A program made the translations under genes and the position numbers. 64,000 bases of DNA, taken from contig NZ_JBGGGT010000001.1 in assembly GCF_041276405.1 (NCBI RefSeq), positions 1,161,501 to 1,225,500 of the forward strand. Reading direction: 5' to 3'. The notes beneath the pieces were generated by a model. That model did not search any database. It had not been told where the DNA came from and saw nothing but the letters and a program-made list of their open reading frames with translations. Source of the stretch: Microvirga sp. TS319 (GTDB lineage: Bacteria; Pseudomonadota; Alphaproteobacteria; Rhizobiales; Beijerinckiaceae). Shown one piece after another: positions 1 to 64,000 of the stretch (positions are counted from its first letter, which is position 1; the number at the start of each line of letters is the position of its first letter).

Positions 1-76
1 GCAACAGGGGCGAGGCGCCGGTTGGCGCGGCCGCCAGGATCAGTCCAGCGGCGAGCAGGAGCGAGGGCAGTTTCAT
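1..76 (-). CDS. Secreted protein, N-terminal fragment
   Basis: Only the first 25 codons are inside the window; the gene runs off the left edge. The reading starts with MKLPSLLLAAG followed by a hydrophobic stretch and an Ala-rich end, which is a classic Sec signal peptide, so the product is probably exported. Nothing of the mature protein is visible and no function can be given. The roughly 280 bases between this start and the next gene hold no convincing coding region. Confidence 0.5.
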   Translation of the reverse strand, partial: MKLPSLLLAAGLILAAAPTGASPLL

Positions 77-356
77 GAACCGATGGTTGACCGAAGCGCG
101 GCCGCGCGCAAGCCTCCGATCGCGAGGCCCTCCGGCCTCGGTACTCCTACCGGGTCGCTGGCGCCGAACCGCCGCGAGGGCTACGATCGCCTCATACCGT
201 TCAACGACGTGACCGGGCAGGAGAAGAATGGCCCGTGCCGGTACGCGGCCCCTGCTGATCTCGACGGCGATCCAGAGCAAGTCCCGGGATCATGCTCCCG
301 GCCGCCGAGGCCAGAAGTCCCTGGCGAGGCGGAAGTCAGTCATCCCTGCAGGTTGC

Positions 357-1340
357 TCATCCGACAGGAGTTGGAACGTCGGCCGGGATGAGCCCCTCCC
401 GCTTCAAGTCCTCCCAGAGGGTCTGCGGAATCTCCGCCACCATCAACCGGGCGTTCTCGCGCACTTTATCGGCGTGCTTGGCACCGGGAATGATGGCGGC
501 GACGACGGGATGGGCAGCACAGAACTGAAGGGCCGCCGACCGTAAATCGACGCCATGGCGGCCGCAGATTTCCGCCAGGCGATCCCGCTTCCGGATCATC
601 TCGGCCGGCGCCTCCCGGTATTCGAAGTTCCGCCCTCCCGCGAGCAGGCCGGAATTGTAAGGGCCACCGACGACCACATGCACTCCCCGCTCCGCACACA
701 TCGGGAAGAGCCGGTCCAGCGCCGGCTGGTTGAGGAGACTGTAGCGTCCGGCGAGGAGGAATACGTCCGGGTCGGACATCTCGAGGGCTCGTTCACAGGG
801 TTCGGTCAGATTGACCCCCATGCCCCATCCCTTGATCATACCCTCGTCGCGGAGACGTATGAGGGCCCTGGCGGCGCCTTTCATCGCCACGTCGAACAAC
901 TCCTTCCATCCATCGCCGTGGTGATCGGCGGCGAGATCGTGGATGTAGACAATGTCGATCTGGGCCAAGCCAAGGCGCTGATAGCTGTCCTCGACCGAGC
1001 GCATCGTCCCGTCATAGGTGTAATCGTATTCGCCTCGGAACGGCAGGCCCCTGACAAAAGGCGGATTCTCCGGCGCGCTGGGGTCAGGCTGCATGATCCG
1101 ACCCACCTTCGTGGAAATAACGAACTCCTCACGCGGATACCGACGCAGCACATTGCCGAAGCGGTGCTCGGACAGGCCACTGCCGTAATGAGGCGCGGTG
1201 TCGAAGTACCGCACCCCTGTGTCCCAGGCAGCACTGAGCGCAGCCTCCGCTGTTTCCTCTGACACCACGTCGAACATGTTGCCGAGAGGGGCGCCACCGA
1301 AACCTAAGGGGCCAGGTGGCGCAAAGTGAGACCGGGACAT
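357..1340 (-). CDS. Aldo/keto reductase
   Basis: A 327-residue NAD(P)H-dependent oxidoreductase of the aldo/keto reductase superfamily, closest in feel to the L-fucose/D-threo-aldose dehydrogenase or pyridoxal dehydrogenase branch. The catalytic tetrad is visible as Asp47 and Tyr52 (in FDTAPHYG), Lys78 (in ISTKVG) and His134 (in YIHD). The length suits a single TIM barrel. Two ATG codons lie in tandem at 1343 and 1340; the purine-rich GGAAGGA at 1347-1353 is best spaced for 1340, and the in-frame ATG at 1367 has no ribosome site. The gene stands alone, so the substrate cannot be inferred from its neighbours. Confidence 0.88.
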   Translation of the reverse strand: MSRSHFAPPGPLGFGGAPLGNMFDVVSEETAEAALSAAWDTGVRYFDTAPHYGSGLSEHRFGNVLRRYPREEFVISTKVGRIMQPDPSAPENPPFVRGLPFRGEYDYTYDGTMRSVEDSYQRLGLAQIDIVYIHDLAADHHGDGWKELFDVAMKGAARALIRLRDEGMIKGWGMGVNLTEPCERALEMSDPDVFLLAGRYSLLNQPALDRLFPMCAERGVHVVVGGPYNSGLLAGGRNFEYREAPAEMIRKRDRLAEICGRHGVDLRSAALQFCAAHPVVAAIIPGAKHADKVRENARLMVAEIPQTLWEDLKREGLIPADVPTPVG

Positions 1341-1603
1341 CATCTCTTCCTTCCGATCCAGGGTCATCCGTCACGGTGCGTCAAGCACCGGATGCAGGGA
1401 AAAGCGGCCCAACTGAATTGGTTGCCAAAATGTTGCGCCATGCCCTTATTCCCGACGGCGCTGCGACTCGCGATGAAGCGTAGCTCCAGGGCGCGCTTCA
1501 TCAAGGTCTGCCCTGAATCTGGGCCTGGGGTCGATTACAGAACCGTAGGTTGATCCCCAGGCGGCTCATCCAGCCGTCGTGGGTGAAGCGGTACACGGCC
1601 TGA

Positions 1604-1810
1604 TCACCGGCGCGCGTCAGCGTCTCGTCGGCGACAGGTTCGGCGCAGGCCGACGGGTGGGCGTTCATTGTCCCATTCGCGGATCATGAGCGGGCTGCCG
1701 CAGGGTCCCTTCGATCGGGCGAAGTCGTGGCCTTGCCTCACGTCCAGAATCTGGCACAGGCAGCTCTCAGGAAGGCCCTCCTCTGCCAGGTCGATGAGCC
1801 GGAGCCTCAT
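1604..1810 (-). CDS. Small hypothetical protein (68 aa)
   Basis: A 68-residue reading frame with a strong ribosome binding site (GGAGG seven bases before the ATG). It begins MRLRLIDLAEEGLP and has two cysteines and an Arg-rich end. I do not recognise a family. A second frame (55 codons, 1501-1668, minus) overlaps its end and has a protein-like composition (YRFTHDGWMSRLGINLRF), so the true C-terminus could lie in that frame if a frameshift is present. Function unknown. Confidence 0.4.
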   Translation of the reverse strand: MRLRLIDLAEEGLPESCLCQILDVRQGHDFARSKGPCGSPLMIREWDNERPPVGLRRTCRRRDADARR

Positions 1811-1876
1811 CGGTTTCCCTCCCTGGCGAGAAAAGCTGAAGCAAGGTCATGGATCGTCTGCGCGGATTGCGGGTCC

Positions 1877-2686
1877 TCACGCCTTCATCCGGGATCCAGG
1901 GCGTTTGCTACCGGCTTCCGCCTTCTGAGCCGAACTCTCTTCGACGGTTGGATAGACGCCCGCCAGGACCTGGTCGAAATGGCGGCGCAATGCGTTGTTG
2001 CAGCCGCAGGACAAGGTATCAAGCCTCTCAAGATCCCGCACGCGCACGCCACCTCTGCGGGTCTCCAGCAGATGGCGGCGTTTCAAGGACTGAATGACCC
2101 GGCTCACGTAACTGCGGCCGACACCCATCATGCTGGCCAACTGCTCCTGGGTCAGGGGAACGTCGTGATCGCCCGTTCGATCGATGGCGGCCAGCAGCCA
2201 TTTCACCGTTCGCTGCTCGATCGTGTGCGCCGCATTGCAGGCCACCGATTGGAACACCTGCGCCAGCATGCAATCCGCATAGCGGGCGAACAGGTGCCGC
2301 AGGCTCGGCGATCGGGTTTCGAATTCCTCGAGATCCGCGGTCGAGAGGCGCAGGAACGGACCTGGAAACTGAATCTCGGAACGAGCAAAGGCCGGGAGGC
2401 GTCCTTGGCTCACGATCCCGCCGACGGCGCCCTCGCGTCCGATCAGAGCCGTCTCCACCGTGAGGCCATCCTCGAGTTCGACGACAAACGAGACGAGACT
2501 TGGACCACAGGGAAAGTAAACGAATCTGACCTCATCTCCCGGTTGATAGAGCTTAACCCCGGCTTCGCCCTCCCACTCCTGCAGCGAAGGCGCCACGATG
2601 GTGAGATCTTCCGGCCTGAGAGCACTCAGCAGGTTATTGCTGGAAATCCTGTTCCTGAGGTGTGACGAGATCATTGCGGGATGCAT
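1877..2686 (-). CDS. Crp/Fnr-family transcriptional regulator
   Basis: A 269-residue regulator with an N-terminal cyclic-nucleotide-binding-like beta roll (about residues 30-150) and a C-terminal winged helix (about 165-230) containing the recognition segment TQEQLASMMGVGRSYVSRVI. It lacks the N-terminal cysteine cluster of true Fnr, so oxygen sensing through an iron-sulphur cluster is unlikely; a lone CGC motif near the C-terminus is of unknown use. The start at 2686 has AGGA about ten bases upstream. The same frame stays open for another 490 codons upstream, but that stretch is antisense to the KaiC-like gene and is not coding. It is divergent from the KaiC-like/HWE kinase pair, which it may control. 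Confidence 0.85.
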   Translation of the reverse strand: MHPAMISSHLRNRISSNNLLSALRPEDLTIVAPSLQEWEGEAGVKLYQPGDEVRFVYFPCGPSLVSFVVELEDGLTVETALIGREGAVGGIVSQGRLPAFARSEIQFPGPFLRLSTADLEEFETRSPSLRHLFARYADCMLAQVFQSVACNAAHTIEQRTVKWLLAAIDRTGDHDVPLTQEQLASMMGVGRSYVSRVIQSLKRRHLLETRRGGVRVRDLERLDTLSCGCNNALRRHFDQVLAGVYPTVEESSAQKAEAGSKRPGSRMKA

Positions 2687-2938
2687 CAGGCGTCTTTCCT
2701 CCAGCGCTTCGCCAGTCCCAACGCACCAGGACAACTTACGTTCAATTGTGAACACAACCCGGATCATATGTTCACATGTGGACAGACAGACCCGTCGCTC
2801 CTGTCTACAAGGACACACGAGCGTCCCCTCCGTGAGGGACACACCCGAGACAAGAGCCCGATGTCGACCCGATGCGTCGGATGAAGATCGGGCGCCGCCT
2901 CGGCCTTCGTCGAAACCGTCCACCCGTTGAGGATTGCC

Positions 2939-3763
2939 ATGACGCTTCAGACGCATTCCGATGCGGCCCCGATCCCACCAGGCATTCCTGGGCTCGACGA
3001 CATTCTCGCCGGAGGATATGCCGGGAACCGCGCCCACCTCATCGAGGGGCGACCCGGCTCCGGAAAGACGACGGCGGGAATGCAGTTCCTTCTCGTGGGC
3101 GCCGAGCAGGGAGAGACCTGTCTCTACATCGCCCTGTCCGAGAGCGAGCGGGAACTCCTGTCCGTAGCCTCCCGCCGCGGCTGGTCCCTTGAGGGTATCG
3201 AGATCTTCGAACGGGTGCCTTCGGAGCTCAGTCTCGATCCGCAACAGCAACAGAGTCCTGTTCACGCGTCCGATCTGGAACTCGGCGAGACGGTCCACAT
3301 GGCGCCGGCGGAGATCGAACGTGTCGAGCCCAGCCGGGTCGTGGTCGACAGCCTGACCGGGTATCTGAACGCCATGCCGGAGCAGCCCTTCATCGTGCTC
3401 CAGATGCACGAACTGCTCACCTATCTGAACCAGCAAAGCGTCGTGACGATCCTGATCCTGGCGCAGCACGGGATGGTCGGCCAGATGGTTTCGCCGGTCG
3501 ATCTGACATATCTGAGCGATGCGGTCGTATTGCTTCGTTTTTTCGAGGCCGACCGGCGGATCCGAAGGGCCTTGTCGGTCGTCAAGCGACGCACAGGCCC
3601 GCACGAGGAAACGATCCGGGAGTTCCGGATCGACAGCCAGGGTTTGCGCGTTGGTCCCCCACTGGAGCAATTCCGGGGCGTGTTGACAGACGTACGGACA
3701 TTCGAGGGCCAGCGCGCCTCTCTTCTCGAGGAGCGTGAGACCGACAATGACGCGGGCCGATGA
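2939..3763 (+). CDS. KaiC-like RecA-superfamily ATPase, single-domain, probable internal deletion
   Basis: A 274-residue ATPase related to KaiC. Walker A is at residues 36-45 (EGRPGSGKTT), the KaiC-type catalytic glutamates are at LSESE (66-70), and Walker B is at 134-139 (VVVDSL). Rhizobial KaiC-like proteins that I know have two RecA domains in about 480-500 residues. Here residues 1-139 read like the first domain while residues 140 onward (TGYLNAMPEQPF, LLTYLNQQSV, SPVDLTYL) read like the end of the second domain. About 200 residues thus seem to have been lost by fusion at the repeated VVxDSL motif, leaving one complete chimeric ATPase core in frame. The start at 2939 follows GAGGA by five bases; an in-frame TTG at 2927 is less likely. 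It overlaps the next gene by 17 bases. Confidence 0.85.
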   Translation: MTLQTHSDAAPIPPGIPGLDDILAGGYAGNRAHLIEGRPGSGKTTAGMQFLLVGAEQGETCLYIALSESERELLSVASRRGWSLEGIEIFERVPSELSLDPQQQQSPVHASDLELGETVHMAPAEIERVEPSRVVVDSLTGYLNAMPEQPFIVLQMHELLTYLNQQSVVTILILAQHGMVGQMVSPVDLTYLSDAVVLLRFFEADRRIRRALSVVKRRTGPHEETIREFRIDSQGLRVGPPLEQFRGVLTDVRTFEGQRASLLEERETDNDAGR

Positions 3764-4790
3764 CGTGTCCGTGCTGATCTTCGCCCCGAACGGGCGAGAT
3801 TGCGCGGTAGCGAGGGCCATCCTTGGCGAAGTCGGGATCAAGGCCGAGATCTGCCCCAGTCTCCAGACGCTTGTCGGAGGATTGGATGCGGCAGCCTGCG
3901 CGGTGATCACGGAGGAGGCGCTTGTCAGCGCCGACCGGCGGGAGCTTGCCGGGTGGGTCGAACGGCAGCCGCCCTGGTCCGATTTTCCCTTTATCCTTCT
4001 CACCCATCGCGGCGGATCACCGATCGAGCGCCTGACCGAGCTGCTTGGGAACGTGACGGTGCTGGAGCGTCCGTTCCATCCGGCCGTGCTGGTCAATGCC
4101 GCCAGGTCGGCCCTACGGGCGAGGCAGCGGCAACGAGAGGTGGAGGCGCATATCAAGGACCGCCAGCGAACGCATGAGCGCCAAGCCCTGTTGATCCGCG
4201 AACTGCATCATCGGGTGAAGAATACCCTTGCGACCGTGCAGGGACTGCTCGGGGCCACGGCCCGCTCGACACATTCCGTCGATGAATTCTACCGCTCGTT
4301 CGCCGACCGGATCGTTTCCCTGTCCAATACGCACAACCTCCTCACGGAGGACTACTGGCAGACGGCACCGCTGATCGAAATGTTCAGGAATGAGCTGTCG
4401 CATTATGACGATGGCGCCCAGCGGCGGATCACCCTTGACGGGCCACCCGTGGAGCTCTCGGCCGATCTAGCCGTTCCGATCGGCATGGCGGTGCATGAGC
4501 TCACCACGAACGCTGCCAAACACGGGGCGCTATCGGTTCCAGGCGGACAGATCTCGGTGGTCTGGAAGGTCCGGGAACTGGAAGCAGAGCGTCGGCTCGT
4601 CATCGCGTGGGTAGAGCGCGGTGGCCCGCCTGTCGTGACGCCCCGACGGAAGGGTTTCGGCTCGACGCTGTTGCATCGGGTTTTGACCCATCAATGCCAT
4701 GCGGCGATCAATATCTCGTACGAGCACGAGGGATTGACCTGCCATATGGACATTCCCCTCGTCGAGGAGCGCCTTGTGCCCGAATATTGA
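3747..4790 (+). CDS. HWE-family sensor histidine kinase with pseudo-receiver domain
   Basis: A 347-residue soluble kinase. Residues 1-125 resemble a response-regulator receiver but lack the phospho-acceptor Asp (VITEEAL at the usual place) and have Arg instead of the conserved Lys (ERPF), so this is a pseudo-receiver. Residues 145-347 are an HWE kinase: H-box ELHHRVKN with His155 as probable phosphorylation site, the HELTTNAAKHGALS N-box and the WVE motif that defines the family. No membrane segment is visible. It overlaps the KaiC-like gene, so the two are cotranscribed; KaiC-like ATPases and histidine kinases work together in other alphaproteobacteria. An in-frame GTG at 3735 is an alternative start. 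Confidence 0.87.
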   Translation: MTRADDVSVLIFAPNGRDCAVARAILGEVGIKAEICPSLQTLVGGLDAAACAVITEEALVSADRRELAGWVERQPPWSDFPFILLTHRGGSPIERLTELLGNVTVLERPFHPAVLVNAARSALRARQRQREVEAHIKDRQRTHERQALLIRELHHRVKNTLATVQGLLGATARSTHSVDEFYRSFADRIVSLSNTHNLLTEDYWQTAPLIEMFRNELSHYDDGAQRRITLDGPPVELSADLAVPIGMAVHELTTNAAKHGALSVPGGQISVVWKVRELEAERRLVIAWVERGGPPVVTPRRKGFGSTLLHRVLTHQCHAAINISYEHEGLTCHMDIPLVEERLVPEY

Positions 4791-5056
4791 TCGTGGAGGG
4801 AGCCTGAATATCTCGACTGAACTTGTTCGGCCGAGACGGTGGCCTGCTGGGAACAGAGACATCCTGGGCAACCCGGTTCCAGCCGCCAGGTCTCTTCCTT
4901 GCATCCACCCTGAAGGAGAGCCCCACACAAGACACCGGGCGTTTCACCCCTTGGCGGACAAATGATTGCAGGATCCTGCCGATCATTATGGGAACGGAAG
5001 CTGTCAAGCTCCGTTAGACAGTTCTTGATTGGAATTGATCTAAAGGAGCATGTTCG

Positions 5057-6205
5057 ATGCGTTCAACCCTGCTTTCGACCGCTGCCGCCGTAGCGTTGGT
5101 CCTTGGGACCGCTCCGGTCCTCGCGCAGGCCGCAGCCCCCGGCTCGTCGGGCACCTCGCGTGCTCAGATTACGCCACCGGCGTCGTCATCGGAAGCATCC
5201 GGCACTGCGGAAGGCGCTTCGGGTCGGGATCGCCCCAGTTCCGTGACCACTGACTCGCAGCGCAGCCAGAACTCGGCTCAAACCGGATCATCGACCGGTC
5301 AGGTGCAATCGCGTCAGGGTTCATCCTCGCAAGATACGTCCAGCACCGGTTCGACGACTTCGCCCGAGCGGACCCAGCGCCCGACCGCCTCCGGCAGTCC
5401 GCAAGGTGCGACCCAGTCTTCGGATAGCCAGAAGCGTCCGCAGCAAGAAGGCTCGTCTCAATCGACGAGCACTTCGCAAGGCGCTACGACAGGCTCCGGC
5501 GCCACGTCGCAGGCCCCCCGGGAAAGCCAGCAGCGCTCGACCAACGGTTCCTCGCAGCAGCAGAGCACCCAGTCCGGTTCGAATGCGACCGCGCAGCCCG
5601 CGGGCTCTGCCGCCCGGCAGAGCAACACGTCATCCAGTTCCGCCTCGTCGAATACCTCGACGAATGCAGTTGCAAGCCTGAACACGGAGCAGCGCACCGA
5701 GGTGACGCAGGCATTCAGCAGAACCAACATCAACACGGTTTCGAACGTGCGCTTCAACGTGTCGGTCGGCACCACCATCACCGAGGAGGTGCGTCTGTCG
5801 CCCCTGCCGCCGGAAGTCGTGCGAATCGTGCCGCAGTACCGGAACTATCAGTACGTGGTGGTGCGCGATGAGATCGTGATCGTCGAGCCGAAGACGAAGA
5901 AGATCGTCGAGGTGATCCATAAGTCGGGCAGCTCGCGCAAGTCTGCCTCGGTGAGCCTGAACAGCGAGCAGCGCAAGAAGTTCAAGAGCACCGTTGAGAC
6001 CACGGGTTCGATTCGGCCGTCCACGTCGACCAGGATCGAGATCCGCGAAGGCGCGACGCTTCCGCAGGACGTCGAAATCATGGAGGTGCCGGAAGCCGTC
6101 ATCAGCGAAATGCCGGAACTCCGGACCTATCGTTATGTGGTGATCGGTGACGAAGTCGCGCTGGTCGAGCCTGAGACCCGCCGCGTGATCGAGGTCATTG
6201 AATAA
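5057..6205 (+). CDS. Secreted protein with Ser/Thr/Gln-rich region and two DUF1236 repeats
   Basis: A 382-residue exported protein. Residues 1-26 are a signal peptide ending LAQA. Residues 27 to about 205 are a low-complexity, probably disordered stretch rich in Ser, Thr, Gln and Gly. Two DUF1236 copies follow at about 225-290 and 300-380; each carries an EEVRLSPLPPEV or QDVEIMEVPEAV type strand, a YRxYxYVVxxDEVxxVEP core and a final KIVEVI or RVIEVIE. Such proteins are common in Rhizobiales and are thought to be envelope or stress proteins, but no biochemical role is established. AAGGAG sits nine bases before the ATG. A 12-bp hairpin follows the stop codon. Confidence 0.85.
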   Translation: MRSTLLSTAAAVALVLGTAPVLAQAAAPGSSGTSRAQITPPASSSEASGTAEGASGRDRPSSVTTDSQRSQNSAQTGSSTGQVQSRQGSSSQDTSSTGSTTSPERTQRPTASGSPQGATQSSDSQKRPQQEGSSQSTSTSQGATTGSGATSQAPRESQQRSTNGSSQQQSTQSGSNATAQPAGSAARQSNTSSSSASSNTSTNAVASLNTEQRTEVTQAFSRTNINTVSNVRFNVSVGTTITEEVRLSPLPPEVVRIVPQYRNYQYVVVRDEIVIVEPKTKKIVEVIHKSGSSRKSASVSLNSEQRKKFKSTVETTGSIRPSTSTRIEIREGATLPQDVEIMEVPEAVISEMPELRTYRYVVIGDEVALVEPETRRVIEVIE

Positions 6206-6212
6206 GCCATTT

Positions 6213-6239
6213 GGTTGGAGGGAGGCCCTCCCTCCAACC
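6213..6239 (+). terminator. 12-bp perfect stem-loop after the DUF1236 gene
   Basis: GGTTGGAGGGAG and its exact complement enclose a three-base loop eight bases after the upstream stop codon. There is no long T run, so it may act as an intrinsic terminator or as an mRNA 3'-end stabiliser. The following 300 bases up to the next gene turn AT-rich (about 6390-6480) and probably hold that gene's promoter. Confidence 0.6.
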
Positions 6240-6540
6240 CCTCCGTTCAAGCGGCGGAATCGACAAACCGGCATGGATCGAGTGGCGAAGCCTCCGGCAG
6301 CCATCGTGGCTCCTTCGAAACGCGGCTCTATGAATGCGCCTCGAAAATATGGAGTTACAGATCACGGCCAGAACCATCTCCGACACTCGGCAAGATACGT
6401 GAGATGTTAATTCAGCATTCATCTTCATGAATATTACGCGAACACGCTAAAATATACCGATGATTGCGAAACTATTCTATTGAATAGGCGTTAAGTGAAC
6501 AGCGGGCCAAAACCCGAGCTAGAAATTCAGGAGAAAATCC

Positions 6541-6948
6541 ATGTCGAAGAAGCTTCTTCTTGCTGGTGCCGTCCTTGCGTCCCTCGCCCCCGCGGCAGCT
6601 TTCGCCCAGTCCGGCGGCGCCGCGGCCGGTGCGGCAACCGGTGCGGTCGGTGGCGCCATCGTGGGTGGTCCTGTCGGTGCCGCGGTGGGCGGCGTGACGG
6701 GCGCCATCGTGGGCGGCATCGCCGACCAGCAGCAGCCGGAGTTCCGCCAGTACGTAACCACCCAGCACGTTCCCTCCTACGCCTACAAGGAAGAGGTGCG
6801 CGTGGGTGCAGTTCTTCCGGAATCCGGTGTGACCCTCCACGAGGTTCCCACCCAGTACAAGGTGAAGGGTTACCGCTACACGGTGGTGAACGACACTCCC
6901 GTGCTGGTCGAGCCGGGCACCCGCAAGATCGTGCAGGTCATCCGGTAA
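6541..6948 (+). CDS. Secreted glycine-zipper DUF1236 protein
   Basis: A 135-residue exported protein. After the signal peptide (about residues 1-22, ending AFA) comes a Gly/Ala-rich stretch at about 24-62 with repeated GAxxGAVGGAIVGG patterns typical of glycine-zipper membrane-associated segments. A single DUF1236 domain follows (about 70-135), ending YTVVNDTPVLVEPGTRKIVQVI. AGGAG lies eight bases before the ATG. It is probably a paralogue of the DUF1236 part of the preceding gene, from which it is separated by a terminator-like hairpin. Confidence 0.83.
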   Translation: MSKKLLLAGAVLASLAPAAAFAQSGGAAAGAATGAVGGAIVGGPVGAAVGGVTGAIVGGIADQQQPEFRQYVTTQHVPSYAYKEEVRVGAVLPESGVTLHEVPTQYKVKGYRYTVVNDTPVLVEPGTRKIVQVIR

Positions 6949-6971
6949 GCCACATCCGTGGACAATCGAGT

Positions 6972-7003
6972 GGGCGGCCCGGTGTGCCGCCCTCTTCGTG
7001 TTT
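6972..7003 (+). terminator. Intrinsic terminator after the small DUF1236 gene
   Basis: GGGCGGC and GCCGCCC form a 7-bp GC stem around a seven-base loop, followed by the T-rich run TCTTCGTGTTT. It is 24 bases after the stop codon and is a typical Rho-independent terminator. From here to 7390 (about 390 bases) I see no gene. Confidence 0.75.
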
Positions 7004-7390
7004 GATCTCGACACCACGAGCGTGTCTTCGGACCGTGATTGCGATCGCCATGTTGGCTCCCGCCTTCACATGAAAACGATCGAGATCATGGACGCTGGCG
7101 GATGCGTCCGCGTCGGCGTTTCCCCCCGGGACCGAGTCGCCTCAAACCGGATAGCCAGCCTGCCCCATCGATCGGCCACCTCGACCATTGGCTGCCCGCC
7201 GTGGCCTCCGGTTCCCTTGGAAGGCCTCGGGGGGCCTGGTCGCGTTAAAGATGCTTTGAAGCGAGATATCGACGGCAGCTCGTGAAGTCCATTCTGCGCG
7301 ATCGGCTTACCGCTGTTTCGCCACGCTTCCCAAATTGACGCGGGAGCCCTCCCGAGCGAAGCTTGACTGACAAGGCGGGAGGAAATGCTG

Positions 7391-8356
7391 ATGCTCGAAC
7401 GCTGGCTCCTAGCGAGCACCCTGGCCCTGAGTGCCGGTCCTGCAGTGGCGGACATCATCGTGGAACAGGCCATGATCACGGCAGGCGAGTTGCGGGTCGT
7501 CGGCCGGCTGAACAAACCGCGTCAGACGGAGGTCACCCTCGACGGCGACCACCAGACGAAAACCGACGCGAATGGACGCTTCGCGTTCCGGGTGATCTAC
7601 CATCCGGCCGATTGCATCGTCACGCTCCGGGCCGACGAGGAGCAGCGCAAAGCGGTGGTCGGGTTCTGCGGCCAGAGAGGCCCCGAGGGGCCGCGCACCG
7701 AGGCGATGCCGCAGCAGGCGTCGATCGAGCAGCCTGTGGCAGGCCCGCCCGGGCCAGCCGGCACTCCAGGGCCAGAGGGGCCGCTCGGCCCCCAAGGACT
7801 TGCCGGTCCGGCTGGAGCCGATGGCTCCCAGGGCCTACCCGGACCTCCGGGCCCGCTCGGACCTCCAGGCCCTCCTGGGCCAGAGGGATCTGCCGGACCG
7901 ACGGGACCACAGGGACCACAAGGGGTCGCGGGCCTCCAGGGACCGCAGGGACCACAGGGTGCCCCTGGCCCGAGAGGGGACGCTGGCGCGGTGGGGCCAC
8001 TTGGACCGGAAGGTCCGCCTGGTCCAAGCGGGCCGGCTGGACCTCAGGGAGAAGCCGGTCCGCCTGGCCCTCCGGGCCCAGCAGGTCCCGCCGGAGCGGC
8101 TGGCCCCTCGGGACCGCCTGGTCCCCCAGGGCCAGAAGGGAAACCCGGAATGGCTGGAACGATCCTTCGGGTGCTTGTGCAGCAATGCGCGCCAGGAGGA
8201 CGATGCGCTGCTCGCTGCAACGATGACGAATTTCCGATCGGCGGGACATGCAACCGCAACGACCATTTCGCCATGGATGAGAACAGCGTCTATTGTTTCT
8301 CCGTGCACGAGGATGAAAGCAGCACGCGGGCCAGGGCGATCTGCGCCAAAAAGTGA
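7391..8356 (+). CDS. Secreted collagen-like protein
   Basis: A 321-residue exported protein. A signal peptide (about 1-20, ending AVA) precedes a small N-terminal domain (about 21-95). This resembles a beta-sandwich carrier domain ([10 protein letters not shown], then [11 protein letters not shown]). Residues of about 117-255 are 46 uninterrupted Gly-X-Y triplets rich in Pro (GPP, GPE, GPQ, GPA), the hallmark of a collagen triple helix. The last 65 residues hold several cysteines and charged residues and could be a trimerisation or surface domain. GGAGG is eight bases before the second of two close ATGs (7391), which I chose; 7385 is too close. It is monocistronic. A role in surface adhesion or biofilm is an inference. 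Confidence 0.88.
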
Positions 8357-8474
8357 TGAACTGGCCTCCTTGAGGTTGGCCTCGCATTTGACCTCGACCG
8401 TTTAGCCGGGGCGATCATTTGCGGCATCGGACGTGAAGTCGAACCCACATCCGATGCTGTCAGTCTATGTCGTC

Positions 8475-8611
8475 GAGCATCTTTTCACGCAAAACCGGTG
8501 CCTATATTGGCGTTCGATGCTCCCTCCTAGAGGAGCGCATCGTGCGGAAAACCGGGGCCGCATTTCCGCACGATGCGCTAGCGCGGCCCGCCGGGTCCGC
8601 ACGATGCGTTA
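8475..8611. repeat. Intergenic palindromic repeat, copy 1
   Basis: First of eight related elements. Diagnostic pieces are a GATGCTCC / GCGCATCG pair around a short spacer, an AAAACCGG core and a closing palindrome ending ACGATGCG. The right end TTA is the complement of the IclR gene's TAA stop codon. It lies between the collagen-like gene and the iclR-type gene, in convergent orientation. Confidence 0.75.
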
Positions 8612-9472
8612 GAATGGCTTCCAGCCCTGCAGAGAACGTGAGATCAGACGTGCTGTTTGCATGACGATCGGAGCAAGCTTCTCGCGCGCCGCGGCAGCCG
8701 TCCAATCCGCCGTTGATGTCGAAACGCCGACCGCTGCCAGCGGGCGCCCGCTTCCATCCAGAATCGGCGCCGCGAGCGCAATCTCACCGTGATTGACCTC
8801 TTCCTCCACCAGAGCGAAGCCATCACGTCGCGCAGCTGTCAGGCGTTGCTCCACTTCTGCGCGGTCGATAAGCGTATGTTGGGTTCGTGGCTGGAAATTC
8901 GTCTTGTCGAGAATGACCTTTGCCTCCTCCGCCGGTAGCCAGGCAAGCTGCGCCCGCCCCCCGGCCGTGCAGAAGGCAGGCAGCCTGCGCCCGATCGTCG
9001 ACGTCGGATTCATCAAGCGGCGGCTCGGCATGCGGATGACGGCAACGACCTCCGGACCATCCAGTTCAGCGACGTTGATCGTCTCTCGACAATCGTCCCG
9101 CGCTGAGGCCACGAACGGGATTGCGACCTCGTACAGCGGGCTGGCGTGAAAATAATGGTATGCGAAATCGAGCATGCGCACCGCCAAGCGGTAGCGGCGC
9201 GTCCTTTCATCCTTGTGCAGATAGCCGAGACGGACCAGCGTATGCGTGATGCGCTGGGCGGCTCCCATGCTGATTCCCGATCGCCCTGCGATCTCGCGCA
9301 GGCCAAGAGCATCCCAACCGCCATCAAAGGCCTTCAGCACCCCTAGGCCCTTCGCGAGGGAGTTGATGAACAGCGGGTCTTCCCGAGACATCCCGCTTTC
9401 CACGCCCTCAGCACGCAGAATTTCCGGCATCTCTGCCGGATCGTTGGTTGCAACGGACCGTCTCGGCGCCAT
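8609..9472 (-). CDS. IclR-family transcriptional regulator
   Basis: A 287-residue regulator. The winged helix lies at about residues 35-95 (INSLAKGLGVLKAF, then LREIAGRSGISMGAAQRITHTL and LGYLHKD) and the IclR effector domain fills about 110-280, including IGRRLPAFCTAGGRAQLAWLP. The start at 9472 follows GGAGGG by seven bases; the ATG at 9487 overlaps the ribosome site itself. It is divergent from the peptide ABC operon and is the obvious candidate to control it, probably in response to an imported compound. Its stop codon lies at the edge of repeat copy 1. Confidence 0.88.
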   Translation of the reverse strand: MAPRRSVATNDPAEMPEILRAEGVESGMSREDPLFINSLAKGLGVLKAFDGGWDALGLREIAGRSGISMGAAQRITHTLVRLGYLHKDERTRRYRLAVRMLDFAYHYFHASPLYEVAIPFVASARDDCRETINVAELDGPEVVAVIRMPSRRLMNPTSTIGRRLPAFCTAGGRAQLAWLPAEEAKVILDKTNFQPRTQHTLIDRAEVEQRLTAARRDGFALVEEEVNHGEIALAAPILDGSGRPLAAVGVSTSTADWTAAAAREKLAPIVMQTARLISRSLQGWKPF

Positions 9473-9571
9473 GGCGGCTCCCTCCATGCATTCAGCCAGG
9501 CTCCGCTTCGCGGCAGATCCCTTGACAAGCTCGGCAATTATATCTGAGATAATCGCGCTGCGCTACAGTCG

Positions 9572-9586
9572 TATCGCATTGCGATA
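9572..9586. promoter_or_regulatory. Perfect 15-bp inverted repeat, candidate IclR operator
   Basis: TATCGCA, one base, TGCGATA: exact 7-bp arms in the 184-base divergent promoter region between the IclR gene and the peptide transporter. A second, imperfect palindrome (ATTATATCTGAGATAAT, 9537-9553) lies 20 bases away. Position and symmetry suit an operator, but binding is inferred. Confidence 0.5.
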
Positions 9587-9656
9587 ACGAATTTCTGTTT
9601 CCTAATAACAAAGGCTCCAAGCCAACCGGCTCAAGAGCGACCATCAGAGAGAGACC

Positions 9657-11255
9657 ATGAAACAGCCAATAAGCGTCCTTGCCGGCGTCCTCGCCTCGTC
9701 GCTCCTCGTCAGCCACGCATCGGCGGCCGAGATCAAGATCGGCACCGCTTCTGAGCCGAGCTCCCTCGATCCGCACTATCATAACCTCACACCCAACAAT
9801 ACGGTGCGCCGGCACATCTTCGAGTCGCTCGTTGATCAGGACGCCAAGCAGCGCCTGATCCCGGCACTGGCGGAATCCTGGCGGACGGTCGATGACAGGA
9901 CCTGGGAATTCAAGCTGCGCAAGGGCGTAAAATTCCACAACGGCACGGAGTTCACGGCACAGGACTTCGTCTATTCGGTCTGCCGCATCCCGAACGTGGC
10001 CAACAGCCCGTCGTCGTTCACCCTCTACACCAAGGGCATCGACGCCATCGAGACGCCGGACCCTTACACCATCATCATCAAGACAGCGGCCCCCTATCCG
10101 CTTCTTCCCGTGGAACTGACCACCTTCGGCATCATCTCGGCCAAGGCCGCCGGCGGCGAGAAGGTCACCTTCGACAAGGCGGGCTGCAAAGCCGATTCCT
10201 GGCCGACGACGCAAGCATTCAACGATGGAACGCTCGCCATCGGCACCGGCCCCTTCAAGCTGTCCGAGTACGTCAAGGGCGAGCGGATCGTGCTTGCTCG
10301 CAACCCCGATTACTGGGGCCAGAAGCCCGAGTGGGAGAAGGTGACGTTCCGCCCGATCACCAGCGACGGTCCGCGTGTGGCGGCGCTGCTCGCAGGTGAC
10401 GTCGACTTGGTCGACGAGCCGCCGCTGCAGGACCTGGAGCGGCTGCGCAAGGATCCCAAAGTTTCGGTCGTCGAAACCATGTCGAACCGCGTGGTCTATC
10501 TCGCTCTCGATCAGGCCGAACCGACACCGACGATCAAGGGCACCGACGGCAAGAACCCGCTGCGCGACATCCGCGTTCGCCAGGCGCTTTCGCTGGCCAT
10601 CGACCGCAAGGCCATCGTTCAGCGCATCATGAACAATACGGCGGAACCCGCAGCTCAGCTCCTGGCGCCGGGCCTGTTCGGCACGAACCCGGACCTGAAA
10701 GTCGTCAGCGATGCAAAGAAGGCCAAGGAGCTGCTGGCCGAGGCCGGCTACCCCAATGGCTTCGAACTGACGATCGGCACGCCGAACGATCGTTATATCA
10801 ACGACGAGAAGATCGCCCAGGCTGTCGCCCAGATGTACAGCCGGATCGGCATCAAGACGCAAGTGGATGCCTCGACCGTCAACGTCTTCTTCTCACGGCG
10901 CAACAAGGGCGAGTTCAGCGTGTATCTCGCGGGCTGGAGCGCCGCGACCGGCGAGGCGTCTTCACCCCTGAAGTCCCTGGTCGCCACGAAGATCAAGGAG
11001 AAGGGCTTCGGGCCGACGAACTACACGGGATACTCCAACCCGAAGCTCGACGAGTTGCTCACCAAGGCCCTTGCCACCGTCGACGACAAGGAACGGGAGA
11101 AGCTCCTGGCCGAGACGATGAAGGTCGCGATGGACGACTACGCCGTCCTGCCCCTGCACTACGAGGTCACCTCGTGGGCCATGCGCAAGGGACTGAGCTA
11201 CGAGCCCCGGGCCGACCAGTACACCCTGGCGGCAGCAATCCACGCGGCCAAGTAA
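9657..11255 (+). CDS. Dipeptide/oligopeptide ABC transporter, substrate-binding protein
   Basis: A 532-residue periplasmic binding protein of the peptide/nickel (family 5) type. The signal peptide covers about residues 1-23 (ending SHASA). Family features are EPSSLDPHYHN, the LAESWRTVDDRTWEFKLRKGVKFHNG strand pair, IGTGPFKLSEY and LAGWSA. It would capture peptides or similar small molecules in the periplasm and deliver them to the permeases encoded next. The length is normal. A GC-rich hairpin separates it from the first permease gene, in keeping with its higher expression. Confidence 0.92.
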   Translation: MKQPISVLAGVLASSLLVSHASAAEIKIGTASEPSSLDPHYHNLTPNNTVRRHIFESLVDQDAKQRLIPALAESWRTVDDRTWEFKLRKGVKFHNGTEFTAQDFVYSVCRIPNVANSPSSFTLYTKGIDAIETPDPYTIIIKTAAPYPLLPVELTTFGIISAKAAGGEKVTFDKAGCKADSWPTTQAFNDGTLAIGTGPFKLSEYVKGERIVLARNPDYWGQKPEWEKVTFRPITSDGPRVAALLAGDVDLVDEPPLQDLERLRKDPKVSVVETMSNRVVYLALDQAEPTPTIKGTDGKNPLRDIRVRQALSLAIDRKAIVQRIMNNTAEPAAQLLAPGLFGTNPDLKVVSDAKKAKELLAEAGYPNGFELTIGTPNDRYINDEKIAQAVAQMYSRIGIKTQVDASTVNVFFSRRNKGEFSVYLAGWSAATGEASSPLKSLVATKIKEKGFGPTNYTGYSNPKLDELLTKALATVDDKEREKLLAETMKVAMDDYAVLPLHYEVTSWAMRKGLSYEPRADQYTLAAAIHAAK

Positions 11256-11275
11256 GGGCACCCGCGATTCGCCCG

Positions 11276-11310
11276 TCGGGGGCGGCATCGGCCGTCCCCG
11301 ACCCATTTTC
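11276..11310 (+). terminator. Stem-loop between binding-protein and permease genes
   Basis: GTCGGGG/CCCCGAC plus CGGC/GCCG form an 11-bp stem with one bulged base and an ATCG loop, followed by CCATTTTC. It sits 20 bases after the binding-protein stop and 24 before the permease start. It may be a partial terminator or an mRNA stabiliser that sets a higher level for the binding protein. Confidence 0.6.
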
Positions 11311-11333
11311 CCGTCCGCCATGTGGAACTCGAC

Positions 11334-12311
11334 ATGCTGGTTTTTCTGATCCGGCGCATCGCCCAGAGCGCGATCGTGGTTGCGATCATGTCCGTCCTGG
11401 TGTTCGCGGGCATCTTCGCGATCGGCAATCCCATCGACGTGCTGATCAGCCCGGAGGCCGACGAAGTCGAGCGAGCCGCCGCCATTGCGCGCCTCGGCCT
11501 CGACCGCCCTATGCACGAGCAATTCCTGACCTTCGCCAAGAATGCTCTTTCGGGTGATCTCGGAACCTCGTTCGTTCACGGCGTACCCGCCCTCAACCTG
11601 GTCCTCGAGCGTTTTCCGGCAACCCTTGAACTGGCGCTGTTCGCCATGGTCATCGCCGTGCTGACTGGCATTCCGCTGGGCATGTGGGCAGGACTTCGTC
11701 CGGACTCCCGCGCGGGCCGCATCATCATGGCCGGATCCATCCTGGGCTTCAGTCTTCCCACTTTCTGGGTCGGCATGCTCCTCATCATGGCTTTCGCCGT
11801 CTCCCTCGGCTGGCTCCCGGCCAGCGGCCGGGGATCGACCGTGAGCGTGTTTGGCATCCCGTTCAGCTTTCTGACGCTCGACGGTCTCAAGCACCTGCTT
11901 CTCCCCGCGCTGAACCTGGCTCTGTTCAAGGTGTCTCTCGTGATCCGCCTCGCCCGCGCAGGAACCCGCGAGGTGGCGCTGCAGGATTACGTCCGTTTCG
12001 CTCGCGCCAAGGGCCTGCCGATGCGCCGCGTCATTGGGGTCCATATTCTCAAGAACATCATGATCCCGGTGGTTACCGTTCTCGGCCTTGAACTGGGCTC
12101 CGTCATCGCCTTTTCGGTCGTCACCGAGTCGGTCTTCGCATGGCCCGGAATGGGTAAGCTCCTGATCGACAGCATTCTGGTGCTCGACCGCCCCGTGGTG
12201 GTGGCCTACCTGCTGGTCACCGTGCTCCTCTTCATCGTCATCAACCTCGTGGTCGATCTGATCTATTCGCTGCTCGATCCGCGCATTCGCCTGGGAGGCG
12301 GCAAGGCATGA
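11334..12311 (+). CDS. Peptide ABC transporter permease, DppB type
   Basis: A 325-residue inner-membrane protein with about six hydrophobic helices. The first is at LVFLIRRIAQSAIVVAIMSV, and the N-terminal region has the LGLDRPMHEQF motif typical of DppB/OppB. The cytoplasmic EAA loop that docks on the ATPase is around YVRFARAKGLPMRRVIGVHILKN. I chose the ATG at 11334 because GGA lies eight bases upstream and the protein then starts at the usual place; a GTG at 11322 is possible. It overlaps the next gene by four bases (ATGA). Confidence 0.9.
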   Translation: MLVFLIRRIAQSAIVVAIMSVLVFAGIFAIGNPIDVLISPEADEVERAAAIARLGLDRPMHEQFLTFAKNALSGDLGTSFVHGVPALNLVLERFPATLELALFAMVIAVLTGIPLGMWAGLRPDSRAGRIIMAGSILGFSLPTFWVGMLLIMAFAVSLGWLPASGRGSTVSVFGIPFSFLTLDGLKHLLLPALNLALFKVSLVIRLARAGTREVALQDYVRFARAKGLPMRRVIGVHILKNIMIPVVTVLGLELGSVIAFSVVTESVFAWPGMGKLLIDSILVLDRPVVVAYLLVTVLLFIVINLVVDLIYSLLDPRIRLGGGKA

Positions 12312-13216
12312 CCACGGCAACTTCGCTTCCCACACATGCCAAGGTGCAGACGCCCCTGAGGCGGTTCGTCTCCCAGTTTCTGGAAAGCCGCACTGCGCTT
12401 CTCGGCCTGATCGCCCTGGCTCTGGTCGTCTCGTCGGCCCTGTTCGCTCCCCTGATCGCGCCGCAGGATCCTTACGATCTCAGCACGCTGAACATCATGG
12501 ACGGCATGCTGCACCCAGGCGGAGAGAGCTTTGATGGGATCACCTTCTGGCTCGGCTCGGACGAGCAGGGTCGGGACCTGTTGAGTGCGATTCTCTACGG
12601 CCTACGCACCTCTCTCCTGGTAGCCTTCTCGTCGACGGCCATGGCGCTCGCCATCGGCCTGATCGTCGGCATGGTCGCAGCCTATGCCGGAGGCGGCACG
12701 GATTCCGCGATCATGCGGCTCGTGGATATCCAGCTGTCCTTCCCGGCGATTCTGATTGCGCTGATTCTCCTGGCCGTGCTCGGCAAAGGTGTCGACAAGG
12801 TGATCGTGGCGCTCACTGCCGTGCAATGGGCCTATTATGCTCGCACCGTACGCAGCGCCGCGTTGGTCGAACGCCGCAAGGAATACGTGGAGGCCGCGCA
12901 ATGTCTGGCATTGCCGAGCCGCAGTATCGTGCTGCGTCATTTGCTGCCGAACTGCCTGCCCCCGCTGATTGTCGTCGCCACCGTGCAGGTAGCCCATGCG
13001 ATCACGCTGGAGGCGACGCTCTCCTTCCTGGGCGTCGGCGTTCCGGTGACCGAGCCGTCACTCGGCATGCTCATCGCGTCCGGTTTCGACTACATGCTGA
13101 GCGGCGAGTACTGGGTCAGCGTTTTCCCCGGCCTTGCCCTGCTGATCACCATCGTCAGCATCAATCTGGTGGGCGATCAGATGCGCGATGTCCTCAACCC
13201 GCGCCTGCAGCACTGA
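12308..13216 (+). CDS. Peptide ABC transporter permease, DppC type
   Basis: A 302-residue inner-membrane permease partner of the preceding DppB-type protein. It has the N-terminal helix plus the LFAPLIAPQDPYDLS motif and the LGSDEQGRDLLSAILYGLRTSLLVAF segment typical of DppC/OppC. The EAA loop is at YVEAAQCLALPSRSIVLRHLLPN. The start overlaps the upstream stop (ATGA), indicating translational coupling. Confidence 0.92.
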   Translation: MTTATSLPTHAKVQTPLRRFVSQFLESRTALLGLIALALVVSSALFAPLIAPQDPYDLSTLNIMDGMLHPGGESFDGITFWLGSDEQGRDLLSAILYGLRTSLLVAFSSTAMALAIGLIVGMVAAYAGGGTDSAIMRLVDIQLSFPAILIALILLAVLGKGVDKVIVALTAVQWAYYARTVRSAALVERRKEYVEAAQCLALPSRSIVLRHLLPNCLPPLIVVATVQVAHAITLEATLSFLGVGVPVTEPSLGMLIASGFDYMLSGEYWVSVFPGLALLITIVSINLVGDQMRDVLNPRLQH

Positions 13217-13226
13217 GGAGGCGAAC

Positions 13227-14204
13227 GTGACTCAACAGATACCAGTGCTCGAAGTCGAGGATCTGCGCACCCACTTCTTCACGCGCGGTGGCGTTGCAAA
13301 GGCGGTGGACGGAGTCAGCTTCACCCTCAACCGCGGTGAGATCCTGGGGCTCGTCGGAGAATCGGGCTCTGGCAAGTCGGTCACCGGCATGTCGATCATC
13401 GGCCTCATCGATCCGCCCGGCCGCATCGTCGGAGGCTCGGTCCGCTATCGGGGAGAGGATCTCGTGACGGCGGACGAAAAACGCCTGCGCCAGTTGCGGG
13501 GCACCCGGATCGCCATGATCTTCCAGGACCCCATGATGACGCTCAATCCGGTGCTCAGCGTCGAGACGCAGATGGTGGAGACCGTTCTCGCCCACGAGCG
13601 TGTGTCTCGCCGCGCAGCCCGCGACCGAGCCCGAGAGGCGCTCGCGCGTGTCGGCATCCCGTCTCCCGAAGAGCGGCTCTCGTCCTATCCGCATCAGTTC
13701 TCGGGCGGCATGCGCCAGCGCGTTGCCATCGCCATCGCCCTGCTCCACCAGCCCGACGTCATCATCGCGGACGAACCGACCACCGCGCTCGACGTTACGA
13801 TCCAGGCCCAGATTCTCTTCGAGATTCAGAAGCTGTGCCGTGAAACCGGAACCGCGCTGGTCTGGGTCACGCACGACCTTGCCATCGTGTCGGCGTTGGC
13901 CGACCGGATCGCCGTGATGTATGCCGGACGTGTCGTTGAGACCGGCACCACGCAAGAGGTGATCGACCGGGCCCGCCACCCTTATACCCATGGCCTTCTC
14001 GGCTCCGTTCCGAGCCGCAACAAGCGTGGCCAACCGCTCGCCCAGATTCCCGGGATGACGCCGTCCCTGCTCCACCTGCCTGAAGGATGCGCCTTCCGTT
14101 CACGCTGCCCGCGCGCCACCGATGCCTGTCTCGCCCTGCCCTCCCTCGCGGGAGACGGCGGCCATGGCTGGCGCTGTTTTCATCCCCATGGGGCCGCCGC
14201 ATGA
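13227..14204 (+). CDS. Peptide ABC transporter ATPase, DppD type
   Basis: A 325-residue ATPase of the peptide importer with Walker A GESGSGKS, the Q-loop [11 protein letters not shown], signature [12 protein letters not shown], Walker [12 protein letters not shown], and the C-terminal oligopeptide-transport domain with its Cys-containing [12 protein letters not shown] chose GTG at 13227, which follows GAGGAGG; the ATG at 13188 would overlap the DppC-type gene by 29 bases and has no ribosome site. Confidence 0.92.
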
Positions 14205-15256
14205 CCATCGCTCTATCGTCACAAGCCAATCCCGAAGCGCCTCGGGCAACGACCGGCGCAGGCCAGCCGATCCTGGAACTCGCGCATCTGACCAAGCGCT
14301 TTTCCAGCAAGCTCGATTTCGCCGAGCGGCTGGCGAAGCGGCTCGGCGCCAAGGTGCAGGAATATGACGTCCATGCCGTCGACGACGTGAGCCTGAGCAT
14401 TGCTCCGGGCGAGGTGGTGGGCCTCGTCGGCGAATCGGGGTGCGGCAAGACCACCCTGGGCCGCATGGTGGCAGGTATCACCCATCCCAGCAGCGGCCAG
14501 CTGCTCTATAACGGACAAGCGATGGCGGCCTTGTCGCCCGAACAGGCACGACAGGCCAAGCTGAAGATCCAGATGGTATTCCAGGATCCCATGGCTTCGC
14601 TCAATCCACGCATGCGTGTCTCCGAGATCATCGGCGAAGCGCCGCGCGTTCACGGCATCGTCTCACGGCGGGAGCAGGCCGATCACGTCGCCACCATCAT
14701 GAAGAAAGTGGGTCTCGACCCGACCTATGCGGCACGGTTCCCGCATCAGTTCTCCGGCGGTCAACGGCAGCGAATCGGCATCGCTCGCGCCTTGGCGGTC
14801 AGACCGGATTTCCTCGTCTGTGACGAATCCGTTGCGGCGCTCGACGTCTCGATTCAGGCGCAGATCATCAACCTGTTCATGGAACTGCGTCGCGATCTCG
14901 GCCTGACCTACCTGTTCATCAGCCACGATCTCGGGGTCGTCGAGCACATCGCCGACCGCACAGTGATCATGTATCTGGGCCGGGTCGTCGAGATCGCACC
15001 GACGCCTGAGCTGTTTTCGCAGCCGAACCATCCCTATAGCCGCGCGCTCCTTGACGAGGCGCCGCGGGTCGACACGCGCAAGCGGATCTTCGCTCCGATC
15101 AAGGGCGAAATCCCGTCGCCTCTGGACCCACCGTCCGGTTGCGCCTTCCACCCACGCTGCCCGCATGCTTTGCCGCGCTGCACGATGGAACGCCCCGAGA
15201 TGCGCGAAGTCGCGCCCGGGCGTTTCTCGGCCTGCCACCTGAATGACGCTCGCTAA
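14201..15256 (+). CDS. Peptide ABC transporter ATPase, DppF type
   Basis: A 351-residue second ATPase of the importer. Walker A is GESGCGKTT, the signature is FSGGQRQRIGIA, Walker B is FLVCDESVAALD (Ser for the usual Pro), and the C-terminal Cys motif is GCAFHPRCP. The start overlaps the stop of the DppD-type gene by four bases. An ATG at 14087 in the same frame lies inside that gene and is not credible. The two ATPases would form the heterodimer that energises uptake. Confidence 0.92.
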   Translation: MTIALSSQANPEAPRATTGAGQPILELAHLTKRFSSKLDFAERLAKRLGAKVQEYDVHAVDDVSLSIAPGEVVGLVGESGCGKTTLGRMVAGITHPSSGQLLYNGQAMAALSPEQARQAKLKIQMVFQDPMASLNPRMRVSEIIGEAPRVHGIVSRREQADHVATIMKKVGLDPTYAARFPHQFSGGQRQRIGIARALAVRPDFLVCDESVAALDVSIQAQIINLFMELRRDLGLTYLFISHDLGVVEHIADRTVIMYLGRVVEIAPTPELFSQPNHPYSRALLDEAPRVDTRKRIFAPIKGEIPSPLDPPSGCAFHPRCPHALPRCTMERPEMREVAPGRFSACHLNDAR

Positions 15257-15284
15257 GCGGATTGCGGGCGAGCCTGGAGCAATG

Positions 15285-16451
15285 ATGAATACGGATACCC
15301 TCGTCAGCCTCGAACTGCTCCGGGACCTCGTCGGCTTCGACACGACGAGCCGGAATTCCAACCTGGAACTGATCGGCTATATCCGCGACTATCTGGACCG
15401 GATCGGCATCGAGAGCACGCTCGTGTTCGATGAAACCGGCCAGAAGGCCAATCTCTACGCCACCATCGGCCCGCGTGACCGGGGCGGCATCCTGCTGTCC
15501 GGCCATACCGACACCGTGCCCGTGGACGGGCAGGATTGGACGAGCGATCCATTCACGCTCACCCGGCGCGGCGACCGGCTCTATGGGCGGGGCACCGCGG
15601 ACATGAAAGGTTTCGTGGCCATCGCGCTCGCCTTCGCGCCGGCCTTCGCTCAGGCCGATCTGAAAACACCGATTCACTATGCCTTTTCCTACGACGAAGA
15701 AGTCGGCTGCGTCGGCGTTCGAAGATTGATCGCCCATCTCAACGACTTGTCCGTGCGACCGGGCATGGCGATCATCGGCGAGCCGACCGGGATGCAGGTC
15801 ATCAGCGCCCACAAGGGCAAGCTGGGAATGCGCTGCCGGGTCAGCGGCCATTCCTGTCACTCCTCCCTGGCCCCGCAGGGCGTCAATGCGGTGGAATACG
15901 CGGCCGAGGTGGTCTCCTATCTGCGCGGCATGGCGCGGCGGATCGCCAAAGTGGGACCGTTCGATATCGATTTCGACATCCCCCACACAACGGTCCATAC
16001 CGGCGTGATCCGCGGCGGCACAGCGCTCAACATCGTGCCTTCGGAATGCGAGTTCGTGTTCGAGTTCCGTCATCTCCCGGAACAGGATCCACAAGAGTTG
16101 CTGGCCGAGGTGAAGCGCTTCGCCCATGAGGTCCTTGAACCGGCCATGAAGGCCATCGCCCCTGACGCAGGCTTCTCCTGGCAGCAACTGTCCTCGACTC
16201 CCGGCCTCGCTTCGGAGCCGGAGGACGACGTCGTCATTCTGGCAAAGGCCCTGGCCGGACAGAACGGTCACGCCAAGGTCGCCTTTGCGACGGAAGCCGG
16301 TCCATTCCAAAAGCTGGGCGGCATCCCAGCCGTGGTGTGCGGCCCCGGCAATATCGCCCAGGCTCACAAGCCTGACGAATACATCGAACTCAGCGAGGTC
16401 GCCAAATGCGAGGCCTTCATGCGCCGCCTGCTCGACAGGGCGACCAACTGA
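15285..16451 (+). CDS. ArgE/DapE-family deacetylase (M20 metallopeptidase)
   Basis: A 388-residue cytosolic hydrolase related to acetylornithine deacetylase. Dinuclear zinc site motifs are present: SGHTDTVPVDG with a ligand His and catalytic Asp, GRGTADMKGF with the bridging Asp, DEEVGCVG with the catalytic Glu, and a late His at AQAHKPDEY. A dimerisation domain occupies about residues 180-290. GGAG six bases before ATG 15285 decides the start; ATG 15243 overlaps the transporter gene. It directly follows the peptide importer, so it may deacylate or cleave an imported N-acyl amino acid or peptide rather than serve arginine biosynthesis. Confidence 0.85.
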   Translation: MNTDTLVSLELLRDLVGFDTTSRNSNLELIGYIRDYLDRIGIESTLVFDETGQKANLYATIGPRDRGGILLSGHTDTVPVDGQDWTSDPFTLTRRGDRLYGRGTADMKGFVAIALAFAPAFAQADLKTPIHYAFSYDEEVGCVGVRRLIAHLNDLSVRPGMAIIGEPTGMQVISAHKGKLGMRCRVSGHSCHSSLAPQGVNAVEYAAEVVSYLRGMARRIAKVGPFDIDFDIPHTTVHTGVIRGGTALNIVPSECEFVFEFRHLPEQDPQELLAEVKRFAHEVLEPAMKAIAPDAGFSWQQLSSTPGLASEPEDDVVILAKALAGQNGHAKVAFATEAGPFQKLGGIPAVVCGPGNIAQAHKPDEYIELSEVAKCEAFMRRLLDRATN

Positions 16452-16638
16452 CCGGGCCATCGCCTCGGGCGTGACGGCTCCGCTGCAGCAACGTGGCATG
16501 GGCAGCGAGAGCCAATGCCCGCCTGCCCCTTTCCCCATCGCGACGCGCGCAAGCCATACACCTGCGAGATAGGTCCCGGTTCGGTTTACCGAAGAACGCT
16601 CTCAGATCGGATGCTCTGCGGGCCGCAGCCTCGCCCTA

Positions 16639-16751
16639 GCGCATCGTGCGAAAAAGTGGATCCGGTTTTTCGCAAGAACGATGCGCTGCCTGATAGAGGG
16701 AGCATCGGATTGGATCCCAAAAGTGCAAATCCACTTTTGGGTCCGATGCTC
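16639..16751. repeat. Intergenic palindromic repeat, copy 2
   Basis: Two palindromes back to back: GCGCATCG...CGATGCGC around AAAAAGTGGATCCGGTTTTT, then GAGCATCGGA...TCCGATGCTC enclosing CCAAAAGTG/CACTTTTGG. It lies between two convergent genes and its right end overlaps the stop codon of the epimerase gene (TAG at 16751-16753). The bases between the deacetylase stop and this element hold no gene. Confidence 0.8.
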
Positions 16752-17647
16752 TAAGGCAAGCGGCTGCGTTCGGTGGACTGGCGGTGCGCCTCCTGGGCAG
16801 CCTTCAACTGCGCACGGGTGTACATCAGGGCGTGGGATGCGAGATCGTGACCGTCGTCCCAGAGATTCCGCCAGATACCGAGGATACCCTCCAGCGGCTG
16901 GCCGACGACACGGGACGAAAAGGACTCGAAGGTGATCGGCCCTTGATAGCCGGACCGGACGAGGGCGCGGAATGCGCCGGTGAGATCGATGGTTCCAGAG
17001 CCGAGATAGCCCCGATGGGAATCGCCGGTGTGGAAATAGCCGAGATAATCGCCCGTATCGATGATGGCGGATGCGACGTCCGATTCCTCGATGTTCATGT
17101 GATACACATCGAGGTGGACCTTCACGTTGCTCGCGCCGATGCGCTTGCACATCTCCACGCCCTGAGCGGCGGTGTTGAGGACATTCGTCTCGTAGCGGTT
17201 CACCACCTCCAGCACGAGCGTGATGTCGCTCCGCGCCGCGATCTCCGCTACCTCGCGCAGGACGTCCACCGCCTGAGCGACGCCTTCGGGTGTGGCCGGT
17301 TTGGTATACTTGCCGAAAGCCGAGTAGAGGATGCCGCCGATGTACTGGCCTCCGCAGTCCCGGCAGACCGCGATGGCCTGTTCGAGCTTCGCCTTGCCCC
17401 GGCGCACCTTCTCAGGATCGCCGCTGGAAATATCGGTGTCGAATTCAAGGCCGAGGGAGAAGTTGATCCCGATACCGTTCTTCTCGAGCTCCCGCCTCGT
17501 GAAATCCGGATCGATGGAGCCGGGATCGAGCGCGGGAGCCTCGATGAAGTCGTAGCCGACTTCCGCTGACTTCGCGATGGCTCGCGCGCACTGGTCGTGG
17601 CTCCATCCTGCCTCCCAGACCAAGGCATGGACCCCAAGCCTATTCAT
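16751..17647 (-). CDS. Ketose 3-epimerase (D-tagatose/D-psicose 3-epimerase family)
   Basis: A 298-residue TIM-barrel sugar epimerase. The four metal ligands of Pseudomonas cichorii D-tagatose 3-epimerase (Glu152, Asp185, His211, Glu246 from memory) are matched here at Glu147, Asp180, His206 and Glu241, all shifted by the same five residues, which strongly supports the family. It would interconvert the C3 epimers of a ketose in the cytosol. It is divergent from a LacI regulator and sugar operon that includes a kinase and aldolase, so it probably feeds that pathway. The shared promoter contains LacI-type palindromes. Confidence 0.88.
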   Translation of the reverse strand: MNRLGVHALVWEAGWSHDQCARAIAKSAEVGYDFIEAPALDPGSIDPDFTRRELEKNGIGINFSLGLEFDTDISSGDPEKVRRGKAKLEQAIAVCRDCGGQYIGGILYSAFGKYTKPATPEGVAQAVDVLREVAEIAARSDITLVLEVVNRYETNVLNTAAQGVEMCKRIGASNVKVHLDVYHMNIEESDVASAIIDTGDYLGYFHTGDSHRGYLGSGTIDLTGAFRALVRSGYQGPITFESFSSRVVGQPLEGILGIWRNLWDDGHDLASHALMYTRAQLKAAQEAHRQSTERSRLP

Positions 17648-17667
17648 GGATTACCTCCCTAGTATAG

Positions 17668-17691
17668 TTTTCGCGCACGCGAAAACGTTTT
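17668..17691. promoter_or_regulatory. Overlapping palindromes, candidate LacI-family operator
   Basis: TTTTCGCG-CA-CGCGAAAA (17668-17685) is a perfect inverted repeat and overlaps a second perfect palindrome, AAAACGTTTT (17682-17691). Both have the AT-rich arms and central CG usual for LacI/GalR-family operators. They lie 21 bases upstream of the epimerase start, where bound repressor would block that promoter. Confidence 0.6.
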
Positions 17692-17769
17692 GATTTGCAG
17701 GAATATCTACACAATCGGCAACTTTGGAACGTAATTGACACTGGTTTACTTAAGACTTAGCGTAATTTT

Positions 17770-17777
17770 AAACGTTT
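17770..17777. promoter_or_regulatory. AAACGTTT palindrome, second candidate LacI-family half of the control region
   Basis: AAACGTTT recurs 17 bases before the start of the LacI-type gene itself, repeating the core of the 17682 palindrome about 88 bases away. Two sites flanking a divergent promoter suit repression of both directions, perhaps by looping. Inference from position and sequence only. Confidence 0.45.
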
Positions 17778-17793
17778 TACTAGGCGCTACGCC

Positions 17794-18849
17794 ATGAAAA
17801 ACACGCCCGCCCCGCGCCCTTCCATTCCCTCGATCCGCACGGTGGCGGGCCGGGCTGGCGTTTCGGTGGCGACCGTTTCCAATGTGATCAACGGAAAGCC
17901 GAACGTGTCTGCCGACGTGGCGGACCGCGTCAACGAGGCGGTGCGGGAATTAGGCTATACGGTCGATATGGCGGCTTCCCGCCTGCGCTCGCGCAAGTCG
18001 ATGCTGGCCGGTGTCGTGGTGCCGGATCTCACCAATCCCCTCTTCGCGACCTTCGTGTCGACGCTCGAGCATCTGGCGCGTCTCGATAAGTTCGATCTCG
18101 TCGTCGTCTCTTCGCGCAACGACTGCTCGGAAGAAGCCGCCCGTCTCGCCGACATGCAATCCTGGCGCCCCGCCGGCCTGATCGTCATTCCCTGCGACGG
18201 CGCCTTCAAATCGCGCCGGCCTGCGGGCTTCGCGATTCCGACTGTTCTCGCGGACCGCATCCCCGACGAGCCCGATTTCGATCTCGTCGCCGTGGACAAT
18301 GCCGCCGCCGCAGGCGCGGTCGCCCGCCACCTCGACCGGCACGGCTACGAAACCTGCATGGTGATCGGATCGGCGCTGTCGATCAGCAACGTGCGCGAGC
18401 GCTGGGAAGGCGTGCGCGCCAAGGCGAAACGCATGCAGGTGGATATGATCGAGATCGGAATCGATGATCCGGCCGGCATGGATCGTCTCGAACGGTATCT
18501 GCGATCCGGTCGCCTGGCGCAGGCGATCTTCGCCCTCGACCATACGACCTCGCTCCTCACATACCGCTTGATGGCCGACATCGGGATCAGGATGCCGGAC
18601 GACGTTGCCTTCGCCAGCTTCGACGAGATGGAGTGGATGCGGCTGGTATCGCCGCCCCTCACCGCCGTGCGCCAGCCAGTGGAGGAGATGGCGGAGCAAT
18701 CCTGGGCGCTCCTGAACCGACGCTTCCGCAGTCCGACGAGCGGTCCGGTGACCAGGCGCCTCAAATGCATCGTCGAGATCCGCGCTTCAACACCGCGGTA
18801 CCATGCCTCGCCGAAGGGCGAGATCGCAGCAACGACAACGGGAGGGTAG
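17794..18849 (+). CDS. LacI-family transcriptional regulator
   Basis: A 351-residue repressor-type protein. The N-terminal helix-turn-helix and hinge occupy about residues 14-62 (VAGRAGVSVATVSNVINGKPNVS, then AASRLRSRKS), followed by a periplasmic-binding-like effector domain (about 68-335). It is followed within two bases by the sugar-binding-protein gene and is divergent from the epimerase gene, so it is very likely the sugar-responsive regulator of both. The C-terminal 20 residues are Thr-rich and probably unstructured. Confidence 0.9.
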   Translation: MKNTPAPRPSIPSIRTVAGRAGVSVATVSNVINGKPNVSADVADRVNEAVRELGYTVDMAASRLRSRKSMLAGVVVPDLTNPLFATFVSTLEHLARLDKFDLVVVSSRNDCSEEAARLADMQSWRPAGLIVIPCDGAFKSRRPAGFAIPTVLADRIPDEPDFDLVAVDNAAAAGAVARHLDRHGYETCMVIGSALSISNVRERWEGVRAKAKRMQVDMIEIGIDDPAGMDRLERYLRSGRLAQAIFALDHTTSLLTYRLMADIGIRMPDDVAFASFDEMEWMRLVSPPLTAVRQPVEEMAEQSWALLNRRFRSPTSGPVTRRLKCIVEIRASTPRYHASPKGEIAATTTGG

Positions 18850-18851
18850 TT

Positions 18852-19859
18852 ATGAGAGTCTCAAGGCGCCTTACCATGATGGCACTGGCGACAGGCCTTG
18901 TCGCCGGTGCGCTCGGCACAACGACGCAGAACGCCTGGGCGGCCGACCCAAAACTCGGCGTCGTGGTCAAGATCGGCGGCATTCCCTGGTTCAACGCCAT
19001 GGAGGCTGGAATCAAGAAAGCCGCGCTGGACGCGAAGGTCGATGCATGGATGGTCGGCCCGACCCAAGCCGATGCGGCGCAGCAGGTGCGCGCCATCGAG
19101 GATCTCATCGCCCGGAAGGTCGACGTCATCGGTATCGTGCCGAACGACTCCGCCGCGCTCGAACCCGTCCTCGCCCGCGCCCGCGCGGCCGGCATCAAGG
19201 TGCTGGCGCACGAGGGTCCGGACCAGAAGGAGAAGGACTGGGACTTCGAGCTCACCACGACCGAGGCCTATGGCCGCGCGCATATGGATCTGCTCGCCAA
19301 GCAGATGGGCGAGCAGGGCAAGTACATCGTCTATGTCGGATCCCTGACCGTGCCACTGCATAACGCCTGGGCGGATGCCGCGATCGCGTACCAGAAGGAG
19401 AAGTACCCCAAGATGCAGATGGTGGGCGACCGCTTCGGCGTGGCCGAGAGCGTGGACGAAAGCATCAAGACCACGCAGGATCAGATCCGTGCCAATCCCG
19501 ACCTGAAGGGCATTCTCACCTTCGGGTCGCAGGGTCCCATCGGGGCGGCGCGCGTGCTGGAGGACCGCGGCAAGGCTCAGTCGATCGCCCTCGTCGGCGG
19601 CTTCTCTCCGGGCCAGGGTGTCAAATACGTGAAGTCCGGCACCATTCGCGGCGGCTATATCTGGAATCCGATGACGGCGGGCGAAATCTTCGTCCAGCTC
19701 GCCGCGATGCTGGCGGCCGGCAAGGAGCCGACCGACAACATGGAGCTGACCGGCGTGGGTCCCGTCCATGTCGATCCCGGCAAGAAGCTGATCCAGGCGC
19801 AGAAGCTCGAATCGCTCGACAAGGAGAACATCGACCGTCTCGTCGCGCTGGGGCTTTGA
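18852..19859 (+). CDS. Sugar ABC transporter, periplasmic binding protein (RbsB/RhaS type)
   Basis: A 335-residue exported protein of the ribose/autoinducer-2-type binding-protein family. The signal peptide is about residues 1-30 (ending AWAA). The mature start KLGVVVKIGGIPWFNAMEAGIKKAA and the segment QVRAIEDLIARKVDVIGIVPND are characteristic. GGAGGG lies about seven bases before the ATG at 18852. RhaS of the rhizobial rhamnose importer and LsrB are both plausible relatives, so the sugar is not fixed by family alone. A stem-loop separates it from the ATPase gene. Confidence 0.9.
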   Translation: MRVSRRLTMMALATGLVAGALGTTTQNAWAADPKLGVVVKIGGIPWFNAMEAGIKKAALDAKVDAWMVGPTQADAAQQVRAIEDLIARKVDVIGIVPNDSAALEPVLARARAAGIKVLAHEGPDQKEKDWDFELTTTEAYGRAHMDLLAKQMGEQGKYIVYVGSLTVPLHNAWADAAIAYQKEKYPKMQMVGDRFGVAESVDESIKTTQDQIRANPDLKGILTFGSQGPIGAARVLEDRGKAQSIALVGGFSPGQGVKYVKSGTIRGGYIWNPMTAGEIFVQLAAMLAAGKEPTDNMELTGVGPVHVDPGKKLIQAQKLESLDKENIDRLVALGL

Positions 19860-19869
19860 GCGAAAGCCT

Positions 19870-19904
19870 GCGACCGGCCCGAACACGTCGGACCGGTCGC
19901 TTTC
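19870..19904 (+). terminator. Stem-loop between sugar-binding-protein and ATPase genes
   Basis: GCGACCGG and CCGGTCGC form an 8-bp perfect stem, extended inside by CCGA/TCGG after a mismatch, followed by TTTC. It begins ten bases after the binding-protein stop. It may lower read-through into the ATPase gene or protect the upstream mRNA. Confidence 0.6.
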
Positions 19905-19935
19905 AAGGTTCCTGGGAGTTTCCGGAGTCTGCGAC

Positions 19936-21429
19936 ATGCGCGATGCCGCCCCCTTCCTGCGCCTGACCGGCCTTTCCAAGCATTTCGGAGGCGTGCGCGC
20001 GCTCGACGAGATCGATTGGGACGTGCGCGCGGGCGAGATCCACTGCCTGGTCGGCGAGAACGGTTGCGGCAAGTCCACCCTCATCAAGACCGTCGCAGGC
20101 GTGCACCAGCCGAGCGCGGGCACCATCGAGATCGATGGCCAAAATGTTTCGCCGCTCGATCCGGCGCGCGCCAAAGCCCTCGGGATTCAGGTGATCTTCC
20201 AGGATCTCTCGCTGTTTCCGAACCTGTCGGTGGCGGAGAACATCGCCATCGAGAGCCACATGGATCACGCGCTGAAGCCCGTTCGCAAGAGACCCATGCG
20301 CCGGATCGCAGAGGGGGTGTTGAACCGCCTCGATTTCGACCTTGAGCTTGATACCGTAGTCTCCGACCTGAGCGTGGCCGAGCGCCAGATCGTTGCGATC
20401 GCCCGCGGCCTCGCGGCGCAGGCCCGGCTGATCTTCATGGATGAACCGACCGCCTCCCTCACCCGCGCCGAGGTGAACCGGCTGCTCGACATCGTGTCGC
20501 GGCTGAAGGCCGACGGCATCGCGGTGGTGTTCGTCTCGCATCGCCTGGACGAGGTCGTCGAGATCGCCGAGCGCGTGACGGTGATGCGCGACGGGCGAAA
20601 GGTGGGAACCTGGAATGCGGCCGACGTCGATCAGCGCAAGATCGCCCATCTGATGACCGGTCTCGACATCTCTCACGCGGTCGTCGCCCGCGACATGTCG
20701 AGCGCGCCGCCCCTCCTGAAGGTCGAGGGCCTTTCGCGACGCGGCGAGTTTGCGGATGTGGACTTCGTCCTGCGGCGCGGCGAAGTGCTCGGCATCGTCG
20801 GCCTGCTCGGGTCGGGCCGCACGGAAATGGCCCTGACGCTGTTCGGCATGCACCGGGCCGATTCCGGCACGCTCACTCTCGCCGGAAGGAGGCTCACGCT
20901 GCGCTCCAATCGCGACGCTGTCAGGGCCGGCATCGCCTATGTGTCAGAGGACCGGCTCGGGCTCGGTGTCGTGCTGCCTCAGTCCATCGGCGACAACATC
21001 ATTCTCGCCGTAATGCGGAGCATGGCCGGGCCCTTCGGCCTGCTCGGCAACCGAAGCCGCCGCGAGCTCGCCGGCACGTGGGTGAAGCGCCTCGCCATCA
21101 AGGTGCCCGGCATGGACCGTCCAGTCCAGACGCTGTCCGGCGGAAACCAGCAGCGCGTGGTGCTCGCCAAGTGGCTGGCGACATCCCCGAAGGTGCTGAT
21201 CCTCGACTCGCCAACGGTCGGAGTCGATATCAAGAACAAGCAGGGGATCTACGAGGTCGTCGCGGACCTGGCGCATCAAGGGGTCGGGATCATTCTGATC
21301 TCGGACGAAGTATCGGAGGTTCTGGCGACCTGCGACCGAGTTCTGCACATGCGGGCCGGACGGATCGCCGGCGAGGTCGTGCCGGGCCGCATCAGCGAAC
21401 ACGAACTGGAGGAGCGCATCTATGCCTGA
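19936..21429 (+). CDS. Sugar ABC transporter ATPase, two nucleotide-binding domains
   Basis: A 497-residue fused ATPase of the RbsA/MglA type. Domain one has Walker A GENGCGKST, signature LSVAERQ and Walker B LIFMDEPTASLT. Domain two has the degenerate Walker A GLLGSGRTE usual for this family, signature LSGGNQQR and LILDSPTVGVD. It energises carbohydrate uptake with the two permeases that follow. GGAG lies upstream of the ATG, and its stop overlaps the next start by eight bases. Confidence 0.93.
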   Translation: MRDAAPFLRLTGLSKHFGGVRALDEIDWDVRAGEIHCLVGENGCGKSTLIKTVAGVHQPSAGTIEIDGQNVSPLDPARAKALGIQVIFQDLSLFPNLSVAENIAIESHMDHALKPVRKRPMRRIAEGVLNRLDFDLELDTVVSDLSVAERQIVAIARGLAAQARLIFMDEPTASLTRAEVNRLLDIVSRLKADGIAVVFVSHRLDEVVEIAERVTVMRDGRKVGTWNAADVDQRKIAHLMTGLDISHAVVARDMSSAPPLLKVEGLSRRGEFADVDFVLRRGEVLGIVGLLGSGRTEMALTLFGMHRADSGTLTLAGRRLTLRSNRDAVRAGIAYVSEDRLGLGVVLPQSIGDNIILAVMRSMAGPFGLLGNRSRRELAGTWVKRLAIKVPGMDRPVQTLSGGNQQRVVLAKWLATSPKVLILDSPTVGVDIKNKQGIYEVVADLAHQGVGIILISDEVSEVLATCDRVLHMRAGRIAGEVVPGRISEHELEERIYA

Positions 21430-22462
21430 AGGCGCCCATGCCGCCAATGCTTCCTCGGCTTTTTTGCGCAGGCTGCGCCGGAGACCGGAATTCTGGCTCA
21501 TGGCCGTGATCCTCGTCGTCGGTGCGGTGCTCGGCGCCACAGCGCGGGATTTCCTGTCGCTCCCCAACATCATCGATCTCCTCGACACCTATTCGGTCCA
21601 GGCGATCATGGCCATGGGCCTGTTCGTGGTGCTCGTATCGGGCGGCATCGACATTTCCTTCGCGGCGACGGCCTCGGTCGCGCAATACGTGGCCGCCAAG
21701 CTCGCCACGCAGTTCGGCCTGCCGGCGCCGCTCGTGATCGCGGCCGGCCTGTCCATCGGCATTCTTTTGGGCTGCGTGAACGCGGCACTCATTCACTACG
21801 TGCGGATCACGTCCATCATCGCCACCATTGCGACCATGAGCATCAGCTTCTCTCTGCTGATGTACTTCTCCGGCGGGCGCTCGATCTACAGTCTTCCCGA
21901 CTGGTGGATGGACCGCATCGTCTTCTACCAGACCGAGTCCGCTTCGGGCGATCTCGCGCGGATCACGCTTCCGATCGTCCTGATGGCGGCCGTCGCCCTG
22001 TTCACCTGGGCCTGGATGACGCGCTCGTCCCTCGGGCGCCAGCTCTATGCCATGGGCGGCAACCCGGAAGCCGCGCGCCGGATCGGCATGCATATCGGGC
22101 GGCTTCAGTTCGTCGCCTACGGCTATCTCGGTCTCACGGCGGCCCTGGCGGGCCTGCTGCAGGCGCACCGCGTCGGCGAGAGCGTCCCCAACGCGATGGT
22201 CAATACCGAACTGACGGTTCTCTCCGCGGCCGTTCTGGGCGGCGCGAGCCTGACCGGGGGGATCGGTACCGTTCCGGGCGTCCTGCTCGGCATCGTGCTG
22301 CTCGCAATCCTTCAGAACGGGCTCAACCTGCTGGGCGTGTCGTCCTATTTCTTCCAGATCGTCATCGGCGCCACCATCCTGATCTCCACGTCGATCACGG
22401 TCATCAGCTCGCGGCGCGGGCGACGCCATCGCATCCTTGCGGGAGCGCCCACCCATGGCTGA
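21422..22462 (+). CDS. Sugar ABC transporter permease 1 (RbsC type)
   Basis: A 346-residue inner-membrane protein with about eight to ten hydrophobic helices. Family marks are VLVSGGIDISFAATASVAQY in the first half, the cytoplasmic LGRQLYAMGGNPEAARRIGM loop and the VLGGASLTGGIGTVPGVLLGIVLL end. It overlaps both neighbours by eight bases (the second overlap runs from 22455), a sign of translational coupling. Confidence 0.92.
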   Translation: MPEGAHAANASSAFLRRLRRRPEFWLMAVILVVGAVLGATARDFLSLPNIIDLLDTYSVQAIMAMGLFVVLVSGGIDISFAATASVAQYVAAKLATQFGLPAPLVIAAGLSIGILLGCVNAALIHYVRITSIIATIATMSISFSLLMYFSGGRSIYSLPDWWMDRIVFYQTESASGDLARITLPIVLMAAVALFTWAWMTRSSLGRQLYAMGGNPEAARRIGMHIGRLQFVAYGYLGLTAALAGLLQAHRVGESVPNAMVNTELTVLSAAVLGGASLTGGIGTVPGVLLGIVLLAILQNGLNLLGVSSYFFQIVIGATILISTSITVISSRRGRRHRILAGAPTHG

Positions 22463-23558
22463 TCCTCCCCTGTCCCGGAACTACCCCGACAAAGGCGGTC
22501 TCGCCCATCTGATGGCGCGGCTGCGGCCCGGGCTGCCAGGGGGGCATGCGGGCCTTGCCGCCTTGCTGATCCTGCTGCTCGTCGCATTCACGGCCTTCGT
22601 GCCGAACTTTCTGAGCGCCAGTACCCTGCAGTCCTTCATGTATCAGCTGCCGCTCCTGGGTCTTCTATCCCTTGCGATGGTCGTGCCGCTGATCAGCGGC
22701 GGCCTGAACCTTGCCATCATCGCCACGACGAACCAATGCGCTCTCCTGATGGTCTGGGTCATGAGATCCATGATCGCGGCCGATTCCGGCGGGGCCACGA
22801 CGCTCGGCATCATCTGCCTTGCCATGGCGGTGGGCTTTCTCCTGTGCCTGGTCATCGGGTTCGCCACGGGAGCCCTCGTGGCCTATACGGGCGTCCACCC
22901 GATCCTCGTGACATTGGGCACGAAATCGCTGATTGACGGCATCAGCATCTATCTGACGCGCGGCATGGCATTGTCCGGACTGCCGGAGATGTTTACCCGG
23001 GCGAGCTCCTCAACCCTCTTCGGGATCCCGCTCGTCTTCCTCCTGATGATCGGGGTCGCGGTCCTGATCGGGACGATTCTGAGGCATACGGTGTTCGGCG
23101 TGGCCTGCGCCATGATCGGATCGAACCCCGAAGCCACACGCTACTCGGCGGTCGATACACGCCGGGTTCTCGTGGGCGTTTACGTGATGTCGTCCCTGAC
23201 GTGCTTCGTGGCGGCCCTGGTCATGCTCGCGACCTTCAACACGGCGAGTGCGGATTACGCGCAATCCTACCTTCTGGTCACGATTCTGGCGGCCGTGCTC
23301 GGGGGCGTCGATCCCTTCGGGGGCTTCGGAACCGTGACCGGGCTGATGCTTGCGCTGTCGATCCTGCAGGTGATCTCGTCGGGGTTCAATCAGTTCGGGG
23401 TGAGCAACTATCTCACCGTGGCGATCTGGGGCGCCATCCTCATCTTCGTGGTGATGGTTCAGACGGCGCGGCCCTATCTCGTGGATGTCTTGGCCGGCAT
23501 ATGGAGATCGACCAATGGGCATGGTGGCAGTCTTCGACGTCGGCAAGACGAACGTTAA
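22455..23558 (+). CDS. Sugar ABC transporter permease 2 (RbsC type)
   Basis: A 367-residue paralogue of the preceding permease: LAMVVPLISGGLNLAII replaces the SGGIDIS motif, and the loop reads FGVACAMIGSNPEATRYSAVDTRR. The pore is therefore probably a heterodimer. GGGAG nine bases before ATG 22455 sets the start, eight bases inside the previous gene; the ATG at 22437 has no such site. The kinase gene begins 44 bases before its stop. Confidence 0.9.
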   Translation: MADPPLSRNYPDKGGLAHLMARLRPGLPGGHAGLAALLILLLVAFTAFVPNFLSASTLQSFMYQLPLLGLLSLAMVVPLISGGLNLAIIATTNQCALLMVWVMRSMIAADSGGATTLGIICLAMAVGFLLCLVIGFATGALVAYTGVHPILVTLGTKSLIDGISIYLTRGMALSGLPEMFTRASSSTLFGIPLVFLLMIGVAVLIGTILRHTVFGVACAMIGSNPEATRYSAVDTRRVLVGVYVMSSLTCFVAALVMLATFNTASADYAQSYLLVTILAAVLGGVDPFGGFGTVTGLMLALSILQVISSGFNQFGVSNYLTVAIWGAILIFVVMVQTARPYLVDVLAGIWRSTNGHGGSLRRRQDER

Positions 23559-24912
23559 GCTCTCGGCCGCGTCGGCGGACGGCGTCATCGTCGAGACCCT
23601 GTCGGCGCCGAACGTCGTGCGGGACGGTCCGCCCTATCGGCACCACGACCTGGCGGCGCTGGAGGAATGGCTGATCGACGGCCTCTCCTCCTTGGCGGGT
23701 CGTTTCGACATCGATGCAATCGCTCCCTGCGCCCACGGATCGGGCGGCGTTCTGGTTGATCCGGACGGGGCCGCCATGCCGATGATCGACTATGAGCAAT
23801 CGCTCCCGGCCGACGTCGAGAAGGCCTATCCGGCTCTCGCCGGCCCTTTCTCCGACCGCGGCAGCGGGATCATGCTCGGGGCCGCTCACCTCGCCCGCCA
23901 GATGCTCTGGATCGAGATGCACTGGCCGGAGCGATTTCACCGGGCCCACGCGTTCCTCGCCACCCCGCAATACTGGGCCTGGCGGCTGTGCGGGGTACCG
24001 GCGAGCGAGGTGACGAGCCTATCCGCGCAATCGCACCTCTGGTCTCCAGCGGGGGGATGCCCGGCCGCCCTCGTGGCGAAGAGGAAGTGGCAGCGCCTGA
24101 TACCGCCGCTTCGCCCGGCATGGGACACGCTTGGGCGGCTCAAGCCGGACATCGCCGCTCGCACCGGGCTTGCGCCCGGAACGCGCGTCCTGTGTGGAAT
24201 TCACGATTCATCGGCGAATTTCTATCGCTACCAGGCGGCAGGTCTCTCCGATCTGACCGTCGTCTCGACGGGCACCTGGATCGTCGCGCTCACCGACCGG
24301 GAAGCCCCCGACCCCCACGTGGAGAAGCCCGGACGCACATGCAATGCCGACGTGTTTGGACGGCCGGTGCCGGGCATGCTGACGATGGGTGGGCGGGAGT
24401 TCTCGGCGATCACCGCCGGCAGTAACGGACCGGCGTCACGCCAGGTCCTGGAGGGCCTCGTGCGATCCAGGGCACTTGCGGTCCCGTTCTTCGGCTCGGA
24501 TGACGGTCTGTTCCCGGGCGCCGCGCGGCGTGGCCGCATCGAGGGCCTTTCCGCGGAGGATCCGGGCGCGCGCTTCACGCTGGGCGTGCTGTCGGTGGCG
24601 TTGCTGACGGCCGAATGCATCGAGGCCCTGCCGCCTGCGGAAACCGTGGTTCTCGACGGGAGCTTCGTCCAGGACCCGCTTTACGGTGCGTGCGTGGCGG
24701 CCCTGCTGCCCCACATGCGGGTTCTCGTGAGCCGAAGCACGACCGGGACGGCAACCGGCGCCGCCCTCCTCGCCTCCCACACCATCCGCCGCGAGCCCGC
24801 GCCGTTGGAGCTGGAGAGGCCAGAGCCGCTCCACCTGCCTGAACTGACGGAGTACCGTGCGTGCTGGCGCGCACGGGCGAAAACCATGGAGACGCATCTT
24901 GACCGCGTATGA
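23515..24912 (+). CDS. FGGY-family carbohydrate kinase
   Basis: A 465-residue sugar kinase. The N-terminal phosphate loop VAVFDVGKTNVKL and the C-terminal STGTWIVAL and VVLDGSFVQDPLYG blocks mark the FGGY fold; it resembles the L-fuculokinase/L-rhamnulokinase branch. It would phosphorylate the imported (and perhaps epimerised) ketose, giving the ketose 1-phosphate that the next gene's aldolase cleaves. GGAG eight bases before ATG 23515 supports this start despite the 44-base overlap with the permease gene. The exact sugar is unknown. Confidence 0.88.
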   Translation: MGMVAVFDVGKTNVKLSAASADGVIVETLSAPNVVRDGPPYRHHDLAALEEWLIDGLSSLAGRFDIDAIAPCAHGSGGVLVDPDGAAMPMIDYEQSLPADVEKAYPALAGPFSDRGSGIMLGAAHLARQMLWIEMHWPERFHRAHAFLATPQYWAWRLCGVPASEVTSLSAQSHLWSPAGGCPAALVAKRKWQRLIPPLRPAWDTLGRLKPDIAARTGLAPGTRVLCGIHDSSANFYRYQAAGLSDLTVVSTGTWIVALTDREAPDPHVEKPGRTCNADVFGRPVPGMLTMGGREFSAITAGSNGPASRQVLEGLVRSRALAVPFFGSDDGLFPGAARRGRIEGLSAEDPGARFTLGVLSVALLTAECIEALPPAETVVLDGSFVQDPLYGACVAALLPHMRVLVSRSTTGTATGAALLASHTIRREPAPLELERPEPLHLPELTEYRACWRARAKTMETHLDRV

Positions 24913-25591
24913 CGACGACGCCACCCGCAGAGAGATGGTGGCGACCTGCCGCCGGATGAACGAAACCGGCATCAATCAGGGCACCGCCGGAAACATTTCC
25001 CTGCGCAACCCGATGGGCTTTCTCATCACTCCCACCTCGCTTCCCTACGATCAGATGCAGCCGGGAGACCTGGTGCAGATGGATTTCGACGGCCGTTACG
25101 AAGGAGAGCGCCGCCCCTCGTCGGAATGGCGGTTCCATCGCGACATTCTCCGGTCCCGCACGGACATCGATTGCGTGCTTCACTGCCACTCGGTCTATGC
25201 GACGACGCTTGCGGTGCATCACAAGACCATCCCGAGCTTTCACTACATGACGGCCGTCGCCGGCGGCACCACGATCCGCTGCGCCCGCTATGCGACCTTC
25301 GGCACGCAGGCGCTCTCCGACGCCGCTCTCGAGGCCCTGGAAGACCGGCTCGCCTGCCTTCTCGGCCAGCACGGCCAGATCTCCCTTGGCAGGACCCTGT
25401 CCTCGGCGCTCGCTCTGGCCGTCGAGGTCGAGACCCTGTCCCGCCTCTACGTCCAGGCACTCACCCTCGGGGACCCGCCCATCCTTCCCGACGACGAGAT
25501 GGCCCGGGTCATTCAGCAGATGAAGAACATGAGCTACGGGCAGGCTCCGGATCTCGACGGCGTCAACGACACGGCCCGCCCTAGAACATAG
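24899..25591 (+). CDS. Class II aldolase (L-fuculose-1-phosphate aldolase family)
   Basis: A 230-residue zinc aldolase. Relative to E. coli FucA (Glu73, His92, His94, His155 from memory), Glu76, His95, His97 and His158 are present at a constant shift of three. Zinc binding and catalytic base are thus conserved, and GTAGNISLR forms the phosphate-binding part. The start is TTG at 24899 with GGAG seven bases upstream, inside the end of the kinase gene; the ATG at 24857 has no site. It should split a ketose 1-phosphate into dihydroxyacetone phosphate and an aldehyde. It is the last gene of the operon and ends in TAG next to repeat copy 3. Confidence 0.87.
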   Translation: MTAYDDDATRREMVATCRRMNETGINQGTAGNISLRNPMGFLITPTSLPYDQMQPGDLVQMDFDGRYEGERRPSSEWRFHRDILRSRTDIDCVLHCHSVYATTLAVHHKTIPSFHYMTAVAGGTTIRCARYATFGTQALSDAALEALEDRLACLLGQHGQISLGRTLSSALALAVEVETLSRLYVQALTLGDPPILPDDEMARVIQQMKNMSYGQAPDLDGVNDTARPRT

Positions 25592-25697
25592 GACCCAAAT
25601 GTGGACTCCGCTTTTGAGATCGATCCGATGCTCCCTTCTTAGAATAAGCGCATCGTTCTTGCGAAAAACCGGATCCACTTTTTCGCACGAGGCGCTA
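25592..25697. repeat. Intergenic palindromic repeat, copy 3
   Basis: Same element family as at 16639, in the opposite order: GGACCCAAATGTGG, then CCGATGCTCCC, a short spacer, AGCGCATCG and the AAAAACCGGATCC palindrome ending GCGCTA. The terminal CTA is the complement of the TAG stop of the kinase-like gene on the minus strand. It fills the whole gap between two convergent genes. Confidence 0.8.
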
Positions 25698-26525
25698 GCC
25701 GAGCAAGCGCCGAGCCATCGCGTTGATTGTGAGGTCGATCGCAGCGCCCTCGTCGTCGCCGTCATCGATGAACCAGGCCGCTGACAGCCCCGTCCATGCA
25801 ACGATCCAGCGAAGGAGCCGCTCGGGTTCGAGCTTCGTCGCGCTGATCACGATCTCCAGCCGAGTCTCCAGCCGACCCGGCAGGGTAGCGAGCGGCCGGC
25901 TCGGATCACTGAGATCGGGGTTCGTGAAGATGTTGGCGTAGTCGAAGGTTTGCTCGCCCAGCAGCCCATGGGGGTCGATCGCCAGCCATCCTCGCTCACC
26001 GAAGTCGAGCACGTTGTCGTGGTGGAGGTCGCCGTGGAGCGGACCGACCGCGCACGGAGCGGCTAGCAACTGGCGCGCGGTCTCGGCCGCAGGTGCAAGC
26101 GCCGCGTGCTTCGACGCGAGGTGAAAAAGCGGCTGGAACCAGGATTCCAGCGGGTGCAGTTCCGGAAACGGATTGCGCCGCGGTGCGTGCAGCCGGGCCG
26201 CAGTGCCGCACAGGATCCGGCAGGCCTCGTCGTCCTGGTCGGCCCGGGCCATCTCTGCGAGATCGCGGGCGCCTGCAGCCCGCTCCATCAGCAGGGCGTC
26301 CGCGAACGAAGCGGCGACCTTGGCGGCGCCCCGACCATCCCACCACGTCATGAGACGGTAACCCGCCCGCTCATCGGGAATGCGGGCGACCTTCAGCATC
26401 GCGGGCGCACCTTCGTGCAGGACCGGAAGGACCCAACTGGAGCGTGTGGTCAGCAGAGAACCGTCAGGGACCAGGCGCCACGCCTCCAGGCACTCTCCAA
26501 TCTTCGACGGGAGGGCAGCATGCAT
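25695..26525 (-). CDS. Aminoglycoside phosphotransferase family, streptomycin 6-kinase-like
   Basis: A 276-residue kinase-fold protein. It has the catalytic loop PLHGDLHHDNVL and the metal-binding segment WLAIDPHGLLGE typical of APH enzymes, and an N-terminal lobe with SSWVLPVL and MLKVARIPDE like the APH(6) group. It could phosphorylate streptomycin or another hydroxylated small molecule; resistance is not proved by the sequence. AGGAGGG precedes both a GTG (26531, better spaced) and the ATG (26525). The open frame continues upstream only through a repeat element and is not coding there. The gene lies neatly between repeat copies 3 and 4. Confidence 0.8.
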   Translation of the reverse strand: MHAALPSKIGECLEAWRLVPDGSLLTTRSSWVLPVLHEGAPAMLKVARIPDERAGYRLMTWWDGRGAAKVAASFADALLMERAAGARDLAEMARADQDDEACRILCGTAARLHAPRRNPFPELHPLESWFQPLFHLASKHAALAPAAETARQLLAAPCAVGPLHGDLHHDNVLDFGERGWLAIDPHGLLGEQTFDYANIFTNPDLSDPSRPLATLPGRLETRLEIVISATKLEPERLLRWIVAWTGLSAAWFIDDGDDEGAAIDLTINAMARRLLG

Positions 26526-26561
26526 ACCCACGGGATCCCTCCTCGATTGATCCGGCACCTG

Positions 26562-26676
26562 GCGCTTCCTGCGAAAAAGCGGACCCGGTTTTTCGCAGGA
26601 AGCGATGCGCTGTTCTATCGTGGGAGCATCGGAGGGAAGCCCAAAAGGGTGAATCCACCTCGCGCATCCGATGCTC
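26562..26676. repeat. Intergenic palindromic repeat, copy 4
   Basis: GCGCTTCCTGCGAAAAAGCGG...CGCAGGAAGCGATGCGC, then GGAGCATCGGA...TCCGATGCTC around CCCAAAAGGG. Same order as copy 2. It ends 45 bases before the stop of the RidA-type gene and begins about 30 bases upstream of the start of the streptomycin-kinase-like gene. Confidence 0.8.
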
Positions 26677-26720
26677 ACCATGAACGACAGGCATCTTACC
26701 AGGCTGTCGGAGATACGTTC

Positions 26721-27164
26721 CTATTGCCCTGAAGGTACGACAGCGGTTGCCTCAATTTCGACGAGTGCTTTCCGTTCCACCAGCCGCACGACTTGGACCA
26801 GAGCCATCGCCGGGTAATGCGCTCCAAAGACAGCCTGGTAGGCCCGACCCAGGTCACGCTGGTTGGCTAGATAATCATCGATATCGACCACATACCAGGT
26901 AAGCCGGATGAGATGCTGGGGCTTTGCTCCGCCCTCCGCGAGGATGGCACGGATGTTCTCCAACACTTGGCGCACCTGCGCGACGAGGCCTTCAGGGAAC
27001 TCGCCAGCCTCGTTCCAACCGACAACTCCGCCGGTAACGACAATCCGCCCCTCTGCCATCATTCCGTTCGAATAGCCCTTGGGAACCGGCCAGTTCTTCG
27101 GCTGCAGAATCTCGACCCCATTGTCCGGGGCCGACGTGATGGGAGAGCCTCTAGAGGCCGTCAT
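26721..27164 (-). CDS. RidA (YjgF/YER057c/UK114) family protein
   Basis: A 147-residue protein of the RidA family, with YSNGMMAEGRIVVTGGVVGW at the front and the C-terminal VVRLVERKALVEIEA containing the Arg that binds imine or enamine carboxylates in RidA. It overlaps the thioesterase stop by four bases and is the last gene of the aromatic operon. An enamine or imine hydrolase here makes sense if the pathway passes through an amino- or imino-cyclohexene-carbonyl-CoA, as in anthranilate breakdown; that role is an inference. AGGAGA is seven bases before ATG 27164, preferred over ATG 27170. Confidence 0.85.
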   Translation of the reverse strand: MTASRGSPITSAPDNGVEILQPKNWPVPKGYSNGMMAEGRIVVTGGVVGWNEAGEFPEGLVAQVRQVLENIRAILAEGGAKPQHLIRLTWYVVDIDDYLANQRDLGRAYQAVFGAHYPAMALVQVVRLVERKALVEIEATAVVPSGQ

Positions 27165-27634
27165 GGGCATTTCTCCTGATAGAGTTCCAAGGCTGCGCGA
27201 ATATCGTCGGGGAGCGGAATAGATCGATGGGTTTCTAGCGACGTTGCGACAATGACGAGTTCCGCCAGAAGCACCGGCTCGGATCCGCGCGAGGCATGGA
27301 TACGAAGCCTGAAGGATGAGCGTCCGATATCACGAACCACGACTGCAAAGTCCAGCTCATCTCCCATGAAGCCGGGCTTTGCAAACTCTGCATTGGCGTT
27401 CACATATCCCAGCCCGACCCTGCGCCTGCCGATCACTTCATGATAGTCGATTTGCAGTTCCTGGCAGAACCAGTCCTCAATGACGCCATTGAGGATGTCG
27501 AAATAGCGCGCAAAATAGACTATCCCGGCCGGATCACAGTGAGAAAACCGAATGGGAACGGTGGTGCGCCAAACCGTTTCGCCAAGCGCCGGATCCTGGA
27601 GTTTCGGCAAGCGGCTATCCAATGGGCTATCCAT
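27161..27634 (-). CDS. Acyl-CoA thioesterase, 4-hydroxybenzoyl-CoA thioesterase type
   Basis: A 157-residue hotdog-fold thioesterase. The active-site segment [19 protein letters not shown] carries the Asp and Tyr/Phe pattern of 4-hydroxybenzoyl-CoA thioesterase. It could release CoA from dead-end or final acyl-CoA intermediates of the pathway. Its start overlaps the acyl-CoA dehydrogenase stop by eight bases and its stop overlaps the RidA start by four. A longer form starting at 27676 would lie entirely over the upstream gene's end. Confidence 0.83.
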
Positions 27635-28841
27635 GCCGCACTCTGGTTGTAAGCGGGGTGCCAGAAACGGATCCATCGAGCGCTTTCAGAAGTTCGCGCG
27701 CGATCACGACCTTCTGCACTTCCGTTGCGCCCTCATAGATGCGCAGCGCGCGATTCTCACGGTAGAGCTCCTCGACCTTCACGCCCTTGGTGACCCCAAG
27801 GCCCCCGAAGATCTGGACGGCTTTGTCGATGACACTTTGAGCAGCCTCGGTAGCGTGCATCTTGGCCATCGCCGCCTCCCGCGTCACCCGAGGCGCGCCC
27901 TGGTCCTTCGTCCACGCCGCGCGGTAGACGAGGAGCGCTGCGGTATCGACATTTGTCGCCATATCCGCCAAGGCCGCCTGCGTCATCTGGAGATCAGCCA
28001 GGGGGGCCCCGAAAAGGTGACGCGACGATGCGTGACGCAAGGCCTCATCCAAGGCTCGCCGGGCAAATCCGAGCGATGCGGCTCCCACGGTCGCACGAAA
28101 AACGTCCAGGGTTGCCATGGCGACCTTGAACCCTTCTCCCGGAGCACCGATCCGTTTCGTCAAGGGGATCCTGCAACCTTCGAAACGCAGCGTTGCGAGC
28201 GGGTGCGGCGCGATTACATCGATACGCTCTTCGATGCTCAAGCCGGGTGTGTCGGCATCGACCACATAGGCAGACAATCCCTTCGCACCCGGCGCCTCGC
28301 CGGACCGTGCGAACACGATATAGTAATCTGCAATTCCCCCGTTGGAGATCCACGTCTTCAGGCCATCGATCCGTACGTGATCGGGGCCATCCGGAGTAGC
28401 GGCGGTGCTCATGGCGGCGACGTCCGAGCCGGCCTCGGGCTCTGACAGAGCAAAGGCCGCGATGGCTTCGCCGCGAGCCACTTTCGGAAGGTATTGTCGC
28501 TTCACATCCTCGGAACCAAAAAGGCTGATGGGGCCGGAGCCGAGGCCTTGCATCGCGAAGGCGAAATCCGCAAGTCCGTCCTGGTAGGCCAGTGTCTCGC
28601 GCGACAGGCATAGCGTCCGCACGTCGAGGGTCGAAGAGAGGCCGCCATAGGTTTCCGGGACAACGGCCCTCAGCCATCCATCGCCGCCAAGCTTACGCAC
28701 GAGGCGCCGACACGATTCATCTACGTCGCTATGGTCGACGAGACCATGCGTTTCGGATTCGGCCCAACTTCTCAGCGCCTCTGCATAGCCGCGGTGACGA
28801 TCATCGAAGAAGGGCCATTTCAGGAAAGTGGTGTCGATCAT
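27627..28841 (-). CDS. Acyl-CoA dehydrogenase
   Basis: A 404-residue FAD enzyme of the acyl-CoA dehydrogenase family. The substrate/FAD motifs [15 protein letters not shown] and WISNGG are clear, and the C-terminal [34 protein letters not shown] contains the catalytic-base Glu. It should oxidise a ring-derived or dicarboxylic acyl-CoA during the beta-oxidation-like lower pathway. GGGAG is seven bases before ATG 28841, one base after the hydratase stop. Confidence 0.9.
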
Positions 28842-28842
28842 G

Positions 28843-29679
28843 TCAGTCTCCCTGGAAGACTGGTTTTTCCTTCGCCGCAAAGGCTCTGTAGGCGCGAGCG
28901 AAGTCCTCCGTCGTCATGCACAGGGCCTGCGCGACAGCTTCCGCCTCGATCGCCTCCTCTACGGACATTGCCCATTCCATCGCGAGCATACGTTTGGTCA
29001 TCGTGTTGGCATAAGTCGGCCCCGACCCGATCTCATGAGCCAAGGCCTTCGCTTCACGGAGCAAGTCCGCCTCGTCGATAATACGGCTGAAAAACCCCCA
29101 GCGCTCGCCCTCCTCAGCCTTCATGAAACGGCCCGTATAGAGAAGCTCCGAGGCCCGGCCCTGTCCGATCAGACGTGGCAGGATGGCACAGGCGCCCATA
29201 TCGCAGCCGGCGAGCCCGACCTTGTTGAAAAGGAAAGCGACCTTCGCGCTTGGTGCCGCGAGCCGTAAATCGGATGCCATGGCGACGATGGCCCCCGCAC
29301 CGGCGCAGATCCCCTCGACAGCCGCGATCACCGGCTGGGGAGCCGCGCGCATGGCTTTCACCAACTCGCCGGTCATGCGCGTGAAGGCCGTCAGGCCTTT
29401 CGTATCCATCCCGACCAACGGGCCGATGATCTCGTGCACGTCGCCACCGGAGGAGAAGTTGCCGCCGGCCCCCGTTACGACGATAGCTTTGACGCTATCG
29501 TCCTTGGTACAGGCCTGAAAGAAGTCTGTCAGTTCGCGATAGCTTTCGAACGTCAGGGGGTTCTTCCTGTCGGGGCGGTTGAATGTCACCGTCGCGATCG
29601 GACCTTCGACCGACAGAAGAAAGTGACGGGGCGTATACTCGACCAGGGGCAGCCTGACTGGATTGGCGAACTGCGTCAC
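28843..29679 (-). CDS. Enoyl-CoA hydratase/isomerase family protein
   Basis: A 278-residue crotonase-fold enzyme. The CoA/oxyanion segment [15 protein letters not shown] and [20 protein letters not shown] are present. In the family such proteins hydrate enoyl-CoAs or open rings; here it probably acts on a cyclohexene-carbonyl-CoA intermediate. The start is GTG at 29679, following GGGAGAGG and overlapping the MarR stop by four bases (GTGA). The much longer open frame up to 30087 is only the shadow of the MarR gene. Confidence 0.87.
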
Positions 29680-30185
29680 GGAACCTCTCCCACGATGACA
29701 TTTCTGGCGGAAAGTTTTGTCTTGGCGAGCAGGCGCATCAGATCCTTCTGCTCCCGCTGCGTGAGGCCTCCGAAGATCTCGGCGATCCACGCCTCGTGCT
29801 CTGCAGCCATCGCGCGGAACTCCGCCCGGCCGGCCGACGTCAGGTTGATGATCTGAGCCCTCCGGTCTGTTGCGGAGACGCGGCGTTCGAGATGCCCGGA
29901 GGCAACGAGCCGGTCGACCAAGCTGGTGAGGTTGCCGTTCGACACCATCATCCGCTTCGAGAGGTCCGAGAGCGTCATCCCCTCCGGAGCCTTGTCGAGC
30001 TGAGCCATCAGATCGAAGCGGGGAAGTGTCACGTCGAACCGGTCGCGCAGACGACGACGGACCTCGCCTTCGATCAGCGTGGAGCACGTCAAGAGCCGTA
30101 GCCAGAGCCGAAGCTCGTCACGGTGGTCGTCCGGCATCTCGATGGCTTTCGTCTCGGCATCGAGCGGGATCGTCTGATGGGTCAT
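29676..30185 (-). CDS. MarR-family transcriptional regulator
   Basis: A 169-residue winged-helix regulator: [66 protein letters not shown] is split as helix-turn-helix plus wing (about residues 55-120). Unusually it is the third gene of a tightly packed catabolic operon, one base after the SDR and four bases overlapping the hydratase. MarR regulators of aromatic-CoA pathways often respond to the CoA ester. A 20-bp inverted repeat in the two main promoters of this locus is a likely target. Confidence 0.88.
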
Positions 30186-30186
30186 T

Positions 30187-30954
30187 TCAAATCTCTCCCC
30201 CAGCCACGGCGATGGCTTGGCCTGTCACGGAGCGAGCGCCCTCTCCACACAGCCACAAGACTGCATCGGCAATCTCCACCGGATCGATCAGTCTTTGCTG
30301 AGGATTGTGCTTTACCAGGTCGCTCAAAGCCTGTTCGCGGTCTCTGCCGGTCTTCGCCACGATGCGATCGAGGCTGTCGGCGACGAGATCCGTATCGGTG
30401 AAGCCGGGACAGACGGCATTGACAGTCACGCCTGTCGTGGCCGTTTCTAGTGCAAGCGCTCGTATGAAGCCGATCACCGCGTGCTTCGCCGCACAATAGG
30501 CGCTTACATAAGGGTATCCTTTCAGACCCGCCGTCGAAGCCACTGCCACGATGCGCCCGAACCGCCGCTCGATCATGGAACCGAGGACGGCATGCGTGAC
30601 ATTGGTCACGCCGAGCAAATTGACGTCCAGCATCTGTCTGAACACATCGGGAGTGGACTTCAGGAACGGAGCCGAAACCGCCGATCCGGCATTGGCGATC
30701 ATGATATCGACGGGGCCATGCCCGGAAATCGCGGCCTGAACGGCAGATCGAGCGACATCCGGATCGGTGACGTCGGCGGCAAAGGCAGCGTGAGCGTCAC
30801 CTTCTGCAACGGCGCGATCCAGCGTCGCCTGATTCCGACCAAGGATGGTGACTTTGGCGCCTTCCCGCGCAAGCGCCTTGGCAATAGCTCGACCGATGCC
30901 GCGCCCACCGCCCGTGACAATCGCGTGACGGCCCTGAAGTGGGTTCATGTTCAT
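30187..30954 (-). CDS. SDR-family oxidoreductase (3-hydroxyacyl-CoA dehydrogenase-like)
   Basis: A 255-residue NAD(P)-dependent short-chain dehydrogenase. It has the cofactor motif TGGGRGIG (about 15-22), the NAG motif (IANAGSAVS), a catalytic Ser in VASTAG and the YCAAK active-site Tyr and Lys. By context it oxidises or reduces a hydroxy/oxo ring intermediate bound to CoA. It starts one base after the monooxygenase/reductase stop. Confidence 0.88.
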   Translation of the reverse strand: MNMNPLQGRHAIVTGGGRGIGRAIAKALAREGAKVTILGRNQATLDRAVAEGDAHAAFAADVTDPDVARSAVQAAISGHGPVDIMIANAGSAVSAPFLKSTPDVFRQMLDVNLLGVTNVTHAVLGSMIERRFGRIVAVASTAGLKGYPYVSAYCAAKHAVIGFIRALALETATTGVTVNAVCPGFTDTDLVADSLDRIVAKTGRDREQALSDLVKHNPQQRLIDPVEIADAVLWLCGEGARSVTGQAIAVAGGEI

Positions 30955-30955
30955 A

Positions 30956-33310
30956 TCATTCCGCGGCGAGGGGCTTCCCGCCGGCCTCCATCTTCAATTC
31001 GGCTCGGGTCTTCGGCTTGGCCTTGATCCTCAGCTCATCCAGGTCCTGCCGATCGCGAATGCTGTTGCGGAAGATCTGGTCCCTCCCGGCGAGGTATTGC
31101 GGCGGGCAGAATGTGTCCTTCGCGCCGTACCACGCGGCCGCCTTCATGGTGAAGAACGGGTCCGTCAGATGGGGACGTGCCAGCGCGACCAGATCGGCCC
31201 GTCCTGCCGCCAGGATGGTGTTGACCTGATCGCCTGTCGTGATGTTGCCGACGCACATGGTGGCGACCTGCGCCTCATTGCGCACCTGATCGGAGAAAGG
31301 CGTCTGGAACATGCGCCCATAGATCGGCCGCGCCTCCCGCACAGTTTGCCCCGCTGAGACATCGACGAGGTCGACACCATGCTCGGCAAAGGCGCGCGCG
31401 ATCTCGACAGCATCTGCGCCTGTAATGCCACCCTCGGCCCAGTCGGTCGCGGAAATGCGGACCGACATGGGCTTGTGCGCCGGCCAGACCTCTCGCATGG
31501 CATCAAAGACTTCCAGCGGATAGCGCAGGCGGTTCACCAGGGAGCCGCCATACTCATCCGTGCGTCGATTGGTGAGCGGAGAGATGAAGCTCGCCAGCAG
31601 GTAGCCGTGGGCGCAATGGAGCTCGAGCATGTCGAAACCTGCCCGGTCGCCTCTCCTCGTCGCATCGACGAACTGAGTCTTGATGACGTCCATGTCGGCG
31701 CGGGTCAGCTCTCGCGGGACCTGGCTGTCCGGAAAATACGGAATCGGAGAGGCCGAGCAGATATCCCAAGCCCCGCTCTCGAGGGGGCGGTCGATTCCTT
31801 CCCACATGAGCTTCGTGGCGCCCTTGCGACCTGCGTGCCCAAGCTGCAGACAGAACTTGGCGGCGGAATTGCCATGGACGAAGTCGACGACGCGTTTCCA
31901 GGCGGCCTCCTGATCATCGTTCCACAAACCTGCGCAGCCGAGGGTGATACGAGATTCCGGCGAGACGCATGTCATCTCAGTGAAGATCAGCCCCGCACCT
32001 CCCGTCGCGCGCGAGCCGTAGTGAACGAGGTGCCAGTCGCCAGGAATGCCATCTTCGGCCGAATACATATCCATCGGAGAGACGACCACGCGATTTTCGA
32101 GGATCATGTCACGAAGCCGGAACGGCTGGAACATCGGCACGCTCGGTTTCTCGACCGATACGTCGAAACCCTTTCTCCTCACCTGCTGCGCGAATGTGCG
32201 ATCCACGGCAGCCACGAAATCCGGCGCGCGCAGACGCAGGTTGTCGTAAGTGATCGCTTTGGCGCGGGTCATCACCCCGAAGGCGAACTGCACCGGTTCG
32301 AAGTCCCAGAAGCGGGCGACATGCTCGAACCAGACGAGGGACACATCGGCGGCGTGCTGGGTCTTCTCGACCTCCTCGCGCCGACCGGTTTCGTAGAACG
32401 ACAAGGCCCGTTCGACATTCGAGTCACGGCGGAAGGCTTCGTAAAGAGCGATGGCGTCCTCCATGGCGAGCTTGGTGCCCGACCCGATGGAGAAGTGGGC
32501 CGAGCCCTTCGCATCGCCGATCAGGACCTTGTTCCCCAAGACCCAGCGCTTGTTGCGGATCATCGGGAAATTGCGCCACAGGGAACGATTGGTGAGAATC
32601 TTGTGCCCGTTCAGGAACCAGCCGAAGATCTGCTCCATGAGGGCCGCGGATTCCTCCTCCGTTTTCTGCCCGAGCCCGGCGCGGTCGAACGTTTCGGGAT
32701 CCGTCTCGAAAACCCAGGTGGAACGGTCAGCCTCGTACTGGTAGGCATGGGCGATGAACGGTCCCCATTCAGTCTCCTGGAAGATGAAGGTGAAGGCGTC
32801 GAGCGGCCTGGTCGATCCCATCCAGGCGAACTTGTTGGGCCTCAGATCCACCTCAGGCTGGAAGTGATCGGCATAGCGCTCCCGGAAGCGGCTGTTGATG
32901 CCATCGGCGACGACAACGAGGTCCGCATCGGCGAACAGGCTCTCGTCGTCGACATCCACCTGATAGAGCAGCCTGACGCCGAGCTCCTCTGCGCGATCCT
33001 GCAGGATCAGCAGCAGCGTGCGGCGCGAGCAGCCGCAAAACCCGTTACCCCCGATGCGGTGCTCGGTCCCCTTGAAATGGATTGCGATATCGTCCCAATA
33101 GGCAAACTCGCGCGTGATCCTCTGATAGCTCGGCAGATCGTATTTCTCGAAACCGTCGAGGGTCGCATCGGAAAAGACCACGCCGAATCCGAAGGTATCG
33201 TCCGCGCGATTGCGCTCATAGACCGTGATATCCGCTCCCGGCTGGAGCTTCTTCATCAGAATGGCGAAATAGAGACCCGCAGGCCCCCCGCCGATGATCG
33301 CCGTTTTCAT
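30956..33310 (-). CDS. Bifunctional aryl-CoA monooxygenase/reductase (2-aminobenzoyl-CoA or salicylyl-CoA type)
   Basis: A 784-residue two-domain flavoenzyme. Residues 1 to about 385 form a group A FAD monooxygenase ([15 protein letters not shown] dinucleotide fold; [17 protein letters not shown] second FAD motif). Residues of about 395-760 form an Old Yellow Enzyme-type NADH:flavin reductase ([35 protein letters not shown]). This exact fusion is known from 2-aminobenzoyl-CoA monooxygenase/reductase of Azoarcus evansii and salicylyl-CoA 5-hydroxylase. It would hydroxylate and dearomatise the aryl-CoA. It heads the operon, and its promoter carries the 20-bp inverted repeat at 33339. Confidence 0.88.
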
Positions 33311-33338
33311 GCGAAGACGTCTCCAAGGGAAGATGGAT

Positions 33339-33358
33339 TTATTTTAAGCATAAAATAA
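33339..33358. promoter_or_regulatory. 20-bp inverted repeat, candidate MarR operator, copy 1
   Basis: TTATTTTA, AGCA, TAAAATAA: exact 8-bp arms 29 bases upstream of the monooxygenase/reductase start. A near-identical sequence occurs at 35373 between the ligase and transporter genes. Shared sequence in both control regions of one locus is what a pathway-specific operator looks like. Confidence 0.65.
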
Positions 33359-33463
33359 TTGCGAGGCAACTCCGGATCGGGATAAACCCGATGGACGGTG
33401 CCGAATTGAACGTTTGCGCTACCATTGTTCCTTCTAGGAACCATGGTGAAGTCGTGTTCATGT

Positions 33464-33479
33464 TCAGACGCTTGTCTGA
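33464..33479. other. Small inverted repeat after the ligase gene
   Basis: TCAGAC-GCTT-GTCTGA, a 6-bp perfect stem with four-base loop, in the 234-base gap between the ligase stop and the monooxygenase/reductase start. It could be a weak terminator for the ligase transcript or a second protein-binding site. No gene is visible in the gap. Confidence 0.35.
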
Positions 33480-33544
33480 CGCGTCGTCACTATGACCCGG
33501 ATAGGAGAACATGAGAGACGGCCCTCCCGCTCGGCCTGATCCCC

Positions 33545-35188
33545 TCACGAGATAATGGTCTCGTGGGATTGCTGCGCGGCCAACTGGCGAAGCTGGAACC
33601 GCTGGAGCTTCCCGGTCTGCGTACGGGGAAGGGCATCGACGTATTCGATGAGGCGCGGATATTTGTAAGGCGCGATCTCCGCCTTCACGTGATCCTGCAG
33701 CGCCTTCGTCAGTTCGGCGCTTGGCCTGGCGTCGGAGCGCAGGACCACATAGGCCTTCACGACAGCTCCACGCCCGTCGTCGGGAGCCCCGACAACGCCG
33801 CATTCGGCGATCGCCGGATGGGTGAGGAGCGCCGCCTCGACCTCTGGCCCCGCGATGTTGTAGCCCGCCGAGATGATCATGTCGTCGGAGCGAGCCTGGT
33901 ACCAGAAGAAGCCATCCTCATCCATGAGGTAGGTGTCGCCGGTGACGTTCCACCCATTCTGCACATATTTGCGCTGCCGCTCGTCGGCGAGATATCGGCA
34001 CCCGGTCGGACCCCGGACCGCGAGGCGGCCGATGCTGCCGGGAGGAAGGGGGCGCCCCTCATCGTCGATGATCCTCGCCTCGTAACCGGGAACAGGCCTT
34101 CCGGTTGCGCCCGGGCGGATCTCCTCCTCCGTCGCGGCGATGAAGATGTGGAGCATCTCCGTCGCGCCGATCCCGTCCATCAGCTTGAGGCCCGTTGCAT
34201 TCCTCCAGCTGTCGAATGTGTCCTTGGGGAGCGGCTCTCCCGCGGACACGCATCTCCGCAGCGAAGAGAAATCGTGGTTTTCCAACTTGGCCAGCATGGC
34301 GCGATAGGCGGTCGGCGCCGTGAAGCAGATCGTGGCCCCATATTGCGCGATCGCCGGAAGGAGATCATCGGGCCCCGCCCTTTCCAGAAGAACCGTCGAG
34401 GCCCCTACCCTCATGGGAAACAGGACGAGCCCGCCGAGCCCGAAGGTGAAGGCCAGGGGCGGCGAGCCGATGAAGCGGTCGGTCGGCTCGGGGCGAAGCA
34501 CGTTGCCGGAATAGGCATCGCAGATCGCCAGCATGTCCCGATGGACATGCATGGTGCCCTTCGGCTCGCCGGTCGTACCGGACGTGAAGGCGATGAGGCA
34601 CACATCGTCCGCCGCCGTGTCGACCGCATCGAATTCGGGCGAAGCCTCGGCGATCAGCGCCTCGAGCCCGTCGGGCCGGTCCGAACCCCAATACGCCACA
34701 TGCCGCAGTTCCGGCGCCATGACCCTCGCCCGCTCCATCTCGTCCGAGAGGCGATGATCGCACAGCGCGATGCCGATCCCGGCCTTGTTCAGCGGAAAGG
34801 CGATTTCCCTGGCGCGCAGCAACGGCATCGTGGCGACGACCACGCCGCCCGCCTTCAGCACGGCCAGATAGGCTGCAACCATCATCGGGTTGTTGGCGGA
34901 GCGGAGCAGAACACGATTGCCCGGCACGAGGCCGAACCGGTGCACGAGGACGTTGCAGATCCGGTTCACGCGCTCCTGGAGTTCGCGGTAGGTGAGCGTC
35001 TCGGCAGGGCTGATGAGACAGGGCTCATTGCCCCTGCCCTCATCGACCCATCGGTCGAGGAAGGCCACGGCGCAGTTGAGCCGTTCCGGATACTGAAGCT
35101 CCGGACGGTTCAGCAGGAAAGCCGGCCATTGATCCCGCGGCGGAAGATTGTCCCGTGTGAAGGTATCGACATGTGCCGTGTGCGCCAT
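33545..35188 (-). CDS. Benzoate-CoA ligase family protein (probable 2-aminobenzoate-CoA ligase)
   Basis: A 547-residue adenylate-forming ligase. The AMP-binding motif is TSGTTGEPKGTM, followed by the GIGATEMLHIF motif of the benzoate-CoA ligase subfamily and GDTYLMDEDGFFWYQARSDDMI; the C-terminal acyl-transfer Lys lies in PRTQTGKLQRF. It would activate an aromatic acid with ATP and CoA in the cytosol. Pairing with the monooxygenase/reductase points to anthranilate as substrate. GAGGAAAC eight bases before ATG 35188 sets the start; the open frame extends further but without a site. Confidence 0.88.
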   Translation of the reverse strand: MAHTAHVDTFTRDNLPPRDQWPAFLLNRPELQYPERLNCAVAFLDRWVDEGRGNEPCLISPAETLTYRELQERVNRICNVLVHRFGLVPGNRVLLRSANNPMMVAAYLAVLKAGGVVVATMPLLRAREIAFPLNKAGIGIALCDHRLSDEMERARVMAPELRHVAYWGSDRPDGLEALIAEASPEFDAVDTAADDVCLIAFTSGTTGEPKGTMHVHRDMLAICDAYSGNVLRPEPTDRFIGSPPLAFTFGLGGLVLFPMRVGASTVLLERAGPDDLLPAIAQYGATICFTAPTAYRAMLAKLENHDFSSLRRCVSAGEPLPKDTFDSWRNATGLKLMDGIGATEMLHIFIAATEEEIRPGATGRPVPGYEARIIDDEGRPLPPGSIGRLAVRGPTGCRYLADERQRKYVQNGWNVTGDTYLMDEDGFFWYQARSDDMIISAGYNIAGPEVEAALLTHPAIAECGVVGAPDDGRGAVVKAYVVLRSDARPSAELTKALQDHVKAEIAPYKYPRLIEYVDALPRTQTGKLQRFQLRQLAAQQSHETIIS

Positions 35189-35372
35189 CGTTGTGTTTCC
35201 TCTGGTTCCGCCTGACAGACGACGAACCGCGAGGAGTGATGTGGCTGGAATCGACCTCTTTCGGGACAATGCGCAGCTTCACAATCACCAGAGCCTCGGC
35301 CGGGGTCCGCCGTTCAAGCCCCTCCTGCCACCTGCTTGTTGACCGAAGAATTCGGGTGGCTCTATTGCCGAT

Positions 35373-35392
35373 TTATTTAAAGCCTAAAATAT
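35373..35392. promoter_or_regulatory. 20-bp inverted repeat, candidate MarR operator, copy 2
   Basis: TTATTTAA, AGCC, TAAAATAT, matching the site at 33339 at 17 of 20 positions. It lies in the 383-base divergent region between the ligase gene (minus) and the transporter operon (plus), so one site could serve both. The rest of that region has no gene. Confidence 0.6.
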
Positions 35393-35571
35393 TTCTTGGC
35401 AATCCCGGAGATCGAATCTAACATTCCTTCATTGTCGAAAACGGAGTATTCGACAGGGGCGTTTTACGGCAGTATAGCGCCGACCTTCCGTCGAGGCGTC
35501 TGAACGTCCCGTCGGGAACAACGATGCAGCACGGCAAACGTGCGCAGGGAACAGCGACTCGGGAGACCATG

Positions 35572-36747
35572 ATGAACGTGACGATCAAGACCCTTGGCCT
35601 GGCAGCGGCCGTGACACTGGCGGCGGCTCCGGCCATGGCGCAGGAGAAGCTGAAGATCGGCCTGCTCCTGACCCTCTCCGGCCCTTCGGCCGTTCTCGGG
35701 CAGCATGCGCGGGACGGATTCCAGCTCGCCGTGAAGGATCATGGCGGCAAGCTGGGTGGACGGGATGTCGAAGTGATCGTCGTCGACGACGAGCTGAAGC
35801 CCGATGTGGCGGTCACGAAGGTCAAAGGTCTTCTGGAGCGCGACAAGGTCGACTTCGTCGTCGGTCCGATCTTCTCGAACGTGGCGGTCGCCACCCACAA
35901 GCCGATCGTCGATTCGAAGACGTTCTACATCAGCGTGAACGCCGGCCCCTCGAATCTCGCCGGCAAGAGCTGCAATCCTTACTTCTTCGCCACCTCCTAC
36001 CAGAACGACCAGAACCACGAGGTCCTCGGCAAGGTGGCCCAGGACCGCGGCTACAAGAAAGTTTATCTGCTCGCTCCGAACTATCAGGCCGGCAAGGATG
36101 CCCTCGCGGGCTTCAAGCGCCACTACAAGGGCGAGATCGTCGAGGAATCCTATGTTCCTCTCAACACCCTGGATTTCCAGTCGGAGCTTGCGAAGATCGC
36201 TTCCATGCAGCCCGACGCGATCTTCACCTTCATGCCGGGCGGCATGGGCGTGAACCTCGTCAAGCAGTATCGCGCCGCAGGCCTTGCCGACCGCATTCCG
36301 TTCCTGTCCGCCTTCACGGTCGACGAGACCAACCTGCCCGCTCAGCAGGACGCCGCCATTGGCATGCTCAGCGGCTCGAACTGGGCTCCCAACATGGACA
36401 CCCCAGAAAACAAGAAGTTCGTCGCGGCCTATGAGGCGGCCTACAACACGGTGCCTGCCTCCTACGCCATGCACGCCTATGACGCCGCCCTTCTCATCGA
36501 CAGCGCCCTCAGGGCGACGGGCGGCAAGACCGATGACAAGGAAGCCCTGCGCGCAGCCCTCCAGAAGGCGGATTTCAAATCCCTGCGCGGTGACTTCAAG
36601 TTCGGAGTGAACGGCTTCCCGATCCAGGACTTCTATCTCGTGAAGGCCGCCAAGCGCCCGGACGGCAAGCTCGAGACGGAAGTGGTGGACAAGGTGTTCG
36701 ACGACTACACGGACGCCTATGCCAAGGAATGCGCCCCCACGAACTGA
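35572..36747 (+). CDS. Branched-chain-type ABC transporter, substrate-binding protein
   Basis: A 391-residue exported binding protein of the LivJ/LivK type (family 4). The signal peptide is about 1-24 (ending AMAQ). The mature start KLKIGLLLTLSGPSAVLGQHARDGFQLAV and GGRDVEVIVVDDELKP are typical. Members of this group next to aromatic-CoA genes often bind aromatic acids, so anthranilate or a related acid is a fair guess. Two ATGs (35569, 35572) follow GGGAG; spacing favours 35572. A stem-loop follows. Confidence 0.9.
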   Translation: MNVTIKTLGLAAAVTLAAAPAMAQEKLKIGLLLTLSGPSAVLGQHARDGFQLAVKDHGGKLGGRDVEVIVVDDELKPDVAVTKVKGLLERDKVDFVVGPIFSNVAVATHKPIVDSKTFYISVNAGPSNLAGKSCNPYFFATSYQNDQNHEVLGKVAQDRGYKKVYLLAPNYQAGKDALAGFKRHYKGEIVEESYVPLNTLDFQSELAKIASMQPDAIFTFMPGGMGVNLVKQYRAAGLADRIPFLSAFTVDETNLPAQQDAAIGMLSGSNWAPNMDTPENKKFVAAYEAAYNTVPASYAMHAYDAALLIDSALRATGGKTDDKEALRAALQKADFKSLRGDFKFGVNGFPIQDFYLVKAAKRPDGKLETEVVDKVFDDYTDAYAKECAPTN

Positions 36748-36763
36748 GGTGTGAAGAGATGGG

Positions 36764-36798
36764 CCTGTCTGCTCCCGGCACGGTCTCGGGCAGACAGG
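36764..36798 (+). terminator. Stem-loop between binding-protein and permease genes
   Basis: CCTGTCTGC and GCAGACAGG pair as a 9-bp stem, with CCCG/CGGG able to extend pairing inside the loop. It is 16 bases after the binding-protein stop and about 90 before the permease start, without a clear T run. Probably an mRNA-stabilising or attenuating hairpin. Confidence 0.55.
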
Positions 36799-36889
36799 TT
36801 CCCGCCTTTCACCGCATGAGCGTTCCTCTCTTGCGTGAGTGCCCGGGCGGGCACTCGCCCGATCCAGGCCTGCTGCCGATGATGTGCCT

Positions 36890-37810
36890 ATGACTGCGAC
36901 ATTCTTTGCGATTCAGGCTCTGAACGGCCTTCAGTTTGGCCTCATTCTCTTTCTCATCGCGGCCGGATTGACCCTCGTCTTCGGAGTGATGGACTTCATC
37001 AACCTGGCGCATGGCGTTCAGTACATGGTCGGCGCCTATCTGGTCGCCGCCTTCAGCGCCTGGACGGGGAGCTTCGGCTGGGGCCTTCTTCTCGCGCTCC
37101 CGACCGCCCTCGCCTTCGGCCTTCTGCTCGAAGTGCTCATCTTCCGCCATCTCTACGACCGGAGCCATCTCGACCAGGTTCTCGCGACCTTCGGGGTGAT
37201 CCTGTTCCTGAACCAGGCCGTGAAATTCGTCTGGGGGGCGGCTCCGTTGAGCGTGCCCGTGCCGGAGATCCTGTCGGGTTCGGTGGAGATCATGGACGGT
37301 CTTCTCTATCCGGTTTACCGCATCGCCATCATCGCGGCGGGCCTTCTCGTGGCGGCGCTCCTCTATGTCCTCGTCAGCCACACACGCGTCGGGATGCTGG
37401 TACGCGCGGGGGCCACGAATGCCGCGATGGTGTCGGCTCTCGGCGTCAATATCCGGCGACTTTTCATGATCGTTTTCGGCTTCGGGGCCATGCTCGCCGG
37501 CTTTGCCGGGGCCATGGTGGCGCCGATCCTTTCCGTGCAGCCCGGCATGGGCGACAACATCCTCATCCTGGCCTTCGTGGTGATCGTGATCGGCGGCATC
37601 GGTTCGATCCGCGGGGCCTTCCTGGCGGCACTCCTGATCGGTCTCGTGGACACGCTCGGACGCTCGTTCGCGCCCAACCTGCTGCGCCTCGTCCTCGACC
37701 CGTCGGCCGCGAGCCAGACCGGGCGGGCGATCGCCCCGATGCTGATCTACATCTTCATGGCCGCCGTGCTGTTCTTCCGCCCCTCCGGTCTGTTCCCGGC
37801 GAAGCGATAA
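36890..37810 (+). CDS. Branched-chain-type ABC transporter permease (LivH type)
   Basis: A 306-residue inner-membrane permease with about eight helices. Family marks are LNGLQFGLILFLIAAGLTLVFGVMDFINLAHG near the N-terminus and the cytoplasmic loop YVLVSHTRVGMLVRAGATN, then VIVIGGIGSIRGAF. The start at 36890 gives the normal N-terminus; the open frame begins earlier at 36839, inside the leader, and no strong ribosome site was found for either. Confidence 0.9.
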   Translation: MTATFFAIQALNGLQFGLILFLIAAGLTLVFGVMDFINLAHGVQYMVGAYLVAAFSAWTGSFGWGLLLALPTALAFGLLLEVLIFRHLYDRSHLDQVLATFGVILFLNQAVKFVWGAAPLSVPVPEILSGSVEIMDGLLYPVYRIAIIAAGLLVAALLYVLVSHTRVGMLVRAGATNAAMVSALGVNIRRLFMIVFGFGAMLAGFAGAMVAPILSVQPGMGDNILILAFVVIVIGGIGSIRGAFLAALLIGLVDTLGRSFAPNLLRLVLDPSAASQTGRAIAPMLIYIFMAAVLFFRPSGLFPAKR

Positions 37811-37820
37811 AGGCGGAGCA

Positions 37821-38852
37821 ATGACAGAACTGACTCACATCCGGTCTGCCTCCGTACCGTCCGCGGCTGCGCGGATCGACCTTCTGCCCGTCCTCATCTT
37901 CGCCCTGTTCGCGGCAGCGCCCTTCCTGGCACCGGCATCCGGAGCGGAAGGTTATGTGCTGTCGCTCCTCACCCGCGTGATGATCTTCGGCATTGCGGCC
38001 ATGTCGCTCGATCTCATCCTCGGCTACGGCGCACTCGTGAGCTTCGGCCACGCGGCCTTCTTCGGCATCGGGGCCTATTCGGTGGGAATCCTGGCGAGCC
38101 ACGGCATCGAGGATGCGCTCATTCAGGTTCCCGTCGCCCTCGCGGCATCGGCCCTCTTCGCCGCGGTGACGGGCGCGATCTCGCTGCGGACGAAGGGGGT
38201 GTACTTCATCATGATTACCCTCGCCTTCGCACAGATGCTCTACTTCCTCGCCTCGTCGCTGGCCGCCTATGGCGGAGACGACGGCCTGACGCTTCCATCG
38301 CGCAGCCTCGTGGCTGGCTTGAGCCTTCTGAAGAACGACTTCGGGCTCTACGGCGTGACCCTCGCGTGCCTTCTCGGCGTCTATATCCTGTTGAGGTCGG
38401 TCGTGAACTCCCGCTTCGGACGCGTCCTGCGGGGAACGAAGGAGAACGTCACCCGCATGGAAGCCATCGGTTTCCAGCCCTTCTCCTTTCAGCTCATGGC
38501 CTATGTGATCAGCGGCATGATCGCGGGCTTGGCCGGATGCCTCCTGGCCAATCAGGCGGAATTCGTCAGCCCGGCCTTCATGACATGGCAGCGCTCGGGC
38601 GAACTGATCTTCATGGTCGTACTCGGCGGGCTCGGCTCGCTTCATGGCGCGATCATCGGCGCGGCCGCCTATCTCCTCATGGAGGAATTCCTGCCGGAGA
38701 TCCTTCATGCGGCCGGCTTCTTCCTGAACGACGAATTCCGCTGGCGGCTGACGGAAAACTGGCAGATGGTCTTCGGCCCTCTCCTGATCCTGACCGTGCT
38801 GTTCGCCCGCGGCGGCATCACGGGTCTCCTGCGGCGGGGCCACCATGGCTGA
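37821..38852 (+). CDS. Branched-chain-type ABC transporter permease (LivM type)
   Basis: A 343-residue inner-membrane partner permease. It has LDLILGYGALVSFGHAAFFGIGAYSVGIL, the TKGVYFIMITLAFAQMLYF segment and the loop SRFGRVLRGTKENVTRMEAIGF characteristic of LivM. GGCGGAG precedes the ATG. Its stop overlaps the ATPase start by eight bases. Confidence 0.92.
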   Translation: MTELTHIRSASVPSAAARIDLLPVLIFALFAAAPFLAPASGAEGYVLSLLTRVMIFGIAAMSLDLILGYGALVSFGHAAFFGIGAYSVGILASHGIEDALIQVPVALAASALFAAVTGAISLRTKGVYFIMITLAFAQMLYFLASSLAAYGGDDGLTLPSRSLVAGLSLLKNDFGLYGVTLACLLGVYILLRSVVNSRFGRVLRGTKENVTRMEAIGFQPFSFQLMAYVISGMIAGLAGCLLANQAEFVSPAFMTWQRSGELIFMVVLGGLGSLHGAIIGAAAYLLMEEFLPEILHAAGFFLNDEFRWRLTENWQMVFGPLLILTVLFARGGITGLLRRGHHG

Positions 38853-39600
38853 ACCTCTCCTGCAACTGCACGGCCTCCGGAAGACCTATGGCGCCTTCGT
38901 CGTCACCGACGATGTGAACCTCTCCGTTCGCCCCGGCGAGCTGCACGCCATCATCGGCCCCAACGGCGCGGGCAAAACGACGCTCATTCATCAGATCTCG
39001 GGCACTCTGAGCCCCGATTCGGGACAGGTCCTGTTTGACGGCGAGGACGTCACCCATCTGCCCATGCACCAGCGGGTCCGGCGGGGGCTTGCCCGCTCAT
39101 TCCAGATCACGTCGATTTTGCCCGCGTTCTCGGCTCTCGAAAACGTGGCGCTCGCCATTCAGGCCCGCTCGGGATCGAGCTTCCGCTTCTTCGGCGACGC
39201 GGCCCGGGAGAGAGCGCTCAACGACGCCGCCATGGACTATCTGAGCATGGTCGGGATCGCCCCCCGCGCCCGGATCGCCGCGGGTCTCCTGTCCCATGGG
39301 GAAAAGCGGCAGCTCGAACTTGCGATTGGACTTGCGACGCAACCGAAGCTGCTCCTCCTCGACGAGCCGCTGGCGGGCACGGGTCACGAGGAATCGCTGC
39401 GCGTGGTCGAAACCCTGCAGCGCCTCAAGAGCCGCATCACCATCATGCTGATCGAACACGACATGGATGCGGTCTTCTCCCTCGCGGACCGCGTCAGCGT
39501 CCTCGTCTACGGGCGCGTGATCGCCACCGACACGCCGGAGCGCATCAGGGCGAACGAGGAGGTCCGGGCCGCCTATCTGGGTGAGGGGGAGGTTGTCTAG
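38845..39600 (+). CDS. Branched-chain-type ABC transporter ATPase (LivG type)
   Basis: A 251-residue ATPase with Walker A GPNGAGKTT, the LSHGEKRQLELAIGLA signature (LSHGE variant common in LivG), Walker B LLLLDEPLAG and the C-terminal VLVYGRVIATDTPERIRANEEVRAAYLGE. Its TAG stop overlaps the GTG start of the LivF-type gene by one base. Confidence 0.93.
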   Translation: MAEPLLQLHGLRKTYGAFVVTDDVNLSVRPGELHAIIGPNGAGKTTLIHQISGTLSPDSGQVLFDGEDVTHLPMHQRVRRGLARSFQITSILPAFSALENVALAIQARSGSSFRFFGDAARERALNDAAMDYLSMVGIAPRARIAAGLLSHGEKRQLELAIGLATQPKLLLLDEPLAGTGHEESLRVVETLQRLKSRITIMLIEHDMDAVFSLADRVSVLVYGRVIATDTPERIRANEEVRAAYLGEGEVV

Positions 39601-40298
39601 TGCTGTCCGTCCGACATCTGCAGGCATCCTACGGTGCGGCCCAGGTCCTGTTCGACGTCTCCCTCGATGTGGGTGCCGGCGAAGTGGTGACGCTGCTCGG
39701 GCGCAACGGCATGGGCAAGACCACGACCATCAAGTCCATCATGGGCCTGTTGCGCCCACGGGGCGGCGAGATCCGGTTCGGCGGAGCGGTCGTGACGGGT
39801 CTCGCACCCTACAGGGTCGCGCAGACCGGCATCGGCCTCGTTCCGGAGGGGCGGCAGATCTTCCCGACCCTGACGGTCGAGGAAAATCTCGTTGCGACCG
39901 CCGCCTCACGGGCGGGGGCGCGTCGCTGGAACCTGAACGAGGTCTATGCGCTTTTTCCGCGATTGAAGGAGCGCCGGAGCAATCTCGGGACGCAACTGTC
40001 CGGCGGCGAGCAGCAGATGCTGGCGGTGGGCCGGGCGCTCATGACCAACCCGAAGCTCCTCATCCTCGACGAGGCGACCGAAGGGCTCGCTCCCCTGATC
40101 CGCGCGGAGATCTGGTCGTGCCTCAAGCGCCTGCGGGACGAGCGCCAGTCGATCCTGGTGATCGACAAGAACGTGGACGTGCTGGCAAGTTTCGCCGACC
40201 GGCACGTCATCATCGAGAAGGGCCGCTCGGTCTGGACGGGCACAAGTGCGGAACTCGTGGCTGATCCCGCGATCAAGGAACGGTATCTCCACGTCTGA
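39600..40298 (+). CDS. Branched-chain-type ABC transporter ATPase (LivF type)
   Basis: A 232-residue ATPase: Walker A GRNGMGKTT, signature LSGGEQQMLAVGRAL, Walker B LLILDEATEGLAP. It starts with GTG at the last base of the preceding gene. It completes a five-part importer with one binding protein, two permeases and two ATPases. Confidence 0.92.
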   Translation: MLSVRHLQASYGAAQVLFDVSLDVGAGEVVTLLGRNGMGKTTTIKSIMGLLRPRGGEIRFGGAVVTGLAPYRVAQTGIGLVPEGRQIFPTLTVEENLVATAASRAGARRWNLNEVYALFPRLKERRSNLGTQLSGGEQQMLAVGRALMTNPKLLILDEATEGLAPLIRAEIWSCLKRLRDERQSILVIDKNVDVLASFADRHVIIEKGRSVWTGTSAELVADPAIKERYLHV

Positions 40299-40366
40299 GG
40301 CGACGATGTGCGTCGGAATGGACATCGACAGGCACGAATACGGCTCCGACACTGAAGGGTGGATCA

Positions 40367-41221
40367 ATGCTCTATCGTGGAATGGACCAGGCCGCGCTGG
40401 ATGCGGCCTACGACAATCCCCGCGCGGTCGGACTGTCGACCCTGCAGGCCATGATGGCCGACTGGATCGCCCGCGGCCAGGAGATAGCATCATCCGGCCG
40501 CCTCACGGAGATCCGCTATGGCGAAGGAGAGCGGAATCGCATCGATGTTTTCGCGGCGCCCCGCGATGCAAGCTTCCAGGGCCGAGCGACGCTCGCCTTC
40601 ATCCATGGCGGCTATTGGAGAAGCCAGGAGAAGGAGACCTATCGCTTTCTCGCGAAGGGGGCTCTCGCGCGCGGACTGAACTTCGCGAATATCGAATACA
40701 CCCTCGCGCCCCAAAAGACCCTCGGCGGAATCGTTCTGGAGATCAGGGATGCGATCGCCTGCCTGAACAGGCACCTTGCCCAGGTCACGCCCGATCATGC
40801 GACCCTTCACATCTCCGGCCACTCGGCCGGGGGCCATCTCGTGGCGATGAACCTCGATGAGAAGGGCGTCGGGAGCGGCACGTCCATCAGCGGGATCTTC
40901 GATCTGGAGCCGATCCGCCTGAGCTATCTCGACGAGGCGCTGAGGCTGACGCCCGAGGATGTGGTTCGCTACAGCCCGCAGCGTCACATCCCCGCCTCCT
41001 CCCCTCCTCTCATCATCGCCTACGGCGAGGAGGAACTTCCGGAGCTCCGCCGGCAGTCGGAAGAGTTCCACTCCGCCCGGAAGGCCAACAAGCTCGTTTC
41101 CCCCTTTGTCCCTCTTTCCGGACACAATCATTTCAGCATCCTCGAGGAGCTGGCGAACCCGGAAGGTCTGATCCTGAAGGAGATCGTCACCCAGATGGCA
41201 GGGCGGTCTCCTACGCGATAA
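40367..41221 (+). CDS. Alpha/beta hydrolase, kynurenine formamidase (arylformamidase)-like
   Basis: A 284-residue esterase-fold protein. The oxyanion motif HGGYW (80-84), nucleophile elbow GHSAGGH with Ser153, and a late GHNHFSIL His match the alpha/beta-hydrolase type of kynurenine formamidase. That enzyme converts N-formylkynurenine to kynurenine, two steps before anthranilate. As the last gene of a transporter operon facing an anthranilate-type CoA pathway, it may extend the route to formylated aromatic amines. The substrate is inferred; a carbamate or ester hydrolase is an alternative. Confidence 0.78.
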   Translation: MLYRGMDQAALDAAYDNPRAVGLSTLQAMMADWIARGQEIASSGRLTEIRYGEGERNRIDVFAAPRDASFQGRATLAFIHGGYWRSQEKETYRFLAKGALARGLNFANIEYTLAPQKTLGGIVLEIRDAIACLNRHLAQVTPDHATLHISGHSAGGHLVAMNLDEKGVGSGTSISGIFDLEPIRLSYLDEALRLTPEDVVRYSPQRHIPASSPPLIIAYGEEELPELRRQSEEFHSARKANKLVSPFVPLSGHNHFSILEELANPEGLILKEIVTQMAGRSPTR

Positions 41222-41236
41222 GGCCAGAGCACGGAC

Positions 41237-42817
41237 CTATCTCAGATCCAGCCTGCGCGTGACGCCAATCGCCTCCAGGAATCTCTCGTCGTGACTGACG
41301 ATGAGCAGCGCACCGTCATAGCCCCGCAATCCGGCCTCGACCGCTTCGATGGAATCGATGTCGAGATGGTTCGTCGGCTCGTCGAGGATCAGGAGAGAGG
41401 GCGGCCGCGGCCCGCCCAGAACGCAGGCCAGACCGGCACGAAGCATCTGCCCTCCGCTGAGGCTGGAAACGACCTGGAGCGCGGCATCGGCCCGGAACAT
41501 GAACCGGGCGAGAGTGGCCCGGCAGGCATTCTCATGAGCGCCCGGATTGATGCGCCGGAAGTTGTCTCGGATCGACGCCAACGGGTCCAGAAGGCTCACG
41601 CGCTGGTCGAACGTCGCGAAGTCGGTCATGACCTGCACGGACCCGGTCCAGGGCCGCAGCCGTCCGGTGACAAGGGACAGAAGGGTCGTCTTGCCGGATC
41701 CGTTGGGCCCCATGATGGCCACACGTTCGGGCCCGCTGACGGTCAGCGAAAGATCTTTGAGGATCGGCCGCTCAGGCTCGTAACCCGCGCTCGCGCCGTC
41801 GATCCTCAGCACCGTCTTGCCGGCCGGCAGATGGGTCGGCGGGAGTACGAACGAGAGGGGTTGCAGCACCTCGATGCGGTCGCGGGCGGAGGCTGCCGCC
41901 TCGAGGGCCTGCCCCCGGCGCCGTTCGGCCAAGCGCGTGGCCTCTCCGGCCGTGTCCTCGCTCCGGTCCTTTCGAAGCCCCATGAGGATCTTGGGCATAT
42001 CGCCCTTCGCGCTCTTCTTCCGGCCCGCTCCGTCCTTGCGCGCCTTCCTCTCCGCCGTCTCCTGCGCCTTCCGGTCGATCTCCGAGACACGCTTCTCGGC
42101 ATCCGCCAGATCACGCCTGGCAGCTGCGAGCTCGAAGGCCTTGCGCTCACGGTATCGGCTCCAGTTGCCGCCATAACGCGTGGCGCCCAGCGAGGTCAGT
42201 TCGACGATGGCGTCCATGGCGTCGAGCAGCTCCCGGTCGTGGCTCACGACGACCGCTCCGCCCCGCCAAGCGGCGAGCAGGTCGATCACGGCCTGACGCC
42301 CCTCCCGGTCGAGATTGTTCGTCGGCTCGTCGAGAAGCAGGAAGTCCGGCTCCGCGAAGATGAGGGCGGCAAGACGGGCCCGTGTGTTCTGGCCGCCCGA
42401 CAACGCAGCGAGGCGCGTTTCCGGCTCCGCGGACAGGCCGACGCGGCCGAGAGCCGCCGCGACGCGGGCCTCCAGCATCCAGTCGGCACGTGCGAGCTCA
42501 TCAGCCGTGGCTTCGCCGCGGTCCGCACGCCGGAGAACGGCCAGCGCTTCGGCGATGCCGAACAGGCCGGCGACGGTTTCATCCGGATCGGCCTGAACGG
42601 TCTGGCGCAGAACACCTAGGCTGCCGTTGACGGTGACCGTGCCTGAATGAGGGCGCATGTCACCGGCGATCAACTTGAGAAGCGTCGTCTTTCCCACACC
42701 GTTGCGGCCGACAAGTCCCGTCCGCTCGGCGCTGAATTTCAGATCGACATGGGACAGAAGGGTTTGATGGTCAGGCGTGGACCAGGACAGATGGGAGAGC
42801 GAAATTGAGGCAGGCAT
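41237..42817 (-). CDS. ABC-F family ATPase
   Basis: A 526-residue soluble protein with two ABC domains and no membrane segments. Walker A sequences are GRNGVGKTT and GPNGSGKTT, and signatures are LSGGQNTRARL and LSGGQMLRAGL; Walker B lines read LLLDEPTNNLD and LILDEPTNHLD. A Lys/Arg-rich linker joins them (around RKARKDGAGRKKSAKGD). ABC-F proteins act on ribosomes, in translation rescue or antibiotic protection; which one applies here is unknown. The start at 42817 is set by homology-like N-terminus MPASISLSHLSWSTPD; the frame stays open upstream without family features. It is convergent with the hydrolase gene, only 15 bases apart. Confidence 0.9.
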   Translation of the reverse strand: MPASISLSHLSWSTPDHQTLLSHVDLKFSAERTGLVGRNGVGKTTLLKLIAGDMRPHSGTVTVNGSLGVLRQTVQADPDETVAGLFGIAEALAVLRRADRGEATADELARADWMLEARVAAALGRVGLSAEPETRLAALSGGQNTRARLAALIFAEPDFLLLDEPTNNLDREGRQAVIDLLAAWRGGAVVVSHDRELLDAMDAIVELTSLGATRYGGNWSRYRERKAFELAAARRDLADAEKRVSEIDRKAQETAERKARKDGAGRKKSAKGDMPKILMGLRKDRSEDTAGEATRLAERRRGQALEAAASARDRIEVLQPLSFVLPPTHLPAGKTVLRIDGASAGYEPERPILKDLSLTVSGPERVAIMGPNGSGKTTLLSLVTGRLRPWTGSVQVMTDFATFDQRVSLLDPLASIRDNFRRINPGAHENACRATLARFMFRADAALQVVSSLSGGQMLRAGLACVLGGPRPPSLLILDEPTNHLDIDSIEAVEAGLRGYDGALLIVSHDERFLEAIGVTRRLDLR

Positions 42818-43105
42818 GGCGACGGAAATCCCCGGTGGCAAGGCAAAGCGGCGTTGCGGTGGGGTTGAAATCCATTGCTGTGTACATCCTGTCAGAACCG
42901 ATGCCGCTCCCGGTCGGGGGCATCCACGGCCAGATATAGAAGGGCCATCTGCCGGCCGCAAGGGCCTTGACCGGGCTACTGGGCATTCCGTCTGCCCGGC
43001 CGCATTCCCGAGCGGCCGGCTCCGTCCGGCCAAGGACGAAACGAAACCAACATCCCCTTCGAGCGTTCCCTAACCGTAACAGTTCGAGTGCGTGAGGTTG
43101 GGCGT

Positions 43106-43768
43106 ATGCGGCGGTTCCTGCGTGACAACGGGCTATCGATAGCCTTGTTCAGCTTGTTTCTGATCTCCCTCGCCGGTCAGGCGCTGACCGGATGGAGGGC
43201 CCATATCGAGGACCTGCGTCTCCACGAACGACCCGCTATCGACTTCCTGACCTATCTCGGGAGCGGCCACTTCATCTCGGCCGTGTTCGAGAACTGGGAG
43301 AGCGAGTTCCTCCAGATGGCGGCTTACGTGCTGCTCACGATTTTTCTGTTCCAGAAAGGCGCTTCGGAATCCAAGAAGCCGGACGAGGCGAACGCGGAGG
43401 ATGAGCCGCCCTCCGCCCATCGCAACGATCCGGATGCGCCCTGGCCCGTTCATCGCGGCGGCCTGGTGCTGAAACTTTACTCGCACTCTTTGAGCCTCGC
43501 TCTGGTCGGACTTTTCCTCGTCTCCTTCTGGCTGCATCTGGCGGGCAGCACGCGCCGGATGAACCAGGAGGCGCTCGAGCATCACCAGCCTCCGCACACG
43601 ATGGTCGAGACCCTCGGGAACCCGGAATTCTGGTATGAGAGCTTCCAGAACTGGCAGAGCGAGTTCCTGTCCATCGGCGTGCTGCTGCTCCTCGGCATCG
43701 CCCTGCGCGAGAGGGGATCTCCCGAGTCGAAACCCGTGGCGGCGCCGCATACGATGACGGGGCATTAG
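43106..43768 (+). CDS. Membrane protein of the DUF6766 type with internal duplication
   Basis: A 220-residue inner-membrane protein with four predicted helices: about 10-28, 74-92, 135-153 and 192-207. The segment ENWESEFLQMAAYVLLTIFL with following QKGASESK recurs as QNWQSEFLSIGVLLLLGIAL followed by RERGSPESK, so the protein is a two-fold repeat separated by an acidic cytosolic or periplasmic stretch. I recall this as a DUF6766-like family without known function. GAGG is eight bases before ATG 43106. Its TAG stop is the first part of repeat copy 5. Confidence 0.75.
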   Translation: MRRFLRDNGLSIALFSLFLISLAGQALTGWRAHIEDLRLHERPAIDFLTYLGSGHFISAVFENWESEFLQMAAYVLLTIFLFQKGASESKKPDEANAEDEPPSAHRNDPDAPWPVHRGGLVLKLYSHSLSLALVGLFLVSFWLHLAGSTRRMNQEALEHHQPPHTMVETLGNPEFWYESFQNWQSEFLSIGVLLLLGIALRERGSPESKPVAAPHTMTGH

Positions 43769-43868
43769 AGCAGCGGACGCGAAAGTGGGAACCGGTTTTG
43801 CGCTCGCGACGATGCGCCATTTAAGGAGTGGAGCATCGGATGCAAAAGTGGGAACCGGTTTTGCGTGA
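43766..43868. repeat. Intergenic palindromic repeat, copy 5
   Basis: TAGAGCAGCGGACGCGAAAGTGG start, ACCGGTTTTGCG core, CGATGCGCC, then TGGAGCATCGGATGCAAAAGTGG and a second ACCGGTTTTGCG. The initial TAG is the stop codon of the membrane-protein gene. From 43869 to 44223 (about 350 bases) I see no convincing gene. Confidence 0.75.
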
Positions 43869-44223
43869 AAGGAAGTTCCAGAACTGAGACTGGCAGCATC
43901 GGATGTGAGTTAGATGTCATGTCCGATGCCGTAGGACGGCTTTCGGCTGATCCGGTCGACTTCCCCGACACAGATCCAATCACACCACCGAGCCCAAGGC
44001 ATATCCGCCTGCCGTGCATGCTATCGATGGTCTGAGAGAAAGGTGGAGGACGGTTTGATCTCAGCGGACAGGAGGCGGCCATGGAAATGCCGCCAGATAA
44101 GGGGTTGTCGTCGCGTATGGCCGTCGCCGCTCGCTCGCGCCGCGCGCGAGGAACTTTTCGATACAGATGCCGTATACGGCTGAAGCAGCAGTAGATTGAC
44201 TCATTGTCCGGTTCCGTATCACG

Positions 44224-44919
44224 TCAGGCCCGCTTGCCGAACACATAGACACACGGGTAGAGAACCGAGTCGAGCTGGGTCAACTTCATCCAAGTCGCGA
44301 ACTTCCCATAGAGCTTGGAATAATACTCGCTCGAAACGGCGATAGGATTGCGCCCGAACGCCGTCGAGCACATGTCGAACAGTTCCTGCTGCGTAAAGCC
44401 CGCATGGGCGCCGGCCTCATTACTCCACTTGCCCTTCAGACGCTGCTTGTAGTCGTCGAGGTTCCACTGAAACTTCTCCTTGAACGAGGCTGCAGATCCG
44501 ACATAGCCGACCAATCGGCTTTTATTGGGTGTTCCGATCAGATAGCTTCCGCCAGGTTTGAGAACGCGCGCCATTTCGGCAAGGGCCTGTTCCGGGCGAG
44601 GAATGTGCTCAAGTGCGTGAAACGAGAAGATGAAATCAAACGACCTCGCAGGAAAGTGGAGTTCCCTGGCGTCCATGATCATCAACTCCGCAGGCTTCGA
44701 CCCAGCATAGTCAAAGTCGAAGTCTCCTCCGATGTCGATCCCAACGGTATTGGCCTCGAGACCTCGTGCGATGAGACCGGCTTCGCGGCCGGAACCGCAG
44801 CCGACGACGAGAGCCTTTGTGACAGGCGCATTCGTACAGGCTTTGATGACGTCGATCAGGGCCAGGCTCTTGTCGGCCTCTGTCGTCCGATAGGCTGGAT
44901 CTATGTCTCTTTCCCGCAT
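44224..44919 (-). CDS. Class I SAM-dependent methyltransferase
   Basis: A 231-residue methyltransferase: SAM motif I ALVVGCGSGREAGLIARGL, acidic motif II VGIDIGGDF, and FDFIFSFHALEHIPRPEQALAEMARVLKPGG for motifs III-IV. GAGGAG is nine bases before the ATG. At the edge of the exopolysaccharide region it could methylate a sugar or lipid-linked intermediate, but the substrate is unknown. Confidence 0.82.
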   Translation of the reverse strand: MRERDIDPAYRTTEADKSLALIDVIKACTNAPVTKALVVGCGSGREAGLIARGLEANTVGIDIGGDFDFDYAGSKPAELMIMDARELHFPARSFDFIFSFHALEHIPRPEQALAEMARVLKPGGSYLIGTPNKSRLVGYVGSAASFKEKFQWNLDDYKQRLKGKWSNEAGAHAGFTQQELFDMCSTAFGRNPIAVSSEYYSKLYGKFATWMKLTQLDSVLYPCVYVFGKRA

Positions 44920-45228
44920 ACCGACTATCTCCTCTCGAAGAGAACTAGAAAACTCGCTTGATCTTTCCTATTGCAAATCTGGATTAGGACTTGGCCGGCT
45001 TCATTGATATGGCACGTCACTCGAGCCGTTAAAGCGCAATCCCGGGAAATGAAGCTCGCTTCCGTGATGCGATGATACCGACCGGAGGTCGTTGCGCGAG
45101 AGAACACATCGACCCATCGCTGGCACAAGGTGCCCAGGACTCGAAATCGAAAGGTCAGACAAACTAATGCTGAGCCAGGACATCCTGCACCTGTGCGTAA
45201 AGATCTTCCCCTTCGAAAAGCCCTCCCT

Positions 45229-45429
45229 TCACTCCCGATCGTCGCGCAGCCTCCAGGACGACAGCTTGTTTTGCGGGAGAGGGCATTCACGCTCCTTGGC
45301 GGTCTGCTGCGGAAATCGATCTCGCTCGACCAAGGCGCAAATGATGTGGACGGCCACGATGTGCATCTGCTGGACGATGGGGGTAGAGTGCAACGGAACG
45401 GCGACAACGTAATCGCACATGTTCTGCAT
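45229..45429 (-). pseudogene. C-terminal remnant of a GmhA-type phosphoheptose isomerase (SIS domain)
   Basis: In this frame about 40 residues (MQNMCDYVVAVPLHSTPIVQQ then MHIVAVHIICALVERD) match the end of GmhA/DiaA-type SIS proteins, where the pattern is LCDxxxxVPSxxTPxIQExHIxxxHxLCxLVE. Upstream in the same frame a stop appears about 14 codons before the ATG, and no SIS N-terminus is seen nearby, so this is a gene fragment. Heptose isomerases occur in surface-polysaccharide loci, consistent with the setting. The similarity is from memory. Confidence 0.45.
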
Positions 45430-45739
45430 GGGAGAGACCGCCCAGGTATTGCGCCACGATCCTCTGCATCATTCTGGCATGGAGCTGAAACCCTGGGTCC
45501 AACAGGCTCTTGCCAATGATAGCGAACGCCTCCTCCATTTCGGCGTCTCGCGCCTGGTAATGAATGTGACCATCCGACGATGGATCGGTCGAAGCGAATG
45601 CATCCCGGTCGATCGTTGCATTCAGGACGGCCCGTCCATACGGGTCACAGGAGGCACTGATCTCAGTCTCTCCTCCGGCGAGTTCCAGATGGAGCGGAGT
45701 TATCGACCGCGTTAACTTGTCGCTATCCATCGAGCGCAT
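45287..45739 (-). CDS. Hypothetical ORF overlapping the SIS remnant
   Basis: A 150-codon frame starting MRSMDSDKLTRSITPLHLELAGG with AAGG nine bases upstream of the ATG. The first 105 residues have a reasonable amino-acid composition (FAIIGKSLLDPGFQ, MMQRIVAQYLGG), while the last 45 are Arg-rich and lie antiphase to the SIS remnant. The true product may be frameshifted or the region may be decaying. I recognise no family. Confidence 0.25.
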   Translation of the reverse strand: MRSMDSDKLTRSITPLHLELAGGETEISASCDPYGRAVLNATIDRDAFASTDPSSDGHIHYQARDAEMEEAFAIIGKSLLDPGFQLHARMMQRIVAQYLGGLSHAEHVRLRCRRSVALYPHRPADAHRGRPHHLRLGRARSISAADRQGA

Positions 45740-46170
45740 CCGAACTACCTTTGACCCCTAAATAGAAGCGTACACGGATCAGTACAGAGGCATCTGGAAG
45801 GAACATTCCGGCCGTTTATCGTTTCTATTTTCTCTGCCTAGTCCGTGAGGCAGACGAATTATGGCCGGTCCTAAAGTCAAATGGTAGAAGGCCCCGGTGC
45901 ATCAGAGGGAGTACTCCCAATTCGCGATTCCGGGTCAGCCATTGGAGGATCCATCGGGGTTACGACCCTCGACCCTCGCCGTTTGCCAAGAACGCACTCA
46001 GTGCCGAGCGTTATGATGACCCTTTGATCGACGGGGAAACAAGGTCTGCGGCCTGAATTTCAGGAAAGATTCCAGAACTCGGCTAGCCCCTTTGTATCCT
46101 TTCTTCCAAAGAGCCGCGCATATAGACTTGCAAAATCTTCGCAGCCAGTATCCATCGATGAGGAGCCTTC
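45740..46170. other. Non-coding stretch upstream of the acyltransferase gene
   Basis: About 430 bases without a supported gene, repeat or clear hairpin. It presumably contains the promoter of the GNAT-type gene that follows. Confidence 0.4.
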
Positions 46171-47205
46171 ATGAGGGTAGTCGTTTCCCCGGCGAACCAG
46201 CTCCCTGACAAACTAGCCATTCGCTGGGCGGAGATTCAAGAGAATAACCCCGGCCTTGCCAGCCCATTCTTCCGACCGGAGTTCACACAGGCCGTCGCAA
46301 GAGTTCGAGACGATGTCCTCGTTGCCTGCATTGAAGACGGCGCTGCGTTTCTGCCTTTTCAACGGAGCTCGTTCGGACTAGGGCGGCCGGTAGGCGGCGC
46401 GATGTCCGACTATCACGGTCTGATTGCACCGCCAGCCTACAGTTGCGACATGGCCGAGGTCCTCCGAGCGTGCAGGCTGCAGCGCTGGATATTTGATCAC
46501 GTTCCCGCGGAACAGGCGGTTTTCGCGCCCTGGCAAACCGTTAGCACCTCATCGCCCATCCTGGACATTTCAGAGGCGGATCATGCCGGCTCTACCAGTC
46601 TGCACTCGAACCACAGACGCAAGTGGCGCCGTCTCGAGGAGGCACACGGCCCAATTCAGGTCGACCTGGACGTGCAGGACCCCGCACTTCTCGCGACCTG
46701 CATCAAGTGGAAATCGGAACAATATCGACGCACTGGCAATCTCGACCTTTTCTCACGCCCGTGGACGCGAGCCCTTGCTGACATCATCTCCACGTACCGT
46801 GAGCCGCATTTTGCCGGAATGCTATCGGTGCTGCGGGTCGACGGCCGGCCGATCGCCGTCCATTTCGGAATGCGCTCGCTCAAGTTCTGGCACTACTGGT
46901 TTCCTGCATACGATCCGGAGTTCCAGCGCTTCTCCCCCGGGATACTCCTACTCCTGAAAATGATTAAAGACGCACCGACGCTTGGAATTGAAGCGATCGA
47001 CTTCGGCAAAGGAGAAAATCATTATAAGCTACGACTGTTCAACCGCCGGGTTCCGCTTCTGGAAGGTTGCGTTACCATCAACCACCCTCTCTGGATGGTC
47101 ACGCAGACGCAGACGAAATTGAAGCAGCTTGCGAAGAATTCGCCAGCCTCTGATTACATCATCCCGCCGATGAGAAGGCTCATACAGTGGGCTAGATTTA
47201 GGTAG
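46171..47205 (+). CDS. GNAT/FemAB-type acyltransferase (CelD/BcsL family)
   Basis: A 344-residue cytosolic protein with the double-GNAT architecture of CelD/BcsL proteins found in exopolysaccharide and cellulose loci. Marks are SNHRRKWRRLEEAHG (central), CIKWKSEQYRRTGN, and the C-terminal block with FHFGMRS-like HFGMRSLKFWHYWFPAYDPEF, SPGILLLLKMI and IDFGKGENHYKLRLF. It probably transfers an acyl group to a sugar or lipid intermediate. GAGGAG precedes the ATG. It is the first of three plus-strand genes that seem to decorate or extend the polysaccharide. Confidence 0.82.
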   Translation: MRVVVSPANQLPDKLAIRWAEIQENNPGLASPFFRPEFTQAVARVRDDVLVACIEDGAAFLPFQRSSFGLGRPVGGAMSDYHGLIAPPAYSCDMAEVLRACRLQRWIFDHVPAEQAVFAPWQTVSTSSPILDISEADHAGSTSLHSNHRRKWRRLEEAHGPIQVDLDVQDPALLATCIKWKSEQYRRTGNLDLFSRPWTRALADIISTYREPHFAGMLSVLRVDGRPIAVHFGMRSLKFWHYWFPAYDPEFQRFSPGILLLLKMIKDAPTLGIEAIDFGKGENHYKLRLFNRRVPLLEGCVTINHPLWMVTQTQTKLKQLAKNSPASDYIIPPMRRLIQWARFR

Positions 47206-47381
47206 ATCCTTTCGCTGATGACGTGAGGGGAGAGCCTTCATGGCATGTGCGAATGGCGAATGTCGTAGAGCCAAGTTGTCGGCTTTTTCCCTTTACCCGG
47301 TACTCTCGCCTGAAGCTTTTCAATGTCCGTTCATGAAACGAAAAGCCTTCGGCGACGGAAAGTTGGTCGGTTCATATCTCG

Positions 47382-49079
47382 ATGATCAGAAACAGGAAAC
47401 TTCGAATAGGGATTTTATCGAGGAGCACGGCTTTATCGGTCTATCATGCCGATTTTCTCAAGTGGTGCCTTTCCCACCCGAACATTGATCTGTCTCACCT
47501 GATCATCATGCGGGAACGCGTTGCCGATGTGAAAGGCTCGAATGATCATGATCAGTACCCGCCTTCCGAGCACTTCAAAAGGAGGACTGCCCGGTCGCTG
47601 TCCCTAACACTTGTGCGTATACTGGGTTTGGCCGAAGAAGCGGTCCTACGGGCGTCGACCCAGCACAGGAAATACGTCAGCCAGTTCGACATCTCCGAAC
47701 TCATTCCGTTTACGATCTGCACGACCACGTCGCTGTCGTCGCCGGACCTTACGCATCGTTTCAGATCGGATGACGTCACAAAGATCAGGGAACTGGATCT
47801 TGATCTTCTGATCATGCCCGTTGGGGTCAATTTGAGCGGCGATATTCTCAAGGCGGCTCGGCTCGGCATCATTGCGGTTCAGTACTCCGACAACAGGGGG
47901 GGCCACGACTCTCCTCCCGGCTTCTGGGATGTCTACCATCGGAACGAGACAAGCGGCTTTTCTTTCACCTTATTCTCTAAAGAAGCCAATAGCGGGGTTC
48001 CCCTGCGCCGTGGCCGCTATTCGACCAAGTTTTTCTGGAAATACAACGAGGCCAGTATCTTTCAGCGCGCAATGTACCATCTCAAGGGCCTCGTCGAGGA
48101 GATCGCGGAAAGGGACAGCCTTCCGGCTGCGCTATCCCAGCTGCCGTATCCGGGCCCCCCGGCTCAGTATCCGACACTTCCTCAGTTTCTCCGGTATGGT
48201 GGGAATATCACCCGCCATATTGCGAGAAAGGTCGCAACGAAGCTCATGCGCCGCCTTGGGTGGGACTTTCGGTGGAGAGTCGCTTACGTTCCAACCAATT
48301 GGGCCGACGCCGTCCTGTGGCGTGGCATCGAAATCAAGAATCCTCCCGCCCGTTTCCTCGCGGACCCATTCGTGATCACCAGGGAGGGAAAGCACTACTG
48401 CTTTGTCGAGGACTTCAGCTACAAGACGGGCAAAGCCGACATTGCCGTATATGAGCTTGCAGCTGAAGGCGCCACACGACTAGGAACGGTCATTACGGAA
48501 CCTTTTCACCTTTCGTTCCCGTATCTGTTCACCTACAACGGCGAACTCTACATGTGCCCTGAATCCGCGAACAACAAGGATATCCGAGTATACCGTTGCA
48601 TCTCGTTCCCGCTGCAGTGGCGTTTGGAGAAGATCATTCTTACCGGCGTCCATGCCGCGGATACGATGCTGTTCGAGCAGGATGGCCGATGGTGGATGCT
48701 GACCAATGTCGACCCCTTTGGAACTCACGATCACGGGTCGGAGCTTTCGATTTTTTATGCGGATTCGCCTCTCTCCACCGACTGGACGCCCCACGAGCAG
48801 AACCCGGTGCTTATTGACGCATCATGTGCAAGGAATGGCGGCCTCGTTCGGCAAGGCGGGAAACTGTATCGTGTCAGCCAATGCCAAGGCTTCGACTTCT
48901 ACGGACGGCGAAGCCGCATCAACGAGATCATCGAGCTTACGAGCACGACTTATGTCGAGGAATGCGCTTTGACTATCAAACCGGAATTCAAGCCAAAGGC
49001 CAAAGGTACCCATCACTTGCACAGCAATGGGTCCGTTACTGCATTCGACTATATCGCATACGACAACTTCAAGCTGTGA
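47382..49079 (+). CDS. Formyltransferase-like domain fused to a GINT1-type beta-propeller
   Basis: A 565-residue two-part protein. Residues 1 to about 220 resemble the formyl-transferase fold (LRIGILSRSTALSVYHADFLKW; LDLLIMPVGVNLSGDILKAARLGIIAVQYSDNRGG), but the catalytic HPSxLPxxRG motif reads YSDNRGG, so classical formyl transfer is doubtful. Residues from about 300 on form a propeller: FLADPFVITREGKHYCFVEDF, PYLFTYNGELYMCPES, DTMLFEQDGRWWMLTN, NGGLVRQGGKLYRVSQ. This is like the N-terminal part of glucosamine inositolphosphorylceramide transferase. It may modify a sugar during polymer assembly. No strong ribosome site is seen. Confidence 0.75.
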   Translation: MIRNRKLRIGILSRSTALSVYHADFLKWCLSHPNIDLSHLIIMRERVADVKGSNDHDQYPPSEHFKRRTARSLSLTLVRILGLAEEAVLRASTQHRKYVSQFDISELIPFTICTTTSLSSPDLTHRFRSDDVTKIRELDLDLLIMPVGVNLSGDILKAARLGIIAVQYSDNRGGHDSPPGFWDVYHRNETSGFSFTLFSKEANSGVPLRRGRYSTKFFWKYNEASIFQRAMYHLKGLVEEIAERDSLPAALSQLPYPGPPAQYPTLPQFLRYGGNITRHIARKVATKLMRRLGWDFRWRVAYVPTNWADAVLWRGIEIKNPPARFLADPFVITREGKHYCFVEDFSYKTGKADIAVYELAAEGATRLGTVITEPFHLSFPYLFTYNGELYMCPESANNKDIRVYRCISFPLQWRLEKIILTGVHAADTMLFEQDGRWWMLTNVDPFGTHDHGSELSIFYADSPLSTDWTPHEQNPVLIDASCARNGGLVRQGGKLYRVSQCQGFDFYGRRSRINEIIELTSTTYVEECALTIKPEFKPKAKGTHHLHSNGSVTAFDYIAYDNFKL

Positions 49080-49395
49080 ACCTGATCGCCCGGCAGCCTA
49101 CCGAGATCGCATGTCCGTGAGCCCGCAGTTCCAAATCCAGGATCTGCTCGGACGCTTGATCCTAAAATCGGCAACTATCTAGAAGTGGCACACCGGAAGA
49201 TGAGGAAGGCATGTATTGAGCATTGCGGTTCCAGAACACATAGTTCCTTGAATGCTGCGGCAGTTCCTGAGCTCTGCAGTGGGCCGGAGCAGCACCTTTC
49301 TGGCTGGCCTGGAACACCGTTCGCAGAAGCGACACAGGGTTACTTCGAAAAAAGGCGCTGAGGCCAAGGGCTCTCTAACACCGTGAGCGAGGGAC
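49080..49395. other. Gap between propeller protein and glycosyltransferase genes
   Basis: About 315 bases with no supported gene, repeat copy or hairpin. The last bases contain GAGGGAC, the ribosome site of the following glycosyltransferase. Confidence 0.35.
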
Positions 49396-50484
49396 ATGCG
49401 GATATTAGTCTTTACTCCTTTGGGCCGTGGGGGCGAAGGAGGAGTCGACCGAATGATGGATGGCTTGCATGATGAGTTAGCACGGCAGGGCCTTGAAGAC
49501 GTATGCGTGAACTTCATCGCGACCCGAGGCCGGACCACGTTATGGCCGCTGAGGTATATCCTATGCCTGGTGCGAGCTCTCCTGTTGGGCCTTGGGCGCA
49601 CATACGACGTTTGGCATATCAACCTCGGATCCTTCGGAAGTACAGTACGAAAGCTCATCTTGGTTCTCATCGCCCGTTCGACGGGTCAAGCCTATGTCGT
49701 CCACTTACATGGCGGACATTTTCGCGAATACTGGGAGTCGCGACCGAAATTCTATAGAGATATGATCCGAAGCATGTTCTTACATGCCAGTGCAGTGGTT
49801 GTTTTAGGGGCGATCTGGAAGGACCTGATCCTTGAACATGTCCCCGAGTGCGCGGACCGTATCGTGGTTCTCCCGAACGCAACTCGCGCTCCCCAATACC
49901 GCCAAAAGTGCCCGTCTCGCGATGAACGGGTGAGAATTCTTTTTCTGGGACGATTGGGGCCGGAGAAAGGGACTCCAGAACTCCTTGAGGCCCTATCCGA
50001 CCTCTCGCGGCTGCCAGAATGGGATTGTGCGCTCGCAGGAGACGGAATGGTACAGGAGACGAGAGCGCTGGCAGACGCAAAACTCCCTGGACGCGTCTCG
50101 GTACTGGGCTGGGTGGATTCCGCAGAAGTCGAGAGACTTCTCAACGCTTCGGACGTTCTCGTACTTCCGTCGCATGTTGAGAATCTCCCGATGTCGGTCG
50201 TGGAGGCCTTCGCTCACGGGCTTGCGGTTGCCGCAACGCCAGTTGGATCGATTCCTGACATACTGGAGCACGAAGAAAACGGCCTGCTCGTACCAGTCAG
50301 GGACGCTACAGCTTTGGCGGCAGCGCTTGAACGCCTGATTGTTGACCGCTCTCTTCGGGAGCGCCTGGGCCGAAACGCAAAGGTGACATATCAGCGATCC
50401 CTGACAATCGAGTCGTATGTGGATCGGCTTCTCGGGATCTGGAAGGATGCCGCCCCGACGTCAAGGGCGGCCGAGATGTCTTAG
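49396..50484 (+). CDS. Glycosyltransferase family 4 (GT-B fold)
   Basis: A 362-residue glycosyltransferase. The N-terminal Gly-rich loop GRGGEGGVDRMMDGL and the C-terminal donor-binding block ILFLGRLGPEKGTPELLEAL, LPSHVENLPMSVVEAFAHGLAVAATPVGSIPDIL (with the E-x7-E pattern) define GT4. It should add one sugar to the lipid-linked repeat unit on the cytoplasmic face. GAGGGAC lies a few bases before the ATG. Its end is immediately followed by transposase debris. Confidence 0.9.
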   Translation: MRILVFTPLGRGGEGGVDRMMDGLHDELARQGLEDVCVNFIATRGRTTLWPLRYILCLVRALLLGLGRTYDVWHINLGSFGSTVRKLILVLIARSTGQAYVVHLHGGHFREYWESRPKFYRDMIRSMFLHASAVVVLGAIWKDLILEHVPECADRIVVLPNATRAPQYRQKCPSRDERVRILFLGRLGPEKGTPELLEALSDLSRLPEWDCALAGDGMVQETRALADAKLPGRVSVLGWVDSAEVERLLNASDVLVLPSHVENLPMSVVEAFAHGLAVAATPVGSIPDILEHEENGLLVPVRDATALAAALERLIVDRSLRERLGRNAKVTYQRSLTIESYVDRLLGIWKDAAPTSRAAEMS

Positions 50485-50501
50485 AGCTTTGTGCACTCCG
50501 G

Positions 50502-50751
50502 GTGATCGATGAGCCGATGAGCCGATGAGCCGGCAGATCTTTAAGACCTATGTGGAAACCCAACCCGCCCCGACCCTGTCGCAAGGCGACGTGGTGATCC
50601 TCGACAACCTGGCGTCGCACAGGCGTGAGAAGGCCGCACAGTGTCTCAAGCAAAGGGGCGCCTGGCTCCCTTCCTACCACCCTACAGTCCGGATCTGCGC
50701 CCGATTGGACAGGCCTTCTCCCAGATGAAAGCGCACTCGCGCAAAGCCTAG
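50502..50751 (+). pseudogene. IS630-family transposase fragment, two frameshifts
   Basis: About 80 codons of a DDE transposase C-terminus: VIDEPM, then MSRQIFKTYVETQPAPTL and [19 protein letters not shown] in one frame, then [22 protein letters not shown] in another. The last catalytic Glu (normally in NPIEQ) is Gly. An 8-bp repeat, GATGAGCC, is present three times (50508-50531); two copies would keep VIDEPMSRQIF in frame, so the third copy is the first lesion. A second shift lies near 50665-50671. No terminal inverted repeats were identified. Confidence 0.7.
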
Positions 50752-50814
50752 GACTGAGCGCTCGGCGCGCTCGGCGCATCACCGGCGCTTCAACATTTTG
50801 ATCTTGCGCATCTT

Positions 50815-50964
50815 TGCACGCGAAACCGGTTCCCACTTTTGAGATCCAACCCGATGCTCCACTCCTTCATTGGCGCATCGTTTGGAGCGGACCCGAAGCG
50901 CCACGCTCGTGAAAACCGGGTCCAGTTTTCGCTGGCACGGCCCGCCAAGTCCGAACGATGCGCC
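50815..50964. repeat. Intergenic palindromic repeat, copy 6
   Basis: GCACGCGAAACCGGTTCCCACTTTTG start, CCGATGCTCCACTCC, a spacer, GGCGCATCG, and a second half with GTGAAAACCGGGTCCAG and CGATGCGCC. It follows the transposase fragment and is close in sequence to copy 7. Confidence 0.75.
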
Positions 50965-51035
50965 GGGAGACCGAGACCGGTGTGGCGGCTCTGGAGGCCG
51001 ACCGGGAGAAGACGGGAGGCGCTATTGTGCTCGCA

Positions 51036-52394
51036 CTACTTTCTTGCGCTAATCGGAACCTGCTGCGGAACCGCAAGTTGCAGGCTCTTCGTGTGACTGG
51101 CTCGTTGCACGACGCTTGCTGTCGTTGCCGATCGTGACACTGCTACCAGTATATATGCAATCGCGAAGATCACGCCGTGGATCGACGAATACGCCAGGAA
51201 GAATGACTCTGTTATGTTGGAGCAAAGAACTCCGACGTAGATTGCAACGGCGAAAGGCAGCAACAATCGCTCGTAGGGAGACTGGCGCTGGAGAAGGTAG
51301 ACCACATTGCGTACGAATGAGATGAGTACCGCCGCTAGAATAGCCAAACCCAAGTACCCAAAACTAATGAACGTTTCTAGATAACCACTATGTGCATTAA
51401 CTAACTTCTCCCCGGTCAGAGCAAAATAGCGCGGCAGCATTGCCTGTTCGAAGCTTGAGAAGCCAAATCCAAGCAATGGCCTCTCGAGAGCCCACGGCAA
51501 GAGAGTGCTCCAAATCGGCACGCGGCCTGTGAGATTCGGCTCCTTGCCTAAAAGCTCGAAGACGACGCTTAGGGTCGGGATTGCAGCTACGACAGCGAGC
51601 ACAATAAAAAAGAACGCACTTCCCAGGATCAAGGGCCTTGTGCCCCTTCGCGCGTTGAGAAGCAGCGAAAAGCCGATCGACGTGGCAACCATGACCAGCG
51701 CAACGATAAGGCCTGTACTAGAGGCGGCTCCGAAGAGGCACATGCCTACAGCTATAAGGGTCACCCTTCTAAAAACCGTGCTCTTGACTACGTACTTGGA
51801 AAAAATCGCAAACATGAGGAGAGCAAAGCTGGCTGTATTTCCGAGCGAATTCTTATGAGTGTAGATACCTCGCCAATAGCCAACCCAACGCGGTTCTCCC
51901 CAGCCACCTGGTTGGTGCACTCCGAAGCTCGGCAGGAAGAGTGAGAAGATCACACTGAGTATCATTGCCCAGCCTAGAGCAAGACAGAGCGATCTAATCA
52001 CGCGCGCAGGCGGGAGGAGCGCAACTAAGCAGGCAGCAGCAAGGAAGCTGAATGAGAGCGCATAAGCCCGTCGAAAGGTGATTGCGAAGTCATCTGCCCA
52101 AATACAGGATAGGAACGCAACGACTGGAAAAATAAACAACGGCCACGATGCACGGATAGCCACATTGACAGCCTTGTAATTTCTTAAGTAAATCCAGAAT
52201 GTTATTATGGAAATTGCAAGATTATTTATACGACCGAGATTAGATGCCGGCTCCTCCGTGAAATCTTGTGAAGGATCCCAGCCAGTTAGCAAGAATATGA
52301 ATCCACCCGTAGAGATTAGGATAGAATATATGAAGAAATATTCTAACCATCTTTGATCCGGCGCGCGCCTTGAATTGGCTCTATTGGGGTGCAT
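51036..52394 (-). CDS. O-antigen ligase/polymerase family protein (ExoQ/Wzy-like)
   Basis: A 452-residue inner-membrane protein with about ten to twelve helices. The large periplasmic segment between late helices carries GRVPIWSTLLPWALERPLLGFGFSSFEQAM, then VNAHSGYLETFISFGYLGL; the NAH-G-YLE pattern is typical of Wzy_C/O-antigen ligases and ExoQ. It would polymerise lipid-linked repeat units in the periplasm. The ribosome site is weak. Its upstream 290 bases, to the methyltransferase gene, hold no gene. Confidence 0.87.
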   Translation of the reverse strand: MHPNRANSRRAPDQRWLEYFFIYSILISTGGFIFLLTGWDPSQDFTEEPASNLGRINNLAISIITFWIYLRNYKAVNVAIRASWPLFIFPVVAFLSCIWADDFAITFRRAYALSFSFLAAACLVALLPPARVIRSLCLALGWAMILSVIFSLFLPSFGVHQPGGWGEPRWVGYWRGIYTHKNSLGNTASFALLMFAIFSKYVVKSTVFRRVTLIAVGMCLFGAASSTGLIVALVMVATSIGFSLLLNARRGTRPLILGSAFFFIVLAVVAAIPTLSVVFELLGKEPNLTGRVPIWSTLLPWALERPLLGFGFSSFEQAMLPRYFALTGEKLVNAHSGYLETFISFGYLGLAILAAVLISFVRNVVYLLQRQSPYERLLLPFAVAIYVGVLCSNITESFFLAYSSIHGVIFAIAYILVAVSRSATTASVVQRASHTKSLQLAVPQQVPISARK

Positions 52395-52686
52395 GCGAAG
52401 CGTATTTCTGCTGAACGTTAGATGACTGACATTTCAAGGTAAAATATAGAGTGTGTTTTTCTCTCGATAATTCGCCCTCTGGCTATTGCAGGCATTCCCA
52501 TATTGAGGCCTCTGGAGAGATACAACTGTGAGAAATATTCCGGCAGCGGATGCTGTGGCGAACGAGTTCCCACTGCATCAGGATTCGATCTCATGCGCCA
52601 TGTAGCTCACGCTGTTGTCCGAAAGCCACTCCAAAGCTGACCGGGAGCGCGGCAGAGTGCTTCCACGTAGAGGAGACAATTCAATA

Positions 52687-53361
52687 CTAGCCCCGAATTG
52701 CCATGATGGACTTCGGCATCCAGCCTGAACGTTCTAGGATGAGCTTTGCCTCGGGAAACAGATGCTGCATCTGCGACGGGACAAGTAAGTTCCAGTCTGG
52801 TTCTGTTTGCTTTGGCCAGAAGCGATTGAAAAAAGATATTGTTCGAATCTGCAATGGCCGAGGGAGGAGAACGATTACGATTGGAAGCCAAGTATGGCTT
52901 TCGATTATAAAATAACGATGGGGTGTTTGCACGTAATAGCGCTTTCCAACACGCCTTATCTCAGCGGCAAATTTCTGCTGGAAGTGGAAAGCTGTATCAT
53001 AAAACTCTCGGCCGTTGGTCATCTTTACAATCATGTCTTTTGGGCCGGTCACGTGCTCGATTACAGAGGAGCAAAAAACCAGATCGAACTCACCGTCGGC
53101 AAAAGGCAAGCGATCGCTCCCGTCTGCCTGAACCGTTGCATACCCGAACCGATCTCTTGCTATAGCTAAATCGGGAGCGGAGTAATCACATACGGTTATA
53201 TTTCGACAGTTCGGAAAGACACGCTGGATGTGCTCGCCGGTGCCGCCGCCGAGATCCAAAATGCGCCATTCTGGCTCGGGCTTGATGAAGCTGGCCAGAG
53301 TAGCAGCCCTTCGTTGGCGAGAGCGTTTGGAGAACCAGTCGAAGCTCCTCTGAAACACCAT
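52687..53361 (-). CDS. SAM-dependent methyltransferase
   Basis: A 224-residue class I methyltransferase: WRILDLGGGTGEHIQRVFP (motif I), ITVCDYSAPDLAIARDRFG (motif II), LPFADGEFDLVFCSSVIEHVTGP (motifs III-IV). Residues 130-224 are rich in aromatic residues and resemble the ends of polysaccharide-linked methyltransferases. GAGG lies eight bases before the ATG. Probably methylates a sugar or polyprenol-linked intermediate. Confidence 0.82.
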   Translation of the reverse strand: MVFQRSFDWFSKRSRQRRAATLASFIKPEPEWRILDLGGGTGEHIQRVFPNCRNITVCDYSAPDLAIARDRFGYATVQADGSDRLPFADGEFDLVFCSSVIEHVTGPKDMIVKMTNGREFYDTAFHFQQKFAAEIRRVGKRYYVQTPHRYFIIESHTWLPIVIVLLPRPLQIRTISFFNRFWPKQTEPDWNLLVPSQMQHLFPEAKLILERSGWMPKSIMAIRG

Positions 53362-53621
53362 TATTTTTACCTCTAGGATAAGAGCGAATTTACGTCACTG
53401 TCCATTTTGTTAGGCATCGGTTGTGGAATTCTACGCCTCTGCACGCTCTATCCAAGCTGTGGCGCAAAGCCCTCCCCCTTAAGAGCCGCCCGATCCCACC
53501 GATGGTGCTCCAGAGCGCACCGAGCGTTCAGGCCTCGGCTTTGCGTGACGCACAGGAGAGCGGCAAGCAAACTCCTGCGCATGGGACCGAAGCATGGAAC
53601 GCCTGCCCCCGGAGAAGCTGC

Positions 53622-54884
53622 TTACAGAGCAGGTACCTTGATTGCGACTTCCACGACATCGCCCGGCAGGAGGCCCATCGACTCATTGGCGTCTATCTTG
53701 TTCTCGACCCCACTTTCGTCACGCCTGTATAGGGTAATTACGATTGCGTCTGGACCCTGTGTCCACACAGATTTCATTGCACCTGCGATCGCCAGCTTCT
53801 GCTGTGCGGCCGATAGCTGCGCCGTGATCCTCGTGCGCCGGGACATGGCATCCTGCAGTTCGGTCAGGAGCCGAATCCTGTTTTGATCCTGCAATTGCTG
53901 AGAGCTTCGGGTCGCTTCTTCAGATTCTCTCTGCGCACGGGTCGCCTCGACGGCCGTTTGGAGCGCCCTCGTGGAAGATAGAAGCATGGCTCGGCGCGCA
54001 TCGCTCACGCGTTGTGTCGACACCGTACCTTTTTCGAATAGACTTCTCGATCGTTCGAAATCCTCGATATCGGCCTTGCTTCCCTCTTCTTCCTTCGACT
54101 TTTGCTCCGTCAGGACCGCCGCTCGGGATGAGGCGAATGCGGCCGAAGCAAGAATATAATGCAACTGCTTCGTGAAATCCTGCTGCTGCATTCTAAGCCG
54201 CTCGGCAAGAATATTCGCCTCGTTCGAAGCAGATCCCATCGGTTGAGTACTAGCTTCCGCCTCAGCGCCAGACGGCCGTTGCAACTGAGCCTGCAGCTGC
54301 TTGATCCGCTCTATCTCCACGGCGAGCTCCTGGGCGAGCGTCGTGCCTTGCGCTTGGTATTCGACCGTATCGACATACGGGTTACTCATTCTCAGGCGCG
54401 CGACATCGAAACCGCCCGCATGCGCGATCGCCTGTCTGATCGACATTCCCGGCCGATACGGCACCTCGCCCGCCCGAGCAATGTCGCCATGGAGATAGAC
54501 AGGCCGATACTCGGCGATTCTGACCGCAACGTCCTCCGGAGCCACGGACGTCAGGGAGGTTCTGCCATCGGGCGCACGAATTGGGATTTGACGCTTCATG
54601 AACTCCGACTGGAGATTTGCCCGCAAGACATCGAGAGAGAGGCCTCTCGCCGGAAAATTTCCGATGATCGGAACGTTCACCGAGCCGTCGAGGTCGACAG
54701 ACACTCGAGCCGTTAACTCGGAGGCGCCTGCAATCGAGAGTTCAATCACGTCTCCTGTACCGAGCTTGTAATCGGCCCTTGCGGATGGGGTGTAGCCAAG
54801 AACCGAGACAGCAAGCGAGACAAGGAATGTCGGAAAAGCGATAATCTTGCGACTGGGCGGAAAGAACATAAGCAGCATGGCCAT
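53622..54884 (-). CDS. Polysaccharide export protein, ExoF-like
   Basis: A 420-residue exported protein, close to the length of Sinorhizobium ExoF. A signal sequence (about 1-38, ending SARA) precedes the poly-export domain (YKLGTGDVIELSIAGASEL), a SLBB-like region (YRPVYLHGDIARAGEVPYRPGMSIRQAIAHAGG), a long Gln/Glu/Arg-rich coiled coil (about 190-360) and a second SLBB-like end (DGVVEVAIK-type GDVVEVAIKVPAL). It should help move the polymer across the periplasm. It starts 17 bases after the Wzc-like stop, so the two form one operon. Confidence 0.87.
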   Translation of the reverse strand: MAMLLMFFPPSRKIIAFPTFLVSLAVSVLGYTPSARADYKLGTGDVIELSIAGASELTARVSVDLDGSVNVPIIGNFPARGLSLDVLRANLQSEFMKRQIPIRAPDGRTSLTSVAPEDVAVRIAEYRPVYLHGDIARAGEVPYRPGMSIRQAIAHAGGFDVARLRMSNPYVDTVEYQAQGTTLAQELAVEIERIKQLQAQLQRPSGAEAEASTQPMGSASNEANILAERLRMQQQDFTKQLHYILASAAFASSRAAVLTEQKSKEEEGSKADIEDFERSRSLFEKGTVSTQRVSDARRAMLLSSTRALQTAVEATRAQRESEEATRSSQQLQDQNRIRLLTELQDAMSRRTRITAQLSAAQQKLAIAGAMKSVWTQGPDAIVITLYRRDESGVENKIDANESMGLLPGDVVEVAIKVPAL

Positions 54885-54901
54885 CAACTTCGCTTCAATG
54901 A

Positions 54902-56647
54902 TCAGGAATTCCGTGGAGCCCGGTTCAAAATGATCCCTAAGATCTTTCCGTTCATGTAGGACCATGACGCGAGGGTATTCATGACCTGTGATTTGCGCGC
55001 CTCGGCGGAGTTCAACAGTATCAGAACACCATCCGACGAACTGAGCGATGGGAGGACATCCAGGCCGTTCTCCAAGGGTGGAGCATCGATAATTACATAG
55101 TCAAAGGCATTCCGAGCCGTATTGATGAGCTTTTCAAGATCCGGAGCATCTGGGTCCATCTTAGCCGTCGTGACGACAAGGCCCGGCTGACTTCTACAGG
55201 TTTTTGCATCGTCGGTCCGGTTAACGGCTCCGGCTGCAGCAGGCATGGCTTCTGTCGTGCCCGTTGGTGAGTGTGCTGAATCTGACCCGCTCAAAGGAGC
55301 GCCAATCAAGGATACCTTCTTGCCTAATCGGGAAAGATTGTACGCCAGTGCGGTTGCTATGCTTGTCACACCCTCCCCTTTTTTCAAGGATGTGACCGTG
55401 AGCACCCTTCTGTCGAGAGGCTTCGTCTCTGCCAGCACCGCTAGGGTCAGATGCGCCAATCCGCTTTGCATTTTTACCTGGCTGGACGCTGCCTTTTCTG
55501 AGAGCTGCTGCCCGTCGGCCCTATATAAGGAGAGAGGCTCAAGCTTCCCAACGTCCGGGATGATGCCCAAGCACGGAAGCTCAAGCGCTGAGAGAACATC
55601 ATCGGCCGAACGCAACCTGCGGAACAAGCGCTCCCGAATGAGACCTGCGATGAGCCCAAGCACTCCTCCGAGTGCGATTCCAGCTCCCAAGATCAGGATC
55701 GATTTCGGCTCACTCTTGTTCTGTGGCGGCGTTGCGCGCGTGATCACACGGGCACTCTGAGTAGGCGAAGACATCTGCTGCTCGACCGTGATATGACGAT
55801 CAAGGAACGCTTCGTAAAGTCTTCGATAGGATTGGGCCTGCGCTTCAAGATCCAGGAGCGTCGCACTCGATTGCCCACTGCGATTTTTGGCTTTGAAGTC
55901 CTGAAGAGCATCCTCGGCATTCTGCGCTTCTGCACGCAACGCCACGAGGCGCTCGTCGAGCCACTTGCTTGCCTTGTCGATTGCCTCAGTTCGCGCTCGG
56001 GCCTGATCTGCCAAGTACTCGTCCGCGATTGTGTTGGCTATTTCAGAAGCCTTGAGCCGATCCCGGGAGAGAACGTCAATCCCAAGGATGTTGGTTGCTC
56101 CCACTCGGCGGACGGTCAGCGCGCGCTGCAGCTTCTCGCTCGCTGCCTGAACCTCGTCCTGCACTGCATCACCATTCGCCTGACCCTGAGCGCCTGGATT
56201 GACGAAGCCGAGAAGCTGCTCCTTCAGCTTTCGCAACGATCGCAGCGCGGAACCGGACTCCTCCTGAGAGGCTCCGAACTCGGGATCATCGACCAAGTTC
56301 AGCCTTTTCACCACCTCTCGCAGCACGTTTCCGGATCTGCTCACCTCCACCTGACTTTCAATGGTGAGCGCGTCGAGCTGCCTGTCGGGACCGCTTGTGT
56401 TCGGAGAGGCCTCTATACGCGCAGGATCGATCATGACTTGCGCAGTTGCAAGGTAGCGAACCGGCCATAGGACCAGAGCGCAGATTGAGAGGAGAAGGCA
56501 AAGCACCAGACAGCTGGCGATAATCATCCACTGCCGTTTCAGAACAGTAAGGAGTTCACGAGCTCCAAACTGCGGTTGCGGTTTATCCCAGCCGGCAGGA
56601 ACTGCTTCATAGTCGCTTTCGATCGGCCACTTGACTCTATCAAGCAT
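54902..56647 (-). CDS. Wzc/ExoP-like chain-length protein with degenerate tyrosine-kinase domain
   Basis: A 581-residue inner-membrane protein. A Wzz domain spans helix 1 (about 42-62), a periplasmic coiled-coil region with VEVSRSGNVLREVVKRL, and helix 2 (about 315-335, ILILGAGIALGGVLGLIAGLI). The cytosolic ATPase-like part follows. Walker A, normally PGEGKT, reads KGEGVTS near residue 422, without the Lys; the A' Asp motif is replaced by IGAPLSG; Walker B DYVIIDAPP remains; and there is no C-terminal Tyr cluster. Autokinase activity should be lost. The start at 56647 gives a normal N-terminus; ATG 56761 is an alternative. Confidence 0.87.
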   Translation of the reverse strand: MLDRVKWPIESDYEAVPAGWDKPQPQFGARELLTVLKRQWMIIASCLVLCLLLSICALVLWPVRYLATAQVMIDPARIEASPNTSGPDRQLDALTIESQVEVSRSGNVLREVVKRLNLVDDPEFGASQEESGSALRSLRKLKEQLLGFVNPGAQGQANGDAVQDEVQAASEKLQRALTVRRVGATNILGIDVLSRDRLKASEIANTIADEYLADQARARTEAIDKASKWLDERLVALRAEAQNAEDALQDFKAKNRSGQSSATLLDLEAQAQSYRRLYEAFLDRHITVEQQMSSPTQSARVITRATPPQNKSEPKSILILGAGIALGGVLGLIAGLIRERLFRRLRSADDVLSALELPCLGIIPDVGKLEPLSLYRADGQQLSEKAASSQVKMQSGLAHLTLAVLAETKPLDRRVLTVTSLKKGEGVTSIATALAYNLSRLGKKVSLIGAPLSGSDSAHSPTGTTEAMPAAAGAVNRTDDAKTCRSQPGLVVTTAKMDPDAPDLEKLINTARNAFDYVIIDAPPLENGLDVLPSLSSSDGVLILLNSAEARKSQVMNTLASWSYMNGKILGIILNRAPRNS

Positions 56648-56959
56648 AGTTGAACTTAACCTCACTGATCGAGAGCCAATATTGCCGCTTTGGGTGATAC
56701 TTGTGTTTTGATCAGAATTTTTATTGCTTTTCAAACAGTCCAGACACGGCCAATTTTGCATCGTAAATCCAGAACGATCTGCAAATTCTTGTTCGCCTCA
56801 ACAAGTATCCTTGCAATGATGATAGAGTTGGGCCCTTTGGAACGCAACCTGGGTTGCGTCACATAAGTATAGTTTGTGCTACTCCCTCGGGATAACTCAT
56901 TCGGGTTTAGAAGCGATTGAACGATTACAAAATGCTTGGCCGGCGCCATGCGGGCGCTA

Positions 56960-57093
56960 GAGCATCGGAGGTGAACAGTGGACCCACTTTTGGGATTCAA
57001 TCCGATGCTCCACCCTTTCAATGGCGCATCGTTCGGCGCGGACCCGAAGGGCCACGGTCGTGAAAACCGGGTCCACTCTTCCGCACTATGCGC
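56960..57093. repeat. Intergenic palindromic repeat, copy 7
   Basis: TAGAGCATCGGAGG start, GTGGACCCACTTTTGGG, CCGATGCTCCACCC, GGCGCATCG, then GTGAAAACCGGGTCCAC and ATGCGCTAA. Nearly the same as copy 6 in its right half (GCGCGGACCCGAAGGGCCACG). Confidence 0.78.
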
Positions 57094-58067
57094 TAATGGG
57101 AGCGCCTCATATACCGAACCAGTGTCGATGATGGTCTAAGCATCCGGCCGCGCGCAAAAGACCTGCCCTTTCGGCGCGCCACCAGCGGGGTTGAGCCACA
57201 ACTCTCGCCGCTGCTCTTCTCGATAAGCCCGATACGATCCAAATCGATCCGGTCGCCGCTGCATGCTCCGTTCGTGGAGCACTTTGGCAGGATCAGCAGG
57301 GCCTTTTCAGAGCCCGAGCATGGCTTCTTGCACTGCGCAGGACGTATGCGTCCGAATGAGGCGTCGATCCGATCGAACCGTAAAGTGTCCGGTCCAATTG
57401 AAGGATTGCCATTCGCGCACGACCTGCCGGTGAAGTTGAACATGCGGAACCTGCACTCATTACCGAGCAGTTCTCACTGCGGTCCCAGGAACAGGCAGTC
57501 CCGGATCGACCGGAATAACGGATGCGAAGCCCAGCAGGCCAAGTCGTTGATTTTACTAGAAATTAGGAATTATACGCAAAAGTAGGAAGATATTGTTGCC
57601 TAAACTTCGCCTTATTTGATAATTAATCCCGATTTGCCAGTAAAACGGCAGATAAAAAATCAATCGTGAACATATAATGGGCAGACAATCTATGTTTATA
57701 TTCACATTATCCAAGCAATTTACGCTTGGTCACACGAGCGGCGAGCATCCTTTTCACAGCTCATCCATCTGCCGCTAATTTTTAATCAATACTTTCTCTC
57801 CGTTCATCCGAACGCTCACCCTCAATCTTGGAATTGCAGCGGCTCGCCGGACCGTTGTTTGGCTCTTCTGTTCCCGTGTTGTCCGCGTGCTCAGACGCCG
57901 AAAAACAGCGACCTAGCGGAGCAATAGCCGGAAACCAATTGGTCCTTTGACGGACCAAGCGGACGCCCGGCTGCCCTTGCAAGACCTACTCCCACCTTGG
58001 AGGCGCCTTCTGCGCTTCCTGAGCGTGTCTCCGCACGCACACAGTAACAAGAATCGGAAAAATACGT
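57094..58067. other. Long gap with AT-rich promoter region
   Basis: Nearly 1 kb between repeat copy 7 and the RTX-type gene. Two overlapping frames at 57093-57443 (minus) and 57274-57585 (plus) are open, but neither has a recognisable family or a good start. From 57590 to 57720 the sequence is markedly AT-rich. A short inverted repeat CCAAGC-N7-GCTTGG (57711-57729) lies about 340 bases before the gene and may be a regulatory site. Confidence 0.4.
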
Positions 58068-59372
58068 ATGGCAAACCAATTGTTTTCGACCGGCTTTGAA
58101 GGCTCGGTGTCCCTGGCCCCGATGCAGGTGAACAGCAACACCGAGGCGCTGCAGGGCCTGCAGAACGCCGGCAATGTCTGGGGTCGCGCCCCGACCATCC
58201 AGATGCTCTCGGGCGCCGGCAACTACAACAGCGTGTTCTCCAACGCCATCACCACCACCACCGGCCATGACGGCGCTCAGACCCGGGCCCTGCATCTCGA
58301 CGTCAACTCGCGTCCGGCCGACTTCACCCAGTCGCCGCTGCTGTTCCAGCCCACCTCCGAGCCTGGCGACTTCTATATGAGCGCCTGGATGAAGCTGCCC
58401 GCCAATCTCTGGTCCACGCTCGGCGCCGGCGGCTGGACGGCGCCCCTGCCCGAATGGAAGTCCGATGGCGACTTCCGCGTGGTCAACACCATCCAGGCGT
58501 TGGGCAACGGTCAGCTCGCCTGGAACATGAAGTGGGACACCAACGCCAACGGCAACGTGCCGCTGCAGACCTTCTGGGAGGGCACCAACACCAGCGTGGC
58601 GGTGCCGCAGGGCGAGTGGTTCAAGGTCGAGATGTTCACCCACCGCGACAACACCGATGGCCGCGTCTGGCTGAAGGTCAACGGCCAGACCGTGTTCGAC
58701 CATACCGGCGACAACATCGGCGTCAACAACGCTCCGATCAACCGCATCTTCATGGGCAACCCTTACTCCAACAAGCCAATCGATGTCTGGCTCGATGACG
58801 TCCAGATCTGGGACGGCGTCCCCTCCGGAAACACAGGCACCCCGACGCCCACGCCGACCCCCACGCCGACCCCGACTCCCACTCCTACGCCGACGCCTAC
58901 TCCGACCCCCACACCTACACCGACGACCGGCAAGACGATCAACGGTACGGCTCGAAACGACTCGCTCATCGGCACCGCCGGCAACGATGTCATCAAGGGT
59001 AATGCCGGCAACGACGCCCTTTACGGCCGCGATGGCAACGACACTCTGACCGGCGGCAGCGGGCGCGACACTTTCGTGTTCGACAGCAAAACGGTCAAAG
59101 CGGGCGGGATCGACACGATCACGGACTTCACCCCGGGTCAGGACATCATCGATCTCGGCTTCGCATTCTCGTCATTGACGAGCGGCACGCTGAAGGCCAG
59201 CGAGTTCCGGATCGGCACGAAGGCGCTGGATCGCGACGACCACATTATCTACAATAAGACAACGGGCGCGCTGTACTACGATTCCGACGGAAGCGGATCG
59301 GCCGCGCAAATCCAGTTTGCGAAGCTCGCCCCTAACCTCAATCTCGCCCACAACGACTTCTTCGTCTACTGA
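58068..59372 (+). CDS. RTX-type secreted protein with polysaccharide-lyase-like lectin domain and (Thr-Pro)14 linker
   Basis: A 434-residue protein without a Sec signal. Residues 1 to about 250 look like a concanavalin/LamG-type beta-sandwich of the polysaccharide-lyase group (GDFYMSAWMKLPANLW, GEWFKVEMFTHRDNTDGRVWLKVNGQ, PIDVWLDDVQIWDG). Fourteen Thr-Pro dipeptides follow (58839-58922). RTX calcium-binding repeats come next (TAGNDVIKGNAGNDALYGRDGNDTLTGGSGRD), then the closing domain ending in NDFFVY, a usual type I secretion end. It should be exported by a type I system and bind or cut polysaccharide outside the cell. No transporter gene for it is in the window. Confidence 0.85.
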   Translation: MANQLFSTGFEGSVSLAPMQVNSNTEALQGLQNAGNVWGRAPTIQMLSGAGNYNSVFSNAITTTTGHDGAQTRALHLDVNSRPADFTQSPLLFQPTSEPGDFYMSAWMKLPANLWSTLGAGGWTAPLPEWKSDGDFRVVNTIQALGNGQLAWNMKWDTNANGNVPLQTFWEGTNTSVAVPQGEWFKVEMFTHRDNTDGRVWLKVNGQTVFDHTGDNIGVNNAPINRIFMGNPYSNKPIDVWLDDVQIWDGVPSGNTGTPTPTPTPTPTPTPTPTPTPTPTPTPTPTTGKTINGTARNDSLIGTAGNDVIKGNAGNDALYGRDGNDTLTGGSGRDTFVFDSKTVKAGGIDTITDFTPGQDIIDLGFAFSSLTSGTLKASEFRIGTKALDRDDHIIYNKTTGALYYDSDGSGSAAQIQFAKLAPNLNLAHNDFFVY

Positions 59373-59482
59373 GGGCATTCAGGGCGGGAACTTGCTGAGG
59401 TCAGGCGAAATGGGTCCGCGGAGTGGCGTATCCGGACTCTCGCCGGGCCTCTGCGGGCCCCGCCTTCCCCATTCACGAATTC

Positions 59483-59515
59483 TGCCGGCGCGGAGAAGAA
59501 TTCATCGCGCCGGCA
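59483..59515. terminator. 10-bp stem-loop between convergent genes
   Basis: TGCCGGCGCG and CGCGCCGGCA form a perfect 10-bp stem around a 13-base loop, in the 220-base gap where the RTX-type gene and the minus-strand glycosyltransferase converge. It is likely a bidirectional terminator, although T runs are absent. Confidence 0.55.
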
Positions 59516-59592
59516 CAAAGCATCGCGTCTCGCGGACATATCCCCTACTTCCGCCCCAAGAGCCGCAAGCGACGACCTGAAGAACCCGTGGC

Positions 59593-60792
59593 CTACATGC
59601 GGCTGAACTGGCGAGCGCTCAAGGCTGAACCGGCGACGCGGCGGACGAGGGAGGCATAGCTCCCACCGATCGCAGTCCAACCCAGTTGTCGAAGCAGGGC
59701 ACCGCGTGCTGCGCGGGCTTCCCGCTCCCAGTCCTCCAGAGGTCGCTTCTGGAAGAGCTGCAGTGCATCTGCAATTGCGTCGACGGACGGGTCGTCCTGG
59801 ATCCTGACCCCTGCAATTCCCATCTCGAACAGATCCGCTAAACCGCCGGCTTCGCTTGCGATGACCGGCCGCGCGCTCAGGCCTGCAAGGACAGCGACAC
59901 CGCTTTGCGAATTGAAATCTCGATAGGGAAGCAGGACGGCATCGACCTCTGCGATGATCGATGAAATCTCCTCTTCCGGAACGAAACGCACATCGACTTC
60001 AGTGCCCGTCGGATCGCATTTCGCCAGCTCCAGACATTCGGCCGTGTAGGCCGCGGGACCGCTTGATCCAACAACCAGGAGCTGTAGTTGTCCGCCTCCG
60101 CGGCGATATTGCTGAACGGCAAGAATCGATTCCTTGACGAGCTTATTCGGCCGTATGAAGCCGAACACGAGAATTTTTCCATTCCTTGGCAGCGGACTGG
60201 GCGCGCCCAAATCATAGGCACCATGTGGGATGACCGTCACGCGCCCAGGAGCCAGGCGATATTCTTTGAGCAAAACGTTCCGTGACGCGTTCGACAAACA
60301 CACGATATGAGTCGCCAGTGAAAAATCGAGCTTATAGGCCAATCGCTCCAGGAACCGCGCCCAACTTGGGAGCACCCACATATGTGGCATTGGATCATGC
60401 ACCACAAGGACAAGGCGCTGGCCCCACAAGCGTACCAAGAGAGAGACGGGCAGCTCGAAGCCAGCATGCCCAACGAAGTTGAAGAGATAAACCTGCTCCT
60501 TCCCTCGAGCTCTCCAGAGTTCCCGAATATTCGCAGCGAGACGCTTGAGCGTAGCCATTCGCCTCTTGAACAAGCTCGCATCAGCTGACTCGACCCGCGG
60601 CGTCTGCCGTCTGTCGATCCCTTTGCCGATAGCCTCCTTCGAGGGTGGGAGCATTGGAGGCGCGATGAGGGTCACCCGGAGACCTGCTTTCGCGATAGAA
60701 CTCGCAAGTTCGTGCGTGAACCACCCGCTTCCGCCTCTCCAAGAATTCGACAGAATGCATACCTCGGTCCCTCCAGGGCTGCCTGTTTCCAT
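59593..60792 (-). CDS. Glycosyltransferase family 4
   Basis: A 399-residue GT-B glycosyltransferase. Near the N-terminus SNSWRGGSGWFTHELASSIAKAGLRVTLIAPP is the acceptor-side Rossmann start; LVLVVHDPMPHMWVLPSW and ATHIVCLSNASRNVL follow; the donor side has ILVFGFIRPNKLVKESILAVQQY and LPYRDFNSQSGVAVLAGLSARPVIASEAGGL. It presumably adds a sugar to the growing repeat unit. I use the ATG at 60792 (METGSPGGTEVCIL); the frame is open for 49 more codons without family features. Confidence 0.85.
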   Translation of the reverse strand: METGSPGGTEVCILSNSWRGGSGWFTHELASSIAKAGLRVTLIAPPMLPPSKEAIGKGIDRRQTPRVESADASLFKRRMATLKRLAANIRELWRARGKEQVYLFNFVGHAGFELPVSLLVRLWGQRLVLVVHDPMPHMWVLPSWARFLERLAYKLDFSLATHIVCLSNASRNVLLKEYRLAPGRVTVIPHGAYDLGAPSPLPRNGKILVFGFIRPNKLVKESILAVQQYRRGGGQLQLLVVGSSGPAAYTAECLELAKCDPTGTEVDVRFVPEEEISSIIAEVDAVLLPYRDFNSQSGVAVLAGLSARPVIASEAGGLADLFEMGIAGVRIQDDPSVDAIADALQLFQKRPLEDWEREARAARGALLRQLGWTAIGGSYASLVRRVAGSALSARQFSRM

Positions 60793-61406
60793 CCTCGGTC
60801 TATCCTCGACGCTGTTCTTCTTGGAGATTGCGGTGGTCAGCCTATGATTTCGGAAAGGGTAAAGCGTTCGCATGGCAGCGATCAAAACTCCAAGATGCTG
60901 TCGAGAGTCTGTCGCGCCAGCCGATGAATGATCCGTCAAAAGCCTCCCGCATCAAACTACCCATTAGGTATGAAATACGAAAGTTTATCACAGACACAGC
61001 ACAATCTTCCTGCACGCGGAGCCAAGAACGATTCTGCTTCTGGCGTTCTGAACAAAAAGCCTTTTTGTTCCCCAGGTCTGCATGTCGCGGAGACGAAATC
61101 GAAAGGGCTGGCGACGATGCGGCGTGGCAGCGATCCTGTTCAACGGCCGATACATCATGTCGACGGTCATCCTGCGGATCGTGCCTAGAGCATCGGACGC
61201 ACATTTGGGTCCGATGCTCCCTTCTTAGATCAGCGCATCGTCGCGATCGGAACCGAAGGGCCACGTCCATGAAAACCGGGTCCGCTTCATCGCATGATGC
61301 GCTCGGCGATCGCAATCTCTGGTCAGCAGGCGCGATTCCAGGTCTCACCTCGAAACGCCGCCGCCATGCTCCATTCGGCCGAAACGGTAAAAGCCAGTTC
61401 TCGAAG
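60793..61406. other. Gap between glycosyltransferase and flippase genes
   Basis: About 610 bases. Apart from repeat copy 8 (61188-61302) I see no supported gene; open frames on both strands here mostly run through the repeat or have no ribosome site. Confidence 0.4.
61188..61302. repeat. Intergenic palindromic repeat, copy 8
   Basis: GAGCATCGGACGCACATTTGG, TCCGATGCTCCC, a short spacer TTCTTAGATC, AGCGCATCG, then ATGAAAACCGGGTCCGC and GATGCGCTC. The spacer is nearly the same as in copy 3 (TTCTTAGAAT). Confidence 0.78.
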
Positions 61407-62951
61407 CTATTTTGCAAGGAGACCAACCATATTTCCGACCTTGACGGTATTCCTTGGCGAAAAACCATCGATGAGTTGGTGCTCCTGACGGCGGAACGGC
61501 CTTGACAGAAGGAGTGTCAGCATGAATGTCACGCCGGCCAATAAACTCAGGCAAATCCTTCCGAATTCATCAAGGCCGAACCGCCAAATGAGTGCCTCCG
61601 TCGCAAGAATTAGGATGATGGCAGGTGCAATTACCACGTTGAGGCGGGCGACATCAAAGATCTTTGCAGCCCCGCGCGCTCTCAATGCATAGATCATTAT
61701 CGCAAGCTTCGCGGCTGTATCGGCGCAGGGCCAGATCAACAGTGCTGCCGGACCCAGGGACGAGCTGGTGAGATATACAAGCACAAGGGAGAGCAAACTG
61801 ATTGGCAGCATCGCGACGAAAGTCACATGGACCTGGAGAATGCTGCCCAATATCTCCGCCGCCCTGAAATAGCTCGTTCCAAGCGACTGCACCAGCAGGA
61901 TGGGCAGAATGAACCCATAAGGAGCGAAATCCGGCTTTCCCAATGTGGTTATGAGCAAGGGCCCAAGAGGAGCAGCAACCACGATGGCGCCCATGACGAT
62001 GATGGTCTCCAACTTGATCAAAACGCTCAGGGTCGTCTCCGCCGCCGGCCGATCCCCATTGACGATGATTTTCCCAACGAGGAGAGGCTCGACGATAGGA
62101 GATAGCAGATGGACCGGAAGCCCGCGCAACGCCGAGGATGCCAAGGCCTGCACGAACGATATTGCAGCGAGTGGGGCCGGAGGCAGACCAGTAGCGCTCA
62201 CCAAGCGCACGGAGAACGGGCTGGCGGCGAGCCACGACAAAGCCGATATATATATGCTGATCGAGAACTTGAGCTGCTGACCAAAGGACGGGATCAGACT
62301 GCGGTCAGCTGGGTTGAAGTCCGCCCTGACAGAATTCTTGTTCTTGATGAACAGGATCAGGATAACGATAAAAATTTGTGCGGCTGAGGTGCTCCCCCAG
62401 ACAAACATGACGTCGTCCGGATGGAGCCGGCCAAATCCCGCAATGAACAAACATATACAGGATCTGGATGCTACTTCGAGAAATGCGGTGACAGCCCAAG
62501 CACGATAGGCTTTCAGAGCTTGCGCGAGAGCCTCGATATCCAGCTGGAAGGACAGGATAAGGATCCAGATGATCAGTATGCGCTGATCGGGTGAATGCCC
62601 GCTCCACAGCGTCGGAATGTCGAGCACTCCAAGCTGCAACATAGAACCAATGATGATCCCCAGGCCGATCGCCTTGAGGAAAAGGTAGAAGGCAAGCGTG
62701 CGAACCAAGTCGGGACCCGCACCATAGGCAATGACAAGAGGAAGGAAGCGGGACAGAGAGCGCGCAATCCCCAGGCCCGAAAGAGTTCCGACTACAACAG
62801 AAATGGCTAATGCGACTGAATACGAAGCGTATTCGCCCGTCATCATCGCCTTGGCCACAAGGATCTGGAATCCAATGCCTAGAAAGAGGCTCCCCAATCG
62901 CGTTACGGCAGCCAACGCGACTCCACCTGACCGGCCGGATGTCGAGCTCAT
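61407..62951 (-). CDS. Polysaccharide flippase (Wzx/ExoT-like, MATE/MOP superfamily)
   Basis: A 514-residue inner-membrane protein with about twelve to fourteen hydrophobic helices. The opening ALAAVTRLGSLFLGIGFQILVAKAMMTGEYASYSVALAI and the middle FSISIYISALSWLAASPFSVRLVSA fit polysaccharide-biosynthesis flippases. It should flip the lipid-linked repeat unit to the periplasmic face for the Wzy-like polymerase. ATG 62951 is preferred over 62969. Its downstream end faces repeat copy 8. Confidence 0.85.
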   Translation of the reverse strand: MSSTSGRSGGVALAAVTRLGSLFLGIGFQILVAKAMMTGEYASYSVALAISVVVGTLSGLGIARSLSRFLPLVIAYGAGPDLVRTLAFYLFLKAIGLGIIIGSMLQLGVLDIPTLWSGHSPDQRILIIWILILSFQLDIEALAQALKAYRAWAVTAFLEVASRSCICLFIAGFGRLHPDDVMFVWGSTSAAQIFIVILILFIKNKNSVRADFNPADRSLIPSFGQQLKFSISIYISALSWLAASPFSVRLVSATGLPPAPLAAISFVQALASSALRGLPVHLLSPIVEPLLVGKIIVNGDRPAAETTLSVLIKLETIIVMGAIVVAAPLGPLLITTLGKPDFAPYGFILPILLVQSLGTSYFRAAEILGSILQVHVTFVAMLPISLLSLVLVYLTSSSLGPAALLIWPCADTAAKLAIMIYALRARGAAKIFDVARLNVVIAPAIILILATEALIWRFGLDEFGRICLSLLAGVTFMLTLLLSRPFRRQEHQLIDGFSPRNTVKVGNMVGLLAK

Positions 62952-63294
62952 GCCATGTCCCCGGATCACGAGATACCTATCCTGCTGACGTCAACCCGGA
63001 AGACCGCGAAACCCACATTGTGGAAACCTACGGCGACGAAGCCGAGCTGGATCTTCATGAAGCGGGCGAGCCTGCACCACGTGTGTGATTCACGCCTCAT
63101 GTATGAACTTCCCGAATCCCGAGAAAGCATGCGAACAATCGACCTACGTGGTGCAACGTTTCTTGTATGCTACCCTCATGCGAACAGGGTAGAAATAGCC
63201 TATCCGTATATCTCAAGGGTTGCTCCGGAATTTCAGGGGGTAGACGACGAGCTACTACCAGAGATCGGGTCTCTCCGGGCACTTGGGAGTTCCC
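62952..63294. other. Gap between flippase and priming transferase genes
   Basis: About 340 bases. Open frames exist on both strands, but none has a credible start or family. The flippase promoter is probably here. Confidence 0.35.
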
Positions 63295-63966
63295 TCAGAA
63301 TGCTTCATGCCTCCTCAATATCTGAATCGCCGTCATGACGATGATCTTCAAGTCGAGCATCACCGTCCAATGTTTTACATACCAAAGATCCAGCTCGACG
63401 CGGCGTTTCATCTGACCGAGTTCGGGAGTCTCGCCCCGAGCGCCGTTGACCTGAGCCCAGCCCGTTATGCCAGGCTTCACTAGCTGCCGGGCAGTGTAAT
63501 CCCCAATCAGTTGCGAGTAATAATTGTCATGCGCAAGTGCGTGGGGACGAGGCCCGACGAGAGACATTTCACCCCGAAGTACATTCACGAGTTGAGGGAG
63601 TTCATCGATGCTGGAGCTCCGGAGCCAGCGGCCCGTTCTTGTGACGCGGCTGTCTCCACGCGTTGCCTGCTGTACCACGTCCCCATCCTCGAGAACGGAC
63701 ATCGTCCGGAATTTGATGATTCTGAAAGGTTTTCCATGTAACCCTCGCCGCGTCTGCCAGAAGAACACCGGCCCCGGTGTGTCGATCTTGACCATAAGAG
63801 CAACAGTAAGGAAGAGCGGGAGGAGAAGCAGCAGCGCACATGTCGAAACGATGAGATCGATCACCCTCTTTGCTACCGAGGCATAACTGCGCCATCCGAC
63901 GGAACTGCGCGGCCTATGGGGTGCAGGATCGCCATGAAGGAGGAGTTGCTTAGCAGGTGCATTCAT
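63295..63966 (-). CDS. Undecaprenyl-phosphate sugar transferase (ExoY-like)
   Basis: A 223-residue priming glycosyl-1-phosphate transferase, nearly the length of ExoY. One hydrophobic N-terminal segment (RVIDLIVSTCALLLLLPLFL) is followed by the bacterial sugar-transferase domain: VKIDTPGPVFFWQTRRG, FRIIKFRTMS, DELPQLVNVLRGEMSLVGPRP and VKPGITGWAQVNGARGE. It transfers a sugar phosphate onto undecaprenyl phosphate, the first committed step of the repeat unit. It is probably the upstream end of the minus-strand part of the locus. Confidence 0.92.
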   Translation of the reverse strand: MNAPAKQLLLHGDPAPHRPRSSVGWRSYASVAKRVIDLIVSTCALLLLLPLFLTVALMVKIDTPGPVFFWQTRRGLHGKPFRIIKFRTMSVLEDGDVVQQATRGDSRVTRTGRWLRSSSIDELPQLVNVLRGEMSLVGPRPHALAHDNYYSQLIGDYTARQLVKPGITGWAQVNGARGETPELGQMKRRVELDLWYVKHWTVMLDLKIIVMTAIQILRRHEAF

Positions 63967-64000
63967 GACGTGATTCTTCCGGTTGTATGGAGTGGTCTTT

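Follow-up and report, generated by a model that had tools for sequence, protein, structure and literature searches.

Which aromatic acid is degraded by the two-armed catabolic locus of the soil bacterium Microvirga sp. TS319, and is the locus joined to the breakdown of tryptophan, of which anthranilate is a product? An earlier note on this DNA proposed a CoA-dependent anthranilate pathway with its own importer and a formamidase-like hydrolase. The window, that is, the whole stretch of DNA analysed, comprises 64,000 nt (NZ_JBGGGT010000001.1, 1,161,501-1,225,500, forward strand), and its numbering is used for the locus. Profile searches found all the genes named in that note at their places; start codons are predicted, the most probable ones having been picked. 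The features are as follows:

26721-27170, minus strand: RidA/YjgF-family protein, 149 aa (Pfam PF01042, 1.7e-21)
27161-27634, minus strand: 4HBT-type hotdog acyl-CoA thioesterase (Pfam PF13279, 2e-14; chosen ATG at 27634)
27627-28841, minus strand: acyl-CoA dehydrogenase (Pfam Acyl-CoA_dh_1/M/N)
28843-29679, minus strand: enoyl-CoA hydratase family protein, GTG start (NF006107/PRK08258, 462.9 bits, cut-off 330)
29676-30185, minus strand: MarR-family regulator, 169 aa (Pfam MarR_2, 2.9e-12; PDB 3boq MarR, 6.9e-23)
30187-30954, minus strand: short-chain dehydrogenase/reductase, SDR (Pfam adh_short, 1.6e-58)
30956-33310, minus strand: FAD monooxygenase/Old Yellow Enzyme (OYE) fusion, 784 aa, 2-aminobenzoyl-CoA monooxygenase/reductase type (NF006101)
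33339-33358, no strand: operator-like palindrome TTATTTTAAGCATAAAATAA before the fusion (genome-wide mismatch scan)
33545-35188, minus strand: aryl (anthranilate-type) CoA ligase, 547 aa from ATG (TIGR02262; 4wv3)
35373-35392, no strand: imperfect second copy of the palindrome, in the ligase-importer interval (genome-wide mismatch scan)
35569-36747, plus strand: periplasmic substrate-binding protein, SBP (start uncertain, ORF opens at 35524)
36884-37810, plus strand: LivH-type permease (NCBIfam UrtB/LivH families)
37821-38852, plus strand: LivM-type permease (NCBIfam profile)
38845-39600, plus strand: LivG-type ATPase (NCBIfam profile)
39600-40298, plus strand: LivF-type ATPase (NCBIfam profile)
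40367-41221, plus strand: alpha/beta hydrolase, kynurenine-formamidase/Lipase 1 superfamily (triad S153-E223-H255, oxyanion motif HGGYW)

The catabolic genes listed in the earlier note were all recovered, although its list had omitted the MarR gene between those of the SDR and the hydratase. The tight spacing it described holds from the fusion to RidA, where neighbouring genes are 1 nt apart or overlap by 4-10 nt. The ligase and the fusion are separated by 234 nt. Since the palindrome lies inside this gap, the ligase may be transcribed separately from the fusion operon. The ORF at 33339-33803 (minus strand) matched no family and was rejected as spurious. The plus strand carries SBP-LivH-LivM-LivG-LivF-hydrolase in this order, that is, the divergent five-gene Liv-type importer followed by the formamidase-like gene, as described before. 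The best solved relatives of the SBP were 4evq (1.2e-56), 4zpj, 4evs, 4ey3 and 4f06, with leucine- and urea-binding proteins ranking lower; the importer would bring in an aromatic acid. The gene set is beyond chance, since all or much of it recurs in Microvirga, Bradyrhizobium, Paracoccus and others.

The fusion, the ligase, the beta-oxidation genes and the gene context all support the CoA-dependent anthranilate reading. The fusion, which is full length and has no internal stops, scored 1141 bits against NF006101 (cut-off 1078) and was the only match above the cut-off in the genome. The ligase scored 384 bits against TIGR02262 (cut-off 375); its best solved relative was the anthranilate-CoA ligase 4wv3 (5.3e-104), and, across 541 aa, it shares 54.5% identity with the ligase of plasmid pAL1, for which two names were taken as one gene from gene order. 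According to a published study (PMC3534580), anthranilate-CoA ligase activity was shown for the pAL1 ligase and a chromosomal paralogue, and cells grown on anthranilate contained C7H8O4-CoA, which fits a product that has lost its amino group. The genes for SDR, hydratase and acyl-CoA dehydrogenase were all found in the operon by profile matches. A near full-length fusion is present in at least 44 of the 150 genomes of the order, that of TS319 included. In 40 of the 43 other fusion loci (G106, G112 and G050 were left out), homologues of the SDR were found in 37, of MarR and RidA in 35 each, of the hydratase in 34, of the ligase in 31 and of the acyl-CoA dehydrogenase in 30.

Based on these matches, we suggest, with a probability of about 0.77, that the locus is a new Microvirga member of the known aerobic, abm-type pathway for CoA-dependent anthranilate breakdown, and that its two divergent arms form a single MarR regulon. 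The ligase would convert anthranilate to 2-aminobenzoyl-CoA, which the fusion would hydroxylate and reduce to 2-amino-5-oxocyclohex-1-ene-1-carbonyl-CoA. RidA probably accelerates the deamination of this enamine product, and the ring would then be opened in a beta-oxidation-like manner by the SDR, hydratase and acyl-CoA dehydrogenase. The thioesterase, which the genus can do without (its gene occurs in only 3 of the 30 named Microvirga loci), would free CoA from stalled intermediates.

RidA had been put forward as a new addition to such a pathway. Its novelty is ruled out because RidA, like MarR and the beta-oxidation genes, accompanies the fusion throughout the order, and each of the six named plasmid loci examined (pAL1, pRLCBG43, Paracoccus, Ruegeria, Thalassospira and Phyllobacterium) has a RidA homologue as well. 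The window protein stayed under the cut-off of TIGR00004 (3.1e-16); the arginine of its v-a-R-L (v-x-R-L) motif, which we take to be the catalytic residue, aligns with that of E. coli YjgF (1qu9) and of three others. A literature search, with most subscription journals outside its scope, returned no such locus joining aminobenzoyl-CoA with RidA or a formamidase.

It is worth considering how the two arms may be controlled together. With up to three mismatches allowed, the palindrome occurs at two places only in the 6.26-Mb genome (33339 and 35373), and none lies at the tryptophan dioxygenase gene; the backwards control gave no site, nor did 100 shuffles of the window. A −10 element, predicted from a consensus match only, falls inside the copy at 33339-33358. 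In the related loci, upstream stretches shorter than 100 nt were skipped, and the Bradyrhizobium-like loci L039 and L040 were left out of both order groups. Within the 400 nt that precede the fusion, the palindrome was found in 27 of 30 Microvirga loci, in 49 of 50 loci of Bradyrhizobium/Tardiphaga and, in the two order groups, in 14/16 and 15/22 loci (it was missing in 7 of the 22 more distant ones), against 0 to 1.4% for shuffled letters. All 28 Microvirga loci having an SBP gene carry it before that gene. It was present before none of the 29 intra-operon MarR genes of Microvirga and before 45 of 48 MarR genes of Bradyrhizobium/Tardiphaga, where MarR seems to start a transcript. Since there are two genome sites only and the same promoters bear them in relatives, the two arms seem to form a single MarR regulon. 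MarR would repress both by binding the palindromes at 33339 and 35373 and, by analogy with CouR, would be released by a CoA thioester of the pathway. This putative control site, apparently shared by both halves of the locus, is new here.

The terminal hydrolase has the Ser-acid-His triad, as read from its alignment with 4e11, and the HGG oxyanion hole of alpha/beta-type kynurenine formamidases; S153, E223, H255 and H80-G82 are shared by all 31 aligned proteins. It is the only match of its type in the genome at E ≤ 0.001. The top Foldseek matches of its AlphaFold model (pLDDT 90) were 9n8r Lipase 1 (TM 0.89), 2pbl and 4e11 (TM 0.79). In a tree from which matches shorter than 150 aa, including that of locus L158, had been dropped, it falls inside a clade of 11 rows (100/97), where its partners are Lipase 1 and plasmid genes away from abm loci. 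It lies outside the 36-row clade (98/95) that holds 4e11 and all five dioxygenase-linked rows. Most Microvirga loci seen have a protein of this latter, KFase clade in the same slot, that is, of another subfamily.

The proposal that a formamidase links the locus to tryptophan is plausible and has comparative support from related abm loci, but it is not established for the window gene, which is outside the dioxygenase-linked clade. Abm loci that combine a hydrolase of this type with dioxygenase genes, kynureninase genes or both occur in Thalassospira, Ruegeria, L068, L074 and Microvirga pudoricolor; in the last, genes for the hydrolase, tryptophan dioxygenase and a kynureninase(-like) protein follow the importer. 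Five order loci have a dioxygenase of >45% identity; among them, L071 and L075 showed no hydrolase within the fetched stretch, and that of L072 is only found about 14 kb off. Within Microvirga, a dioxygenase is present in one of 30 loci, most of the hydrolase-bearing ones being without it.

In the TS319 genome, a tryptophan dioxygenase gene stands beside a kynureninase-like gene (L166:10454-11620), away from the locus. Two kynureninase searches of the genome had missed the latter gene, which scored 28.1 bits against TIGR01814 (cut-off 246.4). The notion of a genome without kynureninase was overturned by its Pfam KYNU_C domain (49.8, cut-off 27). In its predicted structure (pLDDT 78), SufS-type desulfurases took ranks 1-9, followed by kynureninase 1qz9 (10th) and, further down, PvdN (32nd). 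The KynB profile TIGR03035 had no matches in the TS319 genome and none above the cut-off in 48 genomes of the genus (weak matches in nine). The hydrolase and the kynureninase-like gene occur together in 41 of the 48 Microvirga genomes, the kynureninase-like gene alone in two, the hydrolase alone in one and neither in four (Fisher p 0.0004); as this value ignores kinship, we give it no weight.

The hydrolase would free anthranilate or a precursor from an acylated form. N-formylkynurenine, which would come from the unlinked tryptophan dioxygenase/kynureninase-like pair, appears to be its single likeliest substrate, at slightly under even odds, with N-acylanthranilates next. More speculative, and less likely than not, is a full route in Microvirga from tryptophan through anthranilate to CoA esters, with an animal-type alpha/beta hydrolase as the missing bacterial formamidase, located last in the importer arm under the MarR palindrome, a divergent kynureninase and a Lipase 1-type replacement in the window lineage. 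In that full route, the kynureninase would represent a divergent family overlooked by the standard model, and the Lipase 1-type hydrolase would have taken over the formamidase slot.

Alternatively, the locus may serve anthranilate while its hydrolase works like Amq or AqdA, as an amidase of N-acylanthranilates or as an aryl esterase, freeing anthranilate from imported N-acetyl-, N-formyl- or longer acyl-anthranilates. The hydrolase is homologous (28.6% over 276 aa) to the alpha/beta hydrolase by the quinaldine genes of pAL1, presumably the amidase Amq, and more distantly (24.5% over 212 aa) to the Rhodococcus BG43 hydrolase near aqdC1, which we take to be AqdA; both plasmids also carry the ligase, the fusion and RidA. 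A position at the end of the importer arm suits a step right after uptake, and among the members of its clade are Lipase 1 and genes from unrelated contexts. However, the slot is mostly held by KFase-clade proteins in the genus, one species has genes for a dioxygenase and a kynureninase-like protein after it, and no quinoline or quinolone genes were seen among the scanned window genes. We regard such an amidase as a serious contender, with the odds nevertheless against it.

The two other explanations concern the acid itself. The substrate of the fusion is not fixed by sequence alone, because its NCBIfam family is named salicylyl-CoA 5-hydroxylase, and this name speaks for a salicylate locus in which salicylyl-CoA would be 5-hydroxylated and released as gentisate. 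Such a locus is very unlikely, given that no gentisate 1,2-dioxygenase was present among the scanned genes of 23485-43768, that the ligase is closest to anthranilate-CoA ligases and that some related loci bear kynurenine-pathway genes; moreover, we know of no role in a gentisate route for the reductive OYE half, RidA or the beta-oxidation genes. The same chemistry might instead serve to degrade a different ortho-substituted or heteroaromatic acid, such as one derived from indole or a substituted anthranilate. The substrate range of the ligase and importer is unreadable from sequence, and the fusion is only 53% identical to that of pAL1 and 54% to that of Paracoccus denitrificans, versus 67-81% inside its own group in the order. 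Yet those loci have the ligase, fusion and RidA in common and, outside the actinobacteria, MarR and the beta-oxidation genes too, which makes a different acid unlikely.

The anthranilate reading offers a testable regulon for the CoA-dependent pathway, with one MarR, one palindrome and two arms, kept in related Rhizobiales loci. It also supplies a specific candidate for the formamidase of bacteria possessing a tryptophan dioxygenase and lacking a clear KynB, and it draws attention to a family of kynureninase-like proteins missed by the standard model. The hints that one enzyme might link the locus to tryptophan breakdown are, besides the control site, the other new part.

In comparison with known systems, Schuhle et al. 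in 2001 reportedly described abm clusters of Azoarcus evansii with three beta-oxidation genes, MarR, a binding protein and a "translation inhibitor", an older name of the RidA family. From those clusters the Microvirga locus presumably differs in its complete five-gene importer, its terminal hydrolase and its divergent two-arm layout. According to the review PMC4539516, the abm pathway of Azoarcus (Aromatoleum) evansii comprises a CoA ligase, the monooxygenase/reductase fusion and beta-oxidation, all shared with the Microvirga locus. The Drosophila kynurenine formamidase 4e11 shares with the window hydrolase its fold, the HGGYW oxyanion motif and the serine nucleophile; the fly enzyme has Asp in place of Glu223, identity is 22%, and the window protein belongs to the neighbouring Lipase 1 clade. 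On pAL1 of Arthrobacter sp. Rue61a (L160), RidA, the ligase, the fusion and an alpha/beta hydrolase likewise lie on one plasmid, but with PaaX-type regulators and quinaldine genes; neither MarR nor a Liv importer appears in the stretch shown. Thalassospira marina pCSC3H3 (L164) carries the fusion, SDR, MarR, hydratase, dehydrogenase, ligase, thioesterase, RidA and a divergent alpha/beta hydrolase of the KFase clade (30% identical to that of the window); unlike in the TS319 locus, kynU and kynA are within the operon, and the stretch shown has no Liv importer. Plasmid 1 of Paracoccus denitrificans PD1222 (L162) has the complete set, namely the fusion, SDR, MarR, hydratase, dehydrogenase, thioesterase, RidA, ligase, SBP, four Liv genes and alpha/beta hydrolase (40% identical), but arranged in a single direction instead of divergent arms.

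The gene set at 26721–41221 matches the description in the earlier note, and its exact ends are now fixed; the window lies within one of the two contigs of a 6.26 Mb genome, with Microvirga as its closest named relatives. A MarR-family regulator gene (29676–30185), absent from that description, is separated from the SDR gene by 1 nt and overlaps the enoyl-CoA hydratase gene by 4 nt. The monooxygenase/Old Yellow Enzyme fusion scored above the curated cut-off of NF006101 and was the sole such match in the genome by profile search. The best relatives of the substrate-binding protein (SBP) were 4evq, 4zpj, 4evs, 4ey3 and 4f06, several of which were presumably solved with hydroxybenzoate-type ligands; they ranked above leucine- and urea-binding proteins. 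The closest solved protein to the ligase was the anthranilate-CoA ligase 4wv3, and it shared 54.5% identity over 541 aa with the ligase of the Arthrobacter plasmid pAL1. PMC3534580 gives measured anthranilate activity for the pAL1 ligase, equated with the assayed enzyme by gene order, and for a chromosomal paralogue, both expressed in E. coli. The locus is a well-formed representative of a known pathway type, the CoA-dependent anthranilate (abm) pathway, as outlined in the review PMC4539516. The neighbouring genes are as follows:

23485–25591, plus strand: apparent sugar operon of an FGGY carbohydrate kinase and, after it, a class II aldolase
25695–26681, minus strand: APH(6)-I family aminoglycoside phosphotransferase-like protein, next to RidA (NF033614, 524.8 bits, cut-off 460)
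41237–43033, minus strand: ABC-F type protein (350.9 bits with a ribosomal-protection-like model, slightly below the cut-off of 380)
43088–43768, plus strand: DUF6766 protein

A 25-nt repeat occurs in both intergenic regions (copies 88% identical); its core is a near-perfect palindrome, TTATTTTAAGCATAAAATAA, at 33339–33358, with a weaker copy at 35373–35392. At up to three mismatches, these were its two places in the whole genome; the pattern read backwards, used as a control, had no match anywhere in the genome, and 100 shuffles of the window contained no copy of it. Relatives were searched at up to five mismatches within 400 nt upstream (shuffled-letter controls, 0 to 3.6%). The palindrome precedes the fusion gene in 27/30 Microvirga and 49/50 Bradyrhizobium/Tardiphaga loci; in the two groups of order loci, it does so in 14/16 (the group of higher identity) and 15/22 (the group of lower identity). 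The SBP gene is preceded by it in 28/28 Microvirga and 45/48 Bradyrhizobium/Tardiphaga loci. The loci are related to one another, so these and the following counts are not independent. In Microvirga, where MarR and SDR are intra-operon genes, it was found before MarR in 0/29 and before SDR in 1/29. The values for Bradyrhizobium/Tardiphaga were 45/48 and 44/50, and gene order suggests that MarR and SDR start a transcript there. Before the ligase gene, it was found in 0/15 and 0/14 loci of the two order groups, in which this gene is late in the operon. As judged from sequence, the palindrome tracks promoters across rearrangements. The predicted −10 element of the catabolic operon lies inside it (consensus match only). 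The MarR protein probably represses through the palindrome, and a CoA thioester could be its signal, by analogy with CouR (PMC4737184). We predict a new, testable two-arm regulon.

The earlier note also linked the alpha/beta hydrolase at the end of the importer arm (40367–41221), as a formamidase, to tryptophan breakdown. All 31 proteins aligned, those of pAL1, Paracoccus, Ruegeria and Thalassospira among them, share its Ser153, Glu223, His255 and HGG oxyanion motif. Among the best 50 structural matches listed for the AlphaFold model (pLDDT 90), Pseudomonas chlororaphis Lipase 1 reached TM 0.89, 2pbl 0.80 and the kynurenine formamidase of Drosophila (KFase, 4e11) 0.79, with general esterases lower (TM ≤0.67). 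Window-type hydrolases have another catabolic setting in Geminicoccaceae and Methylobacterium (L173, L176), flanked on one side by a metallohydrolase gene and on the other by a set of xanthine-dehydrogenase type that includes a Liv importer.

Several abm loci support the link. A KFase-like hydrolase accompanies dioxygenase and kynureninase in Thalassospira and two further loci (L068, L074), and a hydrolase accompanies dioxygenase in Ruegeria. In Microvirga pudoricolor, the hydrolase, dioxygenase and kynureninase-like genes directly follow the importer, and the palindrome (3 mismatches) lies between ligase and importer. In L051, which belongs to a different family of the same order, dioxygenase-like (32–34%) and kynureninase-like genes overlap by 4 nt beside the abm operon, the latter being 58% identical to one in the window's genome. 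That genome carries, on the other contig, a tryptophan dioxygenase (above its cut-off) adjoining a kynureninase-like gene (L166:10454–11620), which scored 28 bits on TIGR01814, far below the kynureninase cut-off. This kynureninase-like family is present in 43/48 Microvirga genomes, and its relatives are variously labelled 'kynureninase', 'selenocysteine lyase/cysteine desulfurase' and 'aminotransferase class V'. The window's hydrolase is the sole match of its kind in its genome, and a profile search of that genome gave no match for KynB, the metal-dependent bacterial formamidase.

Other observations stand against the link. Hydrolases occur in 27/30 named Microvirga loci (L107 and L126 lack one; the L091 stretch is incomplete), and dioxygenase in just one of the 30. 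Two dioxygenase-bearing abm loci (L071, L075) had no KFase-like hydrolase within the stretch compared; in a third (L072), it lies about 14 kb away. In a 56-row tree with some long branches, where the placing of pAL1, Rhodococcus BG43 and 4e11 is unsure, the window's hydrolase fell into an 11-row clade (100/97) with those of three close Microvirga and of Paracoccus, with Lipase 1 and with plasmid genes located away from abm loci. Drosophila KFase and 2pbl fell into a separate clade of 36 rows (98/95), together with every one of the five dioxygenase-linked hydrolases and with the proteins at the corresponding position in L212 and in 24 further named Microvirga loci. Because its hydrolase falls outside the clade of most Microvirga proteins at this position, the window's lineage seems to carry a substitute from another subfamily. 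Takeover of function by this substitute fits, but is not proven by, the retention of the kynureninase-like gene in all four other Microvirga genomes with a window-type hydrolase (G161, G166, G170, G187), with no second hydrolase seen in three of them. The superfamily may also serve N-acylanthranilates, as suggested by a pAL1 member adjoining quinaldine genes, which we take to be the amidase Amq. The association with dioxygenase and kynureninase genes thus holds for some abm loci, but the window's hydrolase belongs to another clade than the dioxygenase-linked ones; on these sequence comparisons, the formamidase link is credible, though unproven.

A near full-length fusion was found in at least 44/150 genomes of the order, the window's own included, a few with internal stops. 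Comparison covered 40 of the 43 other loci, in stretches of up to 20 kb, with genes beyond the stretch scored as missing and identity cut-offs chosen in this analysis. Homologues in these 40 loci were commonest for SDR (37), MarR (35), RidA (35), hydratase (34), ligase (31) and acyl-CoA dehydrogenase (30); less frequent were LivH (8), SBP (7), thioesterase (6), hydrolase (5), tryptophan dioxygenase (5) and canonical kynureninase (2). The thioesterase gene (27161–27634) seems dispensable in Microvirga, since it was detected in just 3/30 named abm loci (L094, L102, L104). In L098 and L099, SDR, MarR and RidA are 81–93% identical to those of the window (about 69–80%, 75–84% and 68–74%, respectively, in most other Microvirga outside L079–L081), with ligase, fusion and importer at the usual 79–92% and a hydrolase of the other type. 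These unusually close genes among others at usual identity suggest possible mosaic loci arising by recombination within the genus.

RidA, which the earlier note regarded as a new addition, is present in 35 of these 40 loci and, with ligase and fusion, in 6/6 named plasmid loci examined. Schuhle et al. 2001 reportedly name, in their abstract, a putative translation inhibitor, as the RidA family was formerly called, together with a MarR regulator and a binding protein. Given this regular occurrence and the genes reported in 2001, RidA and the associated binding protein are not new. The Paracoccus denitrificans locus carries the complete set as in the window, importer and hydrolase included.
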